Source: an uncultured Actinomycetes bacterium
GTDB taxonomy: Bacteria > Actinomycetota > Actinomycetes > Actinomycetales > Microbacteriaceae
Direction: 5' to 3'
Length of the DNA: 54,608 nt
Assembly (NCBI GenBank): GCA_903920435.1
Contig: CAIXMB010000122.1
Location: 1-54,608, forward strand
Shown here: piece after piece, positions 1 to 54,608 of the stretch
How the letters are laid out: every line of letters begins with the position of its first letter
Numbering within the stretch: position 1 is the stretch's first letter
Notes under the pieces: generated by a model
What the model was told of the DNA's origin: nothing
The model's database searches: none
What the model saw: the letters and a program-made list of their open reading frames with translations, nothing else
Translations under genes and position numbers: made by a program

Positions 1-629
1 AGCCGTCCGTGGCGATCCAGGTGTTCCAGGGCGAGCGCGAGTTCACCAGTGACAACAAGAACCTCGGAACGTTCGAGCTCACGGGCATCGCCCCCGCGCC
101 CCGCGGCATCCCGCAGGTCGAGGTGACCTTCGACATCGACGCCAACGGCATCGTGCACGTGTCTGCCAAGGACAAGGGCACCGGCAAGGCGCAGTCGATG
201 ACGATCACCGGCGGCAGCTCGCTGTCGAAGGAGGACATCGAGCGCATGGTGCGCGAGGGCGAGGAGCACGCTGCGGAGGACAAGGCCCGCCGCGAGGCAG
301 CCGAGGTCCGCAACACCGCCGAGCAGCTCGCCTACTCGACCGACAAGCTCATCAAGGACAACGAGGACAAGCTCCCCGCCGACGTGAAGAGCGACGTGCA
401 GGCCGACGTCGACGCGCTGAAGACGGCGCTCGCCGGAGACGACGAGGCCGCGGTCAAGACCGCGTTCGACAAGCTCACCGAGAGCCAGCAGAAGCTCGGC
501 CAGGCCATCTACTCGGCCCAGCAGGAGCCCACGGCTCCCGAGGGTGACGCACCCGCCGAGGAGCAGGGCAGCGACGAGGACATCGTCGACGCCGAGGTCG
601 TTGACGACGAGGAAGAGCCCAAGAAGTAA
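1..629 (+). CDS. dnaK: DnaK (Hsp70) chaperone, 3' part only
   Basis: The 5' part lies outside the window; the reading frame is open from base 3 and ends at TAA 627-629. The visible part is the substrate-binding beta-sandwich ([41 protein letters not shown]), followed by the alpha-helical lid ([17 protein letters not shown]) and an acidic, disordered tail ending DDEEEPKK. These are hallmark C-terminal Hsp70 features. DnaK is the ATP-driven cytosolic chaperone that works with the GrpE and DnaJ encoded directly downstream. The stop abuts the grpE ATG at 630 with no gap, so the genes are surely co-transcribed. As the operon also carries hspR, it is probably repressed by HspR at a promoter outside the window. 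Confidence 0.98.
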
Positions 630-1253
630 ATGGCTGACAACGAGAACCCTTCGACGGGCTCAGGGCAAGCACCTGATGACGAGCCGGTCATCCGCGACAA
701 GCGGAGGATCGACCCCGAGACCGGCGATGTTCGCGAGCCTTCCGAGGAGGCGGACGACGAGTCCGCCCCCGAGGAGGTCGTCGAGCACGACATCAGCGAC
801 GCCGACCAGGCGCTGCTCGACCAAGCCGCGACCGACCTCGTCGCCGAGATGCGCACGGACATGCTCCGCGCACAGGCCGAGCTGGTGAACTTCCGGCAGC
901 GCGTCGAGCGCGACCGGCAGGCCAACCGCGACGCGGTCATCTCGGAGGTCATCCGTTCGCTCCTGCCCGCCATGGACGACCTCGCCCGCGCGGAAGCGCA
1001 CGGCGACCTCGTCGAGGGCGCACCGCTCACCATCGTCGCGCAGAAGATCCGCAGCGCGTTCGAGAAGTACGGGCTCAAGCAGGTGGGCGAGAAGGGTGAC
1101 CCGTTCGACCCCGCCTTCCACGAGGCCGTCGTGCAGCTTCCCAACCCGGATGTCACGGTCAACACGATCGCGGACGTGATCGAGCCCGGCTACCTGCTCG
1201 GCGAGCGCCTGGTGCGCCCGGCGAAGGTCGCCGTCTTCGTCCCCGCCGAGTAG
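630..1253 (+). CDS. grpE: GrpE nucleotide exchange factor
   Basis: 207 residues. GrpE releases ADP from DnaK. The first ~70 residues are acidic and disordered; then comes the long dimerising helix (LLDQAATDLVAEMRTDMLRAQAELVNFRQRVERDRQANRDAV), and the C-terminal beta wing with the family signature GEKGDPFDPAFHEAV and the end region ERLVRPAKVAVF. The ATG follows the dnaK stop directly, and dnaJ starts 7 bases after the grpE stop. The N-terminal stretch N-P-S-T-G-S-G-Q is encoded by a palindromic-type repeat sequence (647-666), which looks like an in-frame insertion into the disordered tail. Confidence 0.97.
   Translation: MADNENPSTGSGQAPDDEPVIRDKRRIDPETGDVREPSEEADDESAPEEVVEHDISDADQALLDQAATDLVAEMRTDMLRAQAELVNFRQRVERDRQANRDAVISEVIRSLLPAMDDLARAEAHGDLVEGAPLTIVAQKIRSAFEKYGLKQVGEKGDPFDPAFHEAVVQLPNPDVTVNTIADVIEPGYLLGERLVRPAKVAVFVPAE
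647..666. repeat. REP-like short repeat embedded in grpE
   Basis: The run CCCTTCGACGGGCTCAGGGC has arms CCCT and AGGG. It resembles a short repeat (CCTTCGACnnGCTCAGGG type) that is frequent between genes in many high-GC genomes; that resemblance is from memory, not a search. Here it is in frame inside the disordered N-terminus of GrpE. No second copy was noticed in this window. Confidence 0.45.
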
Positions 1254-1260
1254 GAGCACG

Positions 1261-2235
1261 ATGGCCAGCCAGGACTGGTTCGACAAGGACTTCTACGCCG
1301 TTCTCGGCGTGGACAAGAACGTGTCGGAAGCCGACCTCAAGAAGACGTACCGCAAGCTCGCGCGGCAGTACCACCCGGACTCCAACCCGGGTGATGCCAA
1401 GGCCGAGTCGAAGTTCAAGGAGATCAGCGAGGCCAACTCGGTGCTCTCCGACCCCGAGCTTCGCAAGGAGTACGACCAGATCCGCGCCATGGGCTCGGGC
1501 GCCCGCTTCCAGGCGGGCGGCCCCCAGGGCGGCGGGTTCGAGGATGTCTTCGGCGGTCTGTTCAACCAGGGCGGGCGCACCCAGTCCAGCGCGAGCTTCG
1601 AGGATCTGCTCGGCGGCATGTTCGGCGGCGCCGGCGGATTCGGAACGTCGACCGGCGGGTTCCGCGGGGCGGGCGGGCCCACCAAGGGCCGCGACGTCTC
1701 TGCGAACACGACCCTCGACTTCGTGACCGCGATCAGGGGCGAGACGATCAAGCTGCAGCCGCAGGGCGGCAAGGCGATCAACGTCAAGATTCCCGAGGGC
1801 GTCACCGACGGCCAGAAGATCCGGCTCAAGGGCAAGGGCGAGCCGAGCCCGGATGGCGGCGTGCCGGGCGACCTCGTGCTCACGGTCTCGGTGCGCAAGC
1901 ACCCGGTCTTCGAGCGCGACGGCCAGAACCTGCGCGTGGTGGTTCCCGTCACGTTCACCGAGGCCACGCTCGGCGCGACCATCGAGGTGCCCACGCTCGG
2001 CGGCGAGCCCGTGAAGCTGCGCGTGGCCGCGGGCACTCCCAGCGGTCGCATCCTGCGCGTGAAGGGTCGGGGGGTCACCTCGGCCAAGGGCGAGGGCGAC
2101 CTGCTCGCCGAGGTGCAGGTGGCCGTGCCGTCGCACCTGACCGCCGACGCGCTCAAACATCTCGAGGCATTCGCGAAGGCGATGCCCAACGAGAACCCAC
2201 GCGAAGACCTGATCGAGCGGGCGAAGGCGAACTAA
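1261..2235 (+). CDS. dnaJ: DnaJ-class co-chaperone without zinc finger
   Basis: 324 residues. J domain at about 8-75 with the HPD motif at 38-40, then a Gly/Phe-rich linker (about 80-140: GGFEDVFGGLFNQGG, GGMFGGAGGFG), then the two C-terminal beta-sandwich substrate domains (from about 150). The four CxxCxGxG zinc-finger repeats of classical DnaJ are missing, so the layout is that of a type II (CbpA-like) J protein. It stimulates DnaK ATPase and delivers clients. It begins 7 bases after grpE (GGAGCACG just upstream) and its TAA overlaps the hspR ATG by one base (TAATG), so all four genes form one operon. A classical zinc-finger DnaJ is presumably encoded elsewhere. Confidence 0.95.
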   Translation: MASQDWFDKDFYAVLGVDKNVSEADLKKTYRKLARQYHPDSNPGDAKAESKFKEISEANSVLSDPELRKEYDQIRAMGSGARFQAGGPQGGGFEDVFGGLFNQGGRTQSSASFEDLLGGMFGGAGGFGTSTGGFRGAGGPTKGRDVSANTTLDFVTAIRGETIKLQPQGGKAINVKIPEGVTDGQKIRLKGKGEPSPDGGVPGDLVLTVSVRKHPVFERDGQNLRVVVPVTFTEATLGATIEVPTLGGEPVKLRVAAGTPSGRILRVKGRGVTSAKGEGDLLAEVQVAVPSHLTADALKHLEAFAKAMPNENPREDLIERAKAN

Positions 2236-2660
2236 TGGACATGGATGCCGACACCCCGGTCTTCGCCATCGCGGCGGCCGCGGAGCTCGCCGGCATGCAC
2301 CCCCAGACGCTGCGGCAGTACGACCGACTCGGGCTCGTGAGCCCGGGTCGTACCGCCGGGCAGTCGCGCCGCTACTCGCTGCGCGATGTCGCCCAGCTCC
2401 GCGAGATCGCGGCGTTGAGCGCGGAGGGCCTCAACCTCGAGGGCATCAAGCGCATCCTGTCGCTCGAGAACCAGGTCGCCGCGCTGAGTGAGCGGGTGCG
2501 CGAGCTCGAGCACGCGCTCGCCGACGAGCTGCTCGCGCGCCCCGGGCGCCGCGTCTTCGCGGCGGGCACCGAGGGTGACGTCGTCTCCCTGCGGGCGGGC
2601 GAGCGGGTGCGCCGCAACAACGCGGTGGTCGTCTGGCGCCAGCTCGGCAGGGGCGAGTGA
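2235..2660 (+). CDS. hspR: HspR, MerR-family heat-shock repressor
   Basis: 141 residues. The MerR winged helix is at about 10-80 (AAELAGMHPQTLRQYDRLGLVSPGR, then RRYSLRDVAQLREIA), followed by a coiled coil (LENQVAALSERVRELEHALADELL). Position at the end of a dnaK-grpE-dnaJ operon is the classical actinobacterial arrangement for HspR. HspR binds HAIR operators (CTTGAGT-N7-ACTCAAG), usually with DnaK as co-repressor; a near-perfect HAIR lies before clpB at 3773-3793. The ATG overlaps the dnaJ stop and the gene's TGA overlaps the next gene's GTG (GTGA). Confidence 0.93.
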   Translation: MDMDADTPVFAIAAAAELAGMHPQTLRQYDRLGLVSPGRTAGQSRRYSLRDVAQLREIAALSAEGLNLEGIKRILSLENQVAALSERVRELEHALADELLARPGRRVFAAGTEGDVVSLRAGERVRRNNAVVVWRQLGRGE

Positions 2661-3748
2661 CCTTCTCGCTGGACTCCCTGCGACGCTGGCCCGACTTCGA
2701 GGCCGACGAGCTTCGCGCGTGGGATGCGGCCGACACCCTGATCCTCGACGAGGCCGCCGCGCGGCTCAACGGCGAGGTCACGGTCATCGGCGACGAGTAC
2801 GGCGCACTCACGCTCGGCGCACTGGATCGCGGGGCCTCCCGCGTGCGCGTGCACCAGGACTCCGTCGCGGGCGAGCTCGCACTCGCCGCGAATCGCGAGG
2901 GGCTCGATCACCACGGTGGCTCCTTCGTCTCACTGCCGCTGACCCGTGAGCTCGTCGAGGGCGCAACGCTCGTGCTGCTGCGCCTGCCCCGCTCGCTCGA
3001 GGCCCTCGAGCAGGCCGCGGCACTCATCGCGGCGTACGCCTCGCCCGAGGTTGTCGTCTACGCGGGCGGCCGCCTCAAGCACATGACCGTCACGATGAAC
3101 GAGGTGCTGCTTCGCCACTTCGACACCCTCGACGTGACGCACGCGCGGCAGAAGTCGCGGGTGCTCGTCGCCCGCGGGCCGCGCCCCGGCCCCGAGGTCG
3201 AGCCGAGGCGGCAGCTGCACGGCGACCTCTGGGTGGTCGCCACGGGAGGCGTGTTCGCGGGCACCTCGATCGACATCGGCACTCGCGCGCTGATCTCCGT
3301 GCTCGACCGGCTGCCGGAGTACCGGTCCGCCGCCGACCTCGGGTGCGGCACCGGCATTCTCGCGGCGCACCTCGCCCGCAGGGCTCCGGGAGCGCGCGTG
3401 ATCGCGTCCGACCGCTCGGCGGCGGCCGTGGCATCCGCCCGCCTGACGGCCGAGGCGAACGGGCTCGACATCACGGTCACGCGGGACGAGTCGCTCGCGA
3501 GCGAGCCGCCGGGCAGCCTCGACCTGGTGCTGCTCAACCCCCCGTTCCATGTGGGGGCCGCCGTGCATCCGGGCGTCTCCACTGCACTGTTCGAGGGGGC
3601 GGCCCGCGTGCTGCGACCGGGCGGCGAGCTCTGGGCGGTGTGGAACTCACACCTGGCCTATCGACCCACTCTCGAGCGCGTGATCGGCCCCACCCGGCAG
3701 ATCGCGCGGACGCCGAAGTTCACGGTCACGGCGTCGATTCGGAACTAG
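2657..3748 (+). CDS. RsmC/RlmG-family SAM-dependent methyltransferase
   Basis: 363 residues, GTG start overlapping hspR by four bases. An N-terminal degenerate methyltransferase-like half (about 1-180) is followed by a catalytic Rossmann half with motif [18 protein letters not shown] (about 220), the acidic motif [11 protein letters not shown] and the N2-guanine methyltransferase motif LLNPPFH (about 295). That two-half layout and the NPPF motif fit RsmC (16S m2G1207) or RlmG (23S m2G1835); which rRNA base is modified cannot be decided here. Its position between hspR and clpB suggests read-through expression from the heat-shock operon. Its TAG lies inside the CIRCE operator of clpB. Confidence 0.85.
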
Positions 3749-3771
3749 CACTCGCATGTCGCGAGTGCTAA
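3745..3771. promoter_or_regulatory. CIRCE operator (HrcA site) before clpB
   Basis: CTAGCACTC-N9-GAGTGCTAA matches the CIRCE consensus TTAGCACTC-N9-GAGTGCTAA at all but the first base. CIRCE is bound by HrcA, which is not encoded here. The left arm contains the TAG stop of the upstream methyltransferase gene. The right arm runs into TAAAAT (3769-3774), a plausible -10 for clpB. Confidence 0.93.
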
Positions 3772-3772
3772 A

Positions 3773-3793
3773 ATTGAGTCACATCCACTCAAG
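3773..3793. promoter_or_regulatory. HAIR operator (HspR site) before clpB
   Basis: ATTGAGT-N7-ACTCAAG matches the HspR consensus CTTGAGT-N7-ACTCAAG at all but the first base. It starts two bases after the CIRCE element and ends 15 bases before the clpB ATG. HspR itself is encoded at 2235-2660. Confidence 0.93.
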
Positions 3794-3808
3794 TTTTGAA
3801 AGGGTCCA

Positions 3809-5968
3809 ATGGCAAACATGCAGGGAGCTCCCGCAACCGACGAGGAGCAGCAGACCGCCCTCCAGCGGTACGGGGTCAACCTCACCGACATCGCGCGCTC
3901 GGGCAAGCTCGACCCGGTGATCGGTCGTGACGCCGAGATCCGCCGGGTGAGCCAGGTGCTCACGCGCCGCACCAAGAACAACCCCGTGCTCATCGGCGAG
4001 CCCGGCGTCGGCAAGACCGCCGTCGTCGAGGGTCTGGCCCAGCGCATCGTGGCCGGCTACGTCGCCGACTCCTTGAAAGACAAGCAGCTCGTCTCGCTCG
4101 ACCTCGCTGCCCTCGTTGCCGGCGCCAAGTACCGCGGCGAGTTCGAGGAGCGGCTCAAGGCCGTGCTGAAGGAGATCAACGACTCCGACGGCCAGATCAT
4201 CACCTTCATCGACGAGCTGCACACGCTCATGGGTGCCGGCGGCGGCGAGGGGTCGGTCGCGGCCGCGAACATGCTCAAGCCCATGCTCGCGCGCGGCGAG
4301 CTGCGCCTCATCGGCGCCACGACGCTCGACGAGTACCGCCAGTACATCGAGAAGGACGCCGCGCTCGAGCGCCGCTTCCAGCAGGTGTTCGTGGGCGAGC
4401 CCTCGGTCGAAGACACCGTCGCGATCCTGCGCGGGCTCAAGGAGCGCTACGAGGCGCACCACAAGGTCGCCATCACGGATGCCGCCCTCGTGGCTGCCGC
4501 CACCCTGAGCAACAGGTACATCACCGGTCGCAAGCTGCCGGACAAGGCCATCGACCTCATCGACGAGGCCGCGTCGCGGCTCAAGATGGAGATCGACTCG
4601 TCGCCCGTCGAGATCGACCAGCTCAAGCGCGCCGTCGACCGCCTGCGCATCGAGGAGCTCGCCCTCAAGAAGGAGAAGGACGACGCCTCGAAGGCGCGGC
4701 TCGAGAAGCTGCGCGCCGACCTCTCGGAGCGATCGGAGGAGCTCGCCGAGCTCGAGAAGCGCTGGAAGGCCGAGAAGGCGTCGCTCACCGGCGTCGGCGA
4801 CCTCAAGATGCAGCTCAACGACGCCCGCATCGAGCTCGACAAGGCCATGCGGGCCGGCGACTACCAGAAGGCGTCCCAGCTCAACTACGAGATCATCCCC
4901 GGCATCGAGGCCTCCATCAAGGCCGCGGAGTCGGCGGAGCCCGTGGGGGAGCGCATGGTCAACGACTCGGTCACGGAGGACGACATCGCGTCCGTGGTCG
5001 CGGCGTGGACGGGCATCCCGATCGACCGCCTCACCCAGGGCGAGACCGAGAAGCTGCTGCACCTCGAGCGCGAGCTCGGCAAGCGGCTCATCGGCCAGAA
5101 GGACGCCGTCCGATCGGTCTCCGAGGCTGTTCGGCGCACGCGCGCGGGCATCTCCGACCCCGACCGCCCGACCGGCTCGTTCCTGTTCCTCGGGCCGACG
5201 GGTGTCGGTAAGACCGAGCTGGCCAAGGCGCTCGCCGAGTACCTGTTCGACGACGAGAAGGCCCTCGTGCGCATCGACATGAGCGAGTACGGCGAGAAGC
5301 ACTCCGTCTCGCGACTCGTCGGTGCCCCTCCCGGTTATGTCGGGTACGAGCAGGGTGGGCAGCTCACCGAGGCCGTGCGGCGTCGGCCGTACTCGGTGAT
5401 CCTGCTCGACGAGGTCGAGAAGGCGCATCCGGAGGTCTTCGACATCCTGCTCCAGGTGCTCGACGACGGCCGCCTGACCGACGGCCAGGGTCGCACCGTG
5501 GACTTCAGGAACGTCATCCTCATCCTCACGAGCAACCTCGGCAGCCAGTACATCACCGACCAGGAGATCCCGTGGGAGGAGCGCAAGGCCGCCGTCAATG
5601 AGCTCGTGCGCCAGGCGTTCAAGCCGGAGTTCGTGAACCGTCTCGACGACATCGTCGTGTTCGCCCCGCTGTCGACCGACGACCTGGGCTTCATCGTTGA
5701 GCTCTACATCGAACGTCTCGCGAAGCGCCTCGCCGGCCGACGACTCGAGCTGGCGGTGACACCGGATGCCCGCAGCTGGCTCGCCGAGCGCGGCTACGAC
5801 CCGATCTACGGCGCCAGGCCGCTACGCCGGCTCATGCAACACGAGATCGACGACAAGCTCGCGCGGGCGCTGCTCGCGGGCGAGATCCGCGACGGTGACA
5901 CCGTGCTGGTCGAGGTCGCGGAAGGCGGCGACGGCCTCGCCGTGCGCCGCATGGAGGACGAGGGCTAG
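3809..5968 (+). CDS. clpB: ClpB-type AAA+ disaggregase lacking the N domain
   Basis: 719 residues against about 860 for full ClpB. AAA-1 has Walker A GEPGVGKT at 63-70; a coiled-coil middle domain follows (about 270-395, [19 protein letters not shown]); AAA-2 has Walker A GPTGVGKT near 463-470 and the sensor-2 GARPLRR near the end. The M domain and two AAA rings mark it as ClpB rather than ClpA/C. The mobile N-terminal domain (about 140 residues) is absent, and the upstream DNA is operator plus another gene, so this is not a wrong start. The ATG has a close ribosome site (GAAAGGG). ClpB threads aggregated proteins with DnaK help. CIRCE and HAIR predict dual HrcA/HspR repression. Confidence 0.95.
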
Positions 5969-6330
5969 GGCACCGCGAGTCGCACGAGCCACGCGCCCAG
6001 GGCGAAGAGCCCGAACACGACGAAGCACGAGACGAGCGGCACCACGAACGAGACGCGGCGGCGCGCGATGAACACGATCGACGTGACGAGGCCCGCGAGG
6101 GCGACCACCGCCGGTCCGACCGTCGCAATGAGCACGCCGATGCTGATGACCGTGCCGTTGCACGCCTCAGACGAGTCCGCGCAGCCGAGCGAGCCCACGC
6201 TCAGGCCGAAGCCGAGCACGATGAACAGCGCGGTGAGCACGAGCAGCAGGAAGAGCAGGAACACGGTGAGGAGGAAATCCCACGTGCGGGGTGCCTTCCC
6301 CCTGTCGTCGTCGATGATGATCTCGTCCAT
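5965..6330 (-). CDS. Small integral membrane protein (DUF6264-like)
   Basis: 121 residues: an acidic start ([15 protein letters not shown]), then about three or four membrane spans ([59 protein letters not shown]) and a loop with two cysteines (GCADSSEAC) between the first two. It resembles a family of small actinobacterial membrane proteins annotated DUF6264, recalled from memory. The ATG at 6330 overlaps the upstream GntR gene stop by one base (TGATG), so the two are translated together. Its TAG overlaps the clpB stop on the opposite strand (CTAG), a fully convergent overlap. Function unknown. Confidence 0.7.
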
Positions 6331-6974
6331 CAGTCCTGCGGCACCTCGATCTGGGCGAGGAGTTTGAGGGCGTCGCGCGCGAACATCACATCGCGCAGAC
6401 GCACCGCCTCCAGCAGGAGGCCCTGGGCGCGCCCGAGCGCCTCGAGGTCGATGTACTCGGGAAGGTGGAGGCTGCCGAGGCGCACGATGTGCACCACGGA
6501 GACGATGGCGCGCTGCAGGGCGGGGTTGTGCGACTCCGCGGGCAGGCGGCTGAAGAACTGGAAGTTCGTGGTGGCGATGCGCTGCAGGTCGAGCTTGGTG
6601 AGCGCGATGAGGAACTGGGCGTGATCCTCCTCGAGCTGCTCGAAGGTGCCCTCGGCGACACGGGGTACCACCTCCTCGACGAGCGCGCGGTAGAGGGCGA
6701 GCCACACGACGTACGCCTGCGCCGTCTGCTCCGGGGTGACGACCGCGACCCGGGTGAACCGGCTCGGTGAGGCCTCGATGATGCCGATCTCGCGCAGCCG
6801 CTGCAGGGCCTCGCGCACCGGCGTGCGGGAGACGCCGAACTGGGCCGCGAGCACGGCGTCGCTGATGCGCTCACCCGGGAGGAGGGTGCCCTCGTGCACC
6901 GCCTCGAGGATCTGCTCGAACACGGTGGTGACCACCCTGCTCGTTGCCAGCCTGTCTTCGTCCCCGTCAGCCAC
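6330..6974 (-). CDS. GntR/FCD-family transcriptional regulator
   Basis: 214 residues, GTG start at 6974. A winged helix (about 12-75: ERISDAVLAAQFGVSRTPVREALQRLREIGIIE) is followed by an all-helical FCD ligand-binding domain (about 90-210). Such FadR-subfamily proteins sense small organic acids. It is divergent from the AEC permease gene (35 bases between starts), the usual arrangement for a local regulator of an organic-acid carrier, so it probably controls that permease and itself. A TAGGAT box (6981-6986, minus strand) sits exactly six bases before the GTG, suggesting a leaderless mRNA. The effector cannot be read from the sequence. Confidence 0.88.
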   Translation of the reverse strand: MADGDEDRLATSRVVTTVFEQILEAVHEGTLLPGERISDAVLAAQFGVSRTPVREALQRLREIGIIEASPSRFTRVAVVTPEQTAQAYVVWLALYRALVEEVVPRVAEGTFEQLEEDHAQFLIALTKLDLQRIATTNFQFFSRLPAESHNPALQRAIVSVVHIVRLGSLHLPEYIDLEALGRAQGLLLEAVRLRDVMFARDALKLLAQIEVPQD

Positions 6975-7009
6975 GCCTCGATCCTAGGGGGATGCGCGAG
7001 ACTGGGCGC

Positions 7010-7930
7010 ATGGTCGGTGTGCTCACGGGGTTCGCGATCATCGGCGCGATCATCCTCATCGGCTACATCGTGGGCCGTTCCGGGGTGCTCGGCGAGCACG
7101 GGCGGTTCGTCATCGGGCGTATTGCGTTCTACGTGCTCGCCCCCGCGCTTCTCTTCACGGTGCTCGCGGACGCCGACGTTCACGTGCTCTTCTCGTCGCT
7201 GCTGCCGGTGTCGCTCATCGCCGCCGCCGCGGTGGGCATCGCGTTCGCCCTCGTGGCGCGGCTGGTGTGGAAGCGGCCCGTATCCGAGTCCGTGGTCGGC
7301 TCACTGGCGTCGGGCTACGTCAACGCGAACAACATCGGCATCCCGGTCGCGGTGTACGTGCTCGGGGATCCGGCCTACTCCGCCCCGGTCATCCTGTTGC
7401 AGCTGCTCGTGTTCGCGCCGGTCGCGCTCACGATCCTCGACATCCAGGATCGCGGCCGCGTCTCGCTGCGGCGCATCCTCGCCCAGCCGTTCACCAACCC
7501 GATCATCATCGCCTCGTTCGTCGGCGTGCTGTTCGCGGTGTTCGGCGTGCACCTGCCCGCGCCCGTCATGGAGCCGTTCCGGCTCATCGGCGCTGCAATG
7601 GTGCCCGTGGTGCTCATCAGCTTCGGGATGTCACTGCACGGGCAGCGCCCGCTGGCACCCGGCTCGTCCCGGCGCGACGTGCTGCTCGCGTCGGCGCTCA
7701 AGCTCGTCGCGATGCCGCTGACCGCGTGGAGTGTCGGGCACTTCCTGTTCGGCCTGAGCGGCAAACCGCTCTTCGTCGTGACCGTGCTCGCGGCGCTGCC
7801 CGCCGCGCAGAACGTGTTCAACTACGCACAGCGCTACGAGCGCGGGGAGATCCTCGCGCGGGACGTCGTGCTCATCACCACGGTGCTGTCACTCCCGGTG
7901 CTGCTCGTGATCGCGGCGCTGCTGGCGTGA
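7010..7930 (+). CDS. AEC (auxin efflux carrier) family permease
   Basis: 306 residues from the ATG at 7010; an in-frame ATG at 6992 is possible but would start before the first membrane span. About ten membrane spans in two five-helix halves: GFAIIGAIILIGYIVGRSGVLG at the start and the hallmark segment VGSLASGYVNANNIGIPVAVYVLG with its Asn-rich broken helix. AEC proteins carry carboxylic acids or related anions across the inner membrane. It is divergent from the GntR regulator, its likely controller. The gene ends just before a palindromic repeat element (7931-8019) that separates it from the convergent xth gene. Confidence 0.88.
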   Translation: MVGVLTGFAIIGAIILIGYIVGRSGVLGEHGRFVIGRIAFYVLAPALLFTVLADADVHVLFSSLLPVSLIAAAAVGIAFALVARLVWKRPVSESVVGSLASGYVNANNIGIPVAVYVLGDPAYSAPVILLQLLVFAPVALTILDIQDRGRVSLRRILAQPFTNPIIIASFVGVLFAVFGVHLPAPVMEPFRLIGAAMVPVVLISFGMSLHGQRPLAPGSSRRDVLLASALKLVAMPLTAWSVGHFLFGLSGKPLFVVTVLAALPAAQNVFNYAQRYERGEILARDVVLITTVLSLPVLLVIAALLA

Positions 7931-8019
7931 GGCGGGTTGAGTAGGCCGCCCGCGGCCGTATCGAAACCCGCGCGGAGAGAGTTACGATACGCGCGCCAGA
8001 GCGCGCCACTCAACCCGCC
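7931..8019. repeat. 89-bp compound palindromic element between convergent genes
   Basis: Outer arms GGCGGGTTGAGT (7931-7942) and ACTCAACCCGCC (8008-8019) are perfect inverted repeats. Inside are a second pair, CGTATCG (7957-7963) and CGATACG (7985-7991), and two self-complementary stems (GGCCGCCCGCGGCC; GCGCGCCAGAGCGCGC), so the RNA could form a cloverleaf-like fold. Elements with TTGAGTAGGCC...TATCGAAACC are, from memory, common between genes in Microbacteriaceae. It probably also serves as a two-way terminator for the AEC gene and xth. Confidence 0.8.
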
Positions 8020-8022
8020 GGG

Positions 8023-8859
8023 CTAGAGGAACATCGGGCGGTCGTCGTCATCCTCGGTGTCGAGGGCGAGGTCGACCGTCAGCGGGACGTGGTCGCTCGG
8101 GGCGTCGCCCTTGCGCTCCTCCCGGTGGATCTTGGGCGCGCTCACGAGATCGTCGAACGCCTTCGAGCCGAGGATGAAGTCGATGCGCATGCCCTCGTTC
8201 CGGGGGAAACGGAGCTGCTGGTAGTCCCAGTAGGTGTAGCCCTCGACGCCGCGGGTGCGCAGCGCATCGATGAGCCCGGCGGCCTCGAACGCCGCGAAGG
8301 CGTCGCGCTCGGGCTGGCTGACGTGGGTCTTGCCGGCGAACAGCGAGATATCCCACACGTCGATGTCGAGGGGCGCGATGTTGAAGTCGCCCATGAGGGC
8401 GAGCGGCTGCTCGGGGTTGGCCGCCAGCCAGCCCTTGGTCTCGGCAGCGAGGTTGGCGAGCCACTCGAGCTTGTACGGGTAGTGCGCGTTCTCGAGCTCT
8501 CGGCCGTTGGGCACGTACAGGCTCCACAGCCGGGCGCCGGCCACCGTGACACCGAGGGCGCGGGCCTCCCGGGGGAGGGTGCCGTCGTCGAGGAGCTTGC
8601 CGAACCCGGGCGCCGTCTCGAAGCCCACGGTGACGTCCTCGAGGGGGAGCCGGCTCGCGAATGCGACACCGTTCCACTGGTTGAGCCCGTGCAGCGCTAC
8701 GTCGTAGCCCGCCTCGCTGAAGGCGTCGTAGGGGAACTGCGCCTCGGTGCACTTGATCTCCTGCATGGCGAGGACGTCGATATCCTCCCGCACGAGCCAG
8801 TCGACGACCCGGCCGACTCGGGTTCGGATCGAGTTCACATTCCAGGTGCCCACGCGCAT
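8023..8859 (-). CDS. xth: Exodeoxyribonuclease III (AP endonuclease)
   Basis: 278 residues, the usual XthA length. EEP-fold signatures in order: GTWNVNSIRTR with the metal-binding Asn, AMQEIKC with the catalytic Glu, SLYVPNGRELENAHYPYK, MGDFNIAP (Asp/Asn pair) and the terminal SDHVPLTVDL with the catalytic His. The enzyme cuts DNA at abasic sites and removes 3'-blocking groups in base-excision repair. A TAGCCT box ends six bases before the ATG on the minus strand, consistent with leaderless transcription. Transcribed divergently from the 48-residue membrane protein gene. Confidence 0.96.
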   Translation of the reverse strand: MRVGTWNVNSIRTRVGRVVDWLVREDIDVLAMQEIKCTEAQFPYDAFSEAGYDVALHGLNQWNGVAFASRLPLEDVTVGFETAPGFGKLLDDGTLPREARALGVTVAGARLWSLYVPNGRELENAHYPYKLEWLANLAAETKGWLAANPEQPLALMGDFNIAPLDIDVWDISLFAGKTHVSQPERDAFAAFEAAGLIDALRTRGVEGYTYWDYQQLRFPRNEGMRIDFILGSKAFDDLVSAPKIHREERKGDAPSDHVPLTVDLALDTEDDDDRPMFL

Positions 8860-8914
8860 GGATTAAGGCTATCCCTGGCGGGAGACACGAGCGTTCCTCC
8901 CCCTAATGGGGCGG

Positions 8915-8943
8915 TTACAACCTGCCCCCCGCACCCCTACAGT
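8915..8943 (+). promoter_or_regulatory. Promoter of the 48-residue membrane protein gene
   Basis: TTACAA (8915-8920), a 17-base spacer, then TACAGT (8938-8943). The GTG start begins six bases after the -10 box, so the transcript should start at or next to the start codon. Just upstream is a C/G palindrome, CCCCCTAATGGGG (8899-8911). Confidence 0.6.
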
Positions 8944-8949
8944 GCAGGT

Positions 8950-9096
8950 GTGCCCGAACCCGACGAGTTCCTCGACGACGACGCGGCCACGGCGAATCGC
9001 AACGACACCCGCAGTGCCGTGATCATCACCGTCATCGCCCTCGTCGCCGTGCTCGTGGCGAGCACCCTCGTGGTCTTCGGGGGCATCGGGTCCTGA
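8950..9096 (+). CDS. 48-residue single-span membrane protein
   Basis: A small reading frame from GTG 8950: an acidic hydrophilic start (VPEPDEFLDDDAATANRNDTR), then one membrane span (AVIITVIALVAVLVASTLVVF) and a short GGIGS end. A consensus-like promoter lies exactly where a leaderless mRNA would need it, which supports expression. No domain recognised; function unknown. It lies between xth and pyrE. Confidence 0.65.
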   Translation: MPEPDEFLDDDAATANRNDTRSAVIITVIALVAVLVASTLVVFGGIGS

Positions 9097-9128
9097 TCGG
9101 CCGCCGCGCGGTTCAGTAGTCTTTACTG

Positions 9129-9677
9129 GTGACCGACGCCAAGCAGAAGCTCATCGAGTACATCTCCGCCGATGCGGTGTTCCACGGCGACTTCACGCTC
9201 ACGAGCGGCAAGAAGGCCACCTACTACGTCGACCTGCGCAAGGTGTCGCTCGACCACCGGGTCGCGCCCCTCATCGGCCAGGTCATGCTCGACCTCATCG
9301 CCGACGTCGCCGACGTGAGCGCCGTGGGCGGGCTCACCATGGGAGCTGACCCCATCGCCGCCGCGGTCATGCACCAGGGCGCCGCGCGCGGCCTCGCCTA
9401 CGACGCCTTCGTCGTGCGCAAGGAGCCGAAGGACCACGGCCGCGGCCGTCAGGTCGAGGGCCCCGACCTCGCGGGCAAGCGCGTCATCGTGCTCGAGGAC
9501 ACGTCGACGACGGGCGGCTCCCCGCTCGCCGCCATCGAAGCCCTCCTCAAGGTCGGCGCCGAGATCGCCGCCGTGGCCGTCGTCGTCGACCGCAACACCG
9601 GCGCGCGGGAGCGCATCGAGGCCGCGGGCTACCCGTACCTCGCCGCGATCGGGCTCGACGACCTGGGGCTCTCCTGA
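9129..9677 (+). CDS. pyrE: Orotate phosphoribosyltransferase
   Basis: 182 residues, GTG start. It joins orotate and PRPP to make OMP in pyrimidine synthesis. Visible: FTLTSGKKATYYVDLRKV near the N-terminus (orotate/PRPP contact region), GGLTMGADPIAAAV, the RKEPKDHGRGRQVEG flexible catalytic loop, and the PRPP loop RVIVLEDTSTTGGS. TAGTCT (9117-9122) precedes the GTG by six bases, so a leaderless message is likely. Its TGA overlaps the ATG of the next gene by one base. Confidence 0.96.
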   Translation: MTDAKQKLIEYISADAVFHGDFTLTSGKKATYYVDLRKVSLDHRVAPLIGQVMLDLIADVADVSAVGGLTMGADPIAAAVMHQGAARGLAYDAFVVRKEPKDHGRGRQVEGPDLAGKRVIVLEDTSTTGGSPLAAIEALLKVGAEIAAVAVVVDRNTGARERIEAAGYPYLAAIGLDDLGLS

Positions 9678-11047
9678 TGTCAGACGACGACCTCGATCCG
9701 GCGAACTGGCTCGCCAGCCAGTTCGGCGACGACGAGCCCGAGAAGCCACAGCGCCGTCGGGGGATGCCCGCCGCCACGCCCCCAGCGGCCGCGCCCGTCA
9801 CGCCGCCCGCACAGGAGCAGACGCCGCCCACGACGCCGTACATCCCCGCCCAGCCTTACACGCCGCCGGTGGAACCGGCACCGCCCGCTGCCTCCGGCGG
9901 CGGCTTCTCGTGGGGTCTCACCCCGGGCGGCTCCACTCCCGAACCGCCCGCCGTCACTCCGCCCGTAGCACCGCCGGCCACGCCCGCGCCCCTCGTCGAG
10001 CCGACGGCGCCCGCTGCCCCCGCCGCTCCGCCCGCGGACCCGCTCGCGGGCCTGTTCGGCCAGCAGCCGACCGCCCCCGAGGAGCCAGCGCCGACGCCCG
10101 GCTGGGATGTGCCGACGGTTGCCACTCCCGTGCAGCCCGAGCGCCCGGCACCCGTCGACCCGGCGCCCACGGTCGCGTTCGGCGGCGCCGAGCTCGCGCG
10201 GCAGGAGTTCCCCGGGTTCGGTGCGCCGGTGGATCCGGCGATCGAAGGCGTCACGGAGGTGTTCGGCGCGCAGCCGATTGGGCTGGGCGCTCCCGAAGAC
10301 GAGGGCATCGAGGTGAACGCGCTCGACTCGCTGTTCGGCGAGAGCAAGTTCGTCGAGTACGAGGACACCCTCGTTCCCGTGCTGCCGGTACGGGCATCCG
10401 GCGGGGAACTGGTCGTCGTCGACCGCCCGCGGGCGGCCCCCGGCACTCGCGCACCGATCCCGCGCACGCAGAAGATCCTCATGGGCGTCGCCGGCGGGCT
10501 GCTCTCGGTGCTGCTGCTCATCGTGCTGTTCCTCGCGGGGCAGCGCCTCGGGGCGAGCGCGCCCACGCAGGCGGTGCCGCAGCCGACCGCGTCGGCGTCC
10601 GCAGTACCCACCGTCGGGCCCCTGCCGCCCGGCGAGTACTACTGGAGCCAGCTGCTCGGCGGGGAGTGCGTAGCGCCCTTCACCTCGCCGTGGGAGGACA
10701 CGTTCACGGTCGTGGACTGCACTCAGGCGCATCCGGCCCAGCTCGTGCTCAAGGGCACCTTCCCGGCCACTGACGACCCGAGCTACCCGGGTGTCGACGA
10801 GTTGCAGAAGCTCGCGGCATCCCTGTGCACAGCGCCGACCGTCATCGACTACGCGGCGACGGCGTCGGCCAACGACGTCCAGATCCTCGCCAGTTTCGCG
10901 GCGGACGAGCAGGACTGGCAGGGCGGCAACCGCACCTTCTACTGCTTCGCGAACCGCACGGGCGGTGCGGAATTCACGACGTCCATCGCCAAGCCGCAGC
11001 CACTGCCCACGGCGACCCCGGCGGCCACCGAGACGCCAGCGCCCTAG
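9677..11047 (+). CDS. Septum-formation-like membrane protein with Pro-rich cytosolic tail
   Basis: 456 residues. The first ~165 are Pro/Ala-rich and disordered, after a start SDDDLDPANWLASQFG that looks like a short docking motif. A single span (KILMGVAGGLLSVLLLIVLFLAG, about 270-292) leads to an extracellular domain with four cysteines (GECVAPF, FTVVDCTQAHPAQLV, LAASLCTAPT, FYCFAN). The W..L..GEC and VVDC..aHpAQ pattern matches the actinobacterial septum-formation family (PF13845 type, named from memory). Type II topology with an exposed C-terminus. The ATG overlaps the pyrE stop, so it is co-transcribed with pyrE. Confidence 0.72.
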   Translation: MSDDDLDPANWLASQFGDDEPEKPQRRRGMPAATPPAAAPVTPPAQEQTPPTTPYIPAQPYTPPVEPAPPAASGGGFSWGLTPGGSTPEPPAVTPPVAPPATPAPLVEPTAPAAPAAPPADPLAGLFGQQPTAPEEPAPTPGWDVPTVATPVQPERPAPVDPAPTVAFGGAELARQEFPGFGAPVDPAIEGVTEVFGAQPIGLGAPEDEGIEVNALDSLFGESKFVEYEDTLVPVLPVRASGGELVVVDRPRAAPGTRAPIPRTQKILMGVAGGLLSVLLLIVLFLAGQRLGASAPTQAVPQPTASASAVPTVGPLPPGEYYWSQLLGGECVAPFTSPWEDTFTVVDCTQAHPAQLVLKGTFPATDDPSYPGVDELQKLAASLCTAPTVIDYAATASANDVQILASFAADEQDWQGGNRTFYCFANRTGGAEFTTSIAKPQPLPTATPAATETPAP

Positions 11048-11056
11048 TCGGCTGGG

Positions 11057-11857
11057 CTAGTCGGCGTCGGACTCGATCGGCTCGGGCGAGAGCAGGTCGG
11101 CGACGCTGTTCAGGATCTCGTCGGGCCGGAACGGGTAGCGCTCGATCTCGGCCTGGTCGCTGATGCCGGTGAGCACGAGGATCGTGTGCAGTCCGGCCTC
11201 GATGCCCGCGACGATGTCGGTGTCCATGCGGTCGCCGATCATGCCGGTGTTCTCGCTGTGGGCGCCGATCTTGTTCATCGCCGAGCGGAACATCATGGGG
11301 TTCGGCTTGCCGACGACGTACGGCTCCTTGCCGGTTGCCTTGGTGATGAGCGCCGCGACCGCGCCCGTGGCCGGGAGGGGTCCGTCGGCGCTGGGGCCGG
11401 TGGCATCCGGGTTCGTCACGATGAACCGCGAGCCGGAGCCGATGAGCCGGATGGCCTTCGTGATGGCCTCGAACGAGTAGTTGCGCGTCTCGCCGACGAC
11501 CACGTAGTCGGGGTCGCTCTCGGTCATGATGAAGCCGACCTCGTGCAGGGCGGTCGTGATGCCGGCCTCGCCGATGACGAAGGCGCTGCCGCCGGGCATC
11601 TGCGACTGCAGGAAGTCGGCGGTCGCGAGCGCGCTGGTCCAGATCGACTCCTCGGGCACGTGCAGGCCCGATGCCTTGAGGCGCGCACTCAGGTCGCGCG
11701 GCGTGAAGATCGAGTTGTTGGTGAGCACGAGGTACGGCTTGCCCTCGTCGCGCCACTGCTGCAGAAGTTCGGACGCCCCGGGCACCGGGTGGTTCTCATG
11801 GACGAGCACACCGTCCATGTCGGTGAGCCAGCACTCGATTTCGCCTCTGTCGCTCAT
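11057..11857 (-). CDS. HAD-superfamily phosphatase, NagD-like (subfamily IIA)
   Basis: 266 residues. Motif I is LTDMDGVLVHEN (two Asp), motif II is VLTNNS, the C2-type cap lies between about 60 and 180, motif III is the VVGKPNPMMF lysine and motif IV is MIGDRMDTDIVAG. Order and cap type mark a NagD/PGP-type phosphatase for small phosphorylated metabolites; the substrate is unknown. It starts inside the stop of the DNA methyltransferase gene (ATGA overlap), so the two form an operon read leftward. It converges on the septum-formation-like gene with 9 bases between stops. Confidence 0.9.
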   Translation of the reverse strand: MSDRGEIECWLTDMDGVLVHENHPVPGASELLQQWRDEGKPYLVLTNNSIFTPRDLSARLKASGLHVPEESIWTSALATADFLQSQMPGGSAFVIGEAGITTALHEVGFIMTESDPDYVVVGETRNYSFEAITKAIRLIGSGSRFIVTNPDATGPSADGPLPATGAVAALITKATGKEPYVVGKPNPMMFRSAMNKIGAHSENTGMIGDRMDTDIVAGIEAGLHTILVLTGISDQAEIERYPFRPDEILNSVADLLSPEPIESDAD

Positions 11858-12708
11858 GCGTCAAGGGTATCGAAGCGCGTGGCCTCCGGCAGGCGCGACC
11901 GCATGACCTCGATCGCCTCCGGGTTCTGGTCGACGAGCACGAATCGGCGCCCGAGCGCGGCCGCGACCGCGCCGGTCGTGCCGCTGCCGCCGAAGAAGTC
12001 GAGAACCCAGTCACCGGGGGCGCTGGAGGCCTGGATGATGCGTCGCAGGATGCCCTCGGGCTTCTGCGTGGCGTAGCCCGTCTTCTCCCGACCGGTGGGG
12101 GAGACGATGGTGTGCCACCACACGTCGGTCGGCAGCTTGCCGCGCTCGACCTTCTCGGGTGTGACGAGGCCCGGCGCCATGTACGGCTCGCGATCGACTG
12201 CCGCATTGTCGAAGTGGTAGGTCTTCGGGTTCTTCACGTAGACGAGGATCGTGTCGTGCTTCGACGGCCAGCGGCGGTTGGTGCGCGCGCCGTAGTCGTA
12301 GGCCCAGATCAGCTCGTTCAGGAAGTTGTCGCGGCCGAAGAGGGCGTCGAGCACGACCTTCGCGTAGTGCGCCTCGCGGTAGTCGAGGTGCAGGTAGAGC
12401 GTGCCGCGGTCGTTGAGCAGGCGCCACGCCTCGATGAGCCGCGGCTCGAGGAACGCCCAGTAGTCGGCAAACGTGTCGTCGTACTGGGTGAGAGTGCCCT
12501 TGATCGTCTCGTAGCTGCGGCCCTGGAAGCCGGTGCGCGAGCCCTCCGGGCTGCGCTTGGTGGTGATCGCCTGGCGCTGCTGCGTGCGCCCCGTGTTGAA
12601 CGGCGGATCGAGGTAGATGAGGGTGAAGGCGCCGTCGGGCAGCGCAGCGATCACGGGCAGGTTGTCGCCCGCGAACACGGTGTTGGGGGCATCCGGTGTC
12701 CAGGGCAT
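11854..12708 (-). CDS. Solitary site-specific DNA methyltransferase (beta-class N6-A/N4-C)
   Basis: 284 residues. The catalytic motif YLDPPFNTG (about 32-40) comes before the SAM-binding motif LDFFGGSGTTG (about 238-248); that order defines the beta class. Other family signs are YLHLDYREAHYAKVVLD, WPSKHDTILVY, and TGYATQKPEGILRRII before motif I. It should methylate adenine N6 or cytosine N4 at a specific site. No restriction endonuclease, specificity subunit or Vsr gene is adjacent, so it looks like a solitary regulatory-type methylase. TAATCT lies six bases before the ATG on the minus strand (leaderless). It overlaps the HAD gene by four bases. Confidence 0.9.
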   Translation of the reverse strand: MPWTPDAPNTVFAGDNLPVIAALPDGAFTLIYLDPPFNTGRTQQRQAITTKRSPEGSRTGFQGRSYETIKGTLTQYDDTFADYWAFLEPRLIEAWRLLNDRGTLYLHLDYREAHYAKVVLDALFGRDNFLNELIWAYDYGARTNRRWPSKHDTILVYVKNPKTYHFDNAAVDREPYMAPGLVTPEKVERGKLPTDVWWHTIVSPTGREKTGYATQKPEGILRRIIQASSAPGDWVLDFFGGSGTTGAVAAALGRRFVLVDQNPEAIEVMRSRLPEATRFDTLDA

Positions 12709-12739
12709 GAGGCGAGATTAACAGCGGTAGCGTTCCAGC

Positions 12740-13363
12740 ATGGACAACCCGAGCGTCGAGCTCTCCACCAACGGGGTCGGTCCGTGGCGCGGCGAGCTGC
12801 CGGACGATCCCCGGTACGACCGCGAACTGCTCGAGCGCGGTGACTCGCGCAACGTGATCGACCGGTTCCGGTACTGGACGATCGAGGCCATCAAGGCCGA
12901 GCTGGACGCCACGCGGCATCCGTTCCACGTGGCCATCGAGAACTGGCAGCACGACATGAACATCGGATCGATCGTGCGCAGCGCGAACGCCTTCGGCGCG
13001 AAGACCGTGCACATCATCGGCAGGCGCCGCTGGAACAAGCGCGGTGCGATGGTCACCGACCGCTACCAGCACGTGCTGCACCACCCGGATGTCGGCGACT
13101 TCGTCGCGTGGAGCCGCGCGCAGGGGCTCACCATCGTCGCCGTGGACAACGTGCCCGGGAGCGTGCCGATCGAGACGCACACGATTCCGGAGGAGTGCGT
13201 GCTGCTCTTCGGGCAGGAGGGCCCGGGCCTCTCCGACGAGGCGCTCGCCGCGGCAGACCTCGCAGTCGAGATCACCCAGTTCGGCTCGACCCGCAGCCTG
13301 AACGCGTCGGCGGCGGCGGCGGTCGTGATGCACGCGTGGGTGATGCAGCACGTGACGTTCTAG
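12740..13363 (+). CDS. SpoU/TrmH-family RNA 2'-O-methyltransferase
   Basis: 207 residues. The SPOUT trefoil-knot signatures are all present: NIGSIVRSANAFGAKTVHIIG (motif 1), VLLFGQEGPGLSDEAL (motif 2) and QFGSTRSLNASAAAAVVM (motif 3). It should methylate a ribose 2'-OH on tRNA or rRNA using SAM; the target is not determinable. It is transcribed divergently from the DNA methyltransferase gene with only 31 bases between starts. TAGCGT (12728-12733) is six bases before the ATG, so both divergent genes look leaderless. Confidence 0.92.
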   Translation: MDNPSVELSTNGVGPWRGELPDDPRYDRELLERGDSRNVIDRFRYWTIEAIKAELDATRHPFHVAIENWQHDMNIGSIVRSANAFGAKTVHIIGRRRWNKRGAMVTDRYQHVLHHPDVGDFVAWSRAQGLTIVAVDNVPGSVPIETHTIPEECVLLFGQEGPGLSDEALAAADLAVEITQFGSTRSLNASAAAAVVMHAWVMQHVTF

Positions 13364-13367
13364 TCCC

Positions 13368-13399
13368 GCGGCCGGGCCACCCTTCGGCCGGCCCGCCGC
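13368..13399. terminator. Hairpin between convergent genes
   Basis: GCGGCCGGGCC (13368-13378) pairs with GGCCCGCCGC (13390-13399), with one bulge and an 11-base loop. It lies 4 bases after the SpoU gene stop and before the oppositely oriented YhgE gene end, so it may terminate one or both. The remaining 80 bases up to 13479 show only a weak imperfect inverted repeat (GGGCCGTTC, GAACGGGCC). Confidence 0.5.
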
Positions 13400-13479
13400 C
13401 CCGGCAGTCGGTGTTGGCCCTGGGCCGTTCCGCCAACTCAGGACGTTTGCGAGGGGTGCGAACGGGCCGGGAGCCGGGC

Positions 13480-15273
13480 TCAGCCCGCCAGCGGCGAGGG
13501 GCGTAGCTCGCGCAGCGTGCGGAACCGGCCCTGCTTGCGGGCGCCCAGGACCGTGATCGCGAGGGCGACGACGAGCCACGCGAGCAGCGGCAGGATCGCC
13601 GACCACAGATCGTTGCCGCCGTACATGAGCTGGCGCACTCCCTCAACGGCGTGGCTCATGGGCAGCGCCTGGTGCAGGAACGCGAGCGGGGCGGGCAGCG
13701 TCTGCCACGGGAACGTGGCGCCCGCGGTCACGAGCTGCACGCTCATGAGCAGCAGGCCGAGGAACTGCCCGATGCTCCCCAGCCAGACGTTGAGGGCGAG
13801 CACGATGGCCGCGAAGGTTGCGGAGACGAGGATCATGAAGGCGAGCATCCCTGCCGGGTTGGCGGGCTGCAGGCCGAGGACGCCGACGACGACCGCGAAC
13901 AGCGCGAGCATCTGCACGGCACCGAGAACCGCGGGGGTCGCCCAGCCGGCGAGCGCGGTCGACACCGGCCGGCGCACGGCAGTGAGCGCACGGCGCGAGA
14001 GCGGGCGTACGAGCAGGAACAGCGCGTAGATGCCGATCCAGGCGGCGAGGCTGATGAAGAACGGCGCGAGCCCGGCGCCGTAGTTCTGCGCCTCGGTGAT
14101 CGCCGTCTGGTGAACGGCGACCGGCGACGCGATGGCGCTCGCCGAGGTTGCTCGGGAAGAAGCGCTGGTCGCGGGCACCTTGTCGACGCCGTCGGCGAGG
14201 GAGCTGTCGAGCTGGGCGGCTCCCGACGAGAGCTGGGAGAGCCCGTCGCTCAGCTGCGCGGCTCCCGCGGAGGCTGAGGAGGCGCCGTCGGCGAGGTCCG
14301 AGGCCCCCGTCGCCGCCGAGTGGACCGCGCCCGCGAGGGTGGGGGCGGAAGCACTGAGGGCCGAGGCCCCCGAGGAGACCTGGGCGGCGCCACCCGACAC
14401 CTGCCCGAGCGCCCCGGACAGAGTGTCGAGCTCGCCCAGGATCGTGGCCTGATCGGTGGGTGAGACGTTCGATCCGGCGAAGATGCCGGCGAGCTGCGCA
14501 CGGATGCCCGGCGCGAGCCCTGCGGCCTGGGACACGCCGGAGGCCACGGTCGAGGCGCCGTTCGCGAGCGTGGACGTGGAGGCCGGGAGGGTGGCGGCCT
14601 GCGAGTCCAGCTGCGCGAGGCCCGAGCTGAGCGACTGGGCGCCCGCGGCGAGAGTGGAGCTGCCCGAGGCGAGCGACTGCGCACCGGTCGCGGCGGTGGC
14701 CGCGGCATCCGTGAGCTTCGCGGCGCCGTCGCTCGCGTCGACGAGGCCCGTGCGGATCGAGGCGACGGCGTCGAGGAGGGTGCGGGCGGCGTGCTCCCCG
14801 ACCTGCTGGGTGATGACGACCTGCACGGCGGCCGCGGCCTGCTTGGCCAGGGTCGTGCTCAGGTAGCTGTTGGTGTCGTTCGTGGTGAGCACGAGCGAGG
14901 CCTGCGTGGGGGCACCGGTGGTCGAGCCTGCCGAGTCGAGGTCGTCCGAGAACTCCCGGGGGAACGTGAGCGAGAAGTCGTAGGTGCCGTCGGTGACCCC
15001 GGCGGCCGCCGTCTCGTCGGAGTCGACGATCACCCAGCCGAACCGCTGGTCTTTCACGAGCTCGTCCGCGGCGTCCCGGCCGTAGTCGCCGGTGTCGTCG
15101 ACGACGATCGCCGCGGGCACCTTGTCGAGCTGGTTGTAGGGGTCGGCGTTGCCGTACAGGTAGAGGCCGCCGTAGACGACGGGCACGGTCATGAGCGCGA
15201 CGAGGGCGAGCAGGCCCATGCGGCTCGACACGAGCCGCGCGAACTCGGAACGGACGAGGGTGACGATTCTCAT
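13480..15273 (-). CDS. YhgE/Pip-type membrane protein
   Basis: 597 residues. One N-terminal span (LLALVALMTVPVVYGGLYLYGNADPY, the YhgE/Pip entry motif), an outer domain with the conserved AIVVDD and DFSLTFPREFS segments, then about 180 residues of Ala/Ser/Gly-rich heptad repeats (LSSGLAQLDSQ, LSDGLSQLSSGAAQL) likely to form a long coiled rod, and five C-terminal spans like an ABC-2 permease. It shares this design with phage-infection protein and EsaA-like proteins, whose mechanism is largely unknown. It starts inside the stop of the degenerate ABC gene (ATGA), forming a TetR - ABC-like - YhgE operon. It may be an export machine repressed by TetR. Confidence 0.9.
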   Translation of the reverse strand: MRIVTLVRSEFARLVSSRMGLLALVALMTVPVVYGGLYLYGNADPYNQLDKVPAAIVVDDTGDYGRDAADELVKDQRFGWVIVDSDETAAAGVTDGTYDFSLTFPREFSDDLDSAGSTTGAPTQASLVLTTNDTNSYLSTTLAKQAAAAVQVVITQQVGEHAARTLLDAVASIRTGLVDASDGAAKLTDAAATAATGAQSLASGSSTLAAGAQSLSSGLAQLDSQAATLPASTSTLANGASTVASGVSQAAGLAPGIRAQLAGIFAGSNVSPTDQATILGELDTLSGALGQVSGGAAQVSSGASALSASAPTLAGAVHSAATGASDLADGASSASAGAAQLSDGLSQLSSGAAQLDSSLADGVDKVPATSASSRATSASAIASPVAVHQTAITEAQNYGAGLAPFFISLAAWIGIYALFLLVRPLSRRALTAVRRPVSTALAGWATPAVLGAVQMLALFAVVVGVLGLQPANPAGMLAFMILVSATFAAIVLALNVWLGSIGQFLGLLLMSVQLVTAGATFPWQTLPAPLAFLHQALPMSHAVEGVRQLMYGGNDLWSAILPLLAWLVVALAITVLGARKQGRFRTLRELRPSPLAG

Positions 15274-15833
15274 GAGAGCAGCTCCGCGGTGGGAAGGTCG
15301 GTCACGACGACGACGGTGATGCCGCGGTCGGCGATAGCGGACAGGGTGCCGAACCAGGCGGCCGGATCGCCGCCGTGCCGTTCGGGGGAGGTGACGATCA
15401 GGGCCTCGACGCCGTCGCGCAGCAGGGCGAGCTCACTGAACAGACGCACGCGGTCGGCGGGCGGCAGGGCGCGCACCGGGACCTTCGCGTAGCCGAGCAG
15501 CTCGTGCTGCTCGAGGAACGCCCGCACGGCCACTCGCGAGGCCGACCGACCGGCGAACGTGAACTCCTCGGCGACGACCGACTGCAGTGTCACGCCCGGC
15601 GCGGGCTCGGCGACGACGGGGGTGTCGACGAGGGCGACGCGGTCGCGGTCGGTGTCGACACTGCCGGTGTCGGGCCGCAGGCGGCCGCCCAGCAGCATGG
15701 AGACGAGCAGGGGCCGCTCGGCGGTCTCGACGGGCAGCACGGTCACACCGGCGCCGGCCTCGAGGGAGAGCGGCGGCACGGGAGCGCCGAGGCCCGAGCC
15801 GATGGCGGCGTCGGTGAGGGTGATGGTGATCAT
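15270..15833 (-). CDS. Degenerate ABC-transporter ATPase-like protein
   Basis: 187 residues, about the length of an ABC nucleotide-binding domain. Layout and secondary-structure order match (RPDTGSVDTDRDRVALVDTP in the Q-loop region; ALPPADRVRLFSELALLRDGVEALIVTSPE in the signature-to-Walker B region; ITVVVVTD at the H-loop), but the key residues are gone: Walker A is LPVETAERPLLV without GxxGxGK, and the Walker B DEP is TSPE. It is therefore probably unable to hydrolyse ATP. It overlaps tetR and the YhgE gene by four bases each. It may be a regulatory or scaffold partner of the YhgE protein. The ABC assignment is an inference from pattern, not a clear domain hit. Confidence 0.6.
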   Translation of the reverse strand: MITITLTDAAIGSGLGAPVPPLSLEAGAGVTVLPVETAERPLLVSMLLGGRLRPDTGSVDTDRDRVALVDTPVVAEPAPGVTLQSVVAEEFTFAGRSASRVAVRAFLEQHELLGYAKVPVRALPPADRVRLFSELALLRDGVEALIVTSPERHGGDPAAWFGTLSAIADRGITVVVVTDLPTAELLS

Positions 15834-16432
15834 GACCAGTCCAGTTCGGGGTGGGAGTCGATGAGCGCGGCCGCCGCGTCGGCCGAGAGACCGACGGTGC
15901 CGAGCACGAGGAGCATGACGAGCCGGTGCGCCGCCGGGCCCGGCATGGCATCGGTCGAGGCTTCGGCGAGGGCCGAGAGCGCGGCATCCTCGACCAGGCG
16001 GGCGAGGCGGGCGACGGGGATATCCCCGCGCACGCTGCCGTCGCGAGCACCCTCCGCGATCGCCTCCGCGACGCGGGCGCGCAGCGGTGCAAGCGCATCG
16101 GCCGTGAGGCCCTTGAGCGGGCCGCGCACCGCGAACACCGCCATCACGCGGATGTCCTCCACCTCGCGCCACAGCCGCGACGCGATGAGCGCCAGCCGCA
16201 CGACCGGATGCTCGTGGTCGACGCCCGCGACGGCCCCCGCCACCCGGGTCGCGCCCGACGTGATGAGCTCGCGCAGCAGGTCGTCGCGCGTGGCGAAGTG
16301 CCCGTACACGGAGCGTCGGGAGAGTCCCGCTCGCGCGGCGATGGCCTCGAGGGGGGCGTCGGCGTCGAGGTTGAGCTCGATACGCGCGGCAGCCAGTAGG
16401 GCTTCGCGGTTCTCCACGGCGTCACGTCTCAT
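15830..16432 (-). CDS. TetR-family transcriptional regulator
   Basis: 200 residues from the ATG at 16432. N-terminal helix-turn-helix (AIAARAGLSRRSVYGHFATRDDLLRELI, about 24-52), then a helical ligand domain. I chose this start because a perfect TATAAT (16439-16444, minus strand) lies exactly six bases upstream, giving a leaderless message; an upstream TTG at 16462 would place coding sequence across the operator. It is the first gene of the operon with the ABC-like and YhgE genes. The palindrome at 16445-16462 is almost certainly its operator. Inducer unknown. Confidence 0.9.
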   Translation of the reverse strand: MRRDAVENREALLAAARIELNLDADAPLEAIAARAGLSRRSVYGHFATRDDLLRELITSGATRVAGAVAGVDHEHPVVRLALIASRLWREVEDIRVMAVFAVRGPLKGLTADALAPLRARVAEAIAEGARDGSVRGDIPVARLARLVEDAALSALAEASTDAMPGPAAHRLVMLLVLGTVGLSADAAAALIDSHPELDWS

Positions 16433-16438
16433 CCGGCC

Positions 16439-16482
16439 ATTATATTGCACACGACTGTGCAAGTTACGACGTCACCTATAAT
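16439..16482. promoter_or_regulatory. Divergent tetR/purA promoter region with palindromic operator
   Basis: TTGCACA-CGAC-TGTGCAA (16445-16462) is a perfect 7+7 inverted repeat. On the minus strand it abuts the tetR -10 box TATAAT (16444-16439). On the plus strand the purA -10 box TATAAT is at 16477-16482, and the palindrome covers the place where its -35 should be (about 16454-16459). Binding of TetR would block its own promoter and could also affect purA. Confidence 0.8.
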
Positions 16483-16520
16483 GAATTGCAAGACCCCCAC
16501 CACTTCGAAGGGATCCCACC

Positions 16521-17810
16521 ATGCCCGCAATCGTGATCATCGGCGCCCAGTGGGGCGACGAAGGCAAGGGCAAGGCCACCGACCTCCTCAGCGAGCGCAT
16601 CGACTACGTCGTGAAGTTCAACGGAGGCAACAACGCCGGCCACACCGTGGTCGTCGGCGACCAGAAGTACGCGCTGCACCTGCTGCCCTCCGGCATTCTC
16701 ACGCCCGGGGTCATCCCGGTGATCGGCAACGGCGTCGTCGTCGACATCGAGGTGCTCTTCGACGAGCTCACCGCGCTCTCCAGCCGGGGCGTCGACGTGT
16801 CACGACTGCTCGTGAGCGCCAACGCGCACGTCATCACCCAGTACCACCGCACGCTCGACAAGGTCACCGAGCGCTTCCTCGGCAAGCGCCAGATCGGTAC
16901 GACCGGTCGCGGCATCGGGCCCGCGTACGCGGACAAGATCAACCGCGTCGGCATCCGCATCCAGGACCTGTTCGACGAGAACATCCTGCGCCAGAAGGTG
17001 GAGGGCGCGCTGCACCAGAAGAACCACCTGCTCGTGAAGATCTACAACCGCCGCGCGATCTCGGTCGACGAGGTCGTGGAAGACCTGCTGAGCTACGCCG
17101 AGCGCCTGCGGCCGATGGTGGCCGACACGGGCTTGATCCTCAACCAGGCGCTCGACGCCGGCAAGACGATCGTGTTCGAGGGCGGCCAGGCGACGATGCT
17201 CGACGTCGACCACGGAACGTACCCGTTCGTCACGTCGTCGAGCTCGACGAGTGGCGGCGCGGCGACCGGCTCCGGCGTCGCGCCCAACCGACTCGACCGC
17301 GTCATCGGCATCGTCAAGGCGTACACGACGCGCGTCGGGGCCGGGCCGTTCCCGACCGAGCTGCACGACGAGTCGGGCGAGTGGCTGCGCGCGAAGGGCT
17401 TCGAGTTCGGAACCACGACCGGCCGCCCCCGCCGCACGGGCTGGTACGACGCCCCGATCGCCCGCTACTCGGCGCGCATCAACGGTGTCACCGACTTCGT
17501 CATGACGAAGCTCGATGTGCTCACCGGCCTCGAGACGATCCCGGTGTGCGTCGCCTACGACGTCGAGGGCGTGCGCGTCGAGGAGGTGCCCGTCTCGCAG
17601 TCGGACTTCCACCACGCCGTGCCGATCTACGAGGAGTTCCCCGGCTGGACCGAGGACATCAGCGAGGCTCGCACGTTCGAGGACCTGCCCAAGAACGCGC
17701 AGGACTACGTGCTCGCGATCGAGGCCATGAGCGGCTCGCGCATCTCGGCGATCGGGGTCGGGCCCGACCGCGAGGCGATCATCGTGCGCCACGACCTCGT
17801 GAACGGTTAA
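16521..17810 (+). CDS. purA: Adenylosuccinate synthetase
   Basis: 429 residues, standard length. It converts IMP, Asp and GTP to adenylosuccinate, the first step from IMP to AMP. Motifs: [18 protein letters not shown] (phosphate loop with catalytic Asp), [11 protein letters not shown] (catalytic His), [38 protein letters not shown] and [17 protein letters not shown] 16521 follows AAGGGA, and its TATAAT (16477-16482) gives a leader of about 30 bases. Its stop codon TAA forms part of the first TTAACCC heptamer that begins the EPS control region. Confidence 0.97.
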
Positions 17811-17900
17811 CCCTCCGCTTAACCCGCCTCGCTGCCAGCGGATTACTCCGCATTCGCGTCCCCCCGAGTGGGGGTCCCCCATTGCGGGGACCCCTAACGT
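17807..17900 (+). promoter_or_regulatory. EPS operon 1 control region: tandem TTAACCC heptamers and promoter
   Basis: TTAACCC at 17807-17813 and 17819-17825 (12-base period, N5 gap). Then come CCCCC-gagt-GGGGG (17861-17874), an inverted repeat GGGGTCCCC/GGGGACCCC, and a -10-like TAACGT at 17895-17900, 76 bases from the start of the second heptamer. The 10 bases TAACGTGATC recur exactly at the acpS operon promoter. No good -35 is visible, as expected for an activated promoter. Confidence 0.6.
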
Positions 17901-17973
17901 GATCACTGCCGATACCCGCCGGCAGCGCTTACCCCCGTGAGCTGTCGGACGGCATACCCGAAATACCCGACGA

Positions 17974-18006
17974 CCCGACCGGCAGTCTTCCCGAGTGCCG
18001 GTCGGG
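17974..18006 (+). promoter_or_regulatory. Perfect hairpin in the leader of EPS operon 1
   Basis: CCCGACCGGCA (17974-17984) and TGCCGGTCGGG (17996-18006) form a perfect 11-bp stem with an 11-base loop, ending 19 bases before the ATG at 18026. No U-run follows, so it is not a plain terminator; it may shape translation or a leader fold. An in-frame ATG-TGA start-stop pair (18014-18019) lies between hairpin and start. Confidence 0.55.
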
Positions 18007-18025
18007 ACGAGGAATGTGACCCGAC

Positions 18026-19522
18026 ATGACTCACACGATCGACCGCGGATATCCGTGGCAGATCGCAGGCACCCCCGGCCTGCAGCTCCACCGCGCACGC
18101 TCGCGCCCCACCGAGTGGGCGCTCACCTTCCTGCGCGTCGTCACGGTGACCGACATCGTCATGGTGATCGTCGCGACGGCCAGCACGCACCTGCTGTGGT
18201 TCGGCTTCCAGCACGTTCTCGTCGCCGCGCCCGTCGAGCTCGGCATCGACTACCTGTTCTTCTCGGGCTTCCTCGTGATCGCGTGGATGATCGCCCTGAG
18301 CGCCTCGGGATCGCGCGACACGCGCATCCTCGGCACCGACTCGACCGAGTACCGCCGCGTCGTCAACTCCACCGCGCTCCTGTTCGGCGCCATCGGAGTG
18401 GTCGCGGCCATGACCCAGACCGACATCGCGCGCGGCTACCTCATCACGGCGTTCCCCTTCGGCCTAGCCCTGCTCCTGCTCTCGCGCTGGACCCTGCGCC
18501 GCTGGCTGCACGTGCGCCGCCGCCGCGGGGAGTTCTCATTCCGCGTCGTCATCATCGGCAACACCGAGGGCGTGCGCGAGCTCGCCGCCTCCCTCGCGGT
18601 GCGGCCGGATGCGGGCTACCGAGTCGTCGGCGCCCTGGTGACCGACGGCGCGACCGGCACGCTCGACGGCGTTCCCGTCACCCGCGTCACGCGCGACACG
18701 ATCTTCGCCCGGCTCGCCGAGTCGCACCAGGACACCGTGATCGTCGTCGGCTCCGACGAGCTCGACGCCGACGCGATCAACGAGCTCAGCTGGCGCCTTG
18801 ACGCCGGCCACCAACTCGTCGTCGCCCCCCAGCTCGTGGGCGTCGCGGGGTCGCGCATCCACACGCGCCCCGTCGCGGGCCTGCCCCTCATCCACGTCGA
18901 GACGCCGTCGTACGACGGCCCGAAGCGCTTCGCGAAGCGGGCGTTCGACATCGTCGGCTCCGCTCTGCTGCTCGTTGCACTCGCGCCGCTCTTCCTCGTG
19001 ACCGCCGTGCTCATCAAGCTCGCCTCGCCCGGCCCCGTCTTCTACCGCCAGGAGCGCATCGGCCTGAGTGGCGAGCCGTTCCACATCCTCAAGTTCCGCA
19101 GCATGGTCATGAACGCCGACGCGCACCTGGCCGCGCTCCTCGCCGAGCAGGGCAACGGCGACACCCCGCTGTTCAAGGTCAAGCACGATCCCCGCATCAC
19201 CCCCATCGGCAGGTTCATCCGCCGCTACTCGATCGACGAGCTGCCCCAGCTCTTCAACGTGTTCATCGGGCACATGAGCCTCGTCGGGCCGCGTCCGCAG
19301 GTGGACGGCGAGGTGCGGCTGTACGACTCCAAGGCGAGCCGCCGCCTCGCGGTCAAGCCGGGCATGAGCGGGCTCTGGCAGGTGAGTGGGCGTTCGAACC
19401 TGTCGTGGGAGGACAGCATCCGGCTCGATCTGTACTACGTCGAGAACTGGTCGGTCACGAGCGATCTGGTGATCCTCCTCCGCACGGCCAGGGCCGTGTT
19501 CGCGCACGATGGGGCGTACTGA
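18026..19522 (+). CDS. Polyprenyl-phosphate sugar-1-phosphate transferase (EPS priming enzyme)
   Basis: 498 residues. Four to five N-terminal spans, a nucleotide-binding CoA-like middle region (RVVIIGNTEGVRELAASL), another span at about 310-335, and a C-terminal catalytic domain with the WbaP/WcaJ signatures KRAFDIVGSALLL, SPGPVFYRQERIG, FKVKHDPRITPIGRFIRRYSIDELPQL and SLVGPRPQ, then KPGMSGLWQVSGRS. It moves a sugar-1-phosphate from a nucleotide sugar to undecaprenyl phosphate and starts the EPS repeat unit. First gene of the five-gene operon to 24544. Start codon ATG has a weak GAGGA 11 bases upstream, after the leader hairpin. Confidence 0.95.
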   Translation: MTHTIDRGYPWQIAGTPGLQLHRARSRPTEWALTFLRVVTVTDIVMVIVATASTHLLWFGFQHVLVAAPVELGIDYLFFSGFLVIAWMIALSASGSRDTRILGTDSTEYRRVVNSTALLFGAIGVVAAMTQTDIARGYLITAFPFGLALLLLSRWTLRRWLHVRRRRGEFSFRVVIIGNTEGVRELAASLAVRPDAGYRVVGALVTDGATGTLDGVPVTRVTRDTIFARLAESHQDTVIVVGSDELDADAINELSWRLDAGHQLVVAPQLVGVAGSRIHTRPVAGLPLIHVETPSYDGPKRFAKRAFDIVGSALLLVALAPLFLVTAVLIKLASPGPVFYRQERIGLSGEPFHILKFRSMVMNADAHLAALLAEQGNGDTPLFKVKHDPRITPIGRFIRRYSIDELPQLFNVFIGHMSLVGPRPQVDGEVRLYDSKASRRLAVKPGMSGLWQVSGRSNLSWEDSIRLDLYYVENWSVTSDLVILLRTARAVFAHDGAY

Positions 19523-19525
19523 CCG

Positions 19526-21616
19526 ATGACCTCTGTCGACGAGCGCCCGACCTACGCCCCGCACCGCGCGGGGCGTCTCGTCGTGCTGCACGTCGTCGAG
19601 AGCTGGGGTGCCGGAGTGCGAGCCGCGGTGCTCCGCTACGCCGCCGCGACGCCCGAGTACGAGCACCACGTGCTGCGCGGAACCGGCCGCAGCGAGTTCG
19701 CCTCCGATGGTGAGCACGTGTTCGCCAGCGTGCGCGACCTGCCCGCGGGAGCGCTCGCCGCGCACCGCGCCATCCGTGACACCGCCCGCGAGTTGTGTCC
19801 CGCGGTCGTGCACGCGCACTCGTCGTACGCGGGCGCGTTCGTGCGCGCGACCCTGCGCGACCGGGCCGCCCAGCGCATCGTCTACAGCCCGCACTGCTTC
19901 GCCTTCGAGCGCCGCGACCTCTCGCCCGCCGTGCGCCTGGCGGTGCGCGCCCTCGAGTTCATGCTTGCCGGCAACACCGACACGATCGCGGCGTGCTCCC
20001 GCGCCGAGCTCGCGACCGCGTCGCGCTTCGGCGTGCGCGCCGCGTACGTGCCGAACGTTCCGAGCACCACAAGTCCGGCGGCGGTGACCCCGACCGAGGG
20101 GGTCGTCGCCGTCGGACGCATCGGTGCGCAGAAGGCGCCCGGCTTCTTCCGCGACGTGGTGGCACTGCTGCGCACGACCGCGACGGCGACCTGGGTCGGC
20201 GACGGCGACGACACGGATGCTCGCGCCGACCTCGAGCGCAGTGGCATCCGGGTCACGGGCTGGCTGCCCTCCGCCGCCGCCCAGTTCACGGTGGCGGGCG
20301 CGGCGGCCTACGTGCACACGGCGGACTGGGAGGGCTTCCCGATCGCGATCCTCGAGGCGATCGAGCTGGGCGTGCCCGTGGTGGCGCGCGAGGTGCCGAC
20401 CCTGAAGGGCGCGATCGCCACCCCCGGGCTCACGACGCCCGCGCAGGTCGCCGCGGCCGTCGACGAACTGATCGTGGGCGGACCCGTGGCCCGGGAGCGC
20501 AACCTCTCGGCCTGGCGCGAGCTGCTCGCGGGCAACACCGCCGAGCACCAGGCGGCGGCGCTGCGGAGCCTCTACGAGGGCACCGCACCGCTCACGATCA
20601 ACGGCAAGTGGCTCGGCTCCCGGCAGAGCGGCATGCAGCGCTACGCGGGCGAGGTTGCCCGGCGCATCCTCGAGCTCGAGCCCAGCGCGCGTGTCATCGC
20701 CCCCGCGAACGCGGTGCTGCCGTCGTGGCTGCCGGCGTCGCGGGTGACGCGTGCGCGCCTGAGCGGTGTGCCGTTCGAGCAGCTGGAGCTGCCCTGGCGC
20801 AGCCGTGGCACCATGCTCCTCAACATGGCGGGCGCCGCCCCGCTTGCGACGCGCGAGCAGCTGGTCGTCATGCACGACGCCACCCCCGCGCGCTTCCCGC
20901 AGACCTTCTCCCGGCGGTTCGTCGCGTGGTACTCGGTGATGAACCGCGTGCTGTCGCGCCGCGCACGGCACCTCGCCACGGTGTCGGAGTTCAGCCGCCG
21001 CGAGCTCGCCGACGTGCTCGGTGTCGACCGGTTCACCGTGGCCGGGAACGGCCACGAGCACCTGCTCGGTGATCGAGCGGAGCCGAGATCCGGGTCTCGG
21101 CTCCGCTCGACCACCGGTGCGGAGTACGTGCTGTGCGTGGGCAACCTCACCCCCAACAAGAACCTCGTGCCCGTGGTGACCGCGCTCGCGGCAGCGGGCA
21201 TCCGGGTCGTCGTGGTGGGAGCGGGTGGTGCCTCGAACGTGTACGCGCAGCAGGCCGGGCTCGATATCGCGGGCGTCGAGCTCGCGGGCCGCGTGAGCGA
21301 CGAGGAGCTCGCCGGGCTGCTAGCCGGGGCCAAGGCACTCGTGTTCCCCTCGTTGTACGAGGGGTTCGGCCTGCCCATCGTCGAGGCCCAGGCCCTCGGC
21401 TGCCCCGTGATCGCCTCGGATGCGGCGTCCATCCCCGAAGTCGCCGGCGACGGGGCACTGTACTTCGACGCCCGCAGACCCGAGCAGGCCGTCGCCCTCG
21501 TCGAGGGCCTCGACGAGCCGGTGCGCCGCGACCTCGTCGCCCGCGGCTACGCCAACGTCGCGCGTCACACGTGGGACGCGACTGCCCAGACCCTGCTCGG
21601 GGTGGTGTCGCGATGA
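19526..21616 (+). CDS. Double GT4 glycosyltransferase
   Basis: 696 residues: two complete GT-B glycosyltransferase units in one chain. Unit 1 (about 1-350) has VVAVGRIGAQKAPGFF and HTADWEGFPIAILEAIELG, with the EX7E-type acidic motif. Unit 2 (about 360-696) has LCVGNLTPNKNLVPV and LVFPSLYEGFGLPIVEAQALG (E-G-F-G-L-P-x-x-E). Each should add one sugar to the lipid-linked EPS unit on the cytosolic face. Unit 2 carries 16 residues (DRAEPRSGSRLRST region) encoded by a perfect palindromic repeat at 21068-21115, in frame between two core segments. The stop overlaps the next ATG (ATGA). Which sugars are used cannot be read. Confidence 0.9.
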   Translation: MTSVDERPTYAPHRAGRLVVLHVVESWGAGVRAAVLRYAAATPEYEHHVLRGTGRSEFASDGEHVFASVRDLPAGALAAHRAIRDTARELCPAVVHAHSSYAGAFVRATLRDRAAQRIVYSPHCFAFERRDLSPAVRLAVRALEFMLAGNTDTIAACSRAELATASRFGVRAAYVPNVPSTTSPAAVTPTEGVVAVGRIGAQKAPGFFRDVVALLRTTATATWVGDGDDTDARADLERSGIRVTGWLPSAAAQFTVAGAAAYVHTADWEGFPIAILEAIELGVPVVAREVPTLKGAIATPGLTTPAQVAAAVDELIVGGPVARERNLSAWRELLAGNTAEHQAAALRSLYEGTAPLTINGKWLGSRQSGMQRYAGEVARRILELEPSARVIAPANAVLPSWLPASRVTRARLSGVPFEQLELPWRSRGTMLLNMAGAAPLATREQLVVMHDATPARFPQTFSRRFVAWYSVMNRVLSRRARHLATVSEFSRRELADVLGVDRFTVAGNGHEHLLGDRAEPRSGSRLRSTTGAEYVLCVGNLTPNKNLVPVVTALAAAGIRVVVVGAGGASNVYAQQAGLDIAGVELAGRVSDEELAGLLAGAKALVFPSLYEGFGLPIVEAQALGCPVIASDAASIPEVAGDGALYFDARRPEQAVALVEGLDEPVRRDLVARGYANVARHTWDATAQTLLGVVSR
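21068..21115. repeat. 48-bp perfect palindrome inserted in frame in the double GT gene
   Basis: Arms TCGAGCGGAGCCGAGA (21073-21088) and TCTCGGCTCCGCTCGA (21095-21110) pair perfectly over 16 bp around a 6-base loop; after one mismatch, GGTG (21068-21071) and CACC (21112-21115) extend the stem. The 48 bases are 16 codons, so the frame is kept. GGTCGAGCGGAGCCGAGACC-like palindromes are, from memory, a common interspersed repeat of high-GC actinobacteria. Confidence 0.85.
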
Positions 21617-22776
21617 GGATCGCGCAGTTCGTCGGCTCCCTCATCGAGCCGCTGGGCGGGGCGGAGCAGTACTGCCTCGAGCTCGCGCGCTGGCAGCGCG
21701 ACCAGGGGCACGACGTCACCATTGTCACGGGGTGGGTCTCCCCCGGGATCGAGAAGTCCCTTGCGGCCGAGGGCCTGCCGGTGCGCGTCGTGCGCAGCCG
21801 GCGGCCATACCCGCCCGACCGCAAGGGATCCAAGCCCGCCGCCGTGCTCTTCCACGGCCTCGACCTGCTCGGATCGCTGCGGCTCGCGCCACCCGTGCGC
21901 CGCGTGCTCGCCGAGCCGTGGGATGTCGTGCACGTGCACAGGTTCGCCGGGTTCGGCGCAGCGGTGCTGCGCTCCGGCCGGCCGACGGTCATGACGGTGC
22001 ACGACTACGGGCTCGTCGACACGACGACGACCCTGCTGCGCCACGGTCGCGAGGTGGAGACTGCTCCCGCCGTGCAGCGCCTGCGCACGCGCGTGACCAA
22101 CCGTGCGGTGCGCGACACCCGGCTCATCTTCCCCACCGAGCGCCTGCGCGAGAAGCACGTGCAGTGGGGGCTGTCACTGCCCGAGACGACGGACGTGATC
22201 CCGCACGGCTGGCGCGGCGCCCCACCGGTGGCCGAGCCTGCCGAGACCGGCCCCGCCGTCTTCCTCTTCCTCGGCAAGCTGATCAGCGCGAAGGGCGTCG
22301 AGCTGCTGCTCGAGGCGTGGGGCGACGGGCTGCCGGGGGCGGAGCTCTGGGTCGCCGGCGCCGGGCCGCTCGAGTCCGCCGTGCAGTCCGCGCCGAACGT
22401 TCGCGCGCTCGGGTGGCTGGACGACACCGGGCGACGGGCGGCGCTCGCCGCGGCATCCGTGCTCGTGCTGCCGTCGACGTGGCCCGAGAACTTCCCGCTC
22501 GCGGCGGCGGAGGGCGTGCTCGCCGGGCTGCCGATCGTCTCGACCACGATCGCCGCGCCGCCCGTGCTGCACGACGGGGTCAACGGCGTGCTCGCCGCGC
22601 CGGATGCCGCGTCCCTGCGCTCGGCGATGCAGCAGCTGCTCGACCCCGCCACGCGCGCCCGCTACGCGGCCGGGTCGCGCGAGCTCGCCCTCGACCTCGA
22701 CTTCGACACGCACGGCCGCCGGATCGAGGAGCTGTACGGTTCAGTGGTGGGCAGCTCGATCGGCGCAGGCGCATGA
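21613..22776 (+). CDS. GT4 glycosyltransferase
   Basis: 387 residues. N-terminal Rossmann half starts MRIAQFVGSLIEPLGGAEQYCLELARW with the donor/acceptor loop PLGGAEQ; the C-terminal half holds VFLFLGKLISAKGVELLLEAW and LVLPSTWPENFPLAAAEGVLAGLP, where the acidic pair is E-N-F-P-L-A-A-A-E. A retaining cytosolic transferase for the EPS unit. It overlaps both neighbours by four bases (ATGA), giving strict coupling with the double GT and the acyltransferase. Confidence 0.9.
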   Translation: MRIAQFVGSLIEPLGGAEQYCLELARWQRDQGHDVTIVTGWVSPGIEKSLAAEGLPVRVVRSRRPYPPDRKGSKPAAVLFHGLDLLGSLRLAPPVRRVLAEPWDVVHVHRFAGFGAAVLRSGRPTVMTVHDYGLVDTTTTLLRHGREVETAPAVQRLRTRVTNRAVRDTRLIFPTERLREKHVQWGLSLPETTDVIPHGWRGAPPVAEPAETGPAVFLFLGKLISAKGVELLLEAWGDGLPGAELWVAGAGPLESAVQSAPNVRALGWLDDTGRRAALAAASVLVLPSTWPENFPLAAAEGVLAGLPIVSTTIAAPPVLHDGVNGVLAAPDAASLRSAMQQLLDPATRARYAAGSRELALDLDFDTHGRRIEELYGSVVGSSIGAGA

Positions 22777-23213
22777 GCCTCCAGGACCGCCTCGTCAGAG
22801 CCTCCCGCGCGCCCGTGGTGGGCCGCCTCGCCTACCTGTGGCTCAAGTCGCTCGGCGTGGAGTTCCCGCAGTCGGTGCAGTTCGGCGATCGGCTCGAACT
22901 CGCGCACGGCGCCGTCGGACTGGTCGTGCACCGCCGCACTCGCATCGGCACCGGTGTAACCCTCATGCCCGGTGTCGTCATCGGCCGCTCCGACTCGTAC
23001 GTCGCCGAGACCGCGGAGTCGACCGGCGGTGTCGTCATCGGCGACCGCGTGACCGTGGGCGCGGGCGCCAAAGTGCTGTTCCGCTCCGGTCAGGACCTCG
23101 TCGTCGCCGACGGCACCATCGTGGGGGCGAACGCCGTGCTGCTCGAATCGACGGGCGCCGACGAGATCTGGGCCGGCAACCCGGCCAAGCGCGTCGGCAC
23201 GAGGACGGCGTGA
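22773..23213 (+). CDS. Left-handed beta-helix acyltransferase
   Basis: 146 residues. Hexapeptide repeats (IGTGVTLMPGVVIG, GGVVIGDRVTVGAGAKVLF, VVADGTIVGANAVLLES) and the terminal WAGNPAKRVG are typical of the serine-acetyltransferase/maltose-acetyltransferase fold. HRRTRIG carries the His expected at the active site of such enzymes (LVVHRRT). It is likely to O-acetylate a sugar of the repeat unit. Overlaps both neighbouring genes (ATGA and GTGA). Confidence 0.85.
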   Translation: MSLQDRLVRASRAPVVGRLAYLWLKSLGVEFPQSVQFGDRLELAHGAVGLVVHRRTRIGTGVTLMPGVVIGRSDSYVAETAESTGGVVIGDRVTVGAGAKVLFRSGQDLVVADGTIVGANAVLLESTGADEIWAGNPAKRVGTRTA

Positions 23214-24544
23214 GCGTAACCGTCCTCGGCATCGTGACCCTCCTCGCGATCGTCGGGGTGTGGCTGGTGCGCCGCGAATGGACCCAGTTCGTCGTGGGCG
23301 CCACGGTCGCGTTCCCGCAGACCGCGGGCATCGTCGTCGCGGGCAACGGATTCCCGCTCTTCTACCTCGCGATCGTGCTGCTGCTCGTGCTCGCCTTCCC
23401 GCGCATGCTGCTCGGGCTGTCGAGGTTCGGGCGCGCACCGGCCGGCAGGCAGGAGCGCCTCGTGCCCGACCTCATCGGCGTCGCGCTCGTGGCGTGGGCA
23501 GCAGTGATCTCGGTGGCCGGTCCCCGCATCTTCGAGGGCATGCGCGTGTTCGCACCCGAGCTGGGCGTCGATGCGCAGGTCGTGAACATGGCGACGCTGC
23601 ATCCGTCGATCGGCAATCTCGCCCAGGTCGGCTATGTGGGAATGGGGGTGCTGTTCCTGCTGCTGGCGGGCCGACTCTTCCCCGTGGATGCCCGGCTCAT
23701 CGGCTCGGGGCTGTGGGTCGCCATCGTGCTCGCTGCCGTGCGGATTGTCGCCGAGCCCTGGTGGCCGCACGCGCTGCTGCAGAACATGCCGGGGTTCAAC
23801 TACGCCACCCCGGAGCGCCTCTCCGGCACGTTCTACGAGCCCTCCGTGCTCGGTCTGTACCTGACCGCGGCGGCGGGGTACTTCGGCGCGCGGCTGCTGT
23901 GGTCGGGGGCGGCGGGGCGCGTGGCATCCGTGCTGGCCCTCGCGCTCGTGGGCATCGACTTCGTGAAGAACGGGTCGGGCACCGCGCTGCTCGGCCTCGC
24001 GATCCTGTTCGGGCTCGCGGGGGTCGTCGCGCTGGTGCGCCAACTGCGGTCGGGCCGGTTCGGCGTGCGCCCGTTGGCGATCATCGCCGCCGTGGTCGTG
24101 GTCGGGGGCGCGCTCTCGCAGATCCCGATCATCCTGCAGTTCACGGTCGGCTCGGCAGCCTCGAAGGCCGACTCAGACAGCTTCATCGCCCGCACGGCGT
24201 CGAACGTGCGGTCGGGGCAGATCTTCCTCGAGAGCACGGGACTCGGCATCGGGCTGGGCGGCAACCGCCCCTCGAGCCTTTTCATGCTCGTGCTCAGCTG
24301 CCTGGGCGTGATCGGTATCGCGCTCGTCGGGGCGCTCGTGTTCCTCGCGCTGCGCCGCGCGCTGAGGTTCCGCGCGATCGAGCCGGGCGGGTGGGCGCTC
24401 GCGGGTGTGCTGGTTGCGGCGATCGTGGCCGTGCCCGACCTCTCCACCCCCGCGATCTGGATCGGGCTGGCGGCGTGCCTCTACCCGGTCGTCGCGCCCG
24501 TGCGATCGGTCACCCGCACCGAGATCGCCACTTCGGCGACCTGA
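23210..24544 (+). CDS. Wzy-like EPS polymerase / O-antigen ligase family protein
   Basis: 444 residues from the GTG that overlaps the acyltransferase stop (GTGA). Ten or more membrane spans, a large outer loop (about 190-215), and the motif LSGTFYEPSVLGLY, which recurs in Wzy/Wzc-dependent polymerases. A second outer stretch, ARTASNVRSGQIFLESTGLGIGLGGNRPSS, fits the RPSS region of that family. It should join lipid-linked repeat units outside the membrane. Its last residues (EIATSAT) are encoded by the first of two palindromic repeats. Confidence 0.87.
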   Translation: MSVTVLGIVTLLAIVGVWLVRREWTQFVVGATVAFPQTAGIVVAGNGFPLFYLAIVLLLVLAFPRMLLGLSRFGRAPAGRQERLVPDLIGVALVAWAAVISVAGPRIFEGMRVFAPELGVDAQVVNMATLHPSIGNLAQVGYVGMGVLFLLLAGRLFPVDARLIGSGLWVAIVLAAVRIVAEPWWPHALLQNMPGFNYATPERLSGTFYEPSVLGLYLTAAAGYFGARLLWSGAAGRVASVLALALVGIDFVKNGSGTALLGLAILFGLAGVVALVRQLRSGRFGVRPLAIIAAVVVVGGALSQIPIILQFTVGSAASKADSDSFIARTASNVRSGQIFLESTGLGIGLGGNRPSSLFMLVLSCLGVIGIALVGALVFLALRRALRFRAIEPGGWALAGVLVAAIVAVPDLSTPAIWIGLAACLYPVVAPVRSVTRTEIATSAT

Positions 24545-24580
24545 TCCCGCCCCGAGGTCGCCATTCCGGCGATCTCGGGG
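24521..24580. repeat. Tandem palindromic repeats at the wzy end; second copy a likely terminator
   Basis: Copy 1 is 24521-24546 (GAGATCGCC-acttc-GGCGACCT) and runs over the stop codon of the polymerase gene; copy 2 is 24550-24580 (CCCCGAGGTCGCC-attcc-GGCGATCTCGGGG), a 13-bp stem with one mismatch. The two copies share the core GAGRTCGCCAYTYCGGCGAYCT. Copy 2 lies 10 bases before the stop of the convergent GT2 gene and can act as a two-way terminator. Confidence 0.75.
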
Positions 24581-24590
24581 AGATGGCGCG

Positions 24591-25478
24591 CTACAGGGAG
24601 CGCCAGCCCAGCTCCTGCCGGGCGCGGCGGCGGAGGTAGGCCCGCTCGACGACGCCGAGACCGGAGATGGTGTCGAGGAAGCGCTCGATGAACGGCTCCA
24701 CGAGCGCGCGCCCGGCGGGGGACAGCGGGCCGTCGCGCGTGAAGGCGAGCTCGCGGAACCAGGGCGTCTCACGGGTTCCCCACACGAGGTGGGTGAGCTC
24801 TTGGTACGAGCGCTCGAGCACCGGGTCGTAGGCCAGGCTCTCGCGCCAGCCGACCGCGGCGGTCACCTGGGTCTCGCTCTTGCGGATGAGCACGGTCGGC
24901 CGCGCGAGCCGCACCATCGTCGCCCCGTTGGCGGCGGCGCGCAGCCAGAGGTCGAAGTCCTCGGCGATCGCTCCGGCGCGGTATCCGCCCGCCGCCCGCA
25001 GCGCGTCCGCACGCCCGAGCGACGTCGAGTGCGGGTACGGGCAGTCGAGGAGAAGCGCGAGCCTCGCGGCATCCCTGCCGAAGCGGATCGGCGGCACGGG
25101 CCGGCGGATCGTGCCGCGCCCGATGCGCTGGTAGGTGGAGAAGACGATGTCGGTTCCGCGCCGGATCTCGGCGAGTTCCGCCCGGAACCGGCCCGGCAGG
25201 CACACGTCGTCGGAGTCCATGCGCGCGATGAACTCGCCGGATGCCCGTGCCAGGAGCCGCTCGGCCGCGAGCGCGACCCCGAGGTTCTCGCTGACGCTGT
25301 CCACGACCACGCGTGAATCGCCGGTGGACGACGCGATCTCGAGCGTCGAGTCGCTGGACGCGTCGTTGAGCACGATCAGTTCGGCGTCCTTCGGCATCGC
25401 CCGGAGCGTCGAGATGAGCGCCTCCCCGATGGTGCGCTCGGCGTTGCGGGCGGGCATCAGGACGCTCAGGCGGGGCAC
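24591..25478 (-). CDS. GT2 family glycosyltransferase
   Basis: 295 residues from GTG 25478; an upstream frame to 25538 would add 20 non-conserved residues. GT-A fold: LSVLMPARNAERTIGEALIS, the ELIVLNDASSDST nucleotide loop, RMDSDDVCLPGRF (DxD metal motif), then AIAEDFDLWLRAA (catalytic ED). It uses a nucleotide sugar to extend an acceptor. It is the only EPS gene read leftward, divergent from the aminoacyl module; the 218 bases between them hold the acpS operon control region. It could add a branch sugar. GAGAGTAAGGGC before the GTG provides a fair ribosome site. Confidence 0.9.
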   Translation of the reverse strand: MPRLSVLMPARNAERTIGEALISTLRAMPKDAELIVLNDASSDSTLEIASSTGDSRVVVDSVSENLGVALAAERLLARASGEFIARMDSDDVCLPGRFRAELAEIRRGTDIVFSTYQRIGRGTIRRPVPPIRFGRDAARLALLLDCPYPHSTSLGRADALRAAGGYRAGAIAEDFDLWLRAAANGATMVRLARPTVLIRKSETQVTAAVGWRESLAYDPVLERSYQELTHLVWGTRETPWFRELAFTRDGPLSPAGRALVEPFIERFLDTISGLGVVERAYLRRRARQELGWRSL

Positions 25479-25513
25479 GCCCTTACTCTCGCACACCGCC
25501 GCGCGCGGCTGCC

Positions 25514-25595
25514 TTAACCCGCCCCTTAACCCGAACACCTATGCCCCCTTTCGGGTGTCCCGCAGTCGAGGGACACCGGACGTACCCCATAACGT
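25514..25595 (+). promoter_or_regulatory. EPS operon 2 control region: tandem TTAACCC heptamers and promoter
   Basis: TTAACCC at 25514-25520 and 25526-25532 (12-base period). Then CCCCC (25544-25548) facing GGG, a GGTGTCCC/GGGACACC inverted repeat (about 25554-25577), GTACCCC, and TAACGT at 25590-25595, 64 bases from the start of the second heptamer. TAACGTGATC matches the operon 1 promoter exactly. The leader (25602-25696) has TTTACCCGATTCCT and then AACCCGAAGGAACCC before the ATG. Confidence 0.6.
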
Positions 25596-25696
25596 GATCT
25601 GAAGTGAGCCACCCACTCACCGATTTACCCGATTCCTCGCCGGCGTGCGGCCACCCACCGCGCACCCCCCCACCGGCGAACCCGAAGGAACCCACA

Positions 25697-26122
25697 ATGC
25701 ACAGCACCCGAGCTGGCACGACGATGGCGCACCCCGGTGTGCTCATCGGCTGCGACATCCACCCGGTCTTCAACGTCGTCGAGAGCATCGACATCTTCGG
25801 CGAGCGCTACCTCGCGCGGGTCTTCACGCCCGCCGAGCGCGCGGCCTGCGGCGAGGCGCCCGAACGCCTCGCCGCGCGCTACGCCGCCAAGGAGTCAGTG
25901 CTCAAGCTGCTGAAGGTGCCGGCGGAGGTCGCGGTTCCCTGGACGGATATCGAGGTGGGCGCCGACCCGAACGGCGCCCCCTCGGTCTCCCTCCGCGGCG
26001 AGGCCGCGCGCATCGCCGCCGAACTCGGCGTCGGCACGATCGAGCTCACGCTCAGCCACGACGGCGGCATGGCGATGGCCGTGGCCGCAGCCGTCATCGG
26101 TGCCGAGGCCCTCGCGGCATGA
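25697..26122 (+). CDS. AcpS-type 4'-phosphopantetheinyl transferase
   Basis: 141 residues from ATG 25697, chosen for the GAAGGA seven bases upstream; a longer frame from 25604 would lack a site and add a Pro-rich stretch. AcpS signatures: IGCDIHPV with metal-binding Asp20, RVFTPAERAAC, and RYAAKESVLKLL with Glu66, then LSHDGGMAMAVA at the end. It should transfer phosphopantetheine from CoA to a carrier-protein serine. It overlaps the adjacent carrier-protein gene (ATGA), so it is probably a dedicated enzyme for that carrier, not the housekeeping AcpS. First gene of the module that runs to the flippase. Confidence 0.85.
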   Translation: MHSTRAGTTMAHPGVLIGCDIHPVFNVVESIDIFGERYLARVFTPAERAACGEAPERLAARYAAKESVLKLLKVPAEVAVPWTDIEVGADPNGAPSVSLRGEAARIAAELGVGTIELTLSHDGGMAMAVAAAVIGAEALAA

Positions 26123-26370
26123 GCATGATCGACACCGTCGTGCGGGTGCTCGACACCCACGGCAAACTGACCACCCCCGCGGGCTCGCTCGCCCCCGACG
26201 CCGACCTCTACGCGGCAGGCATGACCTCGCACGCGAGCGTCAACGTCATGCTCGCCGTCGAGGACGCCTTCGACATCGAGTTCCCCGACGAGCTCCTCAC
26301 CAAGTCAACGTTCTGCTCCATCGGCGCGATCTGCAGCGCCGTCGAAGGTCTTCTGGAGGCCGCAGCATGA
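26119..26370 (+). CDS. Small aminoacyl/acyl carrier protein
   Basis: 83 residues. Four-helix carrier fold with the phosphopantetheine serine at Ser37 in G-M-T-S-H-A-S (normal ACPs have D-S-L), then NVMLAVEDAFDIEFPDELL, the standard helix 2-3 segment. The TSHASVNVML signature is like the carriers found beside amino acid:[carrier protein] ligases in proteobacteria, and unlike fatty-acid ACP. It overlaps the PPTase gene by four bases and the flavoprotein gene by four (ATGA both). It should hold an aminoacyl thioester for the next enzymes. Confidence 0.88.
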   Translation: MSMIDTVVRVLDTHGKLTTPAGSLAPDADLYAAGMTSHASVNVMLAVEDAFDIEFPDELLTKSTFCSIGAICSAVEGLLEAAA

Positions 26371-27542
26371 GAATGCCCACCACGATCGTCACGACGCCGG
26401 ATGCCCGTCCGCTCGCCGAGCGAGTCGCCCACGTCGCCGACATCGCGTCCCGCTACGCGGGCGAGGTAGACGCCGCCGCGCGCTTCCCCGCCGAGGCGGT
26501 CGACGCCATGCGCGCCACCGGACTGCTCGGCGCGAGCCTCCCCGTCGCCCTCGGCGGCGAGGGCCTCACGCTCACCGAGCTCGGCGACATCTCCGCGAAG
26601 CTCGGTGCCGCGTGCTCCTCCACCGGCATGGTGTTCGCCATGCACCACAGCCAGGTGCTCAGCCTCTCCCGCCACCTCGGCGGCTCTGCGTCGCTCGCCA
26701 TCCTCGCGGGCCGCATCGCGAGCGAGCAGCTGCTCATCGCGTCGGCGACCACCGAGCTCGGCATCGGCGGCGACGTGCGCACGAGCTTCTGCTTCGTCGA
26801 CCTCGACGGCGACACCGTGCGGCTCGTCAAGAATGCGCCGGTCATCTCCTACGGCTCCGAGGCCGACCTCGTGCTCGTCACCGCCCGCCGCAACGCGGAC
26901 AGCGCGCCGAGCGACCAGGTGCTCGTGGTGTGCGACGCGGCGAACCTCGCGCTCGAGGCGACCGGCGGCTGGGACACCCTGGGCCTGCGCGGCACGGCGA
27001 GCATGGGCTACAAGCTCAACGCGGTAGTTCCGGCAGACCGCGTGATCCCCGAGCCCTACGACGTCATCTCGGCAGAGTCGATGCTTCCGGTGTGCCACGT
27101 GCTGTGGGCATCCGTGTGGCTCGGCATGGCGCGCGCCCTCGTCGACACCAGCCGCCAGTACGTGCGCGCGGCCGCCCGCCGCACGATCGGCAGCGTGCCG
27201 CCCGGTGCGACGAAGCTCGTCGATCTCATCGCGGAACTCGAGCGCTTCGAGACCCTCGTGGCCGACCTCACCCGCCGCACGGAGTCGATCTGGGACGACC
27301 GCGCCGCGTTCGGTGCGATCGGCTACCAGGTGAGCATCAACAACCTCAAGGTGACGGCCTCGGAGCTCGTGGCGCAGGTGGCGCTCGCCGCCCTCGCGAT
27401 CACGGGCATCTCGGGCTACCGCAACGACGGCAAGCACAGCGTCGCGCGCATCTTCCGCGACGCGCAGGGCGCCGCCCTCATGGTCCACAACGATCGCATC
27501 ATCGCCAACACGGCCAGGCTCATCCTGGTCCAGAAGGGTTAG
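26367..27542 (+). CDS. Acyl-CoA dehydrogenase-like flavoprotein of the aminoacyl-carrier module
   Basis: 391 residues, normal for the family. N-terminal helical domain, middle beta domain (EQLLIASATTELGIGGDVRTSF; GWDTLGLRGTASMGYKLNAVVP), then the four-helix C-terminal domain ending GISGYRNDGKHSVARIFRDAQGA. The usual catalytic Glu near the C-terminus (E-G-T) is replaced by V-H-N-D at 373-376. FAD-dependent oxidation of a carrier-bound substrate is likely, by analogy with prolyl-carrier oxidases such as PltE/RedW. On glycyl-carrier it could only oxidise the C-N bond; on alanyl-carrier it could give a dehydro product. Overlaps the carrier gene by four bases. Confidence 0.85.
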   Translation: MRMPTTIVTTPDARPLAERVAHVADIASRYAGEVDAAARFPAEAVDAMRATGLLGASLPVALGGEGLTLTELGDISAKLGAACSSTGMVFAMHHSQVLSLSRHLGGSASLAILAGRIASEQLLIASATTELGIGGDVRTSFCFVDLDGDTVRLVKNAPVISYGSEADLVLVTARRNADSAPSDQVLVVCDAANLALEATGGWDTLGLRGTASMGYKLNAVVPADRVIPEPYDVISAESMLPVCHVLWASVWLGMARALVDTSRQYVRAAARRTIGSVPPGATKLVDLIAELERFETLVADLTRRTESIWDDRAAFGAIGYQVSINNLKVTASELVAQVALAALAITGISGYRNDGKHSVARIFRDAQGAALMVHNDRIIANTARLILVQKG

Positions 27543-27546
27543 TGAC

Positions 27547-28482
27547 ATGACCGACGTCCTCGCTCCCACCGCGCTCGACCTCGCCCGCCTGGAGTTCCGC
27601 GACGAACTGCTGGCCTCCGGCCTGCTCGTCGGCACCTCGGTGCCAGGCATCTACGGCCGCTCCGGCGACTTCGAGCGCGTGATCGCGGGCCTCGACCGCA
27701 TCCTGGGCGAGGCGTTCGCCGCGCTCGACGCCACGGTCCTGCGGTTCCCGCCCGTGTACCCGCGCGCGGACTTCGAGCGCACCGACTACATCGCGTCGTT
27801 CCCCGACCTGAGCGGCATCGTGTCGAGCTTCGAGGATGGCGACCGCGAGCACCGCGAGCTGCTGGCCGCCCGCGAGGAGGGCAGGGCCTACGAGGGTTGG
27901 CTGAAGCCCGCCGACGTCGTGCTCACCAACGCGATCTGCCACCCGCTGTACGCGACGCTCGAGGGCACGCTGCCCTCCGGCGGCGGCACGTACGACCTCT
28001 CCGGCTACGGCTTCCGCCACGAGCCGTCGTTCGACCCCATGCGCCTGCAGTCGTTCCGGATGCGCGAGTTCGTGTTCGTCGGCACCCCCGACGCCGCGCA
28101 GCTCTACCGCGACACCTGGCTCGACACGTCGGTGGCGCTGCTCGCCTCCCTCGGCCTGGCCGTGCAGGCCGTGCCGGCCAACGACCCGTTCTTCGGCCGC
28201 GCGGGCAAGATGCTCGTGAGCGCCCAGCTGCGCGAGAACCTCAAGGTCGAGATCATCGTGCCGCTCTACGGCGACCTGCACGAGGGAACAGCCATCGCGT
28301 CGGCGAACTGCCAGCGCGACCACCTCACCCACGCCTTCGACATCCGCACCACCGACGGCGAGGTCGCGCACGGCGCGTGCGTCGCTTTCGGCATGGAGCG
28401 CACGGTCCTCGCGCTCGTGCGCACGCACGGCACCGACCTCGAGGCCTGGCCCGTGGACGTGCGAGCCCTCCTCGGGCTGTGA
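27547..28482 (+). CDS. Amino acid:[carrier protein] ligase (class II synthetase-like)
   Basis: 311 residues. It belongs to the family of class II aminoacyl-tRNA synthetase homologs without a tRNA-binding domain, described from Bradyrhizobium as loading Gly or Ala on a phosphopantetheinyl carrier. Visible: FPPVYPRADFERTDYIASFP, motif 2 as FRHEPSFDPMR and SFRMREFVFVG, and motif 3 as ACVAFGMERTVLAL. Candidate zinc ligands are Cys131 (TNAICHPLY), Glu174 (RMRE) and Cys278 (HGACVAF), the Cys-Glu-Cys pattern known for the family; THAFDIRTTDG is also typical. ATP-dependent activation of an amino acid and transfer to Ser37-bound pantetheine is expected. Starts four bases after the flavoprotein gene. 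Confidence 0.9.
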   Translation: MTDVLAPTALDLARLEFRDELLASGLLVGTSVPGIYGRSGDFERVIAGLDRILGEAFAALDATVLRFPPVYPRADFERTDYIASFPDLSGIVSSFEDGDREHRELLAAREEGRAYEGWLKPADVVLTNAICHPLYATLEGTLPSGGGTYDLSGYGFRHEPSFDPMRLQSFRMREFVFVGTPDAAQLYRDTWLDTSVALLASLGLAVQAVPANDPFFGRAGKMLVSAQLRENLKVEIIVPLYGDLHEGTAIASANCQRDHLTHAFDIRTTDGEVAHGACVAFGMERTVLALVRTHGTDLEAWPVDVRALLGL

Positions 28483-28489
28483 TGCCGCG

Positions 28490-30169
28490 ATGATGATCGA
28501 TACCTGGTTCGGCGATCCCGAGTCGCCGAACCTCGGATTCCTCCACCTCCCCGACGACCGCAGGGCGGTCGGCGGCGTGGTGATCTGCGCGCCCCTCGGC
28601 TACGACCAGGTGCTCGGCTACCGCGCGCTGCGCTTCGTCGGCCAGGAGCTCGCCGCGCGGGGCGTTGCCGCGCTGCGCTTCGACTACGTGGGCGAGGGCG
28701 ACGCGGCCGGCCAGTCGGGCTCGGCCCACTCGCCCGAGCTGTGGATGTCGAGCATCGCGCGCGCCGCGGCCTACCTGCGTGAGGCCGGCGTGGAGAACAT
28801 CGCGCTGCTGAGCCTCGGCGCGGGAGCTCTGATCGCCAACGAGGCGGCCCTCACCGTCGACGCGACCGCGCTCGCGCTCTGGGATCCCGAGCTCTCGGGC
28901 CGCCGGTTCCTGCGCCGTCAGCGTTCGCTGTTCGAGCTCACCGTGGGCGACCACGGCGGGCCGAACGACCCCAACGCGCTGCTCTCGCTCACGCTGCACC
29001 CGGAGGCAGCGGCCTGGCTGCGCGCCCGCGAGGTCACCGCCGACGCCCTGCCGGTAGGCATCGACACCCTGATCGTCGGCCGTCGCGCCAATGACGAGAG
29101 CCCGGCCACCCTCGCGCTCAGGAGCACGCTCCCGGCGCGGGCCGAGTACCGCTCCGTCACCGGCCAGGAGGAGCTGCTCGAGGCGCCGAGCTCGCTCGCG
29201 GTGCTTCCGGAGGAGACGATCGCAGGCATGGCGGACTGGCTGCGCGAGCGGTTCCCCGCGGCATCCGTGCCCCTCACGCCCACGGTCACCGACCGCGCGG
29301 TCGTGGGCGAGGCGCCCGACGGCACGCCCGTGGTCGAGCGGCTGCTGCGGGTGGGGCCCGACGAGCTCTTCGTCATTGAGACCTCGCGCGAGGGCGACAC
29401 CGACTCCGGTGTCGTCGTGCTGCAGCCCGGCGCCGCGGAGCACCGCGTCGGTCCCGGCCGATTCCAGGTACTGGCTGCCCGCGAGCTCGCCGAACGCGGC
29501 TACCGCACCATCAGGTTCGACCGGCGCGTCACGGGCGACACGACCGAGGTCCGCCCCGGCGAACCGAGCCTGCTCTTCACCGAGGAGTGGGTGGATGACA
29601 CCGACCAGCTCGTCGCCGGGCTCGGCCTCACCGCCGACGTGGCGCACGCCGGCCTGTGCGCCGGCGGCTGGGTCGCCGCCCGCATGGCGGAGCGACGTGC
29701 CGCGCGACTGACCGTGCTGTTCAGCCCCAACTACTTCAAGACGGCGGCGCTGCGCGCGGGCGAGTACTCGGTGCTCACCCAGGAGGAGCGCAACGGCACC
29801 CGCCGGTTCAGCGGTCTCAAGCGGCGCGTGCGCGGCATCCTGCCCGGCTGGGCGTGGCCCGTGCTGAGCAAGCTGCAGCTGTTCCACGACCCGGCGGTGC
29901 TCCTCGAGGCATCGACGCGGCGCGAGTCCAGCACCGTTGCGCTTCTGCTCACCCCGCACGATCGCGAGAACTTCGAGGCCCACCGCGGGCCGGATGCGGT
30001 AGCCCGCCTCCAGGGCAAGGGCGCAGACATCCGGGTCACGAACTACCCGTTCGGCGACCACTCGCTTTTCGGTGAGGATGTGCGAGCGGCCATGCTCGGC
30101 GACCTCCTCGCCCTCGTCGAGGAGACGCTGCCCCGCGCCGCCGCGGTCACCGCCGGGTCGAGAGCATGA
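28490..30169 (+). CDS. Tandem alpha/beta-hydrolase protein with Cys nucleophile
   Basis: 559 residues: two alpha/beta-hydrolase-like halves. Half 1 (about 1-260: ICAPLGYDQVLGYRAL, RFDYVGEGDAAG) resembles the hydrolases linked to exosortase/EPS loci; its nucleophile elbow is S-L-G-A-G, with Gly110 where Ser should be, so it is probably inactive. Half 2 (about 290-550) has G-L-C-A-G with Cys390 at the nucleophile site and a late His524 (FGDHSLFG), a thiol-type triad. Such Cys enzymes often transfer acyl groups rather than hydrolyse them. Next to the aminoacyl-carrier module it could move the aminoacyl group to a sugar or release it. It begins 7 bases after the ligase gene and overlaps the flippase gene. 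Confidence 0.78.
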   Translation: MMIDTWFGDPESPNLGFLHLPDDRRAVGGVVICAPLGYDQVLGYRALRFVGQELAARGVAALRFDYVGEGDAAGQSGSAHSPELWMSSIARAAAYLREAGVENIALLSLGAGALIANEAALTVDATALALWDPELSGRRFLRRQRSLFELTVGDHGGPNDPNALLSLTLHPEAAAWLRAREVTADALPVGIDTLIVGRRANDESPATLALRSTLPARAEYRSVTGQEELLEAPSSLAVLPEETIAGMADWLRERFPAASVPLTPTVTDRAVVGEAPDGTPVVERLLRVGPDELFVIETSREGDTDSGVVVLQPGAAEHRVGPGRFQVLAARELAERGYRTIRFDRRVTGDTTEVRPGEPSLLFTEEWVDDTDQLVAGLGLTADVAHAGLCAGGWVAARMAERRAARLTVLFSPNYFKTAALRAGEYSVLTQEERNGTRRFSGLKRRVRGILPGWAWPVLSKLQLFHDPAVLLEASTRRESSTVALLLTPHDRENFEAHRGPDAVARLQGKGADIRVTNYPFGDHSLFGEDVRAAMLGDLLALVEETLPRAAAVTAGSRA

Positions 30170-31428
30170 GGGCCAAGGCGACGACCACACGGCTCGGGCT
30201 CTTCGGTGCCTCGGTCGTGCTCAACGGCGTCATCAGCCTCATCACGATCCCCATCGTCATCGCCGTCGCGGGCGCCGACCCGTGGGCGTCGATGGCCACC
30301 GGGCAGTCGATCGGCAACTCGATCGGCGTGCTCGTGCTCTTCGGCTGGGGCCTGACCGGCCCCGCGACGATCGCCATGGCACCCGTCGACAAGCGGCCGG
30401 GGCTCTTCCTCGACTCGCTGTTCTCGCGCATGGCGCTCCTGCTGCCCCTGCTGCTCATCCAGGCGGTGGTCACGATGGCGATCGTGCCCCACGCCAAGTT
30501 CGTCGCGTTCGTCGCCGGCCTCGCGATGACCCTCGCGGGCGTCTCGGCCAACTGGTTCTTCACGGGGGAGGGCCGCCCGGGCCGCTTCCTCCTGCTCGAC
30601 ACGGTGCCGCGCGTCCTCGGCACCGTCGCGGGGCTCCTCCTCGTGGTCTTCACCGATGAGCTGCTGTACTTCGCGCTCGCCCAGCTCGCGGGGTCGCTGC
30701 TGGCGCTCGCGGTCTCGTGCTACGTGATCTTCCGCGGCCAGCACCTCGACTTCCGCGAGGCCGCGCGCTGGCGCAACATCGTCGGGCGGCTCGGCGAGCA
30801 GCGCCACGGCATCGTCGCGACGGGGCTCTACGCGGGTCTCACCCCCGCCGTCCTCGGCATCGTCGCTGTGACCGCGCCGCCGGCGCTCCCGCTCTTCGTG
30901 CTCGCCGACCGCCTCTCCAAGTTCGTCGGCATGGCGTCGTCGCCCCTCATCCAGGTGTTCCAGGGCTGGGTGCCTGCGGCGCGCGGCGGGGAGCTGGCTC
31001 GGCGCATCACGCTCTCCGCCCGCATCACGCTGGCGCTCTCGATCCTCGCCGGTGCTGCGTACGCCGCGCTGCTGCCGTTGTTCAGTGAGCTGCTCACGCA
31101 CGGCCAGGTGGCGGTCGACACGTCGTCTGCCATCGCGTTCGGCATCGTGGCATCCTCGTGGGTGCTCTCGCCGTACCTGACCAACGTCGGGCTCATGGCC
31201 GTCGGCCGTGTGCGCGTCATCGCCGTCAGCGCCGCGGTCGGCGTACCGCTGACCCTCGTGCTCCTCGCGATCGCCGAGTTCGCGGGGCTGCGCGAGTTCG
31301 CGCCGTGGGCGCTCGTCATCGGCAACACCGTCGGGATGATCTGGCTCGGCATCGCCCTGCGCCGGGCGATGAACCACCCGGCCGAGCCCGCCCTCGTACC
31401 CCAGCCCATCCTGGAGACGGTGCCTTAA
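30166..31428 (+). CDS. Wzx-like oligosaccharide flippase
   Basis: 420 residues, about 12 membrane spans, MOP/MATE-like exporter: KATTTRLGLFGASVVLNGVISLITIPI at the start and GEGRPGRFLLLDTVPRVLGT in the middle. It should flip undecaprenyl-linked repeat units from the cytosolic to the outer face. The ATG overlaps the hydrolase stop (ATGA), placing it as the last gene of the aminoacyl operon; export of a decorated unit is the natural reading. Its TAA is part of the first TTAACCC heptamer of the Wzz control region. Confidence 0.88.
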   Translation: MRAKATTTRLGLFGASVVLNGVISLITIPIVIAVAGADPWASMATGQSIGNSIGVLVLFGWGLTGPATIAMAPVDKRPGLFLDSLFSRMALLLPLLLIQAVVTMAIVPHAKFVAFVAGLAMTLAGVSANWFFTGEGRPGRFLLLDTVPRVLGTVAGLLLVVFTDELLYFALAQLAGSLLALAVSCYVIFRGQHLDFREAARWRNIVGRLGEQRHGIVATGLYAGLTPAVLGIVAVTAPPALPLFVLADRLSKFVGMASSPLIQVFQGWVPAARGGELARRITLSARITLALSILAGAAYAALLPLFSELLTHGQVAVDTSSAIAFGIVASSWVLSPYLTNVGLMAVGRVRVIAVSAAVGVPLTLVLLAIAEFAGLREFAPWALVIGNTVGMIWLGIALRRAMNHPAEPALVPQPILETVP

Positions 31429-31506
31429 CCCCGCGATTAACCCCTCAACCGCCCCACGCCCTCAACCCCGGTGCGCTTGCCGGGGTACGCCCGTTGTCCG
31501 TAGTTT
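31425..31506 (+). promoter_or_regulatory. EPS operon 3 control region: tandem TTAACCC heptamers and promoter
   Basis: TTAACCC at 31425-31431 and 31437-31443 (12-base period), the first containing the flippase stop codon. ACCCCGG (31465-31471) and CCGGGGT (31480-31486) form an inverted repeat; TTGCCG (31477-31482), 18 bases, then TAGTTT (31501-31506) is the likely promoter. The -10 starts 64 bases after the second heptamer starts, the same as at the acpS operon. The leader has CCCAGG/CCTGGG arms (31543-31566) around TTTACCCGCTT, then AACCCGAAAACCC. Confidence 0.55.
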
Positions 31507-31594
31507 GGATGACGAGGCCACCTGTACCCGCATCGCGGCCTCCCCAGGCTTTACCCGCTTCCTGGGAACCCGAAAACCCGGAGCCATCCCCCCA

Positions 31595-34500
31595 ATGGAT
31601 ATCCACGAATACTTCGGCGTGCTGCGCCGCGGCTGGGCACTCGTCGTGCTCGGGCTGCTCGTCGGCATCGTCGGTGGAGCCGCCGCGAGCGCCATCCAGC
31701 CTCGCGTCTATGCGGCGACCTCTCGTGAGATCCTGACCAACAGCGAGGCGACCGGCGACCTCACCCAGTCGCTCCAGGCGTCGAACCTGGCGGAGGGGCG
31801 CATCGCCTCGTATGTGCTCGTCGCGACGAGCGGCCTCGTGCTCCAGCCCGTCATCGACGAGCTCAAGCTCGACATGACCGTGCAGGAGCTGGCGAGCCAC
31901 GTCTCCGTCGTCGCGCCGCAGAACACCCTCATCGTCGAGATCACGGCCACGGCCGCGACCCCCGAGCTCGCCAAGTCGATTGCCAACACCGTCTCCTCGG
32001 TGTTCAGCGACGTCATCGAGAACCAGATCGAGAACGCGACGACCCCCACGGTCGGCGCCGACGACGGTACGGATGCCGCGGCCCCCGTCGCCACGACGCC
32101 CGTGCGCATCGTCAACATCGAGCACGCCTCGCTCCCGACGGCGCCCACGCTCTCCAACGCGCCCCTTCTCCTCGGCGTGGGAGCGATCCTCGGCCTCGCC
32201 ATCGGCCTCATCGGTGCCTCGCTGCGGGAGTCGCTCGACCGCCGCATCCGCGGCCGGAAAGACGTCGCGGCGGTCACCGAGCGGCCCGTGCTCGGCCAGA
32301 TCCGGCCCGATCGCGGAGTCAAGGCGAGCCCCATCGTCATGCACACGAGCTCGCAGAGCGCCATCGCCGAGTCGTTCCGCGGCCTGCGGGCGAGCGTCGA
32401 CCACGTGCGCTCGCGCGACGTGGTGAGCACCTTCGTCATCACCGCGATGGCGCCCCGGCAGGGGGCATCCCTCGTCGCCGCGAACCTCGCGCTCGCGATC
32501 GCCGACACCGCGACCACGGTCGTCGTCGTCGACGCCAACCTGCAGTCACCGAACCAGGCCGAGATCTTCGACGTGGATGCTGGCCCCGGCCTCACCGACC
32601 TGCTCACGACCAAGATCAGCCTCGACGAGGTGGTGGCCGCCGGCCCGAGCGACAACATCTGGGTGGTGCCGATCGGCTCGCGCCGAGCCAAGTCCGCAGA
32701 CCTCCTCGCGACCCCGCGCATGCGCGCCCTCATCGTCGAGCTCGAGGCCCGCTTCGACGTCGTCATCATCGACACGCCCTCCATCAGCACGGCGACGGAT
32801 GCCACGGTGCTCGGCTCCCACGGAGCGGCGACGCTCCTCGTGGTCGCCGAGGGCACCGCGACCCGCCCCGCCCTCGCCGAGGCGCTCACCGCTCTCGCGG
32901 CCGGGGGAAGCATCCCAGCCGGGATCGTGCTCAACCAGATTCCGCGCAGCACCCGCTCGCTGCGCCCCGAGGCCCCGGCCCCCGCGCGCACATCCCGCCG
33001 CGTGACGGGTGCCGCGGTCAAGGCCCCCGCGGTGCGCGCCGCCGAGCCCGTGGTCGAGGCGCCCGCCGTGGCCGAGCCGGTCGCCGTGGCCGAGCCGGTC
33101 GCTGAGGTTCTCGAAGCGCCGGTAGTCGAGCTCGCCGAGACCCCCGCCCCCGCACTGCCCGCCCCGATCACGGAGGTGCCCGTCGCCCCCGTCGTCGCCG
33201 TTCCCGCTCCCGTGGAGGAGAAGGTGCTCGAGATCACCCCGCCCGCAGTCGAATCCACGTCGGGACGCGCAGCGGCCCGCGCCGCGCGAGTCGCAGCGAA
33301 GGCCGCGGCGCGCGCCGCGGCATCCCGTCCGCAGCAGCCCGTCTCGCGATTCGCGCCGAAGCCCGCGCCGGCGCCCAACGCCTTCGACATCCTCTCGTCC
33401 GACCGCCGAGTCGCCCCCGCGCCGATTATCGACTCGGTGCCGGTGCTCGAGCCCGTCGACGAGAACTCGAACCCCGTCATCGACGTTCCCCGTGGCGACA
33501 CGGGCGAGCGCGTGACCCTGCTTGCCCCCCAGCCCGGCGACCCGACCCCCGAGGAGCTCGCCGAGATCGTCGCCAATCAGTTCAAGGATGATGTCGTGTA
33601 CGAGATCCCCGTCGAGGCGTTCGGCAGTTTCCACCAGATCGACGCCGACGCGTTCGCCGCCATCGACAACGAGCCGACGATTCTGCCGCCGTTCAAGCAC
33701 ACCGAGCCGGAGGTCGCGCCCGGCACCCTCGTCATCGACCCGGTCGACCCGCTCAGCACCGGATCGTTCTCCGTCGCGCAGCCCGCGCCGCTCACCGAGG
33801 AGAACGCCGCGTTCGTCATCGACCTCCTGGCGGACGAGCCGGTCTACGACATGCCGCGCGTCGAGGACTGGGCGGGGGAGCCGGCCCCGGCACCGTTCGA
33901 GTTCGAGGACTCCGACCCCGCCGCCCACGGCCTCACCGAGCCCGAGTTCGATGCATCCGTCTACGCCCTCGACGACGTCATCGAGATCAAGACCGGCGAG
34001 CCCGAGACCCATTTCCCGGTCGCCGCCGAGGAGCCTGTCGTGCACGAGCCGGTGGCGGAGGCCACGGATCCCCGCGCCTTCGTCGCCCCGTCGTCGTGGC
34101 CCGCGCCCCGCCTCATCTCCGACTGGCCGGTCGCCCCGGAGCTGCGCGACCAGCAGGCAGAGGCCGCTGCCGCCGTCGAGGCCGAGCCGGTCGCCGAGCA
34201 GGCCGCCGAGCCCGAGTTCGACGATGCGCCCGTGTACGAGATCCCGGTGATCGCCCCCGTCGCCGTCGAGGAACCGGTCGTGGAGCCTGTCGCGGAGGAG
34301 CCCGCCGAGGAGCCCGTCGCGGAGCAGTCCACCGCCGACGAGCCGGTCGACGAGGAGACGCAGCTCGGCCCGACCCTGGCCCGCGTGACCGCCCACCCGA
34401 CCCGCGAGCGCCTCGCGCGCGAGAGCTACCTCCTCAAGTCGCGCGAGCTCGAGCGTGCCGCCCAGGAGCGCCTGCGCTACGAGCAGGAGCGGCTCGAGGC

Positions 34501-34609
34501 GCGCATCCGTGAGCAGCTCGAGGCCGACCGGCGCCAGCTCGCCGGCAAGCTCGACGAACTGCTGGAGGAGACCGTGCTCATGCCCCGCAAGGCGGCCGAC
34601 GGCTCTTAG
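31595..34609 (+). CDS. Wzz chain-length protein fused to a pseudo-tyrosine-kinase and a long acidic tail
   Basis: 1004 residues from ATG 31595 (a longer frame to 31505 lacks a ribosome site). Wzz part: span 1 at about 14-36 (WALVVLGLLVGIVGGAAASA), a periplasmic-type loop, span 2 at about 187-208. Then a BY-kinase/ParA-like domain (about 275-470) with VVIIDTPS (Walker B), but Walker A reads APRQGASL with Ala291 where Lys belongs, and the DxD box is VDANLQ. Residues 480-1004 are a Pro/Ala/Glu/Val-rich tail with four V-Y-x-x-P-like motifs (Tyr 669, 751, 790, 881) and a terminal coiled coil (about 930-990). It probably controls chain length and scaffolds the EPS machine without kinase activity. 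Confidence 0.85.
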   Translation: MDIHEYFGVLRRGWALVVLGLLVGIVGGAAASAIQPRVYAATSREILTNSEATGDLTQSLQASNLAEGRIASYVLVATSGLVLQPVIDELKLDMTVQELASHVSVVAPQNTLIVEITATAATPELAKSIANTVSSVFSDVIENQIENATTPTVGADDGTDAAAPVATTPVRIVNIEHASLPTAPTLSNAPLLLGVGAILGLAIGLIGASLRESLDRRIRGRKDVAAVTERPVLGQIRPDRGVKASPIVMHTSSQSAIAESFRGLRASVDHVRSRDVVSTFVITAMAPRQGASLVAANLALAIADTATTVVVVDANLQSPNQAEIFDVDAGPGLTDLLTTKISLDEVVAAGPSDNIWVVPIGSRRAKSADLLATPRMRALIVELEARFDVVIIDTPSISTATDATVLGSHGAATLLVVAEGTATRPALAEALTALAAGGSIPAGIVLNQIPRSTRSLRPEAPAPARTSRRVTGAAVKAPAVRAAEPVVEAPAVAEPVAVAEPVAEVLEAPVVELAETPAPALPAPITEVPVAPVVAVPAPVEEKVLEITPPAVESTSGRAAARAARVAAKAAARAAASRPQQPVSRFAPKPAPAPNAFDILSSDRRVAPAPIIDSVPVLEPVDENSNPVIDVPRGDTGERVTLLAPQPGDPTPEELAEIVANQFKDDVVYEIPVEAFGSFHQIDADAFAAIDNEPTILPPFKHTEPEVAPGTLVIDPVDPLSTGSFSVAQPAPLTEENAAFVIDLLADEPVYDMPRVEDWAGEPAPAPFEFEDSDPAAHGLTEPEFDASVYALDDVIEIKTGEPETHFPVAAEEPVVHEPVAEATDPRAFVAPSSWPAPRLISDWPVAPELRDQQAEAAAAVEAEPVAEQAAEPEFDDAPVYEIPVIAPVAVEEPVVEPVAEEPAEEPVAEQSTADEPVDEETQLGPTLARVTAHPTRERLARESYLLKSRELERAAQERLRYEQERLEARIREQLEADRRQLAGKLDELLEETVLMPRKAADGS

Positions 34610-34627
34610 CCGAGCACCCCCGGAGGG

Positions 34628-37147
34628 CTACGCCGAGCGCGAGTCCTGGTCGAGTAGCCCGAGCTCCGCAGCCACGAGCAGTGCCTCCGTGCGGGTGGAG
34701 ACGTTGAGCTTGCGGTAGATGCTCCGCAGCTGCGCCTTCACGGTGTTGCTCGCGACGAAGAGCTTCTTCGCCACCTGCTCGACGGTCGCACCCGGGTCGA
34801 GGGCGCGCAGCACGACGAGCTCGCGCTCGCTGAGCGCTCCCGCCACTGCCTGGTACGGCGCGAGGTAGCTCGTGCCAGTGAGCTTGTGACGGGCGACGAA
34901 GGTCGCGGCATCCGGATGCAGGGTCGCGAGCTGCTCGAGCGTCTGCTGGGGCAGCAGGCGGAAGGGCACGATGACGCCCGACTTCTCGGCTTGCTTCATG
35001 GCACGGAGCAGGGATGCCGTGGCATCCGTGTCGCGTCCGAGCGCGAGCTCGGTTGCCGCCCGCAGCACCGCGAGGTCGAGCTGGCCGTAGCGCTCGGTGC
35101 GCCCACGGGCCTGCCCTTCGAGGATGAACAGCAGCGCGTGCTTGGGATTGGCGGCGAGAAGTGCGAGGCGCGCGCGGGAGACGGCGATCCAGGTGCTGCG
35201 CGCCGGCGACTTCTCGAGCGCGGTCTCTGCGCGGGACAGTTGACCGAGGATTACCGCGAGATCGGCGGCGTCACTCGTGAGCAGCAGTTGCGCGGTCGAG
35301 CCCTCGACGAGGCGGTCGCCGTGCTCCGCCCAGGTGCGGTCGAGGCCGGCGTCGGTCTCGACCGGGTCGCCCCAGTAGAGCCCGTAGCGGTTCTCGGCGT
35401 GGGCGGCGAACGCCCAGAACTCGTCGCTGTCGCGCACGTCGGCGAGCAGGGCGAGCCAGTGGCGGGCGTCGGCTTCGTCGAGCCGGCCGATGGAGACGAG
35501 CGCGTGCGCGACGAGTCCGGCGGTGCCGGGCTCGCGGTCGTCGAGGGTCGAGAGCCAGTTGGCGGCGTGCTCGGCCTCGCCCTCGAGGGCGCGCACGAGT
35601 GCGATGGCCTCGGCGGCGCGGTCGGCGGCGGCGATGCTGCCCTGGGCGAGCCCGTAGCTGGTCGTGAAGCTCTCACGCGCCCCGACGAGATCGACGGCGA
35701 GCAGGCGCGTCATGCCCGACTGGTAGTGCGCCTCGGTGAGCGTGGTCGCCGGGCGACCGGCCAGGTCGTCGTCGGTGGCGAGCAGGTCGTCGAGCGCCTC
35801 GGCGGCTTCCAGGGCCGCGGGCAGGTCGCCCTTGAGCCGGAAGACGATGGTCTTGATGATGTGCACGTGCAGCTGGTCCCACGGCGACATGTTCTTGGGC
35901 AGGCGGGCGAACGTGCCGGCGGCCCGGCGCGCCATCGAGACCCACGCCTGCGCGAGGCCCTCGCGCGGCTGCCAACCGAGCTCGAGCGACAGGGTGAAGC
36001 GCGGGTTGTCGTCGCGCACCTTGCGGGGCATGGCGAGGATCGCGTTGTGCAGCTGCAGGGGCTGCTCGGCGATCATGCGGAACATGATGCCGTCGAGCAC
36101 CTCGACCACCGCGTCCCAGTCCTCGGCCATGGCGAAGTGGTCGATGGCGTCGAAGGGCTCGTCGGCGTCGAAGTGGTACCGGCCGACCGCCGAGCCGAGC
36201 TCGCGGGCGAGTGCGGGGTGGCGCAGCTTGAGCTCGGCGAGCAGCAGCCGGCGCAGCACCGGGTCCATGCGGTAACGGGCGCCGGATGCCCCCTGCTCCC
36301 GCTGCACGAGGCGGGCCTGTGCCACGCGGTCGAGCTGCAGTGCGGAGTCCGGCGCGACGAGGGCAAGCGTGCGCGACGTGAGCGCCGCGGGAATGGCGAG
36401 GCGCAGCGCGCCGTCGATCGCGGCATCCCTGCTTCCGCGCAGTCGCACCTCGAGCTGGTGCTCGCTCTCCTCGAGGAGGTAGGCGACGGGGTCGTCCTGG
36501 TCTTCGATGTCCTCGACGCTGAGCGAGGCGATCACGGAGGGCAGCAGGTCGGGCAGGCTGAGCGGCGAGTTGGCGAGCGCCTGCGCCTGCTCGGGTGAGA
36601 GTGCGAGGCCGAAGATGGCGGCGCAGCGGCGCACTCCGCCGGCGTCGAGCACGAGCTCGGAGGCGGCAACCACGGTGCCGCCGTGGTCGGCGCGAGCGAG
36701 GCCTTCGAACATCCGTCGGCCCGGGCAGAGTGCGGCGAGCGAGAGGTGCGGCGCATCGGCGAGCAGGCCGAGGAGCTGGCCGTCGAACGCCGAGCTCACC
36801 CCTGCGCCGAGGTGAACGACGAGCAGGAGCGGATACCCGAGGGCCTTCGTGGCCTTGGTCACGGCATCGAACGGGTCGCCCGCGAGGGCCTTTCCGGATG
36901 CCTCGGCCAGCGCCGCGCGGATCGCCTCCCAGGCGCGGTCGTCCCCCGATTCCTCGGAGAGGTCGACCCACACGATGTCGCGCGGGGCGGGGTCGCCCGA
37001 CAGCGTGGACGCCAGCAGCGCACGCGCCGGAACGAGCGGCAGATCGGGGATGACGGTGACGCGCTGCTCGAGCGACGGCGCCGTGAGCGTGGTCGGCGCG
37101 AGCAGTGCTGACGTCGCAGGGACGCCAAAACGTTGCGGGTGCTGCAT
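34628..37147 (-). CDS. Large LuxR-family (MalT-like) regulator with degenerate P-loop
   Basis: 839 residues. The C-terminal LuxR HTH (about 770-830) reads LSERELVVLRALDPGATVEQVAKKLFVASNTVKAQLRSIYRKLNV. Before it is a long helical repeat region (about 330-760) and an N-terminal STAND-like ATPase fold whose P-loop site is VIPDLPLVPARALLAS, with no GxxGxGKT, and whose Walker B site is LLLVVHLGAG. It is thus unlikely to bind ATP. Start ATG 37147 has GAGGAG seven bases upstream. It converges on the Wzz gene with 18 bases between stops and sits at the EPS edge, so EPS control is likely. A TTAACCC/TTCACCC pair lies 100 bases upstream, hinting at autoregulation. Confidence 0.85.
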   Translation of the reverse strand: MQHPQRFGVPATSALLAPTTLTAPSLEQRVTVIPDLPLVPARALLASTLSGDPAPRDIVWVDLSEESGDDRAWEAIRAALAEASGKALAGDPFDAVTKATKALGYPLLLVVHLGAGVSSAFDGQLLGLLADAPHLSLAALCPGRRMFEGLARADHGGTVVAASELVLDAGGVRRCAAIFGLALSPEQAQALANSPLSLPDLLPSVIASLSVEDIEDQDDPVAYLLEESEHQLEVRLRGSRDAAIDGALRLAIPAALTSRTLALVAPDSALQLDRVAQARLVQREQGASGARYRMDPVLRRLLLAELKLRHPALARELGSAVGRYHFDADEPFDAIDHFAMAEDWDAVVEVLDGIMFRMIAEQPLQLHNAILAMPRKVRDDNPRFTLSLELGWQPREGLAQAWVSMARRAAGTFARLPKNMSPWDQLHVHIIKTIVFRLKGDLPAALEAAEALDDLLATDDDLAGRPATTLTEAHYQSGMTRLLAVDLVGARESFTTSYGLAQGSIAAADRAAEAIALVRALEGEAEHAANWLSTLDDREPGTAGLVAHALVSIGRLDEADARHWLALLADVRDSDEFWAFAAHAENRYGLYWGDPVETDAGLDRTWAEHGDRLVEGSTAQLLLTSDAADLAVILGQLSRAETALEKSPARSTWIAVSRARLALLAANPKHALLFILEGQARGRTERYGQLDLAVLRAATELALGRDTDATASLLRAMKQAEKSGVIVPFRLLPQQTLEQLATLHPDAATFVARHKLTGTSYLAPYQAVAGALSERELVVLRALDPGATVEQVAKKLFVASNTVKAQLRSIYRKLNVSTRTEALLVAAELGLLDQDSRSA

Positions 37148-37246
37148 CCGGACTCCTCAGGGGCACGGCATGACTGCGGCCACTGACGGCACCGCGGTAC
37201 TCGGGTTTGCGGGTTGACGAAGGTCGTTTCGGTTCGACCTAGTCCA

Positions 37247-37325
37247 TTAACCCGCTCTTTCACCCGAAGCCGGAACCCCCTATTGGGGTGTCTTGGGTAT
37301 CCCTTTCGAGGGCCAGCTGTACCCC
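37247..37325. promoter_or_regulatory. Fourth tandem heptamer site, upstream of the LuxR gene
   Basis: TTAACCC (37247-37253), N5, TTCACCC (37259-37265): same 12-base period. It is followed on the plus strand by CCCCCTATTGGGG (37276-37288), GTGTC, CGAGGG and GTACCCC (37319-37325), the same order as at the acpS operon promoter, but no TAACGT-like box follows and no plus-strand gene starts here. Relative to the leftward LuxR gene the heptamers are inverted. Either an operator of luxR or the remains of a former EPS promoter. Confidence 0.5.
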
Positions 37326-37333
37326 GGTCGGCC

Positions 37334-38005
37334 TCAGGCGGGAACCGCCGCGACCGACGCGAACCAGATCCCCGCCACGAAGTACCCGAGGACGCCGGCG
37401 CCGATGGCGACGACGAGGGCGAGCAGGACGTCGCCCGCGCCGGGCCGTACGGCTCCCTCGGGGTTGGGGGTGACGCGCGACGTCATCGAGCGGCGCGCGC
37501 GGTCGCCCTCGTAGAACTGCGCGCCGCCCGCGGAGCGCTGGCCGATGAAGGCGCGCTGCGGGCTGGCGCGGAACTCCAGGAGGAGGGGCACGAGCCCCAT
37601 GATCTCGAACATCAGGCCGAGGATGAGGCCGACGGGGTCGCCGGTGCCGAAGAACTCGAAGAGGAACACGGCGCCGAGACCGCAGAACAGGATGGGCCAG
37701 GCCCAGGTTGTGAGCGGGGTGCCGAAGCCGCCGGAGAGGAAGAGGCCCACGCCGACGCCCGCGAGCCCCATGAAGATGCTGAGCGGGGCGAAGAGCGCCA
37801 CGGCATCCGGGCACTCGACGGCGATCTCGTAGGGGCCGCCGCTGGCGCACGAGCCGCCGAGCGCCATCACGGAGAAGGCCACCTGGAACAGCAGGGTGAA
37901 GGAGAGCACGAAGACGAACCAGCCCAGGGCCGAGCCGGCGACGCGCACGAGGGGGGAGTCGCGCCACGAGGTGCGGGGCGGCGCCGGGTAGTAGGAGGAG
38001 GTCAT
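37334..38005 (-). CDS. Multi-span membrane protein, unknown function
   Basis: 223 residues. Starts with a Tyr/Pro-rich cytosolic head (MTSSYYPAPPRTSWRD), then about six spans: LGWFVFVLSFTLLFQVAFSVMALGG, LFAPLSIFMGLAGVGVGLFLSGG, WAWPILFCGLGAVFLFEFFG, LILGLMFEIMGLVPLLLEF and a last one at about 195-218. A two-Cys loop (GGSCASGGPYEIAVECP) lies between the first spans. No family recognised. TAGAGT lies six bases before the ATG on the minus strand (leaderless pattern). Divergent from the GNAT gene. Confidence 0.75.
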   Translation of the reverse strand: MTSSYYPAPPRTSWRDSPLVRVAGSALGWFVFVLSFTLLFQVAFSVMALGGSCASGGPYEIAVECPDAVALFAPLSIFMGLAGVGVGLFLSGGFGTPLTTWAWPILFCGLGAVFLFEFFGTGDPVGLILGLMFEIMGLVPLLLEFRASPQRAFIGQRSAGGAQFYEGDRARRSMTSRVTPNPEGAVRPGAGDVLLALVVAIGAGVLGYFVAGIWFASVAAVPA

Positions 38006-38083
38006 GCAGGAACTCTAGGGATGCCGGTGCTCGCGCACGAGGGGAATTCGGGGGAATGAGTAGCGCCACCGGATAATTGAGCA

Positions 38084-38686
38084 ATGCCAGCAACCCGCCC
38101 CGCCCCGCGCCGCATCGAGGGGCGGTTCATCAGCCTCGCCCCGCTCGAGGAGCAGCAGCTCCCCGCCCTGTTCCGCGCGATCGGCACGCCGGAGGTGTTC
38201 GCGGGCGGGTACGGCGGCGGGCCCAAGGGCTTCCGGGCCACCGAGGCCGAGTTCGTCGACTTCGCGCACGGCTACTACGCGTGGCTCACCGGCAACGTCT
38301 ACGGGGTCTGGAAGGACGGCGTGCTGGTGGGCACGAGCACGCTCGGCGACTTCGACGAGCGCAACGAGCACGCTCACATCGGGTGGACCGCGTACTCCCC
38401 GGAGACCTGGGGCACCGCGGTCAACCCGGAGGCGAAGCTGCTCATGCTCGGCGAGGCCTTCGACAACGGGTTCGGCCGCGTCAAGCTGCAGGCCGACGTG
38501 CTCAACGACCGGTCGCGAGCGGCGATCCTCAAGCTCGGCGCGCAGTTCGAGGGCGTGGTGCGCCGGGCGGTTCCGCGCGCCGACGGGTCGTGGCGCGACA
38601 CCGCCGTGTACTCGATCCTCATCGACGAGTGGCCGTCAGTGCGCGCCGGGCTCGAGGCGCGGCTGCGCCGGTTCGAGGTCGCGTAG
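38084..38686 (+). CDS. GNAT-family N-acetyltransferase (RimJ/RimL type)
   Basis: 200 residues. RIEGRFISLAPLEEQQLPALFRAI at the start, the beta strands GVWKDGVLVGTSTLGDFDERNEHAHIGWTAYSPETWGTAVNPEAKLLMLGEAF (motif A region, acetyl-CoA site), then LQADVLNDRSRAAILKLGAQFEGVVRRA (motif B). This is the RimJ/RimL/ribosomal-protein acetyltransferase layout; substrate unknown. GATAAT (38072-38077) ends six bases before the ATG, so it is probably leaderless. Its 3' end overlaps the convergent MFS gene by 51 bases. Confidence 0.88.
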   Translation: MPATRPAPRRIEGRFISLAPLEEQQLPALFRAIGTPEVFAGGYGGGPKGFRATEAEFVDFAHGYYAWLTGNVYGVWKDGVLVGTSTLGDFDERNEHAHIGWTAYSPETWGTAVNPEAKLLMLGEAFDNGFGRVKLQADVLNDRSRAAILKLGAQFEGVVRRAVPRADGSWRDTAVYSILIDEWPSVRAGLEARLRRFEVA

Positions 38687-39859
38687 CGCTGGCGTGACCA
38701 GGGCGTAGGCGACGCACAGCCCCCACACGATGGCGCTCGCCGCGGCACCCCACTGCACGTCGACGTGCTGCACGAGGAACCCGACGAGCAGCGCGCCGAG
38801 CGGGAAGGCGGCGAGGTAGCCCGCGTTCTGCAGCCCGAGCACGCGGCCACGCGCCGACTCGGGCACGCGCTCGGCGATCAGCACCGGGATCATGGGGTTG
38901 ATGAGCCCGTAGCCGACGCCCACGAGGGCCGCGCACGGCACGATGACCCCGGGCACCGGCGCGACGGCGAACCCGCACAGCCCCGCCAAGGAGCCGAGCA
39001 GCGCGACCACGAGGATGGTGCGCCTGCGCAGCCGCACCACCCCGTACGCGAGCGACCCGCCGATGAGGCCCACCGCGAACACGCTGAGCGTGAGCCCGAG
39101 CAGCGCCGGCTGGTCGAGCCGCTGGAACACCACGGGCAGCACGACCGCCTGCAGCGGGCTGATCGCGAACACCGACGCGACGGCGAGGAGGGTGGTGGCG
39201 AGGGCGACGGGGTTGGTCCGCAGCAGGGTGAACCCGGCCCGGATTCCCGTCCGGGCCTCCACGTCGGCGGGCGCCCGCCCGAGCGCGCGCGGCAGGGCGA
39301 TGGTCAGTGCGGCGGCGAGCGCGGAGCATCCGGCCGTCAGCAGCAGCACCGTCGCGGGCGGCAGCACCGCGAGCGCGACGCCCGCGAGCGCCGGCCCCAC
39401 GAGGAACGACGCCCCGAAGAGCGCTTGCCGGATGCCCGACGCCCTGTCCACGGACAGCCCGGCGACACCGGCGATCTCCGGCAGCATGGCCTGCCGCGCG
39501 GTGAGACCCGGCACGTCGAACAGGGCACCGAGCACGCCGAGGGCGATAAACCAGCCCACGGAGAGGCCGAGCGTGGTGTCGACCACGAAGAGCAGGGTTA
39601 CCGAGAGGGCGCTGCCCACGTCGGCGACGATCGTCATGGTGCGCCGCCCGACCCGGTCGACGAGCGAGCCGCCGAGCACGGCGGCGAGGAACGCCGGCAC
39701 AGCCGTCGCGGCGGCCACGATGCCGGCCGCCGACGGCTCCCCGGTGCGCAGCAGCACGAGCCACGGAAGCGTGAGCCCGATAGCCGTGTTGCCGATCATC
39801 GAGAGCGCGTCGGCGGCGAAGTACACGACCACCGCGCGCCGGCGTCTGCGCAACTGCAT
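38636..39859 (-). CDS. MFS transporter
   Basis: 407 residues from ATG 39859; twelve membrane spans. FAADALSMIGNTAIGLTLPWLVLLRTG is the first span, and LVDRVGRRTMTIVADVGSA is the typical loop 2-3 signature (G-R-R). The second half begins near FTLLRTNPVALATTLLAV. Of the enterobactin-exporter/macrolide-efflux-like class (DHA3 type); substrate not predictable. Its last 17 codons overlap the 3' end of the GNAT gene on the opposite strand, an unusually long convergent coding overlap. Divergent from the chorismate mutase gene with 27 bases between starts. Confidence 0.87.
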   Translation of the reverse strand: MQLRRRRRAVVVYFAADALSMIGNTAIGLTLPWLVLLRTGEPSAAGIVAAATAVPAFLAAVLGGSLVDRVGRRTMTIVADVGSALSVTLLFVVDTTLGLSVGWFIALGVLGALFDVPGLTARQAMLPEIAGVAGLSVDRASGIRQALFGASFLVGPALAGVALAVLPPATVLLLTAGCSALAAALTIALPRALGRAPADVEARTGIRAGFTLLRTNPVALATTLLAVASVFAISPLQAVVLPVVFQRLDQPALLGLTLSVFAVGLIGGSLAYGVVRLRRRTILVVALLGSLAGLCGFAVAPVPGVIVPCAALVGVGYGLINPMIPVLIAERVPESARGRVLGLQNAGYLAAFPLGALLVGFLVQHVDVQWGAAASAIVWGLCVAYALVTPALRDLEPAQPRLEPGAH

Positions 39860-39886
39860 CCCGTCAGCCTGCCGTAGATTTGCCTC

Positions 39887-40189
39887 ATGGTGGAGAACGC
39901 GGAGTTGACGTCCCTCAGGCAGAGCATCGACAACATCGACGCCGCGGTCATCCACATGCTCGCGGAGCGGTTCAAGTTCACCCAGCAGGTGGGTCGGCTC
40001 AAGGCGACCACCGGCCTCCCGCCGAGCGACCCCGAGCGCGAGAAGGTGCAGATCGCCCGACTGCGGCAGCTTGCCGAGGAGTCGCACCTCGACCCCGCGT
40101 TCGCGGAGAAGTTCCTGGGCTTCATCGTCGCCGAGGTCATCCACCACCACGAGCAGATCGCCTCGACCGGCACGATCGAACTCCCGTGA
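39887..40189 (+). CDS. Chorismate mutase, AroQ class
   Basis: 100 residues. All-helical AroQ monofunctional domain: LRQSIDNIDAAVIHMLAERFKFTQQVGRLKATTGLPPSDPEREKVQIARLRQLAEESHLDPAFAEKFLGFIV, with the active-site Arg/Lys set (LRQSIDNID, ERFKF, LKA, DPEREK). It rearranges chorismate to prephenate for Phe/Tyr synthesis. TAGATT (39875-39880) is six bases before the ATG, so a leaderless transcript is likely. Its TGA overlaps the GTG start of the SDR gene (GTGA). Confidence 0.92.
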   Translation: MVENAELTSLRQSIDNIDAAVIHMLAERFKFTQQVGRLKATTGLPPSDPEREKVQIARLRQLAEESHLDPAFAEKFLGFIVAEVIHHHEQIASTGTIELP

Positions 40190-41091
40190 GCTGGGAACCC
40201 CGAAGCCTGCCCTCCCAGGCGGGCAAGACCGTCGTGATCACCGGTGCGGGGCGCGGCGTCGGCTACTTCGAGGCCGAGCAGCTCGCCGCCGCCGGCGCGC
40301 GCGTCATCCTCACCACCCGCGGCGACACCACCGCCCTCGACCTCATCCGGTCGCGAGTTCCCGGGGCGAACCTCGAGCACGTCGCCCTCGAGCTGGGCTC
40401 GCTCGCGTCGATCCGGCAGGCCGCCGAGTCGTTGAGAGAGCTCGGCCCCATCGACGTGCTCATCAACAACGCGGGTAAGACCGGCGGCGTGAAGCAGCGC
40501 GAGGTGACCGCCGACGGCCTCGAGATCATGGTCGGCACGAACGCCTACGGCCCGTTCGCCCTCACCGCCCTGCTGTTCCCGTCGATCACGGGGCGCGTCG
40601 TCGGCCTCGGCAGCCTTGCCACGCGCCTGGCGAAGGCCGACCTCGCCGACCTCGAGCAGAGCCACGGCACCTACTCGGTGAGCAAGGCGTACGCGTACTC
40701 GAAGCACGGCGTGCACGCGTTCGCACTCGAGCTCGACCGGCGGCTGCGGGCCGCCGGGAGCGGCGTGCAGTCCCTGCTCGCGCACCCCGGATTCGCCCTC
40801 GACGGCAGCGCCTCACCGCGACCGGGCGTGACCGACCGCAACTCCGCGGGGCAGCGCTTCGGCGAGCGGCTCCTGCGCCCGATGGCGCACGGCAAAGACC
40901 GCGGTGCGTGGCCGGTCGTGCGCGCCGCGATCGACCCGGATGCCACGGGCGGCCAGTTCTACGGACCCGCCCGCTCGGTCACCGGCCGCCCGGTGCTCAC
41001 CACGCCCGTGGCGCAGAGCGCCGACCCGGCCTTCGGTGCCGCGTTCTGGACCCTGGCCGAGCAGGCCACCGGCATCACGTTCGACGTCTAA
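40186..41091 (+). CDS. SDR-family oxidoreductase (retinol-dehydrogenase/WWOX-like)
   Basis: 301 residues, GTG start coupled to chorismate mutase. Rossmann start KTVVITGAGRGVGYFEAEQLAAAGARVILTTR (T-G-A-G-R-G-V-G), then LINNAGKTGG (N-N-A-G), and the catalytic YSVSKAYAYSKHG region with Y-x-x-x-K-type pairing (AYSKH, SVSK). The tail (TGGQFYGPARSVTGRP) matches the RDH/WWOX-like subgroup. NAD(P)-dependent; substrate unknown. Followed by a 359-base non-coding stretch. Confidence 0.85.
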   Translation: MSWEPRSLPSQAGKTVVITGAGRGVGYFEAEQLAAAGARVILTTRGDTTALDLIRSRVPGANLEHVALELGSLASIRQAAESLRELGPIDVLINNAGKTGGVKQREVTADGLEIMVGTNAYGPFALTALLFPSITGRVVGLGSLATRLAKADLADLEQSHGTYSVSKAYAYSKHGVHAFALELDRRLRAAGSGVQSLLAHPGFALDGSASPRPGVTDRNSAGQRFGERLLRPMAHGKDRGAWPVVRAAIDPDATGGQFYGPARSVTGRPVLTTPVAQSADPAFGAAFWTLAEQATGITFDV

Positions 41092-41144
41092 CGCGCGCCG
41101 CCCCCGCCCCGCCCCCTCCGCCCGCCCCGCCCGCCCCCTCCAGG

Positions 41145-41230
41145 TACGAAACGACGGAGATCCGGCGCGCTGCCAGCCGAGTCACGGGGCAGAGGGCCCC
41201 TCCTGTCGGCCGATCTCCGTCATTCATACG
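41145..41230. repeat. Palindromic repeat element, copy 1
   Basis: Left arm GTACGAAACGACGGAGAT, right arm ATCTCCGTCATTCATAC (imperfect inverted repeat with one indel), enclosing a GC-rich core of about 50 bases (CCGGCGCGCTGCCAGCC...). Length about 86. Copy 2 shares both arms and most of the core. Confidence 0.8.
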
Positions 41231-41316
41231 CGGGCGGTACGGACCGGGGCAGCGTGGGGGCCGGAATGATGGGGGCGCGCCCGTTCTGCGATCCCCCGAC
41301 CCGTCGGCCCCTCCGG

Positions 41317-41403
41317 GCACGAAACGACGGAGATCCGGCCCGCTGCCGGCCAAGTCGCGCGGCAGACGGCCCATCCGGCGGCTCATCTCCGTCATTTCGG
41401 ACG
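41317..41403. repeat. Palindromic repeat element, copy 2
   Basis: Left arm GCACGAAACGACGGAGAT, right arm ATCTCCGTCATTTCGGAC. Core CCGGCCCGCTGCCGGCC... is visibly related to copy 1 with scattered changes. The copies are in the same orientation, start to start about 172 bases. Confidence 0.8.
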
Positions 41404-41450
41404 CGCGGCAAGGTGGGGTGCTCACCGGGGGACGGCGGTACGGTCGGAGG

Positions 41451-41912
41451 GTGACCGACCTCCCCGCGCTCCTGGCCAGCACCGTCGCCGAGCTCGAACG
41501 CCGCGGTACTCCGGATGAGGCGCTCGCCGTGCTCCGCACGACGCGACTGCGGGGCACGAGGCTCGTGCGCACGGGCCGCGCGTGGCGGGTGGGAGTGCTC
41601 CTCATCGACCGCGAGGGGCGCCTCTACGAGACGGCGACGGTCACGCGCGCCGTCGAACCGCTGCGGGGAGTGACCAACCGGTCGGCGGAGGCCGAGGCGC
41701 GGCGCGAGCTGCGGCACATCGCCGCGCGCAGCGGGCTTCCAGAGGGGGAGGCGGTCAACGTCGACCCGGTGCCGCTCGATCCCTCGGCCACGGAGGGCGG
41801 CGGTCCGCTCTCGGTCGTGGACGGCACGGTGATGGTGCGGTGGAACGCGGGCGGGGGCATCCGGCCGCTGGAGGCGTACCTGGCCGACCGGCTCTCGCTG
41901 CTCGACGAGTAG
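41451..41912 (+). CDS. Hypothetical protein
   Basis: 153 residues from GTG 41451, which has TACGGT six bases upstream and also GGAGG directly before it. Soluble, no signal peptide or span: VTDLPALLASTVAELERRGTPDEALAVL then strands RAWRVGVLLIDREGRLYETATVTRAVEPLRG, a helix (NRSAEAEARRELRHIAARSGLPEGEAV), and a terminal HTH-free end with IRPLEAYLADRLSLL. I do not recognise the family. It converges on the SDR gene of the purine operon (2 bases between stops). Confidence 0.7.
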   Translation: MTDLPALLASTVAELERRGTPDEALAVLRTTRLRGTRLVRTGRAWRVGVLLIDREGRLYETATVTRAVEPLRGVTNRSAEAEARRELRHIAARSGLPEGEAVNVDPVPLDPSATEGGGPLSVVDGTVMVRWNAGGGIRPLEAYLADRLSLLDE

Positions 41913-41914
41913 GG

Positions 41915-42652
41915 CTACTGGGGCGCCATGCGCAGCGCGCCGTCCATGCGGATGGTCTCGCCGTTCAGGTAGTCGTGGTCGGCGAGCATGAGCACGAGTT
42001 GCGCGTACTCGTCGGGACGGGCGAGCCGGGCGGGGAACGGCACGCTCGCCGAGAGGCTGTCGACGACCTCGGTTCCGAGCGCGGTGAGCAGGGGAGTCAG
42101 CACGATGCCGGGGGCGATGGTGTTCACCCGGATGCCGTACCGCGCCAGATCGCGGGCGGCGGGCAGGGTCATCCCCACGATCGCGCCCTTCGACGCCGCG
42201 TAGGCGACCTGCCCGATCTGCCCCTCGTATGCCGCGACGGACGCCGTGTTGACGATGAGGCCGCGCGCGCCGTCGGCGAGCGGTTCGTTGGTCGACATGA
42301 GCTCTGCGGCGAGGCGCAGCACGTTGAAGGTGCCCACGAGGTTGACGTCGATGGTGCGGCGGAAGGTCGCGAGATCGTGCACGCCCTTCGACGACAGCAG
42401 GCGCACGGCGGGCGCGATGCCCGCGCAGTTGACGACGAGCCGCAAGGGCGCGTCGACCCGCCCGAGGGCCGCGGCCACCTGCTCCTCGTCCGTGACATCC
42501 GCGGAGAGGTACGTGATGTGCGCCTCGTCGGGCAGTGTCGTCAGGTCGAGCGCCAGCACGTCCACGCCGCGCTCGGCGAGCGCGCGCGCCGTCGCCGCGC
42601 CGAGACCGGATGCGGCGCCCGTCACGAGTGCGGTGGAGTGCGCGAGGTCCAT
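41915..42652 (-). CDS. SDR-family dehydrogenase (3-hydroxyacyl-CoA dehydrogenase type-like)
   Basis: 245 residues, classical SDR. TALVTGAASGLGAATARALAERG (T-G-x-x-x-G-x-G), NCAGIAPAVRL (N-x-A-G), NTASVAAYEGQIGQVAYAASKGAIVG with catalytic Ser and Y-x-x-x-K, and the HSD17B10-like VPFPARLARPDEYAQLVLMLADHDYLNGETIRMDGALRM tail. It likely oxidises a 3-hydroxyacyl-CoA with NAD. The ATG overlaps the purL stop by one base (TGATG), so it is the last gene of the purine operon although not a purine enzyme. Confidence 0.87.
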   Translation of the reverse strand: MDLAHSTALVTGAASGLGAATARALAERGVDVLALDLTTLPDEAHITYLSADVTDEEQVAAALGRVDAPLRLVVNCAGIAPAVRLLSSKGVHDLATFRRTIDVNLVGTFNVLRLAAELMSTNEPLADGARGLIVNTASVAAYEGQIGQVAYAASKGAIVGMTLPAARDLARYGIRVNTIAPGIVLTPLLTALGTEVVDSLSASVPFPARLARPDEYAQLVLMLADHDYLNGETIRMDGALRMAPQ

Positions 42653-44946
42653 CAGCCGACGACCGCCCCGAACCGGTCGCTCATGGTGGCGGTGTGCACG
42701 CGGCGCAGCTCCTCGACCGGGATCGTGAACTGGTCCTGCACCTCGAGGGCACCGCTGTCTTCGGTGACCCCGATGCGGAGGAATTCGTACCCGCGGCCCT
42801 CGCACAGGCCCTGGAAGCGCACGTCGTCTTCGCGCGGCACGCTCACGAGCATCCGGGCAGTCGACTCGCTGAACAGGGCGGCTGTGGCGTCGACGCCGTC
42901 GCGCTGCATGAGCTCGGTGATCCACACGCGGGCGCCGATGCCGAAGCGCAGCACCGCCTCGGCGAGGGCCTGCGCGAGGCCGCCGTCGGCGAGGTCGTGG
43001 GCGGATGCCGCGAGGCTCTGCTCCGCGGCGGCGGAGAGCAGCCCGGCGAGCCGCAGCTCGGCCCCGAAGTCGACGATCGGGGGCATGCCGCCGAGGTGGT
43101 CGTGGAGGGTTCCGGCCCAGGCCGAGCCGTCGAGTTCGTCGCGCGTGGTGCCGAGCAGGTAGATGTTGTTGCCCTCGTCCTGCCAACCGCTCGGGATGCG
43201 CCGAGCGACGTCGTCGATGACTCCGAGCACGGCGACGACGGGGGTGGGGTGGATCGGAACGTCACCGGTCTGGTTGTAGAAACTGACGTTGCCGCCGGTG
43301 ACGGGGATCTCGAGCTCGAGGCATCCATCGGCGAGGCCCTCGACCGCCTTCGAGAACTGCCACATGACCTCGGGGTTCTCGGGGGAGCCGAAGTTGAGGC
43401 AGTCGCTCACGGCGACGGGGGTCGCACCGGTCGCGGCGACGTTGCGGAACGCCTCGGCGAGAGCGAGCTGGGCGCCGCGGTAGGGGTCGAGCTGGCAGTA
43501 GCGCCCGTTCGCGTCGGTGGCGACGGCGAAGCCGAGGCCGCTCTCCTCGTCGACGCGCACCATGCCGCCGTCGTCGGGGAAGCTCAGGGCCGTGTTGCCG
43601 AGCACGTACTTGTCGTACTGGTTGGTGATCCAGCGCTTGTCGGAGAGGTTGGGCGAGCCGAGCAGGGTGAGCAGGTCGGCGCGCAGGTCGGTGCTCCGGG
43701 GCAGCCGCGCCGCGGTGTCGGCCTGCAGGGCGTCGATCCAGGTCGGGTAGGCGACCGGGCGGTCGTACACCGGCCCGTCGACGGCGACCGTGCGCGGCTC
43801 GACGTTGACGATCTCCTCGCCGCGCCAGTTGATGACGAGACGGCCAGTGTCGGTGACCTCGCCGAGCACGGAGGTCTCGACGTCCCACTTGTCGACCACC
43901 GCGAGGAAGCCCTCGAGCTTCTCGGGCGTGACGATGGCCATCATGCGCTCCTGGCTCTCCGACATGAGGATCTCCTCGGCGGTGAGCGTGGGGTCGCGCA
44001 GCAGCACCTTCTCGAGGTCGATGAACATGCCGCCGTCGCCGTTGGAGGCGAGCTCGGAGGTCGCGCAGCTGATGCCCGCGGCACCGAGATCCTGGATGCC
44101 CTCGACGAGGCCCTTGGCGAAGAGCTCGAGGCAGCACTCGATGAGCACCTTCTCGGCGAACGGGTCGCCCACCTGTACGGCGGGGCGCTTGGTCGGGCCG
44201 CCGGCCGAGAACGAGTCGCTGGCGAGGATGCTCGCGCCGCCGATGCCGTCGCCGCCCGTGCGGGCACCGAACAGGACGACCTTGTTGCCCACGCCGCGCG
44301 CGTTGGCGAGGTGCAGGTCTTCGTGGCGCAGCACGCCGACCGCGAGGGCGTTGACGAGCGGGTTGGCCTGGTAGACCGAGTCGAAGTAGGTCTCGCCACC
44401 GATGTTGGGCAGGCCGAGGCAGTTGCCGTAGAACGAGATTCCCGACACGACGCCGTGCACCACGCGAGCGGTATCCGGGTCGTCGATGTCGCCGAAGCGC
44501 AGGGCGTCCATGACGGCGACCGGGCGTGCCCCCATGGAGATGATGTCGCGCACGATGCCGCCGACGCCCGTCGCTGCGCCCTGGAACGGCTCGATGAAGC
44601 TCGGGTGGTTGTGGCTCTCGATCTTGAAGGTGACCGCCCAGCCCTCACCCACGTCGACGACACCGGCGTTCTCGCCCATGCCGACCATGAGGTTCTTCTT
44701 CATCTTCTCGGAGACCTTCTGGCCGAACTGGCGCAGGTATGGCTTCGAGCTCTTGTACGAGCAGTGCTCGCTCCACATCACGGAGTACATCGCGAGCTCG
44801 CCGCTCGTGGGGCGGCGGCCGAGGATCTCGCGGATCCGGAGGTACTCGTCTTCCTTGAGGCCGAGTGCAGCGTACGGCTGGACCTTCTCGGGAGTGGCTG
44901 CGGCGTTCGCGACGGTGTCGGGAACGGCGGGGGTGGTGATGGTCAC
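42652..44946 (-). CDS. purL: Phosphoribosylformylglycinamidine synthase, large subunit
   Basis: 764 residues, small (Bacillus-type) PurL. GTG start with CAGGAGA upstream. Signatures: [22 protein letters not shown] (catalytic His), [56 protein letters not shown], and in the second half [13 protein letters not shown]. It converts FGAR, Gln and ATP to FGAM in a complex with PurQ and PurS, both encoded upstream. Separated from the DUF3817 gene by 58 bases. Confidence 0.97.
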
Positions 44947-45004
44947 AAGTCTCCTGAGCAGGGTCGGCCGGACTCCGGCAATTCTACCCGCGTGTGGGCC
45001 GTCG

Positions 45005-45466
45005 CTACTTGCCCCCGGGTGGCCCCAGGATCAGGAGCACGGTGAACAGCGCGGCCACCGCGGCGACCAGCAGCACGACGAGGATCACGGGGTGGCGCAG
45101 GAACCACTGCATCGTGCGGTCGATCCAGTGCGCGTCGCGGGGGTCGTCGGTGGCGTCGAGTCGCCACTGCCCGTCGAGCCGCTTGGTCCGGGCGAGCCAG
45201 AGCTCCACGGGCACCGTCGCGTAGGGCACGATCGCACTCGCGATCGCGAGCACGGCGGTGCCGGGGTGCCAGCGCTGGTTGACGGCCAGCAGGATGGCGG
45301 TGGCGCCGTAGGACAGGAAGACGAACCCGTGGATGCCACCGGCGATCGTCACGAGCGGGGCGAACCCGGTCAGGGCGCGCGTGACGAGCGCGGCGATGAG
45401 CAGGGTCCACGTGATGGCCTCGGCGATCGCGAGGGCGCGGAAGAGTGAGCGCGGGGTCGAGAACAT
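45005..45466 (-). CDS. DUF3817-type membrane protein
   Basis: 153 residues from ATG 45466. [27 protein letters not shown], then [24 protein letters not shown] (the conserved G-x-H-G-F-x-F segment of DUF3817), [17 protein letters not shown], and a last span with PPGGK end. Four spans. These proteins are of unknown function and often sit near purine genes in actinobacteria (recalled). It lies between purQ and purL in the same direction, so it is expressed with the pathway. Confidence 0.8.
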
Positions 45467-45491
45467 CGGGTGATCCTTCGTGCGGGGCGGG

Positions 45492-46190
45492 CTAAGCGCT
45501 GAGCAGGGCGGCGAGGGCGCTGGTGAAGAAGCGGAGTCCGTCGGTGCCTGAGCGCATGGCATCCGGCATATCAGGACCGAACCCCGGCTCTGTCGCGTGC
45601 TCGGGGTGGGGCATGAGACCGACCACGTTGCCGCGCTCGTTCGAGACGCCGGCGATGTCGTTCATCGAGCCGTTGGGGTTCACATCCACGTAGCGGAACA
45701 CGACCTGGCCGTTGCCCTCGATGCGCTGGATCTCCGCGTCGTCGGCGACGAAGCGGCCATCGGCGTTCTTGAGCGGGATGACGATCTCGTCGCCCGCAGT
45801 GAAGGCGTTGGTCCAGGCGGTCGACGCGTTCTCGACGCGCAGCTTCTGGTCGCGGCGGATGAACTGCTGGTGCGCATTGCGCGTGTGGGCGCCGGGCAGC
45901 AGTCGCGCCTCGGAGAGCATCTGGAAGCCGTTGCAGATTCCGAGCACCGGAACTCCGCGCCCGGCGGCCTCGATGACCTCGGTCATGATCGGCGCGTGAC
46001 TCGCGATCGCCCCGGCCCGCAGGTAGTCGCCGTAGCTGAACCCGCCCGGCAGAACCACGGCGTCGACGCCGTCGAGCGAGTGGTCGCCGTGCCACAGGGC
46101 CACGGGCTCCGCGCCGACGAGGCGGATCGCGCGCTGGGCGTCACGGTCGTCGAGAGACCCGGGGAAGGTGATGACGCCGATCTTCGTCAT
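45492..46190 (-). CDS. purQ: FGAM synthase glutaminase subunit
   Basis: 232 residues. Class I glutamine amidotransferase: [19 protein letters not shown], the nucleophile elbow [20 protein letters not shown] (Cys in G-I-C-N-G), NEPTST-equivalent region, and [12 protein letters not shown] (catalytic His and Glu). It feeds ammonia to PurL. ATG overlaps the purS stop (ATGA). Confidence 0.97.
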
Positions 46191-46450
46191 TCGGCGACCG
46201 TGATCGATACGACGTCCTCGATGACGGTGTTGGCGAGCATGTCCTCGGCGATCTCGCGCACCTCGGCGAGCACGGCGTCATCCACCGCGCCGTCGACGGT
46301 GAGTTCGAAGCGCTTGCCGATGCGCACGGCGCTGAACTGTGCCGCATTCGACGACGCAGCGCCGAGTCGGGCGAGGGCCCCGGCGACTGCCTTGCCCTGC
46401 GGGTCGAGGATCTCGGCCTTGGGCATGACCTCGACGACGATGATGGGCAC
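46187..46450 (-). CDS. purS: FGAM synthase subunit PurS
   Basis: 87 residues, GTG start with GGGAG upstream. The small alpha/beta protein [26 protein letters not shown] with the terminal [15 protein letters not shown] is typical PurS, which bridges PurL and PurQ. First gene of the purS-purQ-DUF3817-purL-SDR operon. It is divergent from the MFS gene at 46507 with 56 bases between starts. Confidence 0.95.
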
Positions 46451-46506
46451 TGGAGTGACTCCCGGAAGGTTCGTGGTGGGGTTGCACCAAGTCTACGCTG
46501 GAACCC

Positions 46507-47721
46507 GTGAGCGACATCCCGACAGGCGTGCAGGCGCGCACGGTCAGGGTTCTCGTCGCCGGCCAGATCCTCGCCGGGCTCGGCACGGGCGCGTCGCTCT
46601 CCGTGGGGGCGATCCTCGCGGTCGCCGTCTCGGGGTCCGAGGCGTGGGCGGGCGCGGCCGCGACACTCACGACACTCGGCTCCGCTGCGGCGGCGATCCC
46701 GCTCGCACGGCTCGCCATGGCGAGGGGCCGCCGCCCCGCCCTGTCGCTGGGCGCCCTCACCGCCGCGGTCGGCTCGACGGTCGCGGTGACCGCCGCGACG
46801 CTCGGCCTGTTCCCCCTGCTGCTGCTCGGCTTCGCCCTGCTCGGCGTCGGTTCGGCGGTCGGCCTCCAGGCCCGCTTCGCCGCCACGGATGCCGCAGAGC
46901 CCACGCGCCGCGGCCGCGACCTCTCCATCGTGGTGTGGTCGACGACCATCGGCGCGATCGTGGGGCCGAACCTGTTCGCGCCGGGCGCCGTCATCGCGCA
47001 GGCGGTGGGACTGCCCGACCTCACGGGCCCCTTCCTCATCGCCGTGGTCGCGCAGCTGCTCGCGGCGACCACGTACCTCGTGCTCCTGCGCCCCGACCCG
47101 CTCGTGCTCGCGAAGGCGCGGCCCGTTGTGCTCTCGGCCGAGGCCGACGAGGGCATCGTGCGGGGCCGCAGCACCCTCGTCTTCGCGATCGCCGCGCTCG
47201 CGCTGAGCCACGCCGTGATGGTCTCCGTCATGTCGATGACGCCCGTGCACCTCGCCGATCAGGGCGCCTCGCTCGTGGTGGTGGGCTTCACGATCAGCCT
47301 GCACATCGCCGGCATGTACGCGCTGTCGCCCGTCTTCGGCTGGGCCAGCGACAGGTTCGGCCGCATCCGCATCCTGCTGGTGGGGCAGCTCCTGTTCGTC
47401 ATGTCGATCTTCGTCGTCGCGATCGGCACTGCCAACAACGCGGCGGTCGGGGTGGGCCTCGTGCTGCTGGGTCTCGGGTGGAGCGCGTCGACGGTCTCGG
47501 CGTCGGCCCTCATCTCCGACCTCGTGACAGGTGCCGAGCGCGTGCGCATCCAGGGTCGCAGCGACCTGTTCATGAACATCGCGGGCGCCGTCGGCGGAGC
47601 CTCGGCCGGTCCCGTACTCGCGCTCATCGGCTACGCGGGGCTCGCGTGGGTGGTCGGGGTGCTCGTGCTCGCGATCCTGGGCGGCGCGACCGTCATCACT
47701 CAGTCGAGGCGCACGGCGTAG
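46507..47721 (+). CDS. MFS transporter
   Basis: 404 residues, twelve spans. RVLVAGQILAGLGTGASLSVGAILAVAVSG is span 1; LARLAMARGRRPALSLGALTAAVGS is the loop 2-3 signature; the second half opens STLVFAIAALALSHAVMVSVMSMTPVHLA, and DRFGRIRILLVGQLLF is the equivalent loop 8-9 motif. Substrate unknown. TACGCT (46494-46499) lies seven bases before the GTG, suggesting a leaderless transcript. Its end overlaps the convergent kinase gene by 22 bases. Confidence 0.87.
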   Translation: MSDIPTGVQARTVRVLVAGQILAGLGTGASLSVGAILAVAVSGSEAWAGAAATLTTLGSAAAAIPLARLAMARGRRPALSLGALTAAVGSTVAVTAATLGLFPLLLLGFALLGVGSAVGLQARFAATDAAEPTRRGRDLSIVVWSTTIGAIVGPNLFAPGAVIAQAVGLPDLTGPFLIAVVAQLLAATTYLVLLRPDPLVLAKARPVVLSAEADEGIVRGRSTLVFAIAALALSHAVMVSVMSMTPVHLADQGASLVVVGFTISLHIAGMYALSPVFGWASDRFGRIRILLVGQLLFVMSIFVVAIGTANNAAVGVGLVLLGLGWSASTVSASALISDLVTGAERVRIQGRSDLFMNIAGAVGGASAGPVLALIGYAGLAWVVGVLVLAILGGATVITQSRRTA

Positions 47722-48275
47722 TCCGCCCGATCGGCGGTCTCTGTGATGAGGCGCGCGTTGGCCTCGTCCGGTCCGAGGGACCAGGCGCGCGCGGCATCCG
47801 GTGTCTTGCCGAAGCGCACGTGCCGCGCCTCGAGCCGCTCGATGCGGGTGTCGTGGTCGACGTCGAGGTAGAGGCTCAGGTCGAGGGGCGCTCGCCAGTG
47901 CAGCAGGTAGTTGCCCTCGACCACGATGACGCGCTCGCTGCCGATCGCTATTGCGTCGGGCACCGGCTCCTCGATCGCGCGGTCGAAACCGGGTGCCGTC
48001 ACGGGGCCGAGGCGCGCGGCGGCGAGCGTCGCGAGGAACCCGTCGACGTCGAAGGTGTCGGGGGCGCCCATGCGGTCGCGGCGACCGAGTTCCACGAGCC
48101 GCGCCTGCGGCAGGTGGAAGCCGTCCATCGGAAGCAGCACGGCGCTGGGCAGCGCGCGCACGAGCCGCTCGGCGAGCGTTGACTTGCCGGCGCCCGGCTG
48201 GCCCACGATTCCCACGACCACCCGGTCGCCCTCGGGGATCACGGCGAGCACCTCGGCGAGCGAGGTGAGCGTCAC
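47700..48275 (-). CDS. P-loop nucleoside/sugar kinase-like protein
   Basis: 191 residues from GTG 48275 (overlapping the SGNH gene stop, GTGA). Walker A VGIVGQPGAGKSTLAERLV, then PMDGFHLPQARLVELGRRDRMGAPDTFDVDGF, the uridine-kinase/phosphoribulokinase-like segment, VIVVEGNYLLHW (Walker B-like), and the Arg-rich lid RIERLEARHVRFGKTPDAARAW. It is of the kinase group related to uridine kinase and pantothenate kinase; substrate not certain. Third gene of the leftward MFS-SGNH-kinase operon. Confidence 0.85.
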   Translation of the reverse strand: MTLTSLAEVLAVIPEGDRVVVGIVGQPGAGKSTLAERLVRALPSAVLLPMDGFHLPQARLVELGRRDRMGAPDTFDVDGFLATLAAARLGPVTAPGFDRAIEEPVPDAIAIGSERVIVVEGNYLLHWRAPLDLSLYLDVDHDTRIERLEARHVRFGKTPDAARAWSLGPDEANARLITETADRADYAVRLD

Positions 48276-48997
48276 AGCACCCCCGCCGTGGTCGCGTCGT
48301 CGACGGCGAAGCGCGCCCAGTCGCGGTACCCGCTGGCGCTGGGGTGGAAGAGGTCGGTCGCGAAGAACCCCTCGGTGTACGGCGGCGGCGGCGGGGAGAT
48401 GTGCGCGCCCTCGGTACCGGCGACGATGGCCCGCGCCTCGTCCTCGAGGCTCTGCGAGTGCAGGTAGAGGTTCCACCGCAGCGGGTTGGGCAGCAGTTCG
48501 AAGCGCGAGAAGGCGGGCAGCGACGACATGAGCACGAGCGGGCTCACCGCGCGCAGCCGGGCGATGATGGTGCGCAGGTCGCGGCCGAACGCCCACCGCG
48601 GCCTGAGCCCCAGTGCGTCGTTGGCGCCGACGGTGAGGAAGGCGATGTCGTACTCGGCCCCGGTCGCGTCGTCGAGGTAGTCCGTCACGATGTCGCGCGT
48701 GGTTGCACCGTTGCGGCCCACCGCGCGCCAGGCGACACCGCGACCCGTGCGCTGTGCCAGTTCGCGCGCGAGGTTGCCCGGCAGGGCGTCGTCCTGCGTG
48801 TCCGCGCCCACTCCGGCGGCCGTGGAGTCCCCGAGCACGAGCAGGCGGATCGGATCGGGGCCGTCGACTGTGCCCTGCCAGGGCTGGGCGGCATCCGGCA
48901 GTCGCGGGGTGTCGCGGCGCAGCCGGCGCGCCTGTGCGACGAGCACGGGAGCCGGCGGGATCATCGCCACCCGGCTCAGGCGTCGCAGTGCGCTCAT
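48272..48997 (-). CDS. SGNH/GDSL-family hydrolase
   Basis: 241 residues. Block I LLVLGDSTAAGVGAD (G-D-S with nucleophile Ser), block II GRNGATTRD (Gly), block III TVGANDALGL (G-x-N-D), block V DLFHPSASGYRDWA (D-x-x-H). A small-ester or acetyl esterase, cytosolic because no signal peptide is present (a hydrophobic head, VAMIPPAPVLVAQ, is too short). It overlaps the MFS gene (ATGA) and the kinase gene (GTGA). Confidence 0.9.
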   Translation of the reverse strand: MSALRRLSRVAMIPPAPVLVAQARRLRRDTPRLPDAAQPWQGTVDGPDPIRLLVLGDSTAAGVGADTQDDALPGNLARELAQRTGRGVAWRAVGRNGATTRDIVTDYLDDATGAEYDIAFLTVGANDALGLRPRWAFGRDLRTIIARLRAVSPLVLMSSLPAFSRFELLPNPLRWNLYLHSQSLEDEARAIVAGTEGAHISPPPPPYTEGFFATDLFHPSASGYRDWARFAVDDATTAGVL

Positions 48998-50172
48998 GCG
49001 TCGATCGTACGACCGCTGCGCCCCAGCACGCCCGCGAGCCCGGCCGCCGCCCCCGCGATGAGCAGGCCGAGGGCCGCCCACGCCGGCAGCCCGACGGCGA
49101 TGACCATGGGCAGCAGCAGCGCGGGCCCGACGATGCGGGCCAGGGTCGTCGAGGTCGAGAACACCGCCTGGAACTCGCCCTGCCGACCGATCGGGCTCAG
49201 TTGCGTGAGCCGGAACCACGACGCCGCACCGGCGGTCACCTCCGTCACGGTGATGAACAGGATTCCGGCCAGCACGGCGACGGATGCCCCGGCTCCCCCG
49301 AGCCCGGGCGCAATGCCGAGCGTCACGCACGCGAGAACCGCTGCCGCCCCGGCGATGTGTGCAGACGCCCGCGCTCGCGCAGCGGACTGCACCCACGTCG
49401 CCCAGCGCAGCTGCACGGCCACGACGACGAGCATGTTCATGGTGAGGGCCACGGCGGGCAGCCACTCGGGCGCCGCCGTGCGCGTGACCACCCAGATCGG
49501 GGTGAGCACGCCGAGGATCGGGATCGAGAACTGCAGCATTGCGGCGAGGGCGGTGAGCGCGAGGAGCCGGCGGTCCCGCCACGCCGCGGATTCCGCGCCC
49601 GGCAGCGTCGCGATGCCGCGCGAGGAGTGCAGGAAGGCGTAGAGGGCTCCCGTCGCGAGGCAGATGCCCGCGTGCACGAGGAACGTGCCGACGAACACCG
49701 CGCGCAGGTCGAGCGCGACGGCGACGGCACCCCAGGCCGCGCCGAGCCCCATCCCCACGTTGAGCAGCGTGTGCAGGATCGCCCGCAGCCGCACCCTGCC
49801 CTCGAGCGGCACCTGCGAGGCGGCGAGCGCCTGCCGCAGCGGAAGGAGGTTCGCCTGCGCCACACCCCAGCACAGCGCGCCCGCGACGTACACGCCGGGC
49901 GTCTGCGCGATCGCGAACAGGATCATCGAGGCGGCGGCGACCACGCTGAAGCCCGCCGCGGCGCGCGCGAGCCCGATGCGGTCGGCGAGTCGGCCGAGCG
50001 GCACCGACAGCACGAGCCCGAGGAGTGCTCCGCCGCCGAGGGCCGGGCCGACCACGCCCTCGCCGAACCCCAGGATGACCGCGAAGACAAGCGTCGCCGT
50101 AGTGAGCACGGCACCGTCGCCGACCGCGGTGGAGAGCTGCGCCGCGTACACCCGCCGCAGCACCGATTGCAT
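48994..50172 (-). CDS. MFS transporter
   Basis: 392 residues, about eleven or twelve spans. LVLSVPLGRLADRIGLARAAAGFSV is the loop 2-3 signature; FLVHAGICLATGALYAFL ends the first half; the second half starts RLLALTALAAMLQFSIPILGVLTPIWVV. Substrate unknown. TACTCT lies six bases before the ATG on the minus strand, pairing with an equivalent leaderless promoter for the divergent gene at 50220. First gene of the operon with SGNH and kinase. Confidence 0.85.
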   Translation of the reverse strand: MQSVLRRVYAAQLSTAVGDGAVLTTATLVFAVILGFGEGVVGPALGGGALLGLVLSVPLGRLADRIGLARAAAGFSVVAAASMILFAIAQTPGVYVAGALCWGVAQANLLPLRQALAASQVPLEGRVRLRAILHTLLNVGMGLGAAWGAVAVALDLRAVFVGTFLVHAGICLATGALYAFLHSSRGIATLPGAESAAWRDRRLLALTALAAMLQFSIPILGVLTPIWVVTRTAAPEWLPAVALTMNMLVVVAVQLRWATWVQSAARARASAHIAGAAAVLACVTLGIAPGLGGAGASVAVLAGILFITVTEVTAGAASWFRLTQLSPIGRQGEFQAVFSTSTTLARIVGPALLLPMVIAVGLPAWAALGLLIAGAAAGLAGVLGRSGRTIDA

Positions 50173-50178
50173 CCCGCA

Positions 50179-50213
50179 AGAGTATCGACGACCGTCGACG
50201 TCGGGGGTAACGT
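50179..50213. promoter_or_regulatory. Back-to-back leaderless promoters
   Basis: On the minus strand TACTCT (50184-50179) is six bases before the MFS ATG at 50172; on the plus strand TAACGT (50208-50213) is six bases before the GTG at 50220. The two -10 boxes are 23 bases apart. Confidence 0.55.
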
Positions 50214-50219
50214 CGAGCC

Positions 50220-50474
50220 GTGCGCATGATTCTGGAGTTCCTCCTCGCGCTCGCCGTGACCACGGAACCGACCGTGGTCGTCGCGAGCGTCGCGGCCGTG
50301 CTCCTCATCGCCGCGATCGCCACCGTGGTGGTGGTCGCCGCACGCGAGCTGACGGTCGGCGGCAAGGCGCACGCGCACCGCGAGGCCATGAGCACGCTGC
50401 CCGCGCCCGCGCACCCCTCCACCGCAGGGCGCCCGCGCACGAGAGCACCGTCGAGGGCGGTACCCGCCACGTAG
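50220..50474 (+). CDS. Small membrane protein (DUF6412-like)
   Basis: 84 residues from GTG 50220. Two hydrophobic stretches (ILEFLLALAVTTEPTVVVASVAAVLLIAAIATVVVVAAREL) then a basic cytosolic tail, AHREAMSTLPAPAHPSTAGRPRTRAPSRAVPAT. The tail pattern resembles small actinobacterial proteins encoded before yidC paralogs (DUF6412, recalled from memory). It lies 70 bases before the YidC gene in the same direction, so a shared role at the membrane is possible. Confidence 0.7.
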   Translation: MRMILEFLLALAVTTEPTVVVASVAAVLLIAAIATVVVVAARELTVGGKAHAHREAMSTLPAPAHPSTAGRPRTRAPSRAVPAT

Positions 50475-50544
50475 GTCCGAGCGACTCGGATGCTGCGTGG
50501 CCCGCCGACCACCCTCATCCGTACTCTCTCGAAGGACTCTTCTC

Positions 50545-51294
50545 GTGGATATCTTCTCGTTCGCCCCGATCGCCGCTGCCCTGCAGTTCGTCTACACGCT
50601 CGTGAGCGGTCTCGCGACCGTGCTCACGCCTCTCGCCGGCCCCGCTGCCGCCGCCCTCGCGATCATCGTGCTCACGCTCGTCGTGCGCGCGCTGCTCGTT
50701 CCCGTCTCCATCTCGCAGGTCAAGGCCGAGTGGCACCGCCGGCGCATCGCACCCAAGCTCAAAGCCCTGCAGGACAAGTACAAGGCCAAGCCGCAGGTGC
50801 TGCAGGAGAAGACCATGGCGCTCTACAAGGCAGAGAACGTGTCGCCGTTCGCGGGCTTCCTGCCCACCCTGCTGCAGGCGCCCGTGGTGTCGCTCGTCTA
50901 CGCGCTGTTCCTGCACCCGACCATCGCGGGCGCGCCGAACACGCTGCTCACCGCGCAGCTCGGCCCGGCCACGCTCGGCAGTTCGCTCTTCACCGCGGGG
51001 TGGCCCGGCGTGCTCGTGTTCGTCGGCCTCCTCGCCGCCATGTCGGTGGTCGCGTGGTTCTCGCGCCGCACCGCGCTGCGGCTCGCCCTGCCCGGCACGG
51101 ATGCCACGGCGCTCCTGCCCCGCATCCTCAGCTGGCTGCCGTTCCTGAGCGTCGTCTTCGCCGCCTTCGTGCCCCTCGCCGCGGCGCTCTACCTCGCGAC
51201 CACCACCGCGTGGACCCTCGCCGAGCGCGCGATCCTGCGCCGCAGGTACTGGGGCGATCGCGGGATCTCCGGCGTTCCCGCGACCGCTCGGTAG
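50545..51294 (+). CDS. YidC/Oxa1-family membrane insertase, short paralog
   Basis: 249 residues from GTG 50545, chosen because GAAGGA lies eight bases upstream. First span FAPIAAALQFVYTLVSGLATVL, second span AALAIIVLTLVVRALLVPVSISQVKAEW carrying the Arg of the hydrophilic groove, coiled hairpin HRRRIAPKLKALQDKYKAKPQVLQEKTMALYKAENVSPFAGFLPTLLQAPVV, then three more spans. It inserts membrane proteins. It is shorter than the canonical YidC and not next to rpmH/rnpA, so it is probably a second paralog. Confidence 0.9.
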   Translation: MDIFSFAPIAAALQFVYTLVSGLATVLTPLAGPAAAALAIIVLTLVVRALLVPVSISQVKAEWHRRRIAPKLKALQDKYKAKPQVLQEKTMALYKAENVSPFAGFLPTLLQAPVVSLVYALFLHPTIAGAPNTLLTAQLGPATLGSSLFTAGWPGVLVFVGLLAAMSVVAWFSRRTALRLALPGTDATALLPRILSWLPFLSVVFAAFVPLAAALYLATTTAWTLAERAILRRRYWGDRGISGVPATAR

Positions 51295-51304
51295 GCTCGT
51301 GGCC

Positions 51305-52318
51305 ATGGATATCGCAGGCCTCGACGGCTTCCTCGACGACAACGACTTCACCGGGGTCGTGCTCGTGAAGGACGGCAACCGCACGGTGTACGAGGCGGCG
51401 CGCGGGCTCGCGAGCCGCCGCTGGGACATTCCGAACACCCTCGACACGCGCTTCGACACGGCGTCGATCACGAAGCTCTTCACGAGCGTCGCCGTGCTGC
51501 AGCAGGTCGGCAAGGGCAACCTCGACCTCGAGACGTCCATCCACCACTACGTCGACCTCGAGGGCACGACCATCGGCACCGATGTCACGCTGCTGCACCT
51601 GCTCACGCACACGAGCGGCATCGCCGACGATGCGGACGAGGAGGCGGGGGAGTCGTACGAGGATCTCTTCATCGAGACGCCGAACTACTCCCTCATCGAG
51701 ACGAAGGACTACCTGCCCCAGTTCGTGCACAAGCCCCCGCTGGCCAAAGCCGGCGTCGACTGCCGGTACTGCAACGTCGGCTACATCCTCGCCGGGCTCG
51801 CGCTCGAGAAGGTGACGGGCACTACCTACCGCCAGTACGTCTTCGACGAGGTGTTCACGAAGGCGGGCATGACCGAGTCGGGTTTCTACGACCGCCGCGA
51901 GGCCGCCCCGCGCGTCGCCGAGGGGTGGGACACGGATGCCTCGGGCACCTGGTTCCAGAACATCTACAGCTACCCGCCCATCGGCAGCCCCGACGGTGGC
52001 GCCCAGGTCACCGCCGCCGACCTCGCGCGCTTCCTCGCCGCTGTGCGGGGCGGCGAGCTGCTCGACGCGGAGTACACCGAGGAGTTCTTCGTGCCGCAGG
52101 TCGAGCACGACGAGGAGACCATGTACGGGTTCGGCCTCGAGTTCGACATGAACGAGGACGGCACCGTGCGCTCGTACTACAAGGACGGCGTCAACGTCGG
52201 CGCCTCGGGCATCGTGCGCCACTACCTCGACGAGGGCCTCGACATCGTCGTGCTCTCGAACAACGAGGATGCGGCCTGGCCCGTCGTGCGCGAGCTCGAC
52301 GAGCGACTGGGCGGCTAG
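51305..52318 (+). CDS. Serine hydrolase, beta-lactamase (class C/PBP4*) family, cytosolic
   Basis: 337 residues from ATG 51305 (an in-frame GTG at 51299 is possible). DTASITKLFTSVAVLQQ is the S-x-x-K motif (Ser of S-I-T-K), and RYCNVGYILAGLALEKVTG is the Y-x-N motif. No signal peptide, so the product should be cytosolic. Family members include esterases, D-aminopeptidases and PBP-like proteins; calling it a resistance enzyme would not be justified. TAGGCT (51292-51297) is seven bases before the ATG. The next gene is a secreted paralog. Confidence 0.85.
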   Translation: MDIAGLDGFLDDNDFTGVVLVKDGNRTVYEAARGLASRRWDIPNTLDTRFDTASITKLFTSVAVLQQVGKGNLDLETSIHHYVDLEGTTIGTDVTLLHLLTHTSGIADDADEEAGESYEDLFIETPNYSLIETKDYLPQFVHKPPLAKAGVDCRYCNVGYILAGLALEKVTGTTYRQYVFDEVFTKAGMTESGFYDRREAAPRVAEGWDTDASGTWFQNIYSYPPIGSPDGGAQVTAADLARFLAAVRGGELLDAEYTEEFFVPQVEHDEETMYGFGLEFDMNEDGTVRSYYKDGVNVGASGIVRHYLDEGLDIVVLSNNEDAAWPVVRELDERLGG

Positions 52319-52325
52319 GCGCGGC

Positions 52326-53423
52326 ATGGTTATGGCGCGGCGAGTGGTCCCGGTGGTGCTCGCCGGCGCCGCCGTCGTGCTCGCCGGTGCCGTCGCGGTT
52401 GTCGCCCTCACCCCGGTGCCAGTGGCTGTTGCCGAGACGCGGGGGCGGGCATCCGTCGATCAGTTCGCGGCGCAGTCGTACCGCAGCTCGCAGGCGGTCA
52501 CGGCGCTCGTGCCGGCCGGCCTGCCCGGATGCTCGGCAGCCGTCGCCCGCGACGGCGTTGTGGTCTGGGCCGGCGCCGCGGGCCTCGCCGACCTCGCCAC
52601 GGGAGCGCCGGACACGACCGAGACCCGGTTCGACATCGCCTCGCTCACGAAGCAGTTCACCGCCACGGCCGTGCTCATGCTGCAGCGCGACGGCAGCCTG
52701 AGCCTCAGCGACCCGATCGCGAGTTACGTCGACGGGCTGCCGGAGTGGGGCGCGACGATCACGCTCGACCAGCTCATGCACCACACGAGCCGCATCCCGG
52801 ACTACTGGGTGGAGCTCGATCGTCTCGGCATCGGGTTCACCGACCCGGCAGACCAGGCCATGACGCTCGACGCGATCCGCCGGGAGACGGAGCTCGACGA
52901 GGGGGAGGGCTACGAGTACTCGAACTCGAACTACGTGCTCCTCGCCGCGGTGGTCGAGCGGGTGAGCGGGCAGTCGTTCGCCGACTTCCTCGCGGAGCGC
53001 ATCTTCGCGCCGCTCGGGCTCGACATGGTGCTCGCGCCGACGCTGCACGCGCCCGACATCGCCCTCTCCTACGACGACGACCTCTCGCTGCAGGAGGCGG
53101 GCTGGACCTCGTACGGGCACACAGGCATCGTCACGACCCCGTCGGTGCTCGCGGTCTGGGGCGACCAGTACCGGGTCGGCGACATCATCCAGGCTGACTT
53201 CGAGACCGGTGCGGTGGTGAACAGCGTCGAGACCGGCGAGCGCTACGGCGCCGGCATCTACATCGCCGCCGACGGCAGCCTCAACCACCAGGGGCGCATG
53301 GGCGGCTTCATCACCGACTTCCAGGTCTCGGCCGACCGGCACACCGTGATCACCGTCATGTGCAACGGGCACCTCTCGAACCGCAACGGCCTCGCGAGCG
53401 CCCTGTGGGAGATCTGGGGCTAG
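52326..53423 (+). CDS. Serine hydrolase, beta-lactamase family, exported paralog
   Basis: 365 residues from ATG 52326, only seven bases after the previous stop. Signal peptide or anchor at about 4-30 (RRVVPVVLAGAAVVLAGAVAVVALTPVPVAVAE). FDIASLTKQFTATAVLMLQ holds the S-x-x-K, YEYSNSNYVLLAAVVERVSG the Y-x-N. Same family as the gene before it, but with an export signal, which suggests one substrate class handled on both sides of the membrane. Its TAG overlaps the stop of the convergent small gene (CTAG). Confidence 0.87.
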   Translation: MVMARRVVPVVLAGAAVVLAGAVAVVALTPVPVAVAETRGRASVDQFAAQSYRSSQAVTALVPAGLPGCSAAVARDGVVVWAGAAGLADLATGAPDTTETRFDIASLTKQFTATAVLMLQRDGSLSLSDPIASYVDGLPEWGATITLDQLMHHTSRIPDYWVELDRLGIGFTDPADQAMTLDAIRRETELDEGEGYEYSNSNYVLLAAVVERVSGQSFADFLAERIFAPLGLDMVLAPTLHAPDIALSYDDDLSLQEAGWTSYGHTGIVTTPSVLAVWGDQYRVGDIIQADFETGAVVNSVETGERYGAGIYIAADGSLNHQGRMGGFITDFQVSADRHTVITVMCNGHLSNRNGLASALWEIWG

Positions 53424-53752
53424 GCCCGCTTCCACCCGTTGCGCTCGAGGAAGGCGAGCAGCCCCTCCTTCACAGTGCGGCGCTGCGGCATGTGCCCACG
53501 GAGGGCGTTGCGCTTGGCGGCGTTGTAGATTCCGCCCGCGTCGAACCGGCGCGGGCCCGCGGGCTGCGCGGGCTTCACCTCCGTGATCGTGAAGGTGTGC
53601 GACGCGCCATCCAGCGCGGCAGTGAGCGAGTACTCGGGGTCAGCGGGGTCGGTCACCGTGATGGTCTCGCCGACGACGTCGTGGCGGTAGGCGGCATCCG
53701 TGTTCAGGCTGTCGACGCGCGCGAGCAGGTCGGCGAGCGATGCGGCGGGCAT
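53420..53752 (-). CDS. Unknown small protein, paralog of its neighbour (1)
   Basis: 110 residues. Starts SLADLLARVDSLNTDAAYRHDVVGETITVTDPADPEYSLTAALDGASHTFTITEVKPAQ and ends TVKEGLLAFLERNGWKRA. The head (LADLLARV-SLN) and the tail (LLAFLERNGW) match the neighbour (LAELLAQVPTLN; LFAFLEKNGW), while the middle differs. No signal peptide, soluble, about half beta. Not recognised. Overlaps the neighbour's stop by one base (TGATG), so the pair is one transcript. Confidence 0.75.
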   Translation of the reverse strand: MPAASLADLLARVDSLNTDAAYRHDVVGETITVTDPADPEYSLTAALDGASHTFTITEVKPAQPAGPRRFDAGGIYNAAKRNALRGHMPQRRTVKEGLLAFLERNGWKRA

Positions 53753-54204
53753 CAGCCGAACAGACCCTTCTTGTGGGTCCACCCGTTCTTCTCGAGGAAA
53801 GCGAACAGCGGCGTCTTGATGCGGCTCGTGTCGAACGACCACGCGAGCACGGGCGAGATGCCCTCGTCGGTCTTGTTGATGCCGCCCAGCTCGAAGCTGA
53901 ACTCCTTCTTGCTGGTCTTGCCCGAGAAGCCGCTCGTGCCGAAGCTCACGCCGCCGCCATTGACGGTCATACCGCTCGACTTCTCGCGGTCCTTGTACTT
54001 GTACGTACCCTTCTTCTCGTCGAAGTCGACGGTGATCGAGTACTTCTTGTCGATCGTCTTGAACTCCTTCGGGTACAGCGACTTGGCGCGCACGATGTCC
54101 CACTTGCCGACGAGCGAGTTGCCCTTCACCTCGAACACGAAGGGCTGGGCGGGGTCGTTCAGGGTGGGAACTTGAGCGAGCAGTTCCGCGAGAGGAGTGG
54201 TCAT
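53752..54204 (-). CDS. Unknown small protein, paralog of its neighbour (2)
   Basis: 150 residues. LAELLAQVPTLNDPAQPFVFEVKGNSLVGKWDIVRAKSLYPKEFKTIDKKYSITVDFDEKKGTYKYKDREKSSGMTVNGGGVSFGTSGFSGKTSKKEFSFELGG, then a tail FDTSRIKTPLFAFLEKNGWTHKKG. Strongly beta with alternating Lys/Tyr/Phe strands in the middle, like a small lipid- or ligand-binding barrel; that is only an impression. Lys-rich for a high-GC genome. Function unknown. It lies just after the VOC gene, read leftward. Confidence 0.78.
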   Translation of the reverse strand: MTTPLAELLAQVPTLNDPAQPFVFEVKGNSLVGKWDIVRAKSLYPKEFKTIDKKYSITVDFDEKKGTYKYKDREKSSGMTVNGGGVSFGTSGFSGKTSKKEFSFELGGINKTDEGISPVLAWSFDTSRIKTPLFAFLEKNGWTHKKGLFG

Positions 54205-54208
54205 TCGC

Positions 54209-54608
54209 TCAGACTAGCGGCGACACCCGGATGAGATTCGCCCACGGGTCGTCGAACGCGAGGGTATTGCCGTCATCGCGGGTGGAAACGCCGTAGTGCG
54301 CGAGGCGCTCGCCGAGTGCGCCCAGGTCGTCGGCGGTCGGCACTTGGATGTCGACCTGGGCTAGTCCGAGCGCGGGCAGGCGCGGGCCAGCCCCGCGGCT
54401 GTTCCACGTGTTCATGGCCATGTGGTGGTGGTAGCCGCCCGCGCTCACGAACAGCGCCTGCGGCCCGTAGGCGGCGGTTTCGTCGAAGCCGAGCGAGTTC
54501 ACGTAGAACTCGCGGGCACTCGGGATGTCGCCCACCTGCAGGTGCACGTGGCCGACCTGGGCGCCGCCGATGAGGGGCTGCTCGACCGACTCCTCGGTGA
54601 GGTTCTCC
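54209..54608 (-). CDS. VOC (glyoxalase/dioxygenase-type) protein, C-terminal part
   Basis: The gene runs off the window on its 5' side. The visible part is about 133 residues: VGHVHLQVGDIPSAREFYVNSLGFDETAAYGPQALFVSAGGYHHHMAMNTWNSRG and LGLAQVDIQVPTADDLGALGERLAHYGVSTRDDGNTLAFDDPWANLIRV. The H-L-Q and G-Y-H-H-H positions and a late Asp/Glu region fit the C-terminal module of a CatE/extradiol-dioxygenase-like VOC protein. The reaction cannot be stated. Ends 5 bases before the next gene's start. Confidence 0.87.
   Translation of the reverse strand, partial: ENLTEESVEQPLIGGAQVGHVHLQVGDIPSAREFYVNSLGFDETAAYGPQALFVSAGGYHHHMAMNTWNSRGAGPRLPALGLAQVDIQVPTADDLGALGERLAHYGVSTRDDGNTLAFDDPWANLIRVSPLV

Follow-up and report, generated by a model that had tools for sequence, protein, structure and literature searches.

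An aminoacyl-carrier-protein module within an actinobacterial exopolysaccharide locus and its proposed role in repeat-unit decoration

Gene organization of the locus

The window, i.e., the whole stretch of 54,608 nucleotides analysed here, originates from an uncultured Actinomycetes bacterium of the Microbacteriaceae. It contains six consecutive forward-strand genes for a predicted phosphopantetheinyl transferase (PPTase), a carrier protein, a flavoprotein, a ligase, a hydrolase and a flippase. Three of the junctions are 4-base overlaps and the others are gaps of 4 and 7 bases, which bears out the original prediction of six module genes at 25697–31428 that overlap or lie at most 7 bases apart. 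The module had also been placed inside an exopolysaccharide (EPS) cluster, and a Wzx/Wzy-type gene set, recognized by Pfam matches and by place, indeed surrounds it:

18026..19522, + strand: WbaP-type priming sugar-phosphate transferase (Pfam Bac_transf, 229 bits)
19526..21616, + strand: double GT4 glycosyltransferase (Pfam Glyco_trans_1_4, two stretches)
21613..22776, + strand: GT4 glycosyltransferase (Pfam Glyco_trans_1_4, 81.8 bits)
22773..23213, + strand: hexapeptide-repeat acyltransferase (Pfam Hexapep, 37.5 bits)
23210..24544 (start approximate), + strand: Wzy-like polymerase (hydrophobic segments, place in cluster)
24591..25538, - strand: GT2 glycosyltransferase (Pfam Glycos_transf_2, 77.7 bits)
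25697..26122, + strand: 4'-phosphopantetheinyl transferase, AcpS-like (Pfam ACPS, 49.5 bits, cut-off 25)
26119..26370, + strand: aminoacyl carrier protein, predicted attachment at Ser37 (NF005480, 96.4 bits, cut-off 72)
26367..27542, + strand: flavoprotein of acyl-CoA dehydrogenase fold, possibly a monooxygenase (Pfam Acyl-CoA_dh_1, 43.5 bits; AF2 model; fold search)
27547..28482, + strand: amino acid:[carrier protein] ligase (NF005479, 382.4 bits, cut-off 357; aligns to 4h2w/3mey)
28490..30169, + strand: tandem alpha/beta-hydrolase with Cys390, proposed aminoacyltransferase (family models, alignment)
30166..31428, + strand: Wzx-like flippase (hydropathy, relatives)
31505..34609, + strand: Wzz-like chain-length protein with AAA domain (Wzz and AAA_31 matches, both below cut-off)

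With its start set at 23102, the Wzy-like polymerase shows 12 hydrophobic segments; it has no Pfam match. The Wzz-like protein reaches 22.5 bits for Pfam Wzz (cut-off 25.5) and 17.5 bits for AAA_31 (cut-off 27). In a simple membrane scan the carrier, the ligase and the hydrolase gave no segments and the PPTase and the flavoprotein one scan window each. The same kind of scan revealed nine segments in the putative flippase, compared to a Wzx yardstick of about 12. This protein has no Pfam match and a chance-level NCBIfam match, and five of the ten members of its alignment match Polysacc_synt; the label Wzx-like is drawn from hydropathy and relatives.

In all six sister loci (L031–L036) the genes for WbaP, GT4, Wzy, GT2, PPTase, carrier, flavoprotein, ligase, hydrolase and flippase occur together, the genes of relatives being taken as stop-to-stop open reading frames searched with iterated profiles. 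An artefact or frame error of the module was rejected because the curated-model scores and the gene order common to the sister loci contradict it. The sister loci include one isolate record, not marked as MAG.

Carrier, ligase and flavoprotein

The carrier lies above the cut-offs of NF005480 and PP-binding (28.4 bits, Pfam cut-off 20.8), and Ser37 is located within the conserved motif, in agreement with the attachment residue predicted originally.

The ligase is placed by its score above the curated cut-off in the NCBIfam equivalog NF005479. Its sole Pfam match is tRNA-synt_2b, below cut-off (23.7 vs. 29.3), and neither a tRNA-binding domain nor, at E ≤ 1, a further Pfam domain was found. An alignment spanning residues 22–311 of 311 revealed that the zinc ligands C131, E174 and C278 as well as R285 of motif 3 are the same residues in the solved Bradyrhizobium ligase 1 (4h2w, 3mey), and all four are invariant in seven of seven aligned sequences. 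This confirms the Cys131-Glu174-Cys278 pattern and the class II motif 3 noticed beforehand. The identity as amino acid:[carrier protein] ligase is supported by family membership and alignment, and loading of Gly or Ala is predicted. The ligases of Bradyrhizobium and Agrobacterium, described in papers of 2010 and 2013, reportedly set the precedent with Gly or Ala as substrates. Carrier loading by ligases of this type has been reported (PNAS 2010, as described in PMC2922099).

For the flavoprotein, structure and sequence point to different relatives. The nearest solved folds of its AF2 model (pLDDT 88.5) are TdsC, DszC and KijD3, which together with one flavin monooxygenase fill ranks 1–16 of the fold search; from rank 17 on the matches are dehydrogenases, whose TM-scores are similar. 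Sequence searches list dehydrogenases first, namely the FadE16 model at 104.5 bits (far below its cut-off of 600) and a short-chain acyl-CoA dehydrogenase structure, which speaks against an oxygenase. In the alignment to 7p98, Val373 and Cys243 occupy what we take to be the MCAD-type and IVD-type positions of the catalytic Glu. No Glu is found among the residues at 372–375 and 242–244 in the 81 covered rows, and His244 is present in all 81 of them; the flavoprotein alignment itself holds 30 rows, the window plus 29 of 36 non-redundant rows. A classical acyl-CoA dehydrogenase was discarded on the missing Glu at both places, and the protein may be a monooxygenase of acyl-CoA dehydrogenase fold, as the model suggests.

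The survey of ligase loci took in the best 80 of 136 confirmed. Of the 74 that have the flavoprotein gene, 73 carry it immediately upstream of the ligase gene; therefore, the arrangement of the module is more than chance. Oxidation of the aminoacyl group by this protein is plausible, with six of these 80 loci doing without it. Presence was scored by profile match; by best label instead, L048 would count as lacking the flavoprotein and L057 as lacking the carrier.

Candidate transferases and the acceptor sugar

The hydrolase consists of two alpha/beta-hydrolase domains. The term Cys-hydrolase used initially holds for the nucleophile place of domain 2, Cys390, and was incomplete in that there are two domains, the first of which carries Gly110 and no usual nucleophile. 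The domain-2 place is Cys in 60 of 60 covered rows and the corresponding place of domain 1 is Arg, Ala or Gly, likewise in 60 of 60 (alignment of 32 rows: the window plus 31 of 38 non-redundant rows). Within the best 80 of 136 loci the hydrolase is present in 55, and in 44 of these it is the gene that immediately follows the ligase. Of 55 plasmid records holding the hydrolase, at least 35 contain the ligase as well, as matched by eye against 60 of the 91 ligase records. The same hydrolase is found in an EPS locus of Shinella zoogloeoides, accompanied there by a carrier and by a ligase that is AMP-forming and belongs to a different family. Here, the tandem hydrolase is proposed as candidate aminoacyltransferase of the module, based on its sequence and surroundings.

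Alpha/beta-hydrolases next to carrier proteins are often thioesterases. The tandem hydrolase could be an editing thioesterase freeing stalled carriers. In that case the aminoacyl group would be placed by a different enzyme: DUF1839 wherever it occurs, and either the hexapeptide transferase or some unrecognised protein in the window. A Cys nucleophile fits a thioesterase as well, and the nearest solved folds are hydrolases, namely single-domain lipases and esterases. Against editing stands the presence of the hydrolase in six of six window-type loci together with the domain-2 Cys, invariant in the covered rows. Precedents for another transferase exist: in the Flavobacterium O-antigen, transfer of an acyl group from a carrier onto an amino sugar has been predicted for a PglD-type enzyme (PMC6519341), and the note in proof of PMC2922099 (2010) predicted that the ligase system aminoacylates a cell-surface sugar with the Atu2574 family as transferase. 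From gene order in relatives, this family is identified here as DUF1839.

Among the 46 genomes searched, DUF1839 (PF08893) is absent from the window genome, from four of five sister genomes and from 10 of 40 further genomes; in the fifth sister genome it adjoins a second, separate ligase copy. DUF1839 was therefore dismissed as transferase in the window. For the hexapeptide gene, a search at E 1e-3 gave no match in L035, one of the sister loci, or in any of L037–L110 (74 loci), and this protein was likewise dropped as the transferase. On the other side, DUF1839 and GH2 occur without a hydrolase in the stretch in 24 of the best 80 of 136 loci; therefore, the hydrolase is not the sole transferase of such systems. 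Weighing both sides, we regard the combination of a different transferase and an editing hydrolase as rather unlikely, and retain the tandem hydrolase as candidate aminoacyltransferase.

The 2010 note in proof also bears on two earlier claims. The pathway role of these ligases had been considered open, which in that form is not supported in view of that prediction, and the claim of novelty has to be cut, the idea of sugar aminoacylation being already contained there (PMC2922099). Among the open-licence papers listed, none was found that settles the pathway of these ligases, nor one with an actinobacterial or EPS example of the ligase. New here is the form of the window, which is without DUF1839 and keeps the two-domain Cys hydrolase.

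In the same note in proof the bond was predicted to be an amide, with a dedicated amino sugar contributing its free amino group (PMC2922099). This variant is compatible with the main reading set out below and is given a minor chance. A DegT-type sugar aminotransferase at E ≤ 1e-20 is missing from 25 of the 46 ligase-bearing genomes (8 of 15 lacking DUF1839 and 17 of 31 having it), and a DegT-made amino sugar as general acceptor was dropped on this count. The window genome has DegT-type aminotransferase genes, which are located on contigs other than that of the window. A deacetylated hexosamine would be another source of the amine.

Polysaccharide linkage, proposed pathway and known systems

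A neighborhood survey of ligase homologs, suggested together with the original prediction, revealed a link to polysaccharide genes that is not universal. A priming glycosyltransferase gene (wbaP) lies within 25 kb of the ligase in 34 of 74 further ligase-bearing genomes against 2.0 expected, these genomes being related (38 of 74 are Rhodococcus). The other 40 have none within this distance, including seven of seven Curtobacterium; downstream of one Curtobacterium locus, the neighbors scanned encode a PDH E1 protein, a regulator of the PucR type and fatty-acid synthesis functions. A second line comes from the flippase search, which covered 27 genomes of the genus. Here, ligase and cognate flippase (at least 62% identity) co-occur exactly, the flippase being present in six of six genomes with the ligase and in none of 21 without. 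On a Tsukamurella plasmid stretch, carrier and ligase lie among wbaP, glycosyltransferases and a flippase; the hydrolase was found there and a flavoprotein was not. That the module lies inside, and travels with, surface-polymer genes points to the polymer as the probable destination of the amino acid, which would decorate it.

Alternatively, the module could make a small diffusible metabolite and share the EPS neighborhood merely since both vary between strains. This would fit the 22 of the best 80 of 136 loci without any seed-set polysaccharide marker in the stretch, the Priestia plasmid on which PPTase, carrier, flavoprotein and ligase lie next to comX and to genes for an alanine permease and an alanine racemase, and the share of Streptomyces among plasmid records with a ligase relative (22 of 91). 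The wbaP excess, the co-occurrence with the flippase and the cluster common to all six sister loci speak against it, and we consider it improbable.

On balance, we favor a reading in which the module uses its dedicated carrier to build up an aminoacyl group, probably in oxidised form, and joins this group to the EPS repeat unit while the latter is still in the cytoplasm, prior to export. The PPTase would arm the carrier at Ser37, and the ligase, judged by family and kept active site, would activate a small amino acid and load it. The flavoprotein, which is absent in some relatives, would oxidise the bound aminoacyl group, oxygenation being likelier than classical dehydrogenation. The tandem hydrolase may then take the group onto Cys390 and transfer it, as ester or amide, to a sugar within the repeat unit while this is linked to a nucleotide or a lipid, and the dedicated flippase would export the decorated unit for polymerisation. 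What supports this proposed role is gene order, conservation, co-occurrence and active-site residues.

The Bradyrhizobium and Agrobacterium ligases belong to the same curated family and share the zinc and motif-3 residues with the window ligase; proteobacterial relatives also adjoin carrier and acyl-CoA-dehydrogenase-fold genes. In contrast to these systems, the module of the window is actinobacterial, lies within a Wzx/Wzy-type EPS cluster, has its own PPTase and belongs to a genome without DUF1839, and the six sister loci have no GH2 match. Ligase, carrier, redox enzyme and the idea of a cell-surface sugar are common with the pathway of the 2010 note in proof (PMC2922099), whereas its DUF1839 transferase is replaced in the window by the tandem Cys hydrolase as candidate. 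The locus joins ligases of solved structure to a whole Wzx/Wzy-type cluster in Actinobacteria and points to the conserved Cys alpha/beta-hydrolase as likely transferase, beside or replacing DUF1839.

The exosortase-A-associated hydrolases 1 and 2 (TIGR03100, TIGR03101) appear fused in one chain in the window protein, which scores far below both cut-offs (52.2 of 168.45 and 73.2 of 202.75 bits) and is a relative, not a member. All 32 scanned hydrolases match both models at E ≤ 1e-5. One relative in an EPS locus adjoins a ligase with TIGR03098 (exosortase-associated) as best model, whereas the window has a class II synthetase-like ligase. A search for exosortase loci with carrier and hydrolases turned up nothing on hydrolases 1 and 2, nor did passages of the PEP-CTERM paper (PMC1569441). 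A wider scheme, which we put forward tentatively and hold to be doubtful, would apply to EPS loci across phyla: carrier-charging ligases of either type, class II synthetase-like or AMP-forming, could be exchanged for one another, and all would supply a common kind of two-domain Cys hydrolase. This enzyme would attach the acyl or aminoacyl group to the repeat unit in the cytoplasm, ahead of flipping; in the present case the group would be an oxidised amino acid.

The Dlt system carries out D-alanylation of teichoic acids and resembles the module in that a surface polymer receives its aminoacyl group by way of a ligase and a carrier. Its ligase family is unrelated to that of the window, and the transfer proposed for the module is intracellular and precedes polymerisation. 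Among the 36 window proteins scanned, no match to a DltA-type AMP ligase or a DltB membrane acyltransferase was obtained. The locus therefore points to a carrier-based charging of surface polymers without Dlt proteins, and the wider scheme, if true, would mean a Dlt-like outcome via an unrelated, intracellular route.

The EPS cluster and its module

The exopolysaccharide (EPS) cluster lies in the window (bases 1-54608 of contig C122), which belongs to an assembly of 3.16 Mb in 204 contigs. The following features are relevant:

18026-34609: EPS cluster; it holds, in order, the WbaP-type priming enzyme, a double GT4, a GT4, a hexapeptide acyltransferase, a Wzy-like protein and a GT2 (opposite strand), followed by the six genes of the module (PPTase, carrier, flavoprotein, ligase, tandem hydrolase and flippase) and a Wzz/AAA protein
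25697-31428 (+): six-gene module, PPTase to flippase
28490-30169 (+): tandem alpha/beta-hydrolase
34628-37147 (-): 839-residue protein with a LuxR-type domain

As originally predicted, the module is tightly packed, neighbouring genes overlapping by 4 bases or lying 4 to 7 bases apart, and sits inside the EPS cluster (18026-34609), with the priming enzyme, glycosyltransferases (GTs) and Wzy-like protein upstream and the Wzz/AAA protein, whose two domain matches are both under cut-off, downstream. The LuxR-type protein adjoins the cluster on the opposite strand and is a possible regulator.

The ligase passes the NF005479 model (382.4 versus a curated cut-off of 357) and the carrier the curated NF005480 model. 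The C131-E174-C278 pattern and the motif-3 R285 attributed to the ligase are indeed kept in a 290-residue alignment with the Bradyrhizobium enzymes of known structure. The tree of ligases places the window ligase next to Microbacteriaceae records, namely Leifsonia, Rhodoglobus, Salinibacterium and Schumannella. The module is real and conserved; its chemistry, as read from sequence, is putative.

Distribution, polysaccharide linkage and two forms of the system

The ligase family was matched in 6/60 relatives and in 10/396 genomes sampled across the phylum, only four of these above cut-off. Within the genus it is present in 6 of 27 genomes, all of which hold the cognate flippase (>=62% identity); none of the 21 ligase-free genomes does, nine of them holding a flippase relative at 28-32% identity. 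The window cluster is common to six sister loci (L031-L036), apart from the hexapeptide gene, not matched in L035, and wzz, not matched in L036, whose stretch ends there.

Linkage of ligase homologs to polysaccharide genes, a check set beforehand, was borne out: wbaP, the priming glycosyltransferase gene, lies within 25 kb of the ligase in 34/74 genomes (23/40 and 11/34 in the two sets), against an expectation of 2.0 calculated from gene numbers and genome sizes. This statistic is inflated by kinship of the genomes, and links may be missed where contigs end; its direction is clear. By group, the counts are 8/8 for Williamsia, 10/14 for Mycobacteriaceae, 12/38 for Rhodococcus, 1/3 for Gordonia, 0/7 for Curtobacterium and 3/4 for others.

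Neighbourhoods were surveyed in the best 80 of 136 confirmed ligase loci by profile matches within each stretch. Carrier was matched in 79, flavoprotein in 74, hydrolase in 55, PPTase in 54, and DUF1839 (PF08893), which gene order in relatives leads us to equate with the transferase family named in an earlier prediction, and GH2 in 40 each; at least one polysaccharide marker of the seed set occurs in 58/80. Hydrolase only was found in 39 loci, DUF1839 only in 24, both in 16 and neither in one. The GH2 glycosidase gene and DUF1839 are always paired (40/40 loci having either, among L031-L110). In L088 (Curtobacterium), PDH E1, PucR-type regulator, FabD-like and FabH-like genes lie downstream of the module, and no seed-set marker was found within the stretch.

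DUF1839 has a single match in each of 31/46 ligase-bearing genomes; among these 46 it was not found in the window genome, in the sister genomes G004, G008, G019 and G023, or in five Mycobacteriaceae and five Curtobacterium genomes. The sister genome G013 holds both forms on different contigs (C8 and C10; L023 and L024): besides an EPS locus of the window type it has a carrier-ligase-DUF1839-GH2 locus (L023), for which no flavoprotein was matched. In the tree, the hydrolase-form Microbacteriaceae make up one well-supported, entirely hydrolase-only group (seven window-type, seven Curtobacterium and L057, for whose grouping with Curtobacterium the tree tool gave a long-branch warning); L023, the second ligase of G013, falls outside it. 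Five proteobacterial plasmid loci share the order carrier, flavoprotein, ligase, DUF1839, GH2. Three of them, in Azospirillum, Mycetohabitans and Rhizobium rhizoryzae, also have the hydrolase within the stretch; it is not listed in the Rhizobium leguminosarum stretch shown. In the Shinella WSC3-e record it is ~22 kb from the ligase operon, upstream of which polysaccharide genes are present.

Some hosts are unusual. The ligase of L055, a record named Kitasatospora arboriphila, hardly differs from the Williamsia muralis ligase (end branch 0.005); this assembly is perhaps contaminated or mislabelled. L094, from a contig labelled Acidobacteriaceae, has the system with a ligase placed among Mycobacteriales, by either transfer or mis-binning. 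L115 (Priestia megaterium plasmid) has genes for an alanine permease and an alanine racemase near its ligase operon, as well as comX and a two-component pair; this setting hints at alanine as substrate there.

Flavoprotein, candidate transferase and acceptor

The flavoprotein has an acyl-CoA dehydrogenase-type fold (AlphaFold pLDDT 88.5). In the 7p98 alignment, no Glu was found at either of what we take to be the usual catalytic places, which hold Val373 and Cys243; His244 is conserved in 81/81 covered rows. A fold search placed TdsC, DszC, KijD3 and one flavin monooxygenase at ranks 1-16, dehydrogenases starting at rank 17 with similar TM-scores. In contrast, sequence searches lean toward a dehydrogenase: the top matches are FadE16 (NCBIfam, under cut-off) and, among structures, a short-chain acyl-CoA dehydrogenase, with DnmZ second. 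We tentatively favour oxygenation over dehydrogenation.

The hydrolase model (pLDDT 90.1) has two alpha/beta-hydrolase domains. In an alignment of 61 rows, each site covered by 60, the domain-2 nucleophile place is always Cys (window C390) and His524 is likewise invariant, while the domain-1 counterpart is Arg (45), Ala (9) or Gly (6). A relative occurs in an EPS locus of Shinella zoogloeoides, alongside glycosyltransferases, a flippase, a carrier and a ligase of the AMP-forming type. This ligase scores best against the exosortase-associated TIGR03098 model (409 bits versus a cut-off of 592); no NF005479-type ligase was found in this 21.7 kb stretch. The relative keeps the domain-2 Cys and, in domain 1, shows a Ser motif. 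The hydrolase can thus accompany a carrier and another ligase within an EPS locus. A Rhizobium tumorigenes hydrolase locus holds a glycosyltransferase and a gene for a flippase of the lipopolysaccharide type, with no carrier or ligase listed in its incompletely annotated record. Given the Shinella zoogloeoides pairing, the invariant Cys and the fact that no other transferase is kept across window-type loci, we propose the hydrolase as the putative aminoacyltransferase of the module. It may instead be a thioesterase.

The bond of the aminoacyl group may be either an ester to a hydroxyl or an amide to an amino sugar. No DegT-type sugar aminotransferase was found in 25/46 ligase-bearing genomes (E <= 1e-20), so a DegT-made amino sugar is not generally required; in the window genome and its sisters such genes are on other contigs or far away. 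A simple scan found no membrane segments in carrier, ligase and hydrolase, which suggests that transfer would take place inside the cell, before flipping.

Relation to known systems

TIGR03101 (hydrolase 2) and TIGR03100 (hydrolase 1), matched by the first and second domain of the window hydrolase, respectively, and both by 32/32 hydrolases scanned, are named for exosortase-A systems; the window hydrolase scores far under both cut-offs. No actinobacterial or EPS example of the ligase was among the literature matches listed. A 2010 note in proof predicts that this ligase system aminoacylates the amine of a cell-surface sugar; it names the Atu2574 family for the transfer step and considers a monooxygenation probable (PMC2922099). 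DUF1839 has been placed in the papain-like fold, with a suggested role in glycan processing at the cell wall (PMC10318531); further prior art is in PMC9437257 and PMC6519341. The system is already predicted, and what is new is a firmer footing for the EPS link and the hydrolase as transferase candidate.
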